Assembly: GCA_017961575.1 (NCBI GenBank)
Contig: JAGCXA010000045.1
Location: forward strand, 1 to 37,033
Reading direction: 5' to 3'
Length of the DNA: 37,033 nt
Origin: Clostridia bacterium
GTDB lineage: Bacteria > Bacillota > Clostridia > Oscillospirales > CAG-272
Shown: piece after piece, positions 1-37,033 of the stretch
Position numbering within the stretch: position 1 is the stretch's first letter
How the letters are laid out: every line of letters begins with the position of its first letter
Notes under the pieces: generated by a model
What the model saw: the letters and a program-made list of their open reading frames with translations, nothing else
The model's database searches: none
Told to the model about the DNA's origin: nothing
Program-made: the position numbers and the translations under genes

Positions 1-1
1 G

Positions 2-1822
2 GGCGAGTTCCTGACCAACGCGCAGGGCGAGGACGTCGTCGCCGGCGTTCGTACCCCGATGCCCATCTCCGAGATGGAAAAGAAGTTCCCCGAGGCGTAC
101 AAGCAGTTCATCGACGTCTGCGCGAAACTCGAGGATCACTACCGCGATATGCAGGATATGGAGTTCACCGTCGAGAACGGCAAACTCTATATGCTCCAAT
201 GCCGCAACGGTAAGAGAACCGCTCCCGCCGCTCTGAAAATCGCCTGCGACCTCGTGGACGAGGGGATGATCGACGAGAAGAAGGCGGTCCTGATGATCGA
301 CCCCCGCAACCTCGACACCCTGCTTCACCCGCAGTTCGACCCCAAGGCGATCAAGACCGCGCAGGTCGTCGCCAAGGCGCTCGCCGCGTCTCCCGGCGCC
401 GCGTGCGGCAAGATCGTCTTCACCGCCGAGGACGCCAAGGCGTGGAAGGCGAAGGGCGAGAAGGTCGTTCTCGTCCGTCTTGAAACCTCCCCCGAGGACA
501 TCGAGGGTATGAAGGCGGCGCAGGGTATCCTGACGGTTCGCGGCGGTATGACCTCCCACGCGGCGGTCGTCGCGCGCGGTATGGGCACCTGCTGCGTTTC
601 GGGCTGCTCCGCGATCACCAACTTCGACGAGGACAACAAGACCTTCGTGCTTGCCGGCAAGACCTACCGTGAGGGCGACCTGATCTCGCTCGACGGCTCG
701 ACCGGTAACGTTTACGACGGCGCGATCCCGACGATCGACGCCACCGTTTCGGGCGACTTCGGTCGGATCATGGCGTGGGCGGACAAGTACCGCAAACTCG
801 CCGTCCGCACCAACGCCGACACCCCGCGCGACGCCAAGAAGGCGCGCGAACTCGGCGCCGAGGGCATCGGGCTTTGCCGCACCGAGCATATGTTCTTCGA
901 GGGCAACCGGATCGACGCTTTCCGCGAAATGATCTGCGCCGACACCGCCGAGGAGCGTGAAGCCGCGCTGAACAAGATCCTGCCGATGCAGCAGGGCGAC
1001 TTCGAGCAGCTCTACGAGGCGATGGAAGGCAACCCCGTGACCATCCGCTTCCTCGACCCGCCGCTCCACGAGTTCGTTCCGACAAGCGACGAGGACATCG
1101 AACTGCTCGCCAAGGCGCAGGGCAAGACCGTCTCCGACATCAAGTCGATCATCTCGGCTCTCCACGAGGCGAACCCGATGATGGGTCACCGCGGATGCCG
1201 TCTGACCGTCACCTATCCCGAGATCGCCCGGATGCAGACGAAGGCCGTCATCCGCGCCGCGATCAACGTGCTGAAAAAGCACCCCGACTGGAAACTCGTT
1301 CCCGAGATCATGATCCCGCTGGTCGGCGAGGTCAAGGAGCTCGCGTTCGTGAAGAAGACGGTCGTCGAGACCGCCGACGCCGAGATCGCCGCCGCGAAGT
1401 CCAACCTCAAATATGAGGTCGGCACGATGATCGAGATCCCGCGCGCCGCTCTGACCGCGGACGACATCGCGAAAGAGGCGGAGTTCTTCTGCTTCGGTAC
1501 CAACGACCTGACCCAGATGACCTACGGTTTCAGCCGCGACGACGCCGGCAAGTTCCTCGGCTCGTACTACGACGCCAAGATCTTCGAGTTCGATCCGTTC
1601 GCGAAACTCGACCAGGTCGGCGTGGGCAAACTGATGAAGATGGCTGTCGAACTCGGCAGAAGCGTCCGCCCCGATATGCACTGCGGTATCTGCGGTGAGC
1701 ACGGCGGCGACCCGACGTCGGTCGAGTTCTGCCACAAGATCGGTCTCTCCTACGTTTCCTGCTCGCCCTTCCGCGTGCCGATCGCTCGGCTCGCCGCCGC
1801 GCAGGCAGCCCTGAAGGACTGA
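2..1822 (+). CDS. ppdK: Pyruvate, phosphate dikinase, C-terminal part (5' end outside window)
   Basis: This is the 3' two-thirds of pyruvate, phosphate dikinase, a cytoplasmic enzyme that interconverts pyruvate + ATP + Pi with PEP + AMP + PPi. The reading frame is open from base 2, beginning with GEFLTNAQGEDVVAG, which is typical of the nucleotide-binding domain, so the gene starts before the window. The swivelling phosphohistidine domain is seen as GGMTSHAAVVARGMG, where the His is the phosphocarrier. The C-terminal PEP/pyruvate barrel follows, with GIGLCRTEHMFF, MGHRGCRL, FGTNDLTQMTYG and the catalytic-cysteine motif CGICGEHGGDP. The gene ends with a strong intrinsic terminator. PPi-dependent glycolysis through this enzyme is common in anaerobic Clostridia. 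Identity is secure; only the start is missing. Confidence 0.97.
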   Translation, partial: GEFLTNAQGEDVVAGVRTPMPISEMEKKFPEAYKQFIDVCAKLEDHYRDMQDMEFTVENGKLYMLQCRNGKRTAPAALKIACDLVDEGMIDEKKAVLMIDPRNLDTLLHPQFDPKAIKTAQVVAKALAASPGAACGKIVFTAEDAKAWKAKGEKVVLVRLETSPEDIEGMKAAQGILTVRGGMTSHAAVVARGMGTCCVSGCSAITNFDEDNKTFVLAGKTYREGDLISLDGSTGNVYDGAIPTIDATVSGDFGRIMAWADKYRKLAVRTNADTPRDAKKARELGAEGIGLCRTEHMFFEGNRIDAFREMICADTAEEREAALNKILPMQQGDFEQLYEAMEGNPVTIRFLDPPLHEFVPTSDEDIELLAKAQGKTVSDIKSIISALHEANPMMGHRGCRLTVTYPEIARMQTKAVIRAAINVLKKHPDWKLVPEIMIPLVGEVKELAFVKKTVVETADAEIAAAKSNLKYEVGTMIEIPRAALTADDIAKEAEFFCFGTNDLTQMTYGFSRDDAGKFLGSYYDAKIFEFDPFAKLDQVGVGKLMKMAVELGRSVRPDMHCGICGEHGGDPTSVEFCHKIGLSYVSCSPFRVPIARLAAAQAALKD

Positions 1823-1842
1823 TCCCATCCCCATAACAAACG

Positions 1843-1877
1843 CCGCCCGCGCAGGTTTCCTGCGCGGGCGGTTTTAT
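1843..1877 (+). terminator. Intrinsic terminator of ppdK
   Basis: A perfect 13-bp stem (1843-1855 with 1859-1871) with a TTT loop is followed by TTTTATA. It lies 20 bases after the ppdK stop and isolates it from the rhamnosidase gene. Confidence 0.9.
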
Positions 1878-1887
1878 ACGGTATGAA

Positions 1888-1916
1888 TTGACTTTTTACT
1901 CGTTCCGTGCTATACT
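1888..1916 (+). promoter_or_regulatory. Promoter of the rhamnosidase gene
   Basis: The -35 box TTGACT (1888-1893) and -10 box TATACT (1911-1916) are separated by 17 bases. Transcription would begin near 1923, about 26 bases before the start codon. No operator repeat is apparent around it. Confidence 0.75.
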
Positions 1917-1948
1917 TGATTCGATCACTCCGAAAGGATATTTGACAA

Positions 1949-4108
1949 ATGAAAATGCAAGAGATGTTCGGCGCGGCGCAGTTCGTTTCGCGCGAAGACA
2001 AATCCGGCTTCGCCGTTCTGCGCGGGCATTTCGGATTGAAGAAAAAAGGGAAGGCGACGCTCCGCGTGGCGGGGCTCGGCTTCTTCACCTGCTATATCAA
2101 CGGGCGGCGCGTCTCCGACGACCGCTTCCTGCCGCTTTTCTCGGACTACGAAAAGCGGGAGAACTACCCGTCGGGCGAGGTCTTGACGGGGCATCGGCTC
2201 TACGTTCCCGAATACGATATTTCCGACCTCGTTACGACGGGCGACAACCTGATCGCGATCAGCTTCGGCGGCGGTTGGTACACCATCACCAGCTACCGCT
2301 TTGAGCCGCAATGCCGCTGGGGGGACCCGAAGGCGATCTGGCGCGTGACCACCGACGAGGGGGACTTCGTCTCGTCGGAGCGTGACCTCGTCGCGCCGGG
2401 CTACGTCACCGACTACGAGTTTTCGACCCACGAGTTTCAGGATCGGACGGGCTTCGACCCCGCGATCTTTTCGCCCGACTTCGACGAGAGCGGGCTTCCG
2501 CACGCCGTTCTCGCCAAACCGCTCGACACCGACTACCTTTTGACCGATTGCCCCGCCGACCGCGTGATCGAGACGGTCACGCCGCAGTTCCTCTGCGAGC
2601 GCGACGGGGTGCGCGTCTACGACGCCGGGAAGAACCTGTCCGGGGTCCCGGTTTTCAAACTCGGAGAGCAGGGGTTTGCCGAGGTTTTCTTCTCGGAGGA
2701 ATGCACGAAGGACTGGATGCCCGACCCCGACCACAACTTTATGCAGGCGTATAAGGTCAAGGGCAACCCCGGCGATCTCGTTTCGCCCGACTTCACCTGG
2801 TTCGGCTTCCGCTACTTCTCGGTCGAGGGCGACGCCGAGCCGGTCTCGGTCGAGTTCATCCATACCGATCTTCCCGTCACGAGCGGTTTTGACTCGGACA
2901 ACGACCTTCTGAACTGGATCTACAAGACCTCGCTCCACACCGAGTTCTGCAACCTGCACACCGGGATCCCGTCCGACTGCCCGCACATCGAACGGCTCGG
3001 CTACACCGGGGACGGACAACTCACCGCGCTGTCGCTTATGACCATGACCGACGCCGCGCCCCTCTACCGCAAGTGGATCGGCGACATCCTCGACTGTCAG
3101 GACACCCTGACGGGACACGTCCAGTATACCGCCCCCTATTTCCGATGCGGCGGCGGTCCCGGCGCGTGGGGATGCGCCATCGTCGAGGTACCCTACCTCT
3201 TTTACAAGCAGTACGGCGACGACTCGCTCGCCCGAAAGGCGTACCCGCAGATGAAGCGCTACTTCGACTATCTTGAAGCGCACTCGGTCGACGATCTGGT
3301 CGCCTCGGACAAACCGGGCGAATGGTGCCTCGGCGACTGGTGCACGCAGACCCGCGTGGTCTTGCCCGCCGCCTTCGTCAACAACTACTACTACGTCCGC
3401 AGTCTCACCCGCGCCGTCGAACTCGCCCGTCGCTTCGGGTTTGATTCCGACGTTCCCGAATTTGAAAGCCGCATCGCCCGCCGCAAAGCCGCCCTCACCG
3501 CCGCCTATTTCAATACGTGGGACGGCAACTTCATCGGCGGACTGCAAGGCGCGAACGCCTTTATGGTCGATATCGGGCTGGGCGACGAGCGCACCTACCG
3601 GAACCTCGTGAAGATCTATTCCGAGACCGGCGCGCTCGACACCGGCATCTGCGGCACCGAGGTCCTGCTCCGCGTCCTCTGCGAGAGGGGCGATATTGAC
3701 CTCGCCGTCCGCCTCCTCTCGCCCGACAAGCCCGTCGCCTTCCGCGGCTGGCGCGACGCCGGCGCGACCACGCTCTGGGAGTACTTCTGCGGCTCGACCC
3801 GTGTCCGCTCGCACAACCACCCGATGTTCGGCTCCGCCGTCACCAATCTGTTCCGCTACCTGCTCGGCATCCGCGATTCGAGCGAGGCGGGCTTCGGGTC
3901 GGTCACGATTGCCCCGCACCTCCCCGACGGGATGAACCGCCTGAGCGGTTTTCAGACCGTCCCGAAAGGGAAGATCTCGGTCTCGATGCTCCGCACCGGG
4001 GACAAGATCCACTTCACCGTCACGGTCCCGGACGACCTACCCGCCGCCTTCCGCTACGGCGACGTCTCCCTCGACCTTCACCCCGGCACCACCGAATTGA
4101 CGGTTTGA
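1949..4108 (+). CDS. Alpha-L-rhamnosidase, GH78 family
   Basis: A 719-residue GH78 protein expected to hydrolyse terminal alpha-L-rhamnose from plant or microbial glycans. An N-terminal beta-sandwich (about residues 25-120) carries the rhamnosidase-N pattern, with FFTCYINGRRVSDD and NLIAISFGGGWY. The (alpha/alpha)6 catalytic barrel starts near residue 310 and shows SDCPHIERLGYTGDGQ, the acidic GH78 motif, then GATTLWEYF and NHPMFGS near residue 620. A C-terminal beta domain ends the protein. There is no signal peptide, so it is probably cytoplasmic and acts on imported oligosaccharides. The start is ATG with AAAGGA nine bases upstream. It is monocistronic and has no transporter or regulator next to it. 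The substrate cannot be deduced further. Confidence 0.9.
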   Translation: MKMQEMFGAAQFVSREDKSGFAVLRGHFGLKKKGKATLRVAGLGFFTCYINGRRVSDDRFLPLFSDYEKRENYPSGEVLTGHRLYVPEYDISDLVTTGDNLIAISFGGGWYTITSYRFEPQCRWGDPKAIWRVTTDEGDFVSSERDLVAPGYVTDYEFSTHEFQDRTGFDPAIFSPDFDESGLPHAVLAKPLDTDYLLTDCPADRVIETVTPQFLCERDGVRVYDAGKNLSGVPVFKLGEQGFAEVFFSEECTKDWMPDPDHNFMQAYKVKGNPGDLVSPDFTWFGFRYFSVEGDAEPVSVEFIHTDLPVTSGFDSDNDLLNWIYKTSLHTEFCNLHTGIPSDCPHIERLGYTGDGQLTALSLMTMTDAAPLYRKWIGDILDCQDTLTGHVQYTAPYFRCGGGPGAWGCAIVEVPYLFYKQYGDDSLARKAYPQMKRYFDYLEAHSVDDLVASDKPGEWCLGDWCTQTRVVLPAAFVNNYYYVRSLTRAVELARRFGFDSDVPEFESRIARRKAALTAAYFNTWDGNFIGGLQGANAFMVDIGLGDERTYRNLVKIYSETGALDTGICGTEVLLRVLCERGDIDLAVRLLSPDKPVAFRGWRDAGATTLWEYFCGSTRVRSHNHPMFGSAVTNLFRYLLGIRDSSEAGFGSVTIAPHLPDGMNRLSGFQTVPKGKISVSMLRTGDKIHFTVTVPDDLPAAFRYGDVSLDLHPGTTELTV

Positions 4109-4155
4109 TCCCACTCGCCGCGCACCGCGCGGCATATCGAATTACAATATATCGA

Positions 4156-4257
4156 AAATGCCGTGGCACATCGCCACGGCATTTAGATCGAACGAGGCGG
4201 CGGATTTCTCCGCCGCCTCGTATCTCGGCGCGCGGCGAGTCTCGCCGCGCGCATAGG
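4156..4257. repeat. Cluster of three strong hairpins between convergent genes
   Basis: Three adjacent inverted repeats fill the gap between the convergent rhamnosidase and bspA-like genes: 12 bp at 4156-4184, 12 bp at 4193-4220 and 11 bp at 4228-4252. The last is followed on the plus strand by ATAGGTCGTTTTT and may terminate the rhamnosidase transcript. The same ATAGGT plus T-run flank recurs beside the second LRR gene at about 7430-7441, which suggests a duplicated 3' border. Confidence 0.7.
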
Positions 4258-4263
4258 TCGTTT

Positions 4264-7116
4264 TTACTTCGCAATATCTCCGTCGGTGCAATGAACCGTA
4301 TAGGAGCCGGTGTTGGAGTTCCAAGAGGAACCTTTGCTGATCGCGTTCCATTGTGCTTTCGTGCCGGTGAAGGTGACCGAGGTCAGCCCGGAGCAGTCGC
4401 GGAACGCTTCGCTTCTGATGCTTGTCACGCCGTTGCCGATGGTGACCGAGGTCAGCCCGGAGCAACCGCAGAACGCATAGTTCCCGATGCTGGTGACGCT
4501 GTCGGGGATCGTGACCGAGGTCAGCTTGGAGCAGTTGTAGAACGCACAGAATCCGATGCTCGTTACGCTGTCGGGGATCGTGACCGAGGTCAGACCGGAG
4601 CAGCCCTCGAACGCACGCTCTCCGATGCTGGTGACGCCGCTGCCAATCGTGACCGAGGTCAGACCGGAGCAGCCGTGGAACACCTCGTATCCGATGCTGG
4701 TGACGCCGTTGCCGATCGTGACCGAGGTCAGAGAAGAGCAGCCGTCGAACGCTTCGCTTTCGATGCTGGTGACGCCGTCGGGGATCATGACCGAGGTCAG
4801 ACCGGTGCAGCCGGAGAACGCGCCGCCTCCGATGCTCGTGACGCTGTCGGGAATCGTGACCGAGGTCAGACCGGAGCAGCCCTCGAACGCAGAACTTTCG
4901 ATGCTCGTGACGCCGTTGCCAATCGTGACCGAGGTCAGACCGGAGTAGCAGAACGCCGCGTCTCCGATATACGTGACGCTGTCCGGAATGGTGACCGAGG
5001 TCAGACCGGAGCAGCCGAAGAACGCGCACGACTTGATGGTGGTTACCGTATCCGGGATTACAAGTTCGGTCTGCAAGGTATCGTTCAGATAGAGGTTATG
5101 CGCATAATAGAAAGGATTGGCGTCAGAATCACGGAACTCAATTCCGCACCATCCGGCAACGTCTCCCGTATAGTAGACCGAGGTCAGAGAAGAACAACCA
5201 TAGAACGCGGAGGATCTAATGCTCGTGACGCCGTTTCCGATCGTGATCGAAGTCAGTTTGGAGCAATTGTAGAACGCAGAGCCTCCGATGCTCGTGACGC
5301 TGTCGGGGATGGTGACCGAGGCCAGCCCGGAGCAACCGTAAAACGCGGAATCTCCGATGCTTGTGACGCTGTTGGGGATGGTGACCGAGGTCAGCCCGGA
5401 GCAGCCGCGGAACGCTTCGCGTCCAATGCTTATCACGCTGCCCGGAATTGTGATCGAGGTCAGCCCGGAGCAACCGTAAAACGCGGAATCTCCGATGCTT
5501 GTGACGCTGTTGGGAATTGTGACCGAGGTCAGCCCGGAGCAGCCGCGGAACGCTTCGCGTCCAATGCTTATCACGCTGTCCGGAATGGTGATCGAGGTCA
5601 GCCCGGAGCAACCAGAGAACGCGCCATCATAAATAACCTTCGTGTTTTCGTGAATCGTGCAGGACGTGATGGAAGTATCGTTTGCTTTGATCAATGCAAC
5701 GTACGAATTCTCGCTGTTCCCGAGATAGAGCCCGTTCTCGCCGGTATTGTATTGTAAAGCAGAGCAATCGGAAAACGCATCGTCTCCGATGCTGGTGACG
5801 CTGTCGGGGATCGTGACCGAGGTCAGAGCGGAGCAGTTGTGGAACGCAGATTGTCCGATGCCGGTGACGCCGTTGCCGATCGTGACCGAGGTCAATTTGG
5901 AACAGTTCTCGAATGCATTATTCTGAATGTTTTGCTCCCCTGTAATGGTTACCGTTTGCAGGTCATTTTTTGGAATGGAGGATAATACCGACGCCGGCAG
6001 GGTTGCGTTCCTGATCCCCGTGCAATTAGCAAAAGCGCCTGATTCGATTTTTGTTACGCTCTCCGGGATCGTCACGTTTACGATCTCGGAATGATCCTGA
6101 AAAGCGTCAGATGAGATGGACGTTATTCCCTCCGGAATCACAAGGGTTGCGGAATACCCCTCGTAAGAAAGCAGCGCGCCACGGCTGCTTACTTTGAAAG
6201 AGCCGCTCTCGTTGGTGAGAATGACGTCGCCTTCCGTGACTTTGGTCGGAAGCGTGATCCGGTATTCTCCCAGTTTGTCCTTCCATTGAAGCACGCAGCT
6301 TTTTGCGTCCTCGGACAGTTCCGTCGTGGCGTAGCCCATCGCCTTGCGATAAAAGCTCTTGTCCGTGTATTTCACCGTATAGATCACATCGCTGATCTTC
6401 GTCGCGATTCCGTACTTCGTTTCGCCGTTGACCTTGATTTGATTGACCTCGATTTCTTTCGGATCGGTCGTGACCTTCTTGACGTACTTTTTCTCGCCCG
6501 CGTAGTCGTCGTTCTCGTCAAAATGATGCTTCCTGTCAAGGAAGACTTCGGTCACCTTCCCGTTCCCGTCGAAGGAAACCTTGATGTAGGAATAGGTCAT
6601 CTTTTCGAGTTTGGTATAGAGTTTATCATATTCTTCGAGATCGTCGAACAAGTCTTCCAGACTTTCTTCCTCTTCGCCGACCCCGTTCATTTTCTGATAG
6701 ATCTTTTTTGCTTTCTTATCGAGATAATGCCACGAACCGTCGGTCTTGTCGGTGGGCTTCCCGAGCAATTCTTCCACCGTCGCCTGATCGTCGCCGATGT
6801 TGATCTTGGAAACCTTACCGACCCGGAAAATGTTGCTCGCAATGCTCGCCGGAATGGCGATCAGCAAAATGACGGCGATCAATACCGTCGCGGCGATCGA
6901 GATCTTCTTCCAGTTGGTTTTGCAGTACGCGATCAACTTCGTCAGCCAAGCGGGTTTCTCTTTCTTTTTCAGAGAATGTCCGCAGTTGGCGCAGAATTTG
7001 GCGCCTTCTGCAAGCGGGGATTTGCATTTCGGGCAGATGTTTTGCGCGATCGCTTTCCCGCAATTCGGGCAAAAATTGCCCTCAAACTCTGTTCCGCAGT
7101 TCGGACAACGGCTCAT
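4264..7116 (-). CDS. Zinc-ribbon, membrane-anchored BspA-like LRR_5 protein
   Basis: A 950-residue protein with an unusual architecture. The N-terminus carries two zinc ribbons, with cysteines at 4, 7, 16, 19 and 28, 31, 42, 45. A Lys-rich stretch and one hydrophobic helix follow (about residues 72-94), so the ribbons should be cytoplasmic and the rest extracytoplasmic. Residues 95-300 form a non-repetitive domain with a SmpA-like segment (DDQATVEELLGKP). From about residue 315 to 910 there are more than twenty 23-residue BspA/LRR_5 repeats of the type CSGLTSVTIPDSVTSIG. The tail contains GTKAQWNAISKGSSWNSNTG, shared with the neighbouring LRR protein. The start was chosen at MSRCPNC because AAAGGAG lies just upstream; the frame is open a little further. 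A cell-surface binding role is likely but the ligand is unknown. Confidence 0.88.
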   Translation of the reverse strand: MSRCPNCGTEFEGNFCPNCGKAIAQNICPKCKSPLAEGAKFCANCGHSLKKKEKPAWLTKLIAYCKTNWKKISIAATVLIAVILLIAIPASIASNIFRVGKVSKINIGDDQATVEELLGKPTDKTDGSWHYLDKKAKKIYQKMNGVGEEEESLEDLFDDLEEYDKLYTKLEKMTYSYIKVSFDGNGKVTEVFLDRKHHFDENDDYAGEKKYVKKVTTDPKEIEVNQIKVNGETKYGIATKISDVIYTVKYTDKSFYRKAMGYATTELSEDAKSCVLQWKDKLGEYRITLPTKVTEGDVILTNESGSFKVSSRGALLSYEGYSATLVIPEGITSISSDAFQDHSEIVNVTIPESVTKIESGAFANCTGIRNATLPASVLSSIPKNDLQTVTITGEQNIQNNAFENCSKLTSVTIGNGVTGIGQSAFHNCSALTSVTIPDSVTSIGDDAFSDCSALQYNTGENGLYLGNSENSYVALIKANDTSITSCTIHENTKVIYDGAFSGCSGLTSITIPDSVISIGREAFRGCSGLTSVTIPNSVTSIGDSAFYGCSGLTSITIPGSVISIGREAFRGCSGLTSVTIPNSVTSIGDSAFYGCSGLASVTIPDSVTSIGGSAFYNCSKLTSITIGNGVTSIRSSAFYGCSSLTSVYYTGDVAGWCGIEFRDSDANPFYYAHNLYLNDTLQTELVIPDTVTTIKSCAFFGCSGLTSVTIPDSVTYIGDAAFCYSGLTSVTIGNGVTSIESSAFEGCSGLTSVTIPDSVTSIGGGAFSGCTGLTSVMIPDGVTSIESEAFDGCSSLTSVTIGNGVTSIGYEVFHGCSGLTSVTIGSGVTSIGERAFEGCSGLTSVTIPDSVTSIGFCAFYNCSKLTSVTIPDSVTSIGNYAFCGCSGLTSVTIGNGVTSIRSEAFRDCSGLTSVTFTGTKAQWNAISKGSSWNSNTGSYTVHCTDGDIAK

Positions 7117-7170
7117 CTTTTTTCTCCTTTGTAACGCTTTTTTTGCGGTGATCACAAAACCGATTGCTTC

Positions 7171-7195
7171 AAAAAAAGAAAAAGCGCGCGCTTTT
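7171..7195 (-). terminator. Possible attenuator in the leader of the zinc-ribbon LRR gene
   Basis: A 16-base palindrome (7180-7195, AAAAGCG/CGCTTTT) is followed in the minus direction by a run of mostly T (7171-7179). It lies in the roughly 130-base untranslated leader, between the promoter and the start codon. The sequence resembles an intrinsic terminator, but the two-base centre makes the real stem short and no competing antiterminator was recognised. Confidence 0.35.
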
Positions 7196-7256
7196 ACCGA
7201 AGAAGATTAAGCGCGTCACTCAAACGTCAGTTGATATTCGATTTTGAGATACAATA

Positions 7257-7285
7257 ATTATACCATTTATGTATTAAACTGTCAA
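7257..7285 (-). promoter_or_regulatory. Promoter of the zinc-ribbon LRR gene
   Basis: On the minus strand, TTGACA (7285-7280) and TATAAT (7262-7257) are separated by exactly 17 bases, giving a consensus sigma-A promoter. The predicted start near 7250 gives a leader of about 134 bases. Confidence 0.85.
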
Positions 7286-7334
7286 CCGTATTTTATAAAA
7301 AACGCGCGCGCCGGGGCGTACCCGTCGCGCGCGC

Positions 7335-7429
7335 ATGCATTGCGCTCAAGGAGCGCATGAATTGACGGCTTTGCCGTCGTGAATTGCAAACTGCTTTTGC
7401 ATGAATTGCCGCGCGGCGGTCGCCGCGCG
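7335..7429. repeat. 22-bp-period array of constant 8-mers and variable mini-hairpins
   Basis: An 8-mer occurs four times at exactly 22-base spacing: ATGCATTG (7335), ATGAATTG (7357), GTGAATTG (7379) and ATGAATTG (7401). Each is followed by a 14-base palindrome of different sequence: CGCTC/GAGCG, GACGGC/GCCGTC and GCAAA/TTTGC. The final one is longer (10 bp, 7410-7429). The loops differ and base pairing is kept while the bases change. The array sits downstream of the lipoprotein LRR gene and behind the promoter of the other LRR gene. Its function is not known. Confidence 0.75.
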
Positions 7430-7440
7430 CATAGGTTTTT

Positions 7441-8547
7441 TTACTTCGTAATATCCCCGTCGGTGCAATGGATCGTATAATCGCCGGTGGAGGAGTTCCA
7501 ACCGCTCCCTTTGCTGATCGCGTTCCATTGCGCTTTTGTGCCGACAAAGGTGACCGAGGTCAGCCCGGAGCAACCGGAGAACGCCCAGTCTCCAATGCTC
7601 GTGACGCTATCCGGAATGGTGACCGAGGTCAGACCGGAGCAGCCAGAAAATGCGTAGTACCCGATGTTCGTGACGCTGTCGGGGATAACGACCGAGGTCA
7701 GCCCGGAGCAGTAGAGGAATGCACGCTCTCCGATGCTGGTGACGCATTTACCGATGGTGACCGAGGTCAGAGCGGAGCAACCCCAGAACGACCCGCCCCC
7801 GATGCTGGTGACGCCGTTGCCAATAGTGATTGAGGTCAGCCCAGAGCACTCGTAGAACGTCGCGTCCCCGATGCTCGTGACGCCGTCGGGGATGGTGACC
7901 GAGGTCAGTTTGGAGCAACCGGAGAACGCCGCGTTTCCGATGTTTGTGACGCTGTCGGGGATGGTGACCGAGGTCAGCCCGGTGCAGCCGAGGAATGCAC
8001 GCTCTCCGATGCTCGTGACGTTGTCGGGAATGGTGATCGAGGTCAGTCCGGAGCAACCGTAGAACGCATGGTATCCGATGCTGGTGACGCCGTTGCCAAT
8101 GGTGACCGAGGTCAGTTTGGAGCAGTTGCAGAACACTTCAACTCCAATGCTCGTGACGCTGTCGGGGATGGTGATGGAGGTCAGCCCGGAGCACCCGTAG
8201 AACGCAGAGTCACCGATGCTCCTGACGCTGTCGGGGATCACGATCCCGGTTATAAGTGAATTCTTAAACGCCTCCTCCGCAATCGCCGTGACGCGGTCTC
8301 CGTTTTGTGCTTTTTCAGGGATCACTACCTCTCTGTCCATACAGATACCGAGTCCGGTCAACGTACAGGTTCCGTCTCCGTTGGTGATAAAGGAAAGCCC
8401 TTCCGACGCGGGAACCGATGTGGATTCGCTCTCCGATGCGGGAACGGATGGAACGGATTCCTTTTCTTTTCCGCACGCGGCGAGCGCCAACGTGACGAAC
8501 AGGACGAGAAGGAGCAGAGCGACGATTTTCGGGGCGGTCTTTTTCAT
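7441..8547 (-). CDS. BspA-like LRR_5 lipoprotein
   Basis: A 368-residue surface lipoprotein. The signal peptide has MKK, a hydrophobic core and the lipobox LALAAC, with Cys25 as the lipidation site. A Ser/Glu/Pro-rich spacer (residues 27-50) leads to a short domain and then about ten 23-residue BspA-type LRR_5 repeats (PDSVTSIGxxAFxxCSGLTS). The C-terminal segment, GTKAQWNAISKGSGWNSSTG, closely matches the end of the zinc-ribbon LRR protein next door, so the two share a paralogous repeat-plus-tail module. The start is ATG at 8547, with GAGGA eight bases upstream; an in-frame upstream start lacks a site. It is likely exposed on the cell surface and may act in adhesion or glycan binding. The exact ligand is unknown. 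Confidence 0.88.
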   Translation of the reverse strand: MKKTAPKIVALLLLVLFVTLALAACGKEKESVPSVPASESESTSVPASEGLSFITNGDGTCTLTGLGICMDREVVIPEKAQNGDRVTAIAEEAFKNSLITGIVIPDSVRSIGDSAFYGCSGLTSITIPDSVTSIGVEVFCNCSKLTSVTIGNGVTSIGYHAFYGCSGLTSITIPDNVTSIGERAFLGCTGLTSVTIPDSVTNIGNAAFSGCSKLTSVTIPDGVTSIGDATFYECSGLTSITIGNGVTSIGGGSFWGCSALTSVTIGKCVTSIGERAFLYCSGLTSVVIPDSVTNIGYYAFSGCSGLTSVTIPDSVTSIGDWAFSGCSGLTSVTFVGTKAQWNAISKGSGWNSSTGDYTIHCTDGDITK

Positions 8548-8597
8548 CTGTTTATCCTCATTTGTCGTTTGAACAAAATTTGACATTATAATATAAT

Positions 8598-8626
8598 ATT
8601 CTACTACTATATTTAATCTTTGTCAA
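8598..8626 (-). promoter_or_regulatory. Promoter of the LRR lipoprotein gene
   Basis: On the minus strand, TTGACA (8626-8621) and TAGAAT (8603-8598) are spaced by 17 bases. The leader is about 43 bases and AT-rich. Confidence 0.75.
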
Positions 8627-8718
8627 CCCGTTGCGGCAAAATCCTCGCGGCGGGATCGCCGCGGGCGACGTGTATTTACCAATGTAAAGAAAACTGTAAT
8701 AGACAGGTCTATAGAACC

Positions 8719-8801
8719 GCGCAACGGCGAGCGGTGAGCCGTTGCGCTGACTTCATTTCCATAATGAAGTTCTTTGCCGCGCTTTCTTACAAGAAAGCGC
8801 G
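8719..8801. repeat. Three mini-hairpins downstream of uppP
   Basis: There are three consecutive inverted repeats: 10 bp (8719-8728 with 8738-8747), 8 bp (8750-8757 with 8763-8770) and 11 bp (8778-8788 with 8791-8801). They lie between the end of uppP and the LRR lipoprotein promoter and may end the uppP transcript, although no good T-run follows on the minus strand. They resemble the other mini-hairpin clusters of this window. Confidence 0.6.
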
Positions 8802-8823
8802 AAAACCGTCCTCCCTCGTCCCT

Positions 8824-9666
8824 TCACCGTCCCCAAATCAACACCGCCAATCCGAGCGCGATGCGGTAGACCCCGAAGGGGAACAGCCCGCGCCGACGGA
8901 CGAAACCGACGAGCGCGCGGATCACCGGGAGCGAGACCAGAAACGAGACGAGAAAGCCGAAGAGCAGGAGCAAAACCGCCCGCCGGTCGACTTCGTAGCC
9001 GGGCAGACCCGCGGCGGCGCGCGCGGCGAACTTGCCGATTTTGAGGCACGACACCCCGACCATCACCGGGATCGCCATAAAGAACGAGAACTCCGCCGCC
9101 GCCGCGTCGGACACGCCGAGGGCGCGCCCGCCGAGCAGGCACGACCCGCTGCGCGAGGTGCCGGGGACGATCGAGAGCGCCTGAAACGCCCCGATCCCGA
9201 ACGCCCGCCCGCACCCGATTCCCCGCCAGTCGGAAACCGTCGCGCGGGGACGAGGGAGCAGGAACAGAACGCCGTAAAAGAGCAGAGCGACCGCCACTAC
9301 CTTGACGCGCGAGGAATCCGAGAGCAGACGGTCGAGCGCGTCGTCGAGGAGAACGCCCGCCACGGCGGCGGGGATCACACCGACGAGGATCGGCCGCCAG
9401 AGAGCGAGCGTCTGCCGCAGTCCGTTCCGCCGGAGCGCGAAAAGAGGCGACCCCTTCGCGTACAGGACGGGCACCGCGAGGATCGCCCCCAATTGGATCA
9501 CGTAGAGAAACAGATTGAAAAACGGCTCGGAAAACGAGGAAATTGTAACCCACCCCCCGAAGAGGAGCAGATGCCCCGTAGAACTGACGGGGAGCCATTC
9601 GGTGATCCCCTCGACAAGCGAGAGGAGAAGCACTTTACACGTCTCGGAAAGCGGGGCGGCGTTCAA
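8824..9666 (-). CDS. uppP: Undecaprenyl-diphosphate phosphatase (UppP/BacA)
   Basis: An integral membrane enzyme of 280 residues that removes one phosphate from undecaprenyl diphosphate, recycling the lipid carrier for peptidoglycan and other wall polymers and giving low-level bacitracin resistance. The N-terminal motif EGITEWLPVSSTGHLLL and the second signature PGTSRSG are both present, with about eight hydrophobic helices. The start is inferred as TTG at 9666, because this codon overlaps the TGA of the upstream U32 gene (TTGA), giving translational coupling and a family-typical length. The frame is open 63 codons further upstream, but that sequence is antisense-like Arg-rich filler inside the U32 gene. 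Genes order: methyltransferase, U32, uppP. Confidence 0.92.
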   Translation of the reverse strand: MNAAPLSETCKVLLLSLVEGITEWLPVSSTGHLLLFGGWVTISSFSEPFFNLFLYVIQLGAILAVPVLYAKGSPLFALRRNGLRQTLALWRPILVGVIPAAVAGVLLDDALDRLLSDSSRVKVVAVALLFYGVLFLLPRPRATVSDWRGIGCGRAFGIGAFQALSIVPGTSRSGSCLLGGRALGVSDAAAAEFSFFMAIPVMVGVSCLKIGKFAARAAAGLPGYEVDRRAVLLLLFGFLVSFLVSLPVIRALVGFVRRRGLFPFGVYRIALGLAVLIWGR

Positions 9667-10901
9667 TCGTCCGCCGTGTGCCGGCGAAGCAGATCGCCCG
9701 CCGAAACCGGGAAGGGAACCGGAAGCCGGAAGCGCATCCCCGGATGCGGGGTGGCGTCGATCGGCTCGCCGTTTTCGTCCGTGAGCGCGGAAACCGTAAA
9801 CGCCCGCCCGCACTTGCCGGGCGAAAGGATCTCCACCTCGTCGCCGACGGCGCACTTGTTCCGCTGTTCGAGGACGGCGAGCCCGGTCGCCCCGTCGTAG
9901 CCGACGACGGCGGCGAGATAGGACTTCTCGCCGAGGTATCCGGGGCGCGAAACGACGTTCGGATCGTCGTGCGGGTTCCCGTAGTAGAAGCCCGTCGAGT
10001 ACTCCCGGTGCGAGACCGATTCGAGTTCCGCGACGACGAGCGGATCGACCGTTTTTTCTCCCCGCGCCAGGGCGTCGAGCGCCATCCGGTAGGCGTTGGT
10101 CACGGCGGCGACGTAGAGCGCGCTCTTCATCCGCCCCTCGATTTTGAGCGACGAGATCCTGGCGTCGGCAAGGTCGCCGAGACGTTCGATCATCGAGAGG
10201 TCGCGCGACGCGAGGATAAAAGTCCCGCCCGCGTCCTCCTCCACCGGGATCGGCTCGTCGGGGCGGCTCTCCTCGATGATCTCACCCGACAGCCGTCCGA
10301 CCCGGTACTTCCAGCGGCAGGGCTGGGTGCAGTCGCCGCGATTGGCGTCCCGCCCGGTGAAGTAACCCGAGAGCAGACAGCGCCCGCTGTACGAGATACA
10401 CGTCGATCCGTGCACGAACGCTTCGAGTTCGAGGTCGGCGGGGATATTCTTTCTGATCTCTTTGATCTCGGAGAGCGACAGTTCGCGCGCCAGCACGATC
10501 CGGCGCACGCCCATCGCGTACCACGCGCGGCAGGCGGCGCTCGACAGGGCGTTTGCCTGCGTGGACAAATGAAGCGGGATCCCCGGCAACTTCTCCCGGC
10601 ACAGAAGGATCACGCCGGGATCCGACACGATCAGCCCGTCGGGGGCGACCCGCGCGAGCAGATCGAGATAGGCGACGAGCGCCGGATAATCGTCCTCGTG
10701 CGGCATCGCGTTCACCGTCACGTAGACCTTGACGCCCCGCTCGTGCGCGTACGCGACGGCGTTCCGAAGTTCCTCGGGCGAGAACTCGGTCGACGCCGCC
10801 CGGAGCCCGAAGCCGGGGCCGGCGAGATACACGGCGTCGGCGCCGAAGTTGATCGCGGCGCGGAGTTTTTCGGGGTTTCCTGCGGGGGAGAGCAGTTCCA
10901 T
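9663..10901 (-). CDS. U32 family protein, TrhP-like tRNA hydroxylation
   Basis: A 412-residue U32 'collagenase-like' family protein. The N-terminal barrel begins ELLSPAGNPEKLRAAI with GADAVYLA. The U32 signature appears as AFVHGSTCISYSGRCLLSG, followed by GRDANRGDCTQPCRW, which holds the conserved cysteines thought to bind an iron-sulfur cluster. Members with this signature (TrhP/YegQ, B. subtilis YrrN/YrrO) take part in prephenate-dependent 5-hydroxyuridine formation at tRNA position 34, so this role is more likely than proteolysis. The start is ATG at 10901 with AAAGGA eight bases upstream; GTG at 10904 is an alternative. It is co-transcribed with uppP, which it overlaps. Confidence 0.88.
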   Translation of the reverse strand: MELLSPAGNPEKLRAAINFGADAVYLAGPGFGLRAASTEFSPEELRNAVAYAHERGVKVYVTVNAMPHEDDYPALVAYLDLLARVAPDGLIVSDPGVILLCREKLPGIPLHLSTQANALSSAACRAWYAMGVRRIVLARELSLSEIKEIRKNIPADLELEAFVHGSTCISYSGRCLLSGYFTGRDANRGDCTQPCRWKYRVGRLSGEIIEESRPDEPIPVEEDAGGTFILASRDLSMIERLGDLADARISSLKIEGRMKSALYVAAVTNAYRMALDALARGEKTVDPLVVAELESVSHREYSTGFYYGNPHDDPNVVSRPGYLGEKSYLAAVVGYDGATGLAVLEQRNKCAVGDEVEILSPGKCGRAFTVSALTDENGEPIDATPHPGMRFRLPVPFPVSAGDLLRRHTADD

Positions 10902-10916
10902 CACGGTTTTCCTTTC

Positions 10917-12023
10917 TTATACGGATTGATCCGGCAGGGCGAGCAGGTCGACCTCCCACGCCGGAACGCACAGCCGCCGCCTGAGAGACAGGCGGTAGCC
11001 GGGGCAGAGTTCGTTTAAGAGAAGCGGGAGCGAAAACAGGTCCTCGCTCCGGTGATACGCCGAGACGAGCAGCGCGGGACGGAAACGCGCAAGCGTCGTT
11101 TTCGCTCCGCGAAGGGCGGCGCCCTCCGCCCCCTCGACGTCGAGTTTCAGAAGGTCGATCCCGGTCCCGCCGAGCAATTCGTCCACCGTCGTGACGCCGA
11201 CCTCCTCCCGCCGCGCCTCGTGCGACGCCCGGAACAGGGTCGAGTTGCGGTTGCCCGCGGCGAAGAGCGTCGCCGATCCGACCGCGTCCGAGAGGGCGGC
11301 GCGGACGGGGGTTATCGCCGCGCGGGTCTCGCGATCCCGGTAGGAAAGGAGCCGCCGGTAGTTCCGCTCGTCCGGCTCGACGCAAAGGATCTTTTCGACG
11401 TCGGGCGCGTGATCGAGGATCGCCCGCGCCGTGTCGCCGTCGTAGGCGCCGCCGTCGAGGACGCGCCGCCAGCGCGCGGGGAACAGATACGACAGAGGGT
11501 CGTAGCCCGGCTCCGAAGACGAGAGCAACGGGGCAAGTTCCCCCGACAGTTTATACGAGAGCAGGGAAGAATAGACCTCCCGCGACCGCTCGTCGGAGAA
11601 GAGACGGTACGCCCGTTCGATCTCGTCCCGGTGCGAGAGCGCAAACGCGCGGTCGAAGAGCGCGCCCCCCGCGACGGGAAAATCGGGAACGGCGAGATCG
11701 CACCGCCGGGCGAGGGCTTCGATCCGTCCGATCACGGCGGGATCGCGCGACGCGAAGCAGAGCAGGACGAGCGGATCGTTCCACCTGTCGAGCGCCTCGT
11801 CCGGGGTCAGAACCGAAAAACCGCGGAAGGACTGCCCCCGCGCGAACTCCGGGCTGACGAACACCCCGGCGGGGGAACCGCCGAGCGACGAGAGCCACGC
11901 GACCGTTTTGTCTGCGCCGTCCCCCGTCCCGAAGAGCAGGACGGGACGCTCGCAGCGAAAAGCCGAAACGATCCGATCACAAAGATCGGGACGGTCGGGA
12001 AGACCCGAAAAAACCGACGCCAC
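10917..12023 (-). CDS. FkbM family SAM-dependent methyltransferase
   Basis: A 368-residue protein with an FkbM-type methyltransferase domain in its C-terminal half. The SAM-binding loop is VLDGGAYDGDTA, the acidic strand end is CVEPDERNYRRL, and the FkbM hallmark DLLKLDVEGAEGAALRGA is present. The N-terminal half starts with a Rossmann-like segment (PVLLFGTGDGADKT), as found in proteins of glycan or antibiotic modification. The start is GTG at 12023, because a near-perfect GGAGGTGA lies five bases upstream; the ATG ten codons earlier would place that site inside the gene. The target is unknown, with O-methylation of a sugar or of a secondary product being usual for this family. It precedes the U32 gene by 15 bases, so it is probably the first gene of a three-gene operon. 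Confidence 0.82.
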   Translation of the reverse strand: MASVFSGLPDRPDLCDRIVSAFRCERPVLLFGTGDGADKTVAWLSSLGGSPAGVFVSPEFARGQSFRGFSVLTPDEALDRWNDPLVLLCFASRDPAVIGRIEALARRCDLAVPDFPVAGGALFDRAFALSHRDEIERAYRLFSDERSREVYSSLLSYKLSGELAPLLSSSEPGYDPLSYLFPARWRRVLDGGAYDGDTARAILDHAPDVEKILCVEPDERNYRRLLSYRDRETRAAITPVRAALSDAVGSATLFAAGNRNSTLFRASHEARREEVGVTTVDELLGGTGIDLLKLDVEGAEGAALRGAKTTLARFRPALLVSAYHRSEDLFSLPLLLNELCPGYRLSLRRRLCVPAWEVDLLALPDQSV

Positions 12024-12040
12024 GAAATCACCTCCCGCTG

Positions 12041-12069
12041 TTGCATTCGTCAAAAAAGTGTGCTATACT
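12041..12069 (+). promoter_or_regulatory. Promoter of the HIT-family gene
   Basis: TTGCAT (12041-12046) and TATACT (12064-12069) are 17 bases apart. The promoter lies directly behind the divergent methyltransferase start, so the two genes share a roughly 100-base control region. Confidence 0.7.
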
Positions 12070-12123
12070 GTTCTCGACGGGAAACCCCCGCAAAACCAAA
12101 GAAGACCGAGAAAGGGAACCGAT

Positions 12124-12465
12124 ATGGACTGCATTTTCTGCGCGATCATCCGGGGCGAGATCCCCTCGAAAAAACTCTACGAGGATGAGTCGGTTTACTC
12201 GTTTGCCGACATCAATCCGCAGGCGCCGATCCACGCGCTCGTCGTACCGAAGAAGCATATTCCCTCCGCCGACGCGATCTGCGAGGAGAACGCCGACGAG
12301 GTGAAAAAGATCTTTTTGACGATCCCGAAGATCGCCGCGTCGCTCGGACTTGAAAACGGCTATCGCGTGATCACCAACGTCGGCGAGGACGGGTGCCAGT
12401 CGGTGAAGCATATCCACTTTCACGTCCTCGGCGGCGCCAAACTGCCCGAAAATATGGGTGTGTGA
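12124..12465 (+). CDS. HIT family nucleotide-binding protein
   Basis: A 113-residue histidine-triad protein of the HinT type, typically a purine nucleoside phosphoramidase or nucleotide-binding hydrolase in the cytoplasm. It begins MDCIFCAIIRGEIPS, whose paired cysteines (C3, C6) often bind zinc. It carries PQAPIHALVVPKKHI and ends with the catalytic triad KHIHFHVLGG (HxHxH). Length matches the family exactly. The start is ATG at 12124 with AAAGGGA upstream; the longer open frame before it overlaps the divergent methyltransferase and is not used. It is apparently monocistronic from its own promoter. Confidence 0.95.
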   Translation: MDCIFCAIIRGEIPSKKLYEDESVYSFADINPQAPIHALVVPKKHIPSADAICEENADEVKKIFLTIPKIAASLGLENGYRVITNVGEDGCQSVKHIHFHVLGGAKLPENMGV

Positions 12466-12487
12466 TCCGAAAAAAAGCCGAAACCTC

Positions 12488-12515
12488 TTGACTTTTTGCC
12501 AAAAACGAATATACT
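12488..12515 (+). promoter_or_regulatory. Promoter for a candidate small RNA
   Basis: TTGACT (12488-12493) and TATACT (12510-12515) are separated by 16 bases. No open reading frame follows on this strand before the terminator at about 12608, so the transcript would be a short RNA starting near 12522. Confidence 0.6.
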
Positions 12516-12521
12516 GTTCAC

Positions 12522-12608
12522 GGAAGATTCGACTAACGTCGGTCAAAACAGACCGGATTACGGCGGTGACGCCAACGGCTTTATGCCGCAAGTCGAATCT
12601 TCTTTTTT
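12522..12608 (+). ncRNA. Candidate small structured RNA, four-way junction
   Basis: A roughly 85-base transcription unit with its own promoter. Its two ends form a perfect 12-bp stem (12523-12534 with 12591-12602), immediately followed by six T, so the closing helix would also be the terminator. Enclosed are three small hairpins: TCGGTC/GACCGG with loop AAAACA (12539-12556), GGCG-GTGA-CGCC (12562-12573) and CGGC-TTTAT-GCCG (12576-12588). Together they give a cloverleaf-like four-way junction. It is not a tRNA, as no T-arm sequence, anticodon arm or CCA end fits. I do not recognise it as a known riboswitch or sRNA. It could be a new trans-acting RNA or an attenuated leader that has lost its gene. 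Confidence 0.45.
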
Positions 12609-12625
12609 ATCCTTTCAAAAACGGA

Positions 12626-12657
12626 AAACGCCCGCTGTCGTGTGACAGCGGGCGTTT
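12626..12657 (-). terminator. Terminator of rplS
   Basis: A perfect 14-bp stem (12626-12639 with 12644-12657) encloses a four-base loop. On the minus strand it ends GCGTTTT and lies 19 bases beyond the rplS stop. The stem is symmetric, with A-rich and T-rich flanks, so it may act in both directions. Confidence 0.85.
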
Positions 12658-12676
12658 GGCTTTGCCGGGCAGAGGA

Positions 12677-13018
12677 TCAAATGTCCTCTTTGACCTTGGC
12701 TGCCTTACCGACTCTGTTGCGCAGGTAGGAGAGTTTCGCGCGACGGACTTTACCGTAGCGGATGACTTCCACGCTGACGACGTTCGGAGAATGGATCGGG
12801 AAGGTCTTTTCGACGCCGCAGCCGTAGGAGACGCGGCGGACGGTGAAGGTCTCGGAGATCCCACCGTTCCGACGGGCGATCACGACGCCCTCGAACATCT
12901 GGATTCTCTCTCTCGTGCCTTCCTTGATCTTGTTGGCGATGCGCACGGTATCGCCGACGTTGAAAGCGGGAACTTCCGTCTTCAACTGCTCACTCGTAAA
13001 AGCCTCGATTTTATTCAT
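12677..13018 (-). CDS. rplS: 50S ribosomal protein L19
   Basis: A 113-residue large-subunit ribosomal protein at the 30S-50S interface. Recognisable blocks are [53 protein letters not shown] and [20 protein letters not shown]. The start is ATG at 13018 (MNKIEAF), preceded by AAGGAGGAG. Earlier in-frame codons belong to the leader. It stands alone with its own promoter, leader and terminator, rather than behind trmD as in many genomes. Confidence 0.97.
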
Positions 13019-13111
13019 TGGCTCCTCCTTCATACGAACATTCGTGCGGAGCATCGCAGAGGACTGTTCTTGATCTTCCCGGAACGGACGGACCCGCCCG
13101 CACCGTGAACA
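13019..13111 (-). promoter_or_regulatory. rplS 5' leader, candidate L19 leader
   Basis: About 92 bases lie between the predicted transcription start and the rplS ATG. The leader contains CTGTTC near its 5' end that can pair with GAACAG about 45 bases later, and a GC-rich central part. Firmicutes rplS genes often carry an autoregulatory 'L19 leader' RNA (Rfam) just before the start; position and size fit, but no alignment was possible here. Confidence 0.45.
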
Positions 13112-13116
13112 GAAGC

Positions 13117-13145
13117 ATTATATCATACGAAAAACGAAAAAGCAA
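13117..13145 (-). promoter_or_regulatory. Promoter of rplS
   Basis: On the minus strand, TTGCTT (13145-13140) and TATAAT (13122-13117) are separated by 17 bases. Confidence 0.7.
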
Positions 13146-13230
13146 GTCTTTTTCAAAATTATTTTTCGGGCGGATTCCGGGTGCCCCCCGCGCCTTCGGT
13201 TCTCCGGCAAGAAGCCGGGAGGCGTGGCGG

Positions 13231-13815
13231 TCAACCGTAGGTCTTGATGATCTCCTCGGCGACTTTGAGACGGGGGATGCAGCGGTCCATCGCCTGCTTT
13301 TCAATGTAACGGTGAGCGTTCGGCTCGGTCATTTTGAGTTCGCTGATGAGCAGCCATTTCGCGCGGTTGACCAGCCGGATCTCGTTCATCTTTTCCTCGA
13401 TCGAGAGGGTCTTTTTCTGATTCTTACGGAGTCCTTCCCGCGCGCTGATCAGCCAGTCGAGGGCGATCGAAAAAACCGGGCGGGAGATCGGTTTTTGCAA
13501 GAGAAAGACGCCGTGCTCGGCGAGTTTTTCATAGGCAAGGTCGTATTGCTCGGTTTTGGAAAGGAACAGGACGACGGCGCCCGAGTCGACGGCGACGTCG
13601 ATCGAGAAACGGATGCCGACGTCGTCCCCGACGGGGGAATTGACGACGACGAAGTCGAAATCGCGTTCGGCGAGCGCCCGTTTGGCGACGCTGACGCCCG
13701 AAACCGTCTGCACCGGCGAAAAAGTGGGGACGGCAAAGTAATCCGCCAACGCGGCGTTGAACTTTTCGGACGTCGAGACGACGAGAACGCTGTAAACCCG
13801 TTCTTTGAAATCCAA
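13231..13815 (-). CDS. ANTAR-domain transcription antiterminator with pseudo-receiver
   Basis: A 194-residue RNA-binding regulator, last gene of the glutamate synthase-glnA operon. Residues 7-120 form a receiver-like fold, but the acidic pair after strand 1 is replaced (VLVVSTSEK) and the phosphoacceptor position is Asn59 (FVVVNSPVG); only Lys108 (LLQKP) remains. It should therefore not be controlled by ordinary phosphorylation. A helical linker (about 121-137) leads to an ANTAR domain (138-194) with NRAKWLLISELKMTE, NAHRYIEKQAMD and LKVAEEII. ANTAR dimers bind hexaloop RNA hairpins and prevent formation of overlapping terminators; such hairpins precede gltB1 and glnN here. The start is TTG at 13815, with AAAGGAGG eight bases upstream. 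ANTAR regulators beside glnA are known in solventogenic clostridia (NitR), so nitrogen control is the best inference. Confidence 0.88.
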   Translation of the reverse strand: MDFKERVYSVLVVSTSEKFNAALADYFAVPTFSPVQTVSGVSVAKRALAERDFDFVVVNSPVGDDVGIRFSIDVAVDSGAVVLFLSKTEQYDLAYEKLAEHGVFLLQKPISRPVFSIALDWLISAREGLRKNQKKTLSIEEKMNEIRLVNRAKWLLISELKMTEPNAHRYIEKQAMDRCIPRLKVAEEIIKTYG

Positions 13816-13852
13816 GTTCCGTCCCTCCTTTCGCAGTTAATTCCGGAACGAC

Positions 13853-15061
13853 TTATTCTTTGCAGTAGATATTCAGGATCTCTGCGGGCAGGCACTCTCC
13901 GATCCACCCGTCGGCTTTTGCCGCCGCTTTCGCTTTTGCAAGCGTATCGGGCAGTTTTTTGAGATCGACGGTCGACGCTTCGTCGGCCTGGTAGAGATTG
14001 AGGTCGACGGGAGCGGGCAGAGGCAGCCCGTTTTTGATCCCGTAGAGCGCCGCCCGGATCAGGAGGGTAAACGCGATATAGGGATTCGCCGCGGGATCGG
14101 GCGAACGGAGTTCGGCGCGGCGGTACTCTTTCTCTGCCGCGGGGATGCGCACGAGCTGCGAACGGTTCTCGCGCGACCAGGAAACGAAACGCGGCGCTTT
14201 CATCTGCCCGAGCCGTTTGTAGGACTCCTCGTTCGGGTTGAGGAAGACGGTCATCGGAACGATCTTATCAAGAACGCCGGCGATCATATTCCCCTGTTTC
14301 TTTTCGTCGTCGGGTTTTGCCGACCAGTTGATATGGAAGCCGTTTCCGGGCTCGGAATCGAGGGGTTTCGGCGAAAAAACGGCGTGAAGCCCGTTCCGGC
14401 GCGCGACGGTGCGCACGACGGTCTGAAAAGTCATCACGTTGTCGGCGGCGGAAAGGGCGTCGGTGTAGCGGAAGTCGATCTCGTTCTGCCCGGGTCCCTC
14501 CTCGTGGTGCGAACTTTCGGGGCGAATGCCCATCTGTTCGAGCGTGAGACAGATCTCGCGCCGCACGTTCTCGCCCTTGTCATCAGGCGCGATGTCCATA
14601 TATCCGGCGCGATCGTAGGGGATCTTCGTCGGTTCGTTCTTCTCGTCGAGTTCAAAGAGGTAGAACTCCTGTTCCGCCCCGAAATAGAAAGTGTAGCCCG
14701 CCGCCTTCGCGTCCTCGACCGCCTTTTTTAAGAGCGTCCGGGTGTCGCAGGCGAAGGGCGTGCCGTCGGGATAGGAGATCGAGCAGAACATCCGCACGAC
14801 CTTTCCGTGTTCGGGTCGCCACGGAAGCCAGGTCAGCGTGGAGGGATCGGGATGCAGAAAAAGGTCCGAGTGACTTTCGTCCCCGAATCCGGCGACAGCC
14901 GACGCGTCGAACGCGATCCCCCATTCAAAGGCGCGGGGCAGCTCCTCCGGCATGATCGAGATATTCTTCTGCTTTCCGAAGACGTCCGAGAAAGCGAGGC
15001 GGATGAACTTGACGTCCTCCTCCGCCACGTATTGCAGGACCTCGTCCTTCGAGTAATTCAT
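13853..15061 (-). CDS. glnA: Glutamine synthetase type I, short form
   Basis: A 402-residue glutamine synthetase that makes glutamine from glutamate, ammonium and ATP. GS-I signatures are GAEQEFYLFEL (metal-binding Glu), RREICLTLEQMGI, SSHHEEGPGQNEIDFRY, PGNGFHINWS, the ATP-site NRSQLVRIP and RRAELRSPDPAANPYIAF. It is some 40-60 residues shorter than usual GS-I; part of the gap lies just after the substrate His, where the usual loop is missing. The start is ATG at 15061 with GGAGG five bases upstream. It lies 22 bases after gltB3 and 37 before the ANTAR gene, in the glutamate synthase operon, so GS and GOGAT are made together. A second, type III synthetase stands on the other side of the locus. 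The short form should be catalytically complete, but this is untested. Confidence 0.93.
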   Translation of the reverse strand: MNYSKDEVLQYVAEEDVKFIRLAFSDVFGKQKNISIMPEELPRAFEWGIAFDASAVAGFGDESHSDLFLHPDPSTLTWLPWRPEHGKVVRMFCSISYPDGTPFACDTRTLLKKAVEDAKAAGYTFYFGAEQEFYLFELDEKNEPTKIPYDRAGYMDIAPDDKGENVRREICLTLEQMGIRPESSHHEEGPGQNEIDFRYTDALSAADNVMTFQTVVRTVARRNGLHAVFSPKPLDSEPGNGFHINWSAKPDDEKKQGNMIAGVLDKIVPMTVFLNPNEESYKRLGQMKAPRFVSWSRENRSQLVRIPAAEKEYRRAELRSPDPAANPYIAFTLLIRAALYGIKNGLPLPAPVDLNLYQADEASTVDLKKLPDTLAKAKAAAKADGWIGECLPAEILNIYCKE

Positions 15062-15083
15062 TTTGACCTCCCTGTATCTCATC

Positions 15084-15797
15084 TCAGTTTGCTACGTAGA
15101 GTCGTTTGTACGGATTGCTGCTGTCGGGAGTGACGACGGTGAAAGGCGAATCCATCACCTTTTCCTCGTTCTCCCCGAACCGGGCGCAGTACTCTCTGAC
15201 GTACTGCCGGATCCCGACGAGATCCTCTTCGGTCGCTTCGCGCGACGTCACCTGATCCGGGAAAGCGATCCCCCGGCAGTCCGAGCGCAGGATCATTTTT
15301 CCCCCGTGCATTCCGGTGCACGGGAAATTGCCGACGATCCGCCGACCCGAAAGTCCGAGTACGACGATCAAGCCGCCCGCCTGATACTCGCCGAGAAAAC
15401 TGCCGGTGCATCCGCCGACGACGATCACGGGGATCTTGTCTTCGTACGCCTTCATATGGATCCCGGCGCGGTAGCCGGCGTCGCCCCTGACGAAAATCTT
15501 TCCGCCGCGCATCGCGTAACCGACGGCGTCGCCGACGTTGCCGCCGATGACGATCTCGCCCGCGTTCATCGTGTCGCCGACGGCGTCCTGCGCGTTGCCG
15601 GAAACGGTGATCGTTCCCCCGTTGAGGTACGCGCCGAGCGCGTTGCCCGGAACGCCGTCGATTGCGACCTCGACGTCGGACATTCCGGCGCAAATAAAAC
15701 GCTGCCCGAGGCACCCGGTCAACTCGACCTTGCCTCCCGCGCGTCTGATCGCGTCGTTTAGGGCGCGGAAATCGAGCCCGTTTGCGTTGACTAACAT
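15084..15797 (-). CDS. Glutamate synthase GXGXG-domain subunit
   Basis: A 237-residue stand-alone version of the C-terminal beta-helix (GXGXG) domain of glutamate synthase large subunit. Repeated turns such as YLNGGTITVSGNAQDAVGD, NAGEIVIGGNVGDAVGYAM and RGGKIFVRGDAGYRAG are diagnostic. In the fused enzyme this domain packs the glutaminase and FMN domains together; here it is a separate protein, as in archaeal-type glutamate synthases. The start is ATG at 15797, one base after the oxidoreductase stop, with GGAGGTG upstream; the GTG four codons earlier lies too close to that site. It is tightly coupled to its neighbours in the gltB1-gltB2-ferredoxin-oxidoreductase-gltB3-glnA operon. About 60 residues after the beta-helix (REATEEDLVGIRQYV) form a helical tail found in this family. 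Confidence 0.9.
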   Translation of the reverse strand: MLVNANGLDFRALNDAIRRAGGKVELTGCLGQRFICAGMSDVEVAIDGVPGNALGAYLNGGTITVSGNAQDAVGDTMNAGEIVIGGNVGDAVGYAMRGGKIFVRGDAGYRAGIHMKAYEDKIPVIVVGGCTGSFLGEYQAGGLIVVLGLSGRRIVGNFPCTGMHGGKMILRSDCRGIAFPDQVTSREATEEDLVGIRQYVREYCARFGENEEKVMDSPFTVVTPDSSNPYKRLYVAN

Positions 15798-15798
15798 A

Positions 15799-17031
15799 TT
15801 ATACCACACCTCCGAACTTTTTTCTACGGGTTTCCCGCGAAAAGATCAGATTGGACGCAACTTTTTTCGTCAGATCGAAATCGAGTGAGGAAAGCGGCGT
15901 CTTTTCGCGGATCAGCGACGTGTAGATTCCGGCGCGCTCGGTCGCCCCGATCAGGATAAAACCGCGAAGGAATCCGTCCTTGACAAAGAAGCGTTTGACG
16001 CCGTTTTCGGTCTTTTCTTCGGTCATCTCGCCGTCGTAGGCGCCGGCGGTCATCAGATGAAGCCCGAAAAAGCCGATCGCGTTCATCGGGATCGCGTTCG
16101 TGAGAGCGGCGTCTCCTCCCGCCATATTGACCCCGGCGGCGCGTCCCTGTAAATAAGCGTTCGGCAGGATCGCGAGCACGCGATTCTGCCCGACCGAGGC
16201 GTCGAATCCCTCGGCGCAGTCGCCCGCGGCGTAGACCGAGCGGAGACTCGTCCGCATTTTTTCGTCCACGACGATCCCGCGATTGACTTCTCCCCCCGCG
16301 TCTTTGACGAGGTCGACGTTCGCCCGCACCCCGACGGCAAGGACGACGAGATCGAAGGGAACGGTCTTTCCGCTCTTCATCGTCGCCTCGTTCCGATCGA
16401 ATCGTGCGACGCTGTCGCCGAGCAGGAACGAGATCCCGTTCTCTTCAAGGTGTCTTTGTACGATCTTGGCGCATTCGGCGTCGAGAATGCTCGAAAGCAC
16501 CCGTTCGGCAAGGTCGCAGACCGTGACCGTCCCGACCCGCCGGGCGATCCCCTCGGCGCATTTGAGTCCGATCAGCCCCGCCCCGACGATCAGGACGCGC
16601 GCGTCGGGTCTGAGCGCACCTTCGAGCGACAGCGCGTCGTCGAGCGTCATAAAACCGAACTTGTTTTCGACGTTTGCAAGCCCCTCGAAGGGCGGGACGA
16701 AGGGACGCGAGCCGGCGGCGACGCAGACCTCGTCGTAGGAAAGGACGCTTCCGTCGTCGAGCGACGCGGTTTTCTTTTCGGGATCGAGCGAGAGCGCGCG
16801 CCGCCCGTAAAGCACCCGGCAGCCGTTCTTTTCGTAGAAATCGTCGGGACGGTAGTTCATTTTCGTCAGGTCGGTCTTGCCTTCAAGATAGTAAGAGATC
16901 AACGGGCGGGCGTATACGGGGCGGTTCTCCCCGGAAACGACCGTGATCTCGCCCTCTCCGTCGTGAGAGCGGATCCCCTCGACCGTCCCGACGGCGGCGG
17001 CGCCGTTGCCGATCACGAGATACCGTTTCAT
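15799..17031 (-). CDS. FAD-dependent NAD(P)H oxidoreductase of the glutamate synthase operon
   Basis: A 410-residue pyridine-nucleotide-disulfide-type oxidoreductase resembling NADH-rubredoxin and nitrite reductase flavoproteins. The first dinucleotide fold is YLVIGNGAAAVGTVEGI (FAD); the second is VLIVGAGLIGLKCAEGIA (NAD(P)H). The FAD-closing motif is SVYAAGDCAEGFD. No redox-active CxxC is visible. The start is ATG at 17031, overlapping the ferredoxin stop as ATGA, so translation is coupled. It occupies the place of GltD and probably feeds NAD(P)H electrons, through the preceding ferredoxin, to the FMN/Fe-S core (GltB2). It is not a normal GltD, because the GltD Fe-S N-domain is absent and its clusters are on the neighbouring protein. 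Function is inferred from operon position. Confidence 0.85.
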   Translation of the reverse strand: MKRYLVIGNGAAAVGTVEGIRSHDGEGEITVVSGENRPVYARPLISYYLEGKTDLTKMNYRPDDFYEKNGCRVLYGRRALSLDPEKKTASLDDGSVLSYDEVCVAAGSRPFVPPFEGLANVENKFGFMTLDDALSLEGALRPDARVLIVGAGLIGLKCAEGIARRVGTVTVCDLAERVLSSILDAECAKIVQRHLEENGISFLLGDSVARFDRNEATMKSGKTVPFDLVVLAVGVRANVDLVKDAGGEVNRGIVVDEKMRTSLRSVYAAGDCAEGFDASVGQNRVLAILPNAYLQGRAAGVNMAGGDAALTNAIPMNAIGFFGLHLMTAGAYDGEMTEEKTENGVKRFFVKDGFLRGFILIGATERAGIYTSLIREKTPLSSLDFDLTKKVASNLIFSRETRRKKFGGVV

Positions 17032-17468
17032 TCCTCGTCCCCCCTCTCCTCGTACACGATGGCGTTGTTCGGACAGCCCGTCACGCACGCCGGCGCGCCG
17101 CAGGCGTTTTCAAGGCACAGTTCGCATTTCTGCATCGTTCCGTTCTCCCCCGGCGCCAGCGCCCCGTAGGGGCAGACCAGAACGCAGGTCAGGCACCCGA
17201 CGCACTTCGTCCGGTCGATCTTCACCACGCCGTCTTTTTTGCCGATCGCTCCCGCGATACAACTCTTCACGCAGAGCGGATCGGTACAGTGACGGCAGGA
17301 GACGGCGAAGGTGATCCGATCGTCCCCCTCGACGTGGATGCGCGGAAAGATCTTTTTGTCCTTCAAGGCGAACGCCATATCCTTCATTCCCGAATTGGCG
17401 AAGGCGCAGTTGTATTCGCAGAGGTGACAGCCGAGGCACCATTCTTCGTTGACGTAAACTCTCTTCAT
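17028..17468 (-). CDS. Polyferredoxin, four [4Fe-4S] clusters, HycB/CooF type
   Basis: A 146-residue electron-transfer protein of the HycB/CooF/HydN type. Four cysteine groups are seen: CLGCHLCEYNC (11-21), CRHCTDPLCVKSC, CVGCLTCVLVCP and CELCLENACGAPACVTGCP, enough for four cubane clusters. It has no signal peptide and is cytoplasmic. The start is ATG at 17468 (MKRVYVNEEW), with AAAGGA about 12 bases upstream. It is coupled by ATGA overlap to the FAD oxidoreductase and follows gltB2 after a 121-base structured gap. Its likely task is to relay electrons between the oxidoreductase and glutamate synthase. It could also connect the enzyme to reduced ferredoxin from fermentation. Confidence 0.88.
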   Translation of the reverse strand: MKRVYVNEEWCLGCHLCEYNCAFANSGMKDMAFALKDKKIFPRIHVEGDDRITFAVSCRHCTDPLCVKSCIAGAIGKKDGVVKIDRTKCVGCLTCVLVCPYGALAPGENGTMQKCELCLENACGAPACVTGCPNNAIVYEERGDEE

Positions 17469-17589
17469 TCCTGTTCGTAATTCCTTTCTTCCTTGCGCCG
17501 GCCGACGTTTGCGCGGTCGCCGCAAGGGGATTTCGCGCCACGCTTTTCGGCGCGAAAAACGCAAACTCGAAGATTGACGGTCACGTCAA
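17469..17589 (-). other. Structured intercistronic gap between gltB2 and the ferredoxin gene
   Basis: This 121-base gap is the only sizeable spacer in an otherwise tight operon. Read on the minus strand it contains a TTGACG/CGTCAA inverted repeat just after the gltB2 stop. It also holds a 9-bp stem TTTCGCGCC/GGCGCGAAA, which can be nested inside GTTTGCG/CGCAAAC. There is no T-run after the stems and no consensus promoter. It may be a processing or mRNA-stabilising element that sets subunit ratios. Confidence 0.45.
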
Positions 17590-19095
17590 TCATTCTCCCG
17601 CGTGCGAAATGCCGAGTATTTCGAGTTCCTTCCCGTTCAGCCCGACGCCGCGGAGCATCAGTCGGTTGCCGCGGAGCGCCTCGATCGAGTTGATGCCCAT
17701 TCCGCCCATCATCTCCATGATCTCGTGCCGCCACGCCGTCATCAGATTGACGAGACGCTGCGAGCCGATATCGGGATTCAGGCGTTTCACGAGGTCGGGA
17801 CGCTGGGTCGCGATGCCCCAGTTGCATTTACCGCTCTGGCAGGTGCGGCAGAGATGGCAGCCGAGCGCAAGCAGCGCGGCGGTCGCGATATAGCAGGCGT
17901 CGGCGCCGAGGGCGACGGCTTTCACCACGTCGGCGGCGCTCCGGATCGAGCCCCCGACGACGAGCGAGACGTTGTTGCGGATCCCCTCGTCGCGCAGCCG
18001 CCTGTCAACCGCGGCGAGCGCCAGTTCGATCGGAATTCCGACGTTGTCGCGGATGCGCGTCGGAGCGGCGCCGGTCCCGCCGCGGAAGCCGTCGATCGCG
18101 ATGATATCGGCGCCGCTCCGGGCGACCCCGCTGGCGATCGCGGCGACGTTGTGGACGGCGGCGATCTTGACGATCACCGGCTTCTCGTACCGCGTCGCCT
18201 CTTTGAGTGAAAAGACGAGTTGGCGCAGATCTTCGATCGAATAGATGTCGTGATGAGGGGCGGGCGAGATCGCGTCGGAACCCTCCGGGATCATTCGCGT
18301 GCGCGAGACGTCGCCGACGATCTTCGCGCCGGGCAGATGCCCGCCGATACCGGGCTTCGCTCCTTGCCCCATCTTGATCTCGATCGCCGCCCCGGCGTTG
18401 AGGTAGTCCTCGTGGACGCCGAAGCGCCCCGACGCGACCTGCACGACGGTATGCGGACCGTAAACGTAGAAGTCCTCGTGAAGTCCGCCCTCTCCCGTGT
18501 TGTAGAGGATCCCGAGTTCGGTCGCGGCGCGGGCGAGCGAGGCGTGGGCGTTGTAACTGATCGAACCGTAACTCATCGCCGAGAACATCACCGGCATCGA
18601 GAGTTCGATCTGCGGCGGAAGCGCGCAGTCGATCTTCCCGTCCGCCGTCCGCGTCACCGATTCGGGTTTCTTACCGAGAAAGACGCGCGTCTCCATCGGC
18701 TCGCGGAGCGGGTCGATCGGGGGATTCGTCACCTGCGAGGCGTTGATCAGGATTTTGTCCCAGTAGACCGGGAAGGATTTCGGATTCCCCATCGAGGAGA
18801 GCAGGACGCCGCCGCTGCCCGCCTGTTTGTAGACTTCGCGGATCGTGTCGTTCTGCCAGTTCGCGTTCTCGCGGAGCGTGCAGTCGCTTTTGACGATTTT
18901 CAACGCCCGCGTCGGACAGAGCGAGACGCAGCGCTGACAGTTCACGCACTTGGTCTCGTCGCTTACCATCGCGCCGCGCTCGGCGCTGAAAGTATGTACC
19001 TCGTTCGCGCATTGGCGCTCGCAGACGCGGCAGGCGATGCAGCGGTCGGGGTTGCGGATCACTTCAAATTCGGGATAGATGAAATCGACGCCCAT
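17590..19095 (-). CDS. Glutamate synthase FMN/Fe-S core subunit, archaeal type
   Basis: A 501-residue protein equal to the central and FMN-binding domains of glutamate synthase, the site where 2-oxoglutarate and ammonia form glutamate. The N-terminus adds two 4Fe-4S motifs (CIACRVCERQCANE and CVNCQRCVSLCPTRA), typical of archaeal-type GltB. The barrel shows SAMSYGSISYNAH, NTGEGGLHED, KMGQGAKPGIGGHLPG, ISPAPHHDIYSIEDL, DGFRGGTGAAP and GADACYIATAALLALGC. The cluster motif CHLCRTCQSGKCNWGIATQ matches the 3Fe-4S region of GOGAT. The start is ATG at 19095, one base after the gltB1 stop, with AAGGAGG upstream; the longer frame overlaps gltB1. The glutaminase partner is gltB1 and the beta-helix partner gltB3. 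Confidence 0.95.
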   Translation of the reverse strand: MGVDFIYPEFEVIRNPDRCIACRVCERQCANEVHTFSAERGAMVSDETKCVNCQRCVSLCPTRALKIVKSDCTLRENANWQNDTIREVYKQAGSGGVLLSSMGNPKSFPVYWDKILINASQVTNPPIDPLREPMETRVFLGKKPESVTRTADGKIDCALPPQIELSMPVMFSAMSYGSISYNAHASLARAATELGILYNTGEGGLHEDFYVYGPHTVVQVASGRFGVHEDYLNAGAAIEIKMGQGAKPGIGGHLPGAKIVGDVSRTRMIPEGSDAISPAPHHDIYSIEDLRQLVFSLKEATRYEKPVIVKIAAVHNVAAIASGVARSGADIIAIDGFRGGTGAAPTRIRDNVGIPIELALAAVDRRLRDEGIRNNVSLVVGGSIRSAADVVKAVALGADACYIATAALLALGCHLCRTCQSGKCNWGIATQRPDLVKRLNPDIGSQRLVNLMTAWRHEIMEMMGGMGINSIEALRGNRLMLRGVGLNGKELEILGISHAGE

Positions 19096-19096
19096 A

Positions 19097-20191
19097 TCAG
19101 TACGCTCCTTCCTTGACTCTGACGACGACCGGCTCGCCGCCCGCGGGGGCGCAGATCCCACGGGCTTCGGGCTCCATCGCCCGGATCGCCGCCTCTTCGC
19201 TCGCGATAAAGACCCGGTCGTCCTTTTCCCCGACGACCATCGACCGCAGTTTCAACCGATCGTTCAACGCCATCAGCCCGCCGGTAAAACCGAGGACGAT
19301 CGAGAAGGGTCCCGTGACGAGCAGACTGGGAAAAACGGTGCGCAGGTATTGCAGTTTCCGTCTTTCGTATTCGTCGGTCTTGTTTTCGATCGTGCTCCAG
19401 AAAGGAGCGGCGATCACGTTCGCGGCTTCGGTGAGCGAGAGCCCCTGCCGACGTACAAGATAATCAAGAATATAGGTAATGACCTCGGTATCCGTCTGCA
19501 AGTTGCATTTGTATCCGAACATCTCGATAAACCGACGGTTGGCGTCGTAGGACGAGATCTCGCCGTTATGGACGATCGAAAAATCGAGCAGAGCGAACGG
19601 ATGCGCGCCGCCCCACCAGCCGGGCGTGTTGGTCGGGTATCTGCCGTGCGCCGTCCAGGAGTATCCCTCGTACTCGTCGAGCCGGTAGAAGACCCCGACG
19701 TCCTCGGGGTAGCCGACCGCCTTGAAGGTCCCCATATTCTTGCCGCTTGAAAAGACGTAGGCGCCCGAGAGTTCGGTGTTGATCTTCATCACCGTGCGCG
19801 CGACGAACTCCTTTTCGTCGAGTTGCAGATCGGCGAGGACGGATTTCAGGGGGGTGACGAAATACCGCCAGATCAAGGGTTCGTCGGTGATCGCGGGGAT
19901 CTTCCGGGTGGGGATGACCTCCCCCTTCACGATCTCGTAGTGCTCCTTTAACATCGCCTCGCACGCCTTGCGCGTGTCGCGGCAGTCGAAAAAGAGATGA
20001 AAGGCGTAAAGATCGCGGTATTCGGGATAAATCCCGTAACCGGCGAATCCGCCGCCGAGCCCGTTCGAGCGGTCGTGCATCGGCTTCATCGCGCCGATGA
20101 TCGCCTCGCCCGTCATCCGTTTGCCCTCCCGCGAGATCACCGCCGCGATCGCGCACCCCGAGGGGATCCTGATACTGCCTTCCCGTTCCAT
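19097..20191 (-). CDS. Glutamate synthase glutaminase subunit, class II (Ntn) amidotransferase
   Basis: A 364-residue class II glutamine amidotransferase, equivalent to the N-terminal domain of glutamate synthase; it releases ammonia from glutamine for GltB2. The nucleophile is Cys13 within RIPSGCAIAAVI, so 12 residues must be removed before it becomes an N-terminal Cys. Further Ntn features are AHGRYPTNTPGWWGGAHPF, the oxyanion/substrate loop IVHNGEISSYDANRRF and QTDTEVITYILDYL. The start is ATG at 20191, with AAAGGA seven bases upstream. It is the first gene of the leftward nitrogen operon, and its 5' leader carries an ANTAR hexaloop overlapping a terminator, so it is probably controlled by antitermination. 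Confidence 0.93.
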   Translation of the reverse strand: MEREGSIRIPSGCAIAAVISREGKRMTGEAIIGAMKPMHDRSNGLGGGFAGYGIYPEYRDLYAFHLFFDCRDTRKACEAMLKEHYEIVKGEVIPTRKIPAITDEPLIWRYFVTPLKSVLADLQLDEKEFVARTVMKINTELSGAYVFSSGKNMGTFKAVGYPEDVGVFYRLDEYEGYSWTAHGRYPTNTPGWWGGAHPFALLDFSIVHNGEISSYDANRRFIEMFGYKCNLQTDTEVITYILDYLVRRQGLSLTEAANVIAAPFWSTIENKTDEYERRKLQYLRTVFPSLLVTGPFSIVLGFTGGLMALNDRLKLRSMVVGEKDDRVFIASEEAAIRAMEPEARGICAPAGGEPVVVRVKEGAY

Positions 20192-20213
20192 ATCGCATTC
20201 CTTTCCGAAATAA

Positions 20214-20276
20214 ACAAAAAGACGTCCGTTTTTGCGTAAGACAAGTCAAACGCAAAAATGAACGCCTTTGCTCATT
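20214..20276 (-). promoter_or_regulatory. ANTAR-type hexaloop/terminator leader of the gltB1 operon
   Basis: Read on the minus strand, a 7-bp hairpin AATGAGC/GTTCATT (20276-20270 with 20263-20257) carries the hexaloop AAAGGC, with A at position 1 and G at 4, as in ANTAR targets. Its 3' strand is also part of the 5' arm of a long terminator: 20266-20250 pairs with 20237-20221, 16 pairs and one mismatch, 12-base loop, then TTTTT. The two structures exclude each other. ANTAR binding should hold the hexaloop and permit readthrough. Only one hexaloop is evident, whereas classical ANTAR targets have two. Confidence 0.75.
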
Positions 20277-20283
20277 TTTCTGC

Positions 20284-20312
20284 ATTATAGCACACGATCG
20301 CGCGCTTGTCAA
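20284..20312 (-). promoter_or_regulatory. Promoter of the leftward gltB-glnA operon
   Basis: On the minus strand, TTGACA (20312-20307) and TATAAT (20289-20284) are 17 bases apart, a full consensus. Transcription should begin near 20278, directly before the hexaloop hairpin. A strong, apparently unregulated promoter is what transcription-attenuation control needs. Confidence 0.9.
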
Positions 20313-20362
20313 GCGGCGACGACCCCGAAAAACGATTTTTTTGAAAAAATGCGAAAAAGGGG

Positions 20363-20391
20363 TTGACAAACGCCCCGAACGGGTGTATAAT
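20363..20391 (+). promoter_or_regulatory. Promoter of the rightward glnN operon
   Basis: TTGACA (20363-20368) and TATAAT (20386-20391) are separated by 17 bases. The start should fall near 20398, five or six bases before the first hexaloop hairpin. It diverges from the gltB1 promoter, with the two -35 boxes about 50 bases apart. Confidence 0.92.
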
Positions 20392-20403
20392 GCGACTTGT
20401 TAA

Positions 20404-20455
20404 AAGGCAATGGCGTCTTTGAGCCGAGGGTTCAAAGGCGCGATTTTCTTTTTTG
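20404..20455 (+). promoter_or_regulatory. ANTAR hexaloop/terminator module 1 of the glnN leader
   Basis: The hairpin AAAGGC/GTCTTT (20404-20409 with 20416-20421) presents the hexaloop AATGGC (A1, G4). Its 3' strand forms part of the 5' arm of a 13-bp terminator (20414-20426 with 20430-20442, loop GAG), followed by a T-rich tract at 20445-20455. Hexaloop and terminator are mutually exclusive. Loop and closing pairs (GC-loop-GT) match the module that follows and the gltB1 leader. Confidence 0.8.
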
Positions 20456-20471
20456 ACAAGTCCATATTACG

Positions 20472-20525
20472 GAAGGCAACGGCGTCTTCTATGTGTTGAA
20501 CATAGAAGGCGCCGCCGTCGTTTTT
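20472..20525 (+). promoter_or_regulatory. ANTAR hexaloop/terminator module 2 of the glnN leader
   Basis: The hairpin GAAGGC/GTCTTC (20472-20477 with 20484-20489) presents AACGGC. The competing terminator is a perfect 14-bp stem (20481-20494 with 20500-20513, loop GTTGA); an alternative outer pairing ACGGCG/CGCCGT carries it to two bases before TTTTT (20521-20525). The ribosome binding site of glnN follows directly. This is a second copy of the module 68 bases downstream of the first, with diverged but pairing-conserved arms. Confidence 0.8.
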
Positions 20526-20540
20526 CGGAAGGAGAGAACA

Positions 20541-22637
<2,097 letters not shown>

Positions 22638-22664
22638 ACGACGTTCAGATAAGGAGACACTTCC

Positions 22665-24419
22665 ATGACACCCCAAGAGATCGTAACACTCGTCAAAGAA
22701 ACCGCGTCAAGTGAGGTTTTCGGCGTCTGGTTTCTGATCGGAGCCGCCCTCGTCTTCTTTATGCAGGCGGGATTCGCGATGGTCGAAACCGGTTTTACCC
22801 GCGCCAAGAACGCCGGGAACATCATCATGAAGAACCTGATGGACTTCTGCATCGGAACGGTGGTCTTCGTTCTGCTCGGCTTTTCGCTGATGATGGCGGA
22901 GGACTACGTCCTCGGATTCATCGGCGTGCCGAACCTGAAAATCCTGACCGATTTCGGCGGTTTTCTCCGTGACGGGAACGCCCCCTCCTTCGTCTTCAAC
23001 CTCGTGTTCTGCGCGACGGCGGCGACGATCGTCTCGGGCTCTATGGCGGAGCGGACCAAGTTCCTCTCCTACTGCATCTATTCCGGCGTCATCTCGCTCT
23101 TCGTCTATCCGGTCGAGGCGGGCTGGGTCTGGAACGAGGCGGGCTGGCTCGTCAAACTCGGTTTCCACGATTTCGCCGGATCCGCCGCGATCCACTCGGT
23201 CGGCGGCACCGCCGCCCTGATCGGCGCGATTATGGTCGGCCCCCGGCTCGGCAAGTACGTGAAGGACAGCGCGGGGAAGGTGACGAAGGTCAACGCGATC
23301 CCGGGTCACGCCGTGACGCTCGGCGCGCTCGGCTGCTTCATCCTCTGGTTCGGTTGGTACGGCTTCAACGGCGCGGCGGCGTGGGACGGCGATTCGCTCG
23401 CCTCGATCTTCGTCACGACGACGATCGCGCCCGCCGTGGCGACCTGCGTGACGATGGTCTTTACCTGGATCAAGAACGGCAAACCCGACGTCTCGATGTG
23501 CCTGAACGCCTCGCTCGCGGGGCTGGTCGGGATCACCGCGGGCTGCGACGCGCTTGACGCCGTCGGCTCGACCGTCGTCGGGATCGTCTCCGGATTCCTC
23601 GTCGTGTTCGTGGTCGAATTCCTCGACCTGAAACTGCATATCGACGATCCGGTCGGCGCCGTCGGCGTCCACTTCGCGAACGGGATCTGGGGGACGCTTG
23701 CGGTCGGATTGCTCGCCAATCCCGACGCTCCCGCCGGGCTCAAAGGTCTGTTCTATACCGGCAGTTTCCGGCTCCTCGGCGTGCAGACGCTCGGCATCGT
23801 CGCCATTCTCGGCTGGACTGCGGCGCTTATGACCCTGACCTTCTTCGTCATCAAGCGGACGGTCGGACTGCGCGTGTCGCAGGAAGAGGAGATCAAGGGG
23901 CTCGACAAGACCGAACACGGGCTTCCCTCGGCGTACGCCGATTTCGTCCCCGCCGTGGAGAGTCTGGATTACGGATTTGCGGGCGCCGTCGCCGTAACGG
24001 GAGACGCCCCGGAAGCGGAGGCGATCCCGGTCAAGCGCGTACCGTCGTTTGACGAGACGCAGCCCAAGTTTACCAAAATCGAGATCATCTGCAAGGAACC
24101 CCGCTTCGAGGCGCTGAAAAGCGCGATGATGGACATCGGCATTACCGGGATGACGGTCTCGCACGTCCTGGGCTGCGGGGTGCAGAAGGGGCAGCCCGAA
24201 TACTACCGCGGCGTCCCGGTCGAAGCCACCCTTCTGCCCAAAATACAGGTTGACATCGTGGTCAGCAAGGTGCCGGTGCGGCACGTGATCGAGACCGCGA
24301 AGAAGGTGCTTTATACCGGACATATCGGCGACGGAAAGATCTTCGTGTACGACGTGGAGAACGTCGTGAAGGTCAGAACCGGCGAGGAAGGATACGACGC
24401 CCTGCAGGACGTGGAGTAA
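22665..24419 (+). CDS. Ammonium transporter fused to a PII sensor domain
   Basis: A 584-residue fusion. Residues 1-400 are an Amt/Mep/Rh channel with about eleven membrane helices. The pore His pair is visible in DFAGSAAIHSVGG and AVGVHFANGIWG. After a 70-residue cytoplasmic linker, residues from about 471 form a PII protein: KIEIICKEPRFEAL, a T-loop with GVQKGQPEYYRG, the ATP-binding TGHIGDGKIFV and the C-loop VRTGEEG. The position of the uridylylated Tyr51 of E. coli GlnB is Val here, so control must be by ATP/ADP/2-oxoglutarate binding rather than uridylylation. The sensor could gate its own channel, the job done in other bacteria by separate GlnK. The start is ATG with AAGGAG eight bases upstream, 27 bases after glnN. 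Confidence 0.94.
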   Translation: MTPQEIVTLVKETASSEVFGVWFLIGAALVFFMQAGFAMVETGFTRAKNAGNIIMKNLMDFCIGTVVFVLLGFSLMMAEDYVLGFIGVPNLKILTDFGGFLRDGNAPSFVFNLVFCATAATIVSGSMAERTKFLSYCIYSGVISLFVYPVEAGWVWNEAGWLVKLGFHDFAGSAAIHSVGGTAALIGAIMVGPRLGKYVKDSAGKVTKVNAIPGHAVTLGALGCFILWFGWYGFNGAAAWDGDSLASIFVTTTIAPAVATCVTMVFTWIKNGKPDVSMCLNASLAGLVGITAGCDALDAVGSTVVGIVSGFLVVFVVEFLDLKLHIDDPVGAVGVHFANGIWGTLAVGLLANPDAPAGLKGLFYTGSFRLLGVQTLGIVAILGWTAALMTLTFFVIKRTVGLRVSQEEEIKGLDKTEHGLPSAYADFVPAVESLDYGFAGAVAVTGDAPEAEAIPVKRVPSFDETQPKFTKIEIICKEPRFEALKSAMMDIGITGMTVSHVLGCGVQKGQPEYYRGVPVEATLLPKIQVDIVVSKVPVRHVIETAKKVLYTGHIGDGKIFVYDVENVVKVRTGEEGYDALQDVE

Positions 24420-24422
24420 ACT

Positions 24423-26006
24423 ATGTGTTCGATATTCGGTTATTGCGGCCCCGTCGCGGACAGAACCGCGTTTGAAGGGGCGTTCCAAAAAACCAAATCG
24501 CGCGGACCCGACGACAGTCGCGTGATCGCGGCGGGGAAAGGGCTTCTTGCCTTTCACCGCCTTGCGATCATGGGGCTGACGCCGGAGGGGATGCAGCCGT
24601 TCACTCTGAACGGCTGCGCCGCCGTGTGTAACGGCGAACTTTATTCTTTTACGCGCGAGCGCGCGAAACTCTTAGAGAAAGGGTATTCTTTCAAGAGCGA
24701 CAGCGACTGCGAGATCCTGCTCCCGATGTATTTCGAGTACGGGGTCGACCTCTTTTCAAAACTCGACGCGGAATTCGCCTGCGTGATCCACGACGGCAGA
24801 ACCGACGAGTGGATCGCCGCCCGCGACCCGATCGGGATCCGCCCGCTCTACTACGGCTACGACGAAAACGGCACGATCCTGTTCGCGAGCGAAGCGAAGA
24901 ACCTCGTCGGGCTCTCGAAAAAGATTCTGCCGTTCCCTCCGGGGCACTACTACAAGGGCGGGCGCTTCATCCGCTACGCCGATCCCGCCAAGGTCGACGC
25001 GATCTGTCACGACGATCTTGAAACGGCGTGCGGGAACATCCGCGAAAAACTGATCGCCGGGGTGGAAAAGCGGATGGTCGCCGACGCGAAGGTCGGGTTT
25101 CTGCTTTCCGGGGGGCTTGATTCCTCGCTCGTCTGCGCGATCGCGGCGCGGCTCTCCGACCGTCCCATCAGGACGTTCGCTATCGGGATGGACAAGGACG
25201 CGATCGACCTCAAATACGCGCGGCAGGTCGCCGACTTCATCGGGTCGGATCACACCGAGGCCTATATGACACGGGACGAAGTACTCGTGTCGCTTGAAAC
25301 GGTGGTGAAACTCCTCGGCACCTTCGACATCACCACGGTTCGCGCCAGTATGGGGATGTACCTCGTTTGCAAAGCCATCCACGAGACGACCGACGTCCGG
25401 GTGCTGCTGACGGGGGAGATCTCGGACGAACTCTTCGGCTACAAGTACACCGACTTCGCCCCCGACGCCGCGGCGTTCCAGACCGAAGCCGAAAAGCGGA
25501 TCCGGGAACTGCACGCCTACGACGTCCTGCGCGCCGACCGCTGCATCTCGGTCAACTCGCTGGAAGCGCGGGTACCCTTCGGCGACCTCGATTTCGTGAA
25601 ATACGTTATGGCGCTCGACCCCGAAATGAAGATGAACCGCTACGGCAAGGGCAAGTACCTGCTCCGGCACGCCTTCGAGGGGCTCGGGTATCTGCCCGAC
25701 CCGATCCTCTGGCGTGAGAAAGCGGCGTTCTCCGACGCGGTGGGTCATTCGATGGTCGACGACCTGAAAGAGTACGCCGAGACGGTCTACTCCGACGAAG
25801 AATACGAAAAGCGCCGGAAAAAGTACGACTACGCGCAGCCCTTTACCAAAGAGTCGCTTCTCTACCGCGAACTCTTCGAGAAGCACTATCCGGGACAGGC
25901 GGAGATGATCCCCGGCTTCTGGATGCCGAACAAAGAATGGCGCGGCTGCGACGTGAACGACCCGTCCGCCAGAGTGCTGTCCAACTACGGCGACAGCGGA
26001 AAATAA
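24423..26006 (+). CDS. asnB: Asparagine synthetase, glutamine-hydrolysing
   Basis: A 527-residue AsnB that makes asparagine from aspartate, ATP and the amide of glutamine. The N-terminal class II amidotransferase has Cys2 as nucleophile (MCSIFGYCG) with RGPDDSR, HRLAIMG and CNGELYS. The synthetase half carries the PP-loop [24 protein letters not shown] and a C-terminal region [21 protein letters not shown]. Length is close to bacterial AsnB of the E. coli type. It begins three bases after the transporter stop, with GTGGAG inside that gene's end, so it is in the same transcript. The neighbourhood supplies its glutamine. Confidence 0.95.
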
Positions 26007-26031
26007 AAAAACGAAAAAGAGGAACAAGGCA

Positions 26032-26751
26032 ATGGAGAAAAAGGAACAACTCTACGAAGGAAAAGCGAAGAAGGTCTTCAAAACCGACGATCCCGAAAAA
26101 CTGATCGTCTCCTACAAGGACGACGCGACGGCGTTCAACGGGCTGAAAAAAGGGACCATCGCGGGCAAGGGCGTCATCAACAACCAGATGAGCAACCGGC
26201 TGATGAAACTGCTCGAACAAGAGGGGGTCCCGACCCACTTCGTCGAGGAACTCTCGGAGCGCGAAACGCTGGTCAAGCGGGTGACGATCGTGCCGCTTGA
26301 AGTGATCGTGCGGAATATCTCGGCGGGGTCGTTCGCCAAGCGGTACGGGGTCGAGGAGGGGATCGTTTTCAAGTCCCCCACGATCGAGTATTCGTATAAG
26401 AACGACGCGCTCGGCGACCCGCTCCTGAACCGCTATCACGCGCTGGCGCTGGGGCTCGCGACCGAGGCGGAACTCGATACGATCGAACAATACTCCTTCA
26501 AGGTCAACGAGGCGCTGTCGGCGTTTTGGCGCGACTGCGGCGTGACGCTGGTCGATTTCAAACTCGAATTCGGACGGCTCTCCGACGGCACGGTCGTGCT
26601 CGCCGACGAGATCAGCCCCGACACCTGCCGCCTCTGGGACAGCAAGACCAAGGAAAAACTCGACAAGGACCGTTTCCGCCGCGATCTCGGCGGCGTCGAG
26701 GACGCCTACCGCGAGATCATGGGGCGGCTCGAAAAGAAACTCGGCAAGTAA
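26032..26751 (+). CDS. purC: SAICAR synthase
   Basis: A 239-residue phosphoribosylaminoimidazole-succinocarboxamide synthase, the purine step that joins aspartate to CAIR using ATP. The signature start [22 protein letters not shown], the substrate block [17 protein letters not shown] and [12 protein letters not shown] are all present. Length is normal. The start is ATG with GAGGA eight bases upstream, 25 bases after asnB. It takes nitrogen from aspartate rather than glutamine, the one amino-donor difference among this group, and is far from other pur genes except purF. Confidence 0.97.
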
Positions 26752-26760
26752 GGGGCGGAT

Positions 26761-27504
26761 ATGTTCGACGCGGAAAAGGTCAAAAACGAGTGTGTCGCGT
26801 GGATCCGCGATTTCTTCCGGGAGAACGGCGAGGGATGCAACGCAATCGTCGGGATCTCGGGCGGCAAGGACAGTTCGACGGTCGCCGCTCTCTGTAAAGA
26901 GGCGCTCGGCGACGACCGGGTGATCGGCGTGTTGATGCCCTGCGGCGTGCAGAGCGATCTCGATATGGCGGAGTTGCTGGTTTCGCATCTCGGGATCCGG
27001 CGTTGCGTCGTCAATATCAAGGACGCCGTGGACGGGCTGAAAAAGAACCTGCCGTTCGATCTCTCCCGGCAGAGCGCGATCAACCTGCCCGCCAGGATAC
27101 GGATGGCGACGCTCTACGCCGTGGCGCAGAGCCGTAACGGGCGGGTGGCGAACACCTGCAACCTCTCGGAGGATTGGGTCGGTTACGCGACGAGGTACGG
27201 GGACGGAGCGGGGGATTTCAGCCCGCTGTCCCGCCTGACCGTCGCCGAGGTGAAGGAGATCGGGCGCGCGCTCGGTCTGCCCGAGACGCTGGTGGAGAAG
27301 GTTCCGATCGACGGGCTTTCGGGGAAAACCGACGAGGAGAATCTCGGGTTCACCTACGCCGAACTCGACCGCTACGTCCGGACGGGTAAGATCGACGATC
27401 CCGAAACGAAGAGAAAGATCGACCGCCTGCACGAAGCCAATCTCTTCAAACTGAAACCGATGCCGGCGTTCGACCCGAAGATCCCCGTCGCGGGGCAAGA
27501 ATAA
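26761..27504 (+). CDS. nadE: NAD synthetase, ammonia-dependent
   Basis: A 247-residue NadE forming NAD from deamido-NAD, ATP and ammonia. The PP-loop is VGISGGKDSSTVAAL, followed by GVLMPCGVQSD, ARIRMATLYAVAQ, NTCNLSEDWVGYATRYGDGAGDF and the family block DGLSGKTDEENLGFTY. The nitrilase-type glutaminase domain of long NadE is absent, so free ammonia is the donor unless another subunit supplies it. This fits its place between ammonium uptake and the amidotransferase genes. The start is ATG at 26761, nine bases after purC. Confidence 0.95.
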   Translation: MFDAEKVKNECVAWIRDFFRENGEGCNAIVGISGGKDSSTVAALCKEALGDDRVIGVLMPCGVQSDLDMAELLVSHLGIRRCVVNIKDAVDGLKKNLPFDLSRQSAINLPARIRMATLYAVAQSRNGRVANTCNLSEDWVGYATRYGDGAGDFSPLSRLTVAEVKEIGRALGLPETLVEKVPIDGLSGKTDEENLGFTYAELDRYVRTGKIDDPETKRKIDRLHEANLFKLKPMPAFDPKIPVAGQE

Positions 27505-27528
27505 CGGCGACCAAAGGAGACGACGAAG

Positions 27529-29055
27529 ATGGAAAAGATACTCGTGCTCGATTTCGGCGGGCAGTACGATCAGTTGATCGCCCGCCGCGTGCGGGAACAG
27601 CAGGTCTACGCCGAGATCAAGGCGTATAACCGCGTGACGGTCGACGAGATCCGCCGGGCGGGATACAAGGGGATCGTCTTCACGGGCGGGCCGAACAGCG
27701 TCTACGACCCCGCGTCGCCGCATTTTGACCCCGAGATCCTCTCGCTCGGGATCCCGCTCCTCGGGATCTGCTACGGGCATCAGTTGATCGCGTATCTCGC
27801 GGGCGGCGTGATCGGACCCGCCGCGAGCGGGAGCGAATACGGCAAGACCGAAGTGACGGTCAAGCCCGGCGTTCTCTTCGCCGGCGTGCCCGAAAAGAGC
27901 GTCGTCTGGATGAGCCACACCGACTACGTGTCGACCTTGCCCGCCGGATTTCACGCGGTCGCGTCGACCGACGCCTGCCCCTCCGCCGCGATGGCGGACG
28001 AGGGACGGAAGATCTACGGCGTGCAGTTCCACCCCGAAGTGACGCATTCCGAATACGGAACGAAGATCCTCTGCAACTTCCTCTTTTCGGTCTGCGGATG
28101 CGCGGGCGACTGGAAGATGGACGACTATATTGAGAAAACCGTAGCGGAATACAAAACCGCCCTCGCCGGGAAAAACGTGCTCTGCGCCCTCTCGGGCGGG
28201 GTCGATTCGGCGGTCGCGGCGGCGCTGATCCATCGGGCGGTGGGGGACAAACTGACCTGCGTGTTCGTCGATCACGGTCTGCTCCGCAAGAACGAGGGCG
28301 ACGGGGTCGAAAAGGTCTTTTCGGGCGGGTTCGGGATGAACTTTCTCCGCGTCGACGCCGAGGAGCGGTTTTTATCGAAACTCGCGGGCGTCGTCGAACC
28401 CGAAAAGAAGCGCAAGATCATCGGGGAGGAGTTCATCCGCGTCTTTGAAGACGTGCGCGACAAGATCGGAGACCCCGATATTCTCGTGCAGGGGACCATC
28501 TACCCCGACGTCGTCGAGAGCGGCAAGGGCGACGCCGCCACCATCAAGAGCCACCACAACGTCGGCGGGCTTCCGTCGGTGATGAAATTTCAGGGGATCG
28601 TCGAGCCGCTCCGCGACCTCTTCAAGGACGAGGTGCGCGAGGTCGGACGGAAACTCGGACTGCCCGAATCGCTCGTCTCGCGCCAACCCTTCCCGGGTCC
28701 CGGACTTGCCGTGCGGATCATCGGGGAGATCACGCGGGAGAGGGCGGACGTGCTTCGCGACGCCGACGCGATCTTCCGCTGTGAACTTGAAAAAGCGGGC
28801 GTTCGTCCGAGCCAGTATTTCGCGGTCCTGACCGACACCGCGAGCGTCGGGGTGATGGGGGACGCCCGGACCTACGGGCACGTCGTCGCGCTCCGCGCCG
28901 TCACGACCGACGACTTTATGACCGCCGACTGGACGCGGATCCCCTACGACGTACTGGAAGCGGCAAGCCGCCGGATCACAAACGAAGTGAAAACCGTCAA
29001 CCGGGTGGTGTACGATATTACCTCGAAACCGCCCGCGACGGTGGAATGGGAATGA
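27529..29055 (+). CDS. guaA: GMP synthase, glutamine-hydrolysing
   Basis: A 508-residue GuaA converting XMP to GMP with ATP and glutamine. Residues 1-190 are a class I amidotransferase with the nucleophile in [15 protein letters not shown] and the His/Glu motif [13 protein letters not shown]. The ATP pyrophosphatase domain follows with [16 protein letters not shown] and FVDHGLLR. The C-terminal dimerisation domain shows [15 protein letters not shown] and ends KPPATVEWE. The start is ATG with AAAGGAG ten bases upstream, 24 bases after nadE. A 219-base gap follows before pyrG, the only break in the rightward run. Confidence 0.97.
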
Positions 29056-29081
29056 CGCGGAGCATCATTTTCATTCCACCA

Positions 29082-30884
<1,803 letters not shown>

Positions 30885-30885
<1 letters not shown>

Positions 30886-32306
30886 TGAGCGGTCTGCACG
30901 AGGAATGCGGGGTGTTCGGAGTTTTCGCCGAACAGCCGACCGACGCGGCGCGCCTTGCGTATTACGGACTTTTCGCTCTGCAACACCGGGGGCAGGAGAG
31001 CTGCGGGATCGTCGTGAACGACGACGGGCTTTTCGTTTCGCATAAGGATCTCGGCACCGTTGCCGACGTGTTCACGAAGGAAACGCTCGCCTCGTTTCCG
31101 CGGGGGACGATGGCGGTCGGGCATACCCGCTACGGCACGACCGGAGGCACGAACCGGGCGAACTGTCAGCCGATCGAGGTCAACCACGTCAAGGGGAGGA
31201 TGGCGATCGCCCATAACGGCAACCTCTCGAACGCCGCCGAACTCCGCTCGGAACTCGAACTTTCGGGCGCGATCTTCCACACGTCGAGCGACACAGAAAC
31301 GATCGCCTATCTCGTGACGCGCGAACGGCTGACCGCTCCGTCGATCGAGGAAGCGCTGATCCGCGCGATGAGGACGCTCGACGGCGCGTATTCGCTCGTC
31401 CTGACGTCGCCCTCGAAACTGATCTGCGCCCGCGATCCCTACGGATTCCGCCCGCTCTGCTACGGAAAGACCCCCGACGGCGTTTATATCGTCGCGTCGG
31501 AAAGCTGCGCTCTTTCGGCGGTCGGCGCGGAGTTCGTCCGCGACGTGATGCCGGGCGAGGTGCTGGTCTTCTCGCGGGACGGGGTCACGTCGCGCCGCGA
31601 GCATTGCGGCGCGAAACCGAAAAAACTCTGCATTTTCGAGTATATCTACTTCTCTCGTCCCGATTCGACGATCGACGGTCGCTCGGTGCACGCCGCGCGG
31701 ATCGACGCCGGACGGATCTTAGCCGAGACGCACCCCGTCGACGCGGATCTCGTGATCGGGGTTCCCGATTCGGGGCTTGACGCCGCCCTCGGATACAGCC
31801 GGGCGTCGGGAATCCCCTACGACATCGGTCTCATCAAGAACAAGTATATCGGGCGCACCTTTATCTCCCCCGACGGGCGCGCCGATCAGGTGAACATCAA
31901 ACTCTCCGCCGTCGGGGAGGTCGTGCGCGGAAAGCGCGTCGTCCTGATCGACGATTCGATCGTCCGGGGAACGACCTCCGGTCGGATCGTGTCTCTGCTC
32001 CGCCGCGCCGGGGCGCGCGAGATCCATATGCGGGTGTCTGCGCCGCCGTTCCTCTATCCCTGCTTCTACGGGACCGACGTCGATTCGCGGAAGAACCTGA
32101 TCGCCGTCAAGCATACCCCCGCCGAGATCGCGGAGATGATCGGCGCCGATTCGCTCGGGTTCTTCCCGACCGAACGGCTCGCGGAACTCGCGGGCGACCG
32201 CCGCTTCTGCTGCGCGTGCTTCGACGGAAGATACCCGACGAAAACGCCGGACGACTCGCGGAAAAACCGATTTGAAACAAGATTATCCGAGCGAAAAGAG
32301 GAATGA
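30885..32306 (+). CDS. purF: Amidophosphoribosyltransferase
   Basis: A 473-residue PurF catalysing the first committed purine step, from PRPP and glutamine to phosphoribosylamine. The nucleophile is Cys8 in HEECGVFGVF, behind a seven-residue propeptide that must be removed, as in the B. subtilis-type Fe-S enzyme. The Ntn domain shows LQHRGQESCGIV, GHTRYGTTGG and AHNGNLSN; the PRPP-binding motif is VVLIDDSIVRGTTS. Late cysteines (CCACFDG, with others) fit the structural 4Fe-4S cluster. The start is ATG at 30885, overlapping the pyrG stop; a GTG one codon earlier is possible. It lies just ahead of carA. Confidence 0.96.
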
Positions 32307-32310
32307 AACG

Positions 32311-33405
32311 TTGATTTTGAAACCCGACAGAAAGATCATACTCGAAACCGGGGAGGAATTCGTCGGCTTCGGCTTCGGAGCGAAGGTCGACCGCGTGCTG
32401 GAAATCGTTTTCAACACCTCTCCGGTCGGCTATCAGGAAATCCTGTCCGACCCGTCCTATACCGATCAGGCGGTCGTTTTCACCTATCCCCTGATCGGCA
32501 ACTACGGGATGGCGGCGGACGACTACGAGACCGCGACCCCGACGATCGGGGCGCTCGTCGTGCGCGAGTACAACGACGAGCCGTCCAATTTCCGCGCCGA
32601 GAGGACGCTCGGCGAGGTGATGGAGCAATACGGGATCCCCGGTATCTCGGGCGTCGACACAAGAAAACTGAACCGTCTGATCCGCGACGGGGGAAGCCGG
32701 AAGGCGTACGTCTGTTCCGCCTCCGTCCCGCGTGACGAGGGGCTTCGGATCGCGCGGGAAACCGCCCTGCCGCGCGACGCCGTGTCGCGGGTGTCCTGCC
32801 GGGCGCCCTACGAGGTCGGGGAGGCGGGAGCGCGCTTTCACGTCGTCGCCGTCGACTGCGGAATGAAGACCAACATCGTCCGTTCGCTTGTCGCGCGGGG
32901 CTGCCGCGTGACGGTCGTGCCGTGGAACACGGCGGCGGAGACGATCCTTTCCCTCTCGCCCGACGGCGTTTTCCTCTCGAACGGACCGGGCGATCCGACC
33001 GACGTGCCCGAGACGGTCGCGACGGTGAAGGGGTTGCGCGGGCGCGTCCCGATCTTCGGGATCTGTCTCGGGCATCAGATCCTCTCGCTCGCCTGCGGAG
33101 CCGCGACCTACAAACTCAAATTCGGGCATCGCGGCGGGAACCATCCGGTGCTGGATCTCGGAACCGGAAAGATCGAGATCTCCTCGCAGAACCATTCCTA
33201 CGCCGTCGACGAGAGCAGTCTTTCGGGCACGGGTCTTACCGTGACGCACCGCAACCTGCTCGACGGAACGGTCGAGGGGGTGGCTTGTAAAAAAGACGGC
33301 GCGTTCAGCGTTCAGTACCACCCGGAGAGCGCCCCGGGTCCCCGCGACAGCGGGCATCTGTTCGACCGTTTCATCACGCTGATGGAGAGCAAAAAGAATG
33401 CCTAA
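32311..33405 (+). CDS. carA: Carbamoyl-phosphate synthase small subunit
   Basis: A 364-residue glutaminase subunit feeding ammonia to CarB. The N-terminal domain has ILETGEEFVGFGFG, FNTSPVGYQEILSDPSY and the GIPGISGVDTRKL block. The class I amidotransferase domain follows with LSNGPGDPTDVPET, FGICLGHQILSLACG (nucleophile Cys), KFGHRGGNHPV and VQYHPESAPGP. The start is TTG at 32311, because GAGGA lies eight bases upstream and no ATG fits; the frame is open 13 codons further into the end of purF. It is followed by carB with an eight-base overlap, ensuring a balanced ratio. Confidence 0.95.
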   Translation: MILKPDRKIILETGEEFVGFGFGAKVDRVLEIVFNTSPVGYQEILSDPSYTDQAVVFTYPLIGNYGMAADDYETATPTIGALVVREYNDEPSNFRAERTLGEVMEQYGIPGISGVDTRKLNRLIRDGGSRKAYVCSASVPRDEGLRIARETALPRDAVSRVSCRAPYEVGEAGARFHVVAVDCGMKTNIVRSLVARGCRVTVVPWNTAAETILSLSPDGVFLSNGPGDPTDVPETVATVKGLRGRVPIFGICLGHQILSLACGAATYKLKFGHRGGNHPVLDLGTGKIEISSQNHSYAVDESSLSGTGLTVTHRNLLDGTVEGVACKKDGAFSVQYHPESAPGPRDSGHLFDRFITLMESKKNA

Positions 33406-36400
33406 AAGAAACGATATCAAAAAAATACTTGTGATCGGCTCGGGTCCTATCGTGATCGGGCAGGCGGCGGAGTTCGACTACGCCGGGACGCAGGCGTGCC
33501 TCGCCCTCAAAGAGGAAGGGTACGAGGTCGTTCTTTGTAACTCCAACCCCGCGACCATCATGACCGACACCGCGATCGCCGACAAGGTGTATATGGAGCC
33601 CTTGACGCTCGAATATATCGCCAAGATCGTGCGTTACGAGCGCCCCGACGCGATCCTGCCCGGCATCGGCGGGCAGACCGGGCTGAACCTCGCGATGCAG
33701 CTCGAAAAGAAGGGGATCCTCGACGAGTGCCGCGTGGAACTGCTCGGCACCAAGAGAGAGGCGATCGAAAAAGCCGAGGACCGCGAACTCTTCAAGGAAC
33801 TCTGCGAGAGTATCGGCGAGCCGGTCATCCCCTCCGAGATCACCTACTCGGTCGAGGAGGCGCAAGCCGCCGCAAAGCGGATCGGTTATCCCGTCGTGCT
33901 TCGTCCCGCCTTCACGCTCGGCGGCACCGGCGGCGGCTTTGCCGATACCGAAGCGGAACTGCTCGACCTCGCCCCCAACGCCTTCGCGCTCTCCCCGGTG
34001 CACGAGGTGCTGATCGAGAAGAGCGTCAAGGGGTACAAGGAGATCGAATACGAGGTGATCCGGGACAAAAACGACACCGCGATCACCGTCTGCAATATGG
34101 AGAACCTCGATCCCGTCGGCATCCATACCGGCGACTCGATCGTCGTCTGCCCGTCCCAGACGCTTACCAATAAGGAATACCAGATGCTCCGCGACAGCGC
34201 GCTGAAAATCATCCGCACGCTCGGAATCGAGGGGGGCTGCAACGTGCAGTTCGCGCTCGATCCGCAGTCCTTCCGCTACTATCTGATCGAGGTCAACCCC
34301 CGCGTTTCGCGCTCCTCTGCGCTCGCGTCGAAGGCGAGCGGTTATCCCATCGCCCGCGTCTCGGCGAAGATCGGGGTCGGGATGACCCTCGACGAGATCA
34401 AGCTCGCCAACACCCCGGCGTCCTTTGAACCCGCGCTCGACTACGTCGTCACGAAACTGCCGCGTTTCCCCTTCGATAAGTTCGCCGACGCGAACAACAC
34501 CCTCTCGACCCAGATGAAGGCGACGGGCGAGGTGATGAGCGTCGGACGCACCTTTGAGGAAAGTCTCCTGAAAGGGATCCGCTCGCTTGAGATCGGGGCG
34601 TACCATCTGCATATCAAGAAGTTCGACGAGACCGAAACGACCGAACTTTTACGCTATGTCGGCGTCGGCACCGACGACCGGATCTACGCGATCGCAAGCC
34701 TCCTGCGGCGCGGCGTCACGGTCGACGCGATCGCGGAAAACACCGGGATCGACCTCTTTTTCCTCCGCAAACTGAAAAAGATCGTCGAGACCGAAACCCT
34801 GCTCCGCGGGGCGTCGGGAGACGCCGACGCGCTGCGGTACGCCAAGCGGATCGGCTTCTCGGATCGCGCGATCGGCGACCTCTGGGGGATGACCGAGCGC
34901 GAGGTGTTCGATCTGCGGACGGAAAAGGGGATCGTCCCGGTCTACAAGATGATCGACTCCTGCGCCTCCGAGTTCGACAGTTACATCCCGTATTTCTACT
35001 CGACCTACGAGGAGGAGAACGAGGCGCAGGTCGAACGCCGGAAGAAGATCGTCGTGCTCGGTTCGGGACCCATCCGCATCGGGCAGGGGGTCGAGTTCGA
35101 CTATTCGACCGTCCACGCCGTACAGACCATCCGGCGCGCGGGCTACGAGGCGATCGTCGTCAACAACAACCCCGAGACCGTCTCGACCGACTATACCTGC
35201 TCCGACAAGCTCTACTTCGAGCCGCTGACGGTCGAGGACGTGATGAACGTCCTGACGCTGGAAAAGCCCGACGGCGTGATCGTCACCCTCGGCGGGCAGA
35301 CGGCGATCAACCTCGCCGATCCCTTGAAAGAGCGCGGCGTGCCGATCATCGGTACCGACTGCGACGCGATCGACCGTGCCGAGGACCGCGACCTGTTCGA
35401 GAAACTGCTGCTCTCGCTCGGCATCCCGCAGCCCGAGGGACGGGCGGTCACGAGCATCGAGGAGGGCGTCGAAGCGGCGCGCGAGATCGGTTATCCCGTC
35501 CTCGTCCGTCCGAGTTTCGTGCTCGGCGGGCGCGCGATGCAGATCGTCGCCAAGGAAGAGGCGATGTGGGAATACCTCAAAACGGCGGTCGAGGTCGACC
35601 GCGACAAACCCGTTCTCGTCGATCATTACGTCCGCGGCAAGGAGGTCGAGGTCGATGCGGTCTGCGACGGCAAGCGGGTCTTCGTCCCCGGCATTATGGA
35701 ACTCGTCGAGCGCACCGGCGTTCACTCGGGCGACTCGATCAGCGTCTATCCGTCCTACTCGCTCTCGCAGAAGGTGAAGGATACGATCCTCGACTACGCC
35801 GAAAAACTCGGGCTCGGCATCGGGATCGTGGGGCTTTACAACATCCAGTTCATCGTCGATCCCGAGGAACGGGTCTACATCATCGAGGTCAACCCGCGCT
35901 CCTCGCGCACCGTGCCGTTCCTCTCGAAGGCGACGGGCTATTCGCTCGCCGACATCGGCACGCTCGTTTCTCTCGGCGTCTCGCTTGAAGAGCAGGGGAT
36001 CACCGAACGCTATCCGAAGGAAAAGGGGCGGTACTACGTCAAGGTCCCGGCGTTCTCGTTCACCAAACTGCGCGGAATGGACGCCTACCTGTCCCCCGAG
36101 ATGAAATCGACCGGCGAGGCGATCGGATACGATAAGAAACTCCACCGCGCCGCCTACAAGGCGATGATCGCCGCCGGGCTGACCCTGAAAAACTACGGTA
36201 CGGTGCTCGTCAGCGTCGCCGACGAGGACAAGGAGGAGACGGTCCCGCTGGTCCGGCGCTTCTACCGGATGGGCTTCAATATCGAGGCGACCACCCTGAC
36301 CGGCGAAGTTTTGCGTGAAAACGGCATCCGCACCCGCATCCGGCACAAGCCGAGCGAGGGAAGCGAAGAGGTGCTCGACTCGATCCGCGCCGGGTACGTC

Positions 36401-36580
36401 AGTTACGTCATCAACACCCGCGCGATCAAATCCGGCGTCCACTACGGCGACGGCGTCGCCATCCGCCGCTGCGCGGCGCAGAACAACATCACGATGCTGA
36501 CGTCGCTCGATACCGTCCGCCTGCTCCTCGACGTTTTGGAAGAGGTCACCCTCGGCGTCTCCACCGTCGACGCGGAGTGA
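33398..36580 (+). CDS. carB: Carbamoyl-phosphate synthase large subunit
   Basis: A 1060-residue large subunit that uses bicarbonate, two ATP and channelled ammonia to make carbamoyl phosphate for pyrimidines and arginine. Two homologous ATP-grasp halves are seen: VIGSGPIVIGQAAEFDYAGT with NPATIMTD at the start, and VLGSGPIRIGQGVEFDYSTV with NNNPETVSTD near residue 550. The C-terminal allosteric (MGS-like) domain begins near residue 930. It overlaps carA by eight bases and ends the rightward operon, followed by a terminator. The start is ATG at 33398 with GGAGAG upstream. All key blocks look intact. Confidence 0.98.
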   Translation: MPKRNDIKKILVIGSGPIVIGQAAEFDYAGTQACLALKEEGYEVVLCNSNPATIMTDTAIADKVYMEPLTLEYIAKIVRYERPDAILPGIGGQTGLNLAMQLEKKGILDECRVELLGTKREAIEKAEDRELFKELCESIGEPVIPSEITYSVEEAQAAAKRIGYPVVLRPAFTLGGTGGGFADTEAELLDLAPNAFALSPVHEVLIEKSVKGYKEIEYEVIRDKNDTAITVCNMENLDPVGIHTGDSIVVCPSQTLTNKEYQMLRDSALKIIRTLGIEGGCNVQFALDPQSFRYYLIEVNPRVSRSSALASKASGYPIARVSAKIGVGMTLDEIKLANTPASFEPALDYVVTKLPRFPFDKFADANNTLSTQMKATGEVMSVGRTFEESLLKGIRSLEIGAYHLHIKKFDETETTELLRYVGVGTDDRIYAIASLLRRGVTVDAIAENTGIDLFFLRKLKKIVETETLLRGASGDADALRYAKRIGFSDRAIGDLWGMTEREVFDLRTEKGIVPVYKMIDSCASEFDSYIPYFYSTYEEENEAQVERRKKIVVLGSGPIRIGQGVEFDYSTVHAVQTIRRAGYEAIVVNNNPETVSTDYTCSDKLYFEPLTVEDVMNVLTLEKPDGVIVTLGGQTAINLADPLKERGVPIIGTDCDAIDRAEDRDLFEKLLLSLGIPQPEGRAVTSIEEGVEAAREIGYPVLVRPSFVLGGRAMQIVAKEEAMWEYLKTAVEVDRDKPVLVDHYVRGKEVEVDAVCDGKRVFVPGIMELVERTGVHSGDSISVYPSYSLSQKVKDTILDYAEKLGLGIGIVGLYNIQFIVDPEERVYIIEVNPRSSRTVPFLSKATGYSLADIGTLVSLGVSLEEQGITERYPKEKGRYYVKVPAFSFTKLRGMDAYLSPEMKSTGEAIGYDKKLHRAAYKAMIAAGLTLKNYGTVLVSVADEDKEETVPLVRRFYRMGFNIEATTLTGEVLRENGIRTRIRHKPSEGSEEVLDSIRAGYVSYVINTRAIKSGVHYGDGVAIRRCAAQNNITMLTSLDTVRLLLDVLEEVTLGVSTVDAE

Positions 36581-36586
36581 AAAAAG

Positions 36587-36615
36587 AGCCGTGCTTGCGA
36601 AAGCACGGCTGTTTT
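36587..36615 (+). terminator. Terminator of the glnN-carB operon
   Basis: A perfect 10-bp stem AGCCGTGCTT/AAGCACGGCT with a GCGA tetraloop (36587-36610) is followed by GTTTT. It lies six bases after the carB stop. Confidence 0.9.
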
Positions 36616-36638
36616 ATGGTAGACCCCCGACCTTCGGG

Positions 36639-36830
36639 CGTGGATTCGGACGCGCCCGCGAATAGGGGTTCCCCGACGCGCGTGACGAAAGGAGCAAGCG
36701 TTGGGGTTTCCGACGGCGGGCGCTACCACCGTCTCTCGCCCGACGGAGAGGAAGGGAACGGCTTTTTCGGATGGCGAGAGACTTAGAGTTTCCGCCGCAG
36801 AGCGGCGAAAACTCGGGTGGTCCGAATACG
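36639..36830 (+). ncRNA. Candidate multibranched structured RNA downstream of carB
   Basis: A closing helix ATTCGGAC/GTCCGAAT (36644-36651 with 36820-36827), extended by CGT/ACG after a GG bulge, encloses three arms. Arm 1 is GCGCCCGC/GCGGGCGC (36652-36659 with 36716-36723), itself containing a 9-bp stem 36671-36679 with 36698-36706. Arm 2 is a perfect 10-bp stem GTCTCTCGCC/GGCGAGAGAC (36731-36740 with 36773-36782). Arm 3 is a 13-position hairpin (36786-36798 with 36802-36814, one mismatch, loop AGA). A compact, multi-helix RNA of about 190 bases with purine-rich loops is indicated. Size and lineage would suit the Firmicutes raiA RNA motif, but I cannot confirm the match from memory. No promoter was found; strand is inferred from direction of the preceding operon. 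Confidence 0.45.
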
Positions 36831-36846
36831 ACTGAGCCCCCGGTGG

Positions 36847-36974
36847 ATATTCGGGGCGACGCCCCGAATATTCGCTCACCCTTCGTCTGGTGAGCAAGCT
36901 CCCGGATCTCCGGGCGGCGAATGCGAACCACGCGTCCGGTCGCGTAAGGCGGCCGAACGCGTGGTTCGCATTCG
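36847..36974. repeat. Chain of four inverted repeats
   Basis: Following the candidate RNA come an 11-bp hairpin (36847-36857 with 36861-36871), a 7-bp hairpin GCTCACC/GGTGAGC (36874-36895), a 6-bp CCCGGA/TCCGGG (36901-36914) and a perfect 17-bp inverted repeat (36918-36934 with 36958-36974) around a 23-base GC-rich centre. No open reading frame is credible here. They may be further domains of the RNA or processing/termination hairpins. Confidence 0.6.
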
Positions 36975-37033
36975 TTTCCCCCACCAACAAGGGCGGGCGC
37001 CAGATTGGCGCCCGCCCTTGTTGGTGGGGGAAA
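36975..37033. repeat. Perfect 28-bp inverted repeat at the window end
   Basis: Arms 36975-37002 and 37006-37033 are perfectly complementary around a GAT centre, with A/T runs at both tips. The window stops exactly at the end of the second arm. It could be a bidirectional terminator or an assembly boundary at a palindrome. Confidence 0.8.

Follow-up and report, generated by a model that had tools for sequence, protein, structure and literature searches.

The sequence analysed here, hereafter the window, is a stretch of 37,033 nucleotides from a gut or rumen bacterium of the class Clostridia whose genome comprises 1.88 Mb in 67 contigs. Its intergenic region 20192–20540 is the starting point of two divergent operons of nitrogen genes. 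The minus-strand operon begins with gltB (19097–20191), encoding the amidotransferase subunit of glutamate synthase, and continues with genes for the glutamate synthase FMN domain subunit (17590–19161), a 4Fe-4S protein (17028–17564), a pyridine nucleotide-disulphide oxidoreductase (15799–17088), the GXGXG domain subunit of a split glutamate synthase (15084–15809), the glutamine synthetase GlnA (glnA, 13853–15082) and a NitR-type regulator (13231–13815). The latter combines a receiver-like domain carrying Asn59 with an ANTAR domain and is the sole ANTAR protein detected in the genome; its gene lies within a controlled operon, as the first-pass annotation had proposed. The plus-strand operon starts with glnN (20541–22637), encoding a type III glutamine synthetase, followed by a gene for a 584 aa fusion of an ammonium transporter (AmtB) with a P-II domain (22665–24419). 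The co-directional genes asnB, purC, nadE, guaA, pyrG, purF, carA and carB (24423–36580) probably continue this operon, and the proposed coordination of ammonium assimilation with glutamine use would follow from this gene content and the assumption of a single plus-strand operon. Elsewhere in the window, minus-strand genes at 4264–7155 and 7441–8586 encode BspA-type leucine-rich repeat proteins, the longer of which contains zinc-ribbon domains.

Two sigma-A type promoters diverge within the intergenic region, both of the form TTGACA-17-TATAAT and matching the consensus at 12/12 positions, in agreement with the first-pass annotation. That of the glnN operon lies at 20363–20391 on the plus strand (−35 at 20363, −10 ending at 20391) and that of the gltB operon at 20284–20312 on the minus strand (−35 starting at 20312, −10 ending at 20284); 12/12 matches number 2, versus 0.2 ± 0.4 in shuffles. 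Transcription is expected to start near 20398 and 20277, respectively. Three hexaloop hairpins, hereafter boxes, follow these promoters. Box 1 (20403–20420, plus strand) presents the loop AAUGGC (20409–20414), box 2 (20471–20490, plus strand) AACGGC (20478–20483) and box 3 (20254–20279, minus strand) AAAGGC (20269–20264), on uninterrupted stems of 6, 7 and up to 10 bp, respectively. All three loops have A at position 1 and G at position 4 and are closed by a C-G and then a G-U pair. The 3′ strand of each hairpin sits within the 5′ arm of an intrinsic terminator: terminator 1 (20413–20454, plus strand; 13 pairs and a U tract) includes the loop end and the 3′ strand of box 1 in its 5′ arm, terminator 2 (20480–20525, plus strand; 15 pairs and a U tract) overlaps box 2, and terminator 3 (20208–20269, minus strand, with a U tract) overlaps box 3, the last being absent from a stricter terminator scan whose loop limit was 8. 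Because each hexaloop hairpin shares one strand with its terminator, only one of the two structures can be present at a time.

Folding gave both structures for every box. The full leaders all folded into the terminators (z −5.9, −5.1 and −5.3; 0/200 shuffles as good), and truncated nascent pieces formed the hexaloop hairpin in all three cases. The folding energy of the minus-strand nascent piece had a z of −3.4, and that of the two plus-strand pieces was by itself not unusual (z −0.9 and −1.7, with 37/200 and 13/200 shuffles as good). The first-pass annotation's description of AAnGGC hexaloops retaining A1 and G4, closed by C-G and G-U and overlapping terminators in all three copies, thus stands.

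We searched for further boxes with two covariance models: R2, built from 79 boxes outside the source genus (leave-genus-out), and R1, which includes sequences from the genus and relatives, the window's own boxes among them. R2 recovered boxes 1, 2 and 3 with E-values of 1.5e-6, 1.9e-5 and 1.1e-7, the next match in the window scoring 11.1 bits. With R1, for which 150/869 first-look candidates of the source genome were scored, three matches at 27–32 bits were obtained, all in this window and with the gltB-side box best at 32.3 bits; the next reached 16.4 bits (E 0.5). As controls we took 41 GlnN leaders totalling 35 kb, those of 12 GlnN paralogues (L046–L057) and 29 from genus genomes without an ANTAR match (L045, L058–L085); R2 gave no match at E ≤ 1 in any of them, and a looser detector returned five chance-like matches there, none of which combined an AANGG loop with C-G closing. 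The source genome itself encodes a second GlnN, whose leader (L046) has no box, so that this paralogue is probably under other control. Within the plus-strand gene run, a gap of 219 nt (29056–29274) precedes pyrG, and a box search of this gap found none; by eye, it contains short repeated GTTATGAG-like pieces. No Rfam family matched the window at the gathering score, and the 15 weak matches at a loose threshold were all below that score and none was named for ANTAR.

Within the genus, ANTAR matches occur in 14/69 genomes, and boxes were present in the leaders read from 11 of these 14. The stretches read from G021, G043 and G068, assemblies of 270–280 contigs, yielded no box, and in G048 and G066 the boxes are divergent and were scored low or missed by the model. 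The best 24 genus matches of R1 fell in 11 genomes, nine with an ANTAR gene and two, G067 and G009, whose contigs stop within the gltB operon ahead of the expected nitR position; aside from these, the first match in an ANTAR-free genome was in G035 (E 2.8e-4). One match (G044:C67:5997 in L197, E 7.5e-5) had no overlapping terminator by our detector and may be a chance hit or another use of the hexaloop. Two weak sites (L034:163 minus and L036:874) were dropped from the 33 genus sites.

Beyond the genus, an alignment scan of named genomes with NitR gave 80 NitR loci among the matches listed, the closest protein, 86% identical, being that of the rumen MAG uncultured Ruminococcus sp. RUG12422. 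Our detector produced 126 hits in 50/80 of these listed loci, 113 of which precede GlnN (69), GltB (39), GlnA (3) or AmtB-PII (2) genes, leaving 13 without assignment. The 16 choices of loop bases 1 and 4 were occupied very unequally in the listed loci, with 126 hits for A1/G4 and 0–4 for each of the 15 others, and C-G closing gave 126 hits against at most 8 for any other pair, with the reservation that the detector accepted only hits with four or more stem pairs, a C-G closing pair and a terminator, so that these features are built into the 126. Enrichment restricted to A1/G4 loops among the listed loci agrees with the earlier emphasis on these bases. Counting only leaders with 150 nt of upstream sequence and using the strict detector, we found boxes in 42/43 GlnN leaders of the listed loci (26 with two, 16 with one) and in 36/42 GltB leaders, each with exactly one; 6/42 and 1/43 leaders, respectively, were without a box. 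The mostly operon-internal glnA had one in 3/67 cases. Five hits (L127:3235, L127:3416, L134:7451 minus, L140:10801 and L161:936) were later excluded from the geometry count, being chance matches or echoes of the reverse strand; four of them are included as GlnN or GltB in these leader and gene counts. When we anchored on promoters instead, 102/218 AANGR hexamers had stems of ≥4 pairs, versus 1–20 in shifted registers. Operon-internal boxes with terminators were also seen on the glnN side away from the main leader (L112:1434, L123:1149, L125:1813, L139:1173, L144:6919 and L147:5850, all on the minus strand), as if the same control were repeated within operons.

The first-pass annotation had noted that the stems differ yet still pair, and had set a lack of stem covariation in relatives beforehand as grounds for refutation. 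In A3, an alignment of 136 boxes, 92.4% of pair cells were paired, compared with 75.6% in shuffles and 43–56% in shifted registers, and the covariation score was 0.539 versus 0.238. As the sites were selected for a stem, the pairing is independent of this selection only from the fifth pair onwards. Pair 5 alternates between A-U (79/136) and U-A (39/136), and pair 3 between G-C (89/136) and A-U (44/136). A1, A2, G4 and the C-G closing pair are constant in A3, A1/G4 and C-G closing by selection.

At the level of the order, 55/68 genomes with a box at E ≤ 3e-4 had an ANTAR gene, compared with 168/295 genomes overall (Fisher p 3.4e-6), and at E ≤ 1e-5, a threshold chosen after seeing the table, all 38/38 did. 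The remaining 13/68 boxed genomes had no ANTAR match, only five of the 13 being under 90% complete. The covariance-model search in relatives, which had been proposed as a check, accordingly places boxes before nitrogen genes and together with ANTAR genes. In a set of 69 order boxes, one row was dropped because a locus end truncated it. After further removal of the boxes of L168, L185 and L187, which lie within the model's source loci, 59 order boxes found without requiring a terminator or promoter remained, and 56 of them had an overlapping terminator, compared with 19/1500 random positions; a promoter within 12–80 nt was present at 106/2000 random positions. In a phylum scan with R2, only 10/398 genomes matched at E ≤ 1e-4, and loci L262 and L263 show the divergent two-plus-one arrangement again outside the order, in no fewer than two other families. 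Two further phylum matches (L266, L267) had no terminator and were set aside as probably due to chance. Another 20 ANTAR loci, taken from order genomes in which no strong box had been found, showed no clear dual motif; a loose detector gave 11 hits, three of them with some P1-like hairpin upstream. Four ANTAR-bearing order genomes (L210, L216, L217, L224) contain what look like more divergent single boxes with GAC..GTC or CGGC..GTCG stems, unreported by R1 and most with a −10-like hexamer about 16–23 nt before the loop.

The boxes of relatives also point to a regulon that varies by species. They precede gdhA and, farther along, asnB in G056 (L196, loops at 2660 and 4087), ilvE and glnA in G065 (L040:2184 and 2112 on the minus strand, L040:2299 on the plus strand) and pyrG, which directly follows nitR, in G048 (L043:775). 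The 68 order boxes include one each before asnB, purF, glnA and pyrG, and 6/68 have no assigned gene. All of the added box-bearing genes are nitrogen or glutamine-using genes.

The published ANTAR target consists of two adjacent hexaloop hairpins, P1 and P2, joined by a short linker, of 5–12 nt in the eut leaders of Enterococcus faecalis (PMC3369931) and 2–25 nt in actinobacterial targets. No P1 hairpin was seen beside the window's boxes, a point that the first-pass annotation had not raised, and none lies 2–25 nt upstream within the predicted transcript, where a dual-hairpin target would have it. P1-like hairpins preceded 9/114 first boxes, the random rate (181/2000 positions), and the eight whose positions were listed end 5–20 nt upstream of the stem, where they coincide with the −10 region. 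The same detector finds a close P1 in eut leaders, in 2/6 detector hits from 27 EutP loci (L227, L236). The −10 hexamer starts 17–23 nt before the loop in 100/114 first boxes and 19–23 nt before it in 41/49 of the independent order set, so near that the predicted promoter leaves no room for P1. If transcription starts about 7 nt downstream of the −10, as predicted, the hairpin would span roughly +1 to +20, that is, about the first 20 nt of the RNA; an unseen promoter farther upstream could supply a P1. Second boxes follow 62–138 nt after the first (38 cases).

These distances bear on the alternative that the tandem glnN boxes are a stretched P1/P2 pair with terminator 1 in the linker, the gltB box being weak or secondary and NitR acting exactly like EutV. 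EutV works best with two hexaloops (PMC3369931), and 26/42 boxed glnN leaders of the listed NitR loci have two. We nevertheless rejected the pair and regard the alternative as improbable, as the spacing exceeds both published linker ranges and each window box has its own terminator, as do most order boxes (56/59). Furthermore, the supposedly weak gltB-side box is the window's best by R1, all 36/36 boxed GltB leaders of the listed loci are single-box, and close P1 hairpins are within the detector's reach, as L227 and L236 demonstrate.

Nitrogen-gene leaders can carry riboswitches, and the hairpins might accordingly work independently of protein, either as riboswitches that respond to glutamine or to a different ligand, or by constitutive attenuation. 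We consider this very unlikely, given that the element is just a hairpin of about 20 nt with the constant positions described for A3, that boxes co-occur with ANTAR genes, that no Rfam family is matched at the gathering score, and that the nitrogen boxes resemble the P1 hexaloop of L236, a eut leader from another family (GAAAGAC-AAGGGC-GUCUUUC). That the hairpins are terminators only, sharing a loop through common descent or duplication and regulating nothing, would suit the strength of the terminators but is scarcely credible in view of the conservation of loop and closing pair while stems change in a paired way, the narrow distance to the promoter, and the absence of boxes from the 29 GlnN leaders of ANTAR-free congeners and the 12 paralogue leaders.

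The regulator itself matches the ANTAR domain PF03861 at 13234–13815 with 53.4 bits, against a curated cut-off of 27.3. Sequence alignment suggests a receiver fold for the remainder of NitR, in which the position opposite the phospho-acceptor Asp of Rv1626 is Asn59 in 14/14 genus proteins, the window's included, and Asn in 80/80 further NitR proteins among the matches listed; NitR is therefore probably not worked by phosphorylation of that site. Numbering the EutV contacts by hand, we found K149, E160 and M172 kept in the window's NitR, K143 and K147 replaced by Arg, R142 by Ile and Y164 by His, as in AmiR. The sites of R142, K143, K147, K149, E160, Y164 and M172 are occupied in the 80 further NitR proteins among the matches listed by Ile (80), Arg (80), Arg (75) or Lys (5), Lys (80), Glu (80), His (80) and Met (80), respectively, and His168 and Met176, at the places of EutV Tyr164 and Met172, are invariant in the 14 genus proteins as well. 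In EutV, Tyr164 stacks on G4, and both Tyr164 and Met172 are reported to contact RNA. Loss of EutV Arg142 cut affinity 8-fold (PMC8934654), and the Ile aligned with it in NitR counts against the explanation favoured below. The P-II domain of the AmtB fusion (22665–24419, plus strand) is a candidate NitR partner.

The window fits the clostridial NitR system, in which the ANTAR gene clusters with glnA and glutamate synthase genes. A nitrogen-assimilatory gene cluster with NitR is said to have been described in Clostridium saccharobutylicum by Stutz et al. in 2007 (PMC6316151, PMC4676874). The GS/GOGAT genes of that species are reported to be induced through NitR by antitermination on nitrogen limitation (PMC6316151), and the window likewise pairs an ANTAR protein with GS/GOGAT genes. 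Compared with the C. saccharobutylicum system, the target in the window is resolved as single hexaloops at the predicted transcript start of two divergent operons, and the plus-strand operon is rich in glutamine amidotransferases. The RNA resembles that of E. faecalis EutV in its A1/G4 hexaloop, C-G closing, U in the next pair and terminator overlap (PMC3369931, PMC8934654) and differs in having no P1 beside P2, while the protein differs from EutV in its Asn in place of the phosphorylated Asp, its His in place of the G4-stacking Tyr and its Ile in place of Arg142. AmiR of Pseudomonas aeruginosa (PDB 1qo0) also combines a pseudo-receiver with an ANTAR domain and has His at the place of EutV Tyr164, but serves a different operon and ligand. 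AmiR is controlled by a bound partner protein, AmiC (PMC8934654); we saw no AmiC-like gene among the window genes examined. ANTAR targets have previously been linked to glutamate synthase genes in putative Desulfotomaculum regulons and to glutamine synthetase, P-II and ammonium transporter genes in other genomes (Ramesh 2012, PMC3369931). As the model of that study was defined as two hairpins, lone boxes would be expected to be passed over. Our search of the open-access literature found no description of single-hexaloop antiterminators.

The boxes, their terminator overlap and stem covariation, the promoter spacing, the lack of P1 and the co-occurrence with ANTAR genes are visible in the sequences themselves. 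From them we infer, with high confidence, that both divergent operons are controlled by NitR-type ANTAR antitermination with one hexaloop per terminator; binding, direction of control, signal, transcript starts and the sufficiency of a single hexaloop all belong to what is proposed. The nascent RNA would start with the AANGGC-loop hairpin. With NitR unbound, the 3′ strand of this hairpin would be pulled into the stronger terminator, stopping transcription before glnN or gltB; active NitR, probably under nitrogen limitation, would hold the hexaloop, block the terminator and thereby activate both operons. For the direction of control, with the operons on at low nitrogen, we rely on the analogy with what is reported for C. 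saccharobutylicum NitR (PMC6316151). One hexaloop per terminator would be enough, its place right at the start of the transcript leaving it no P1 partner, and the gates would stand in series, two in the glnN leader and one in the gltB leader. Since nitR is at the end of the gltB operon, NitR would feed back on its own supply. The system is most likely the known NitR-type control acting on an RNA target of a simpler, one-hairpin form, set against a published two-hairpin target.

Some observations count against this explanation, namely the boxed order genomes that have no ANTAR match (13/68), the unboxed leaders (6/42 GltB, 1/43 GlnN) and one-box glnN leaders (16/42) of the listed NitR loci, the G044:C67:5997 match that has no terminator, the unboxed ANTAR-bearing genomes G021, G043 and G068, and the divergent boxes of G048 and G066. 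The sufficiency of one hexaloop is the claim most open to refutation, because deletion of P1 impaired EutV-dependent induction of eutP in E. faecalis, and the ANTAR construct of EutV showed little or no binding to a single stem-loop relative to a pair (PMC3369931), so that a lone hexaloop might not suffice. The later EutV–RNA structure narrowed the minimal binding site down to one hexaloop; that study still deems contact with each of two hexaloops necessary to stop termination and leaves the role of single hexaloops to further bioinformatic and experimental work (PMC8934654).

More broadly, we lean towards a widespread single-hexaloop branch of ANTAR control among clostridia that live in the gut and rumen. 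Its boxes would be formed by the initial ~20 nt of the transcript, at a near-fixed distance from the promoter, stringency would be set by stacked gates, often two for glnN and one for gltB, P1 would be dispensable, and the pseudo-receiver would be read by a partner (P-II or glutamine synthetase) and not by phosphorylation. The analysis outlines a nitrogen regulon of rumen and gut clostridia, whose leaders in the window have no Rfam family at the gathering score. These leaders offer a large natural set of candidate single-hexaloop attenuators whose geometry is simple, and make the role of single hexaloops directly testable in vitro on a leader of ~60 nt. If the proposal is true, antitermination can do without P1, in conflict with the EutV model as it now stands.
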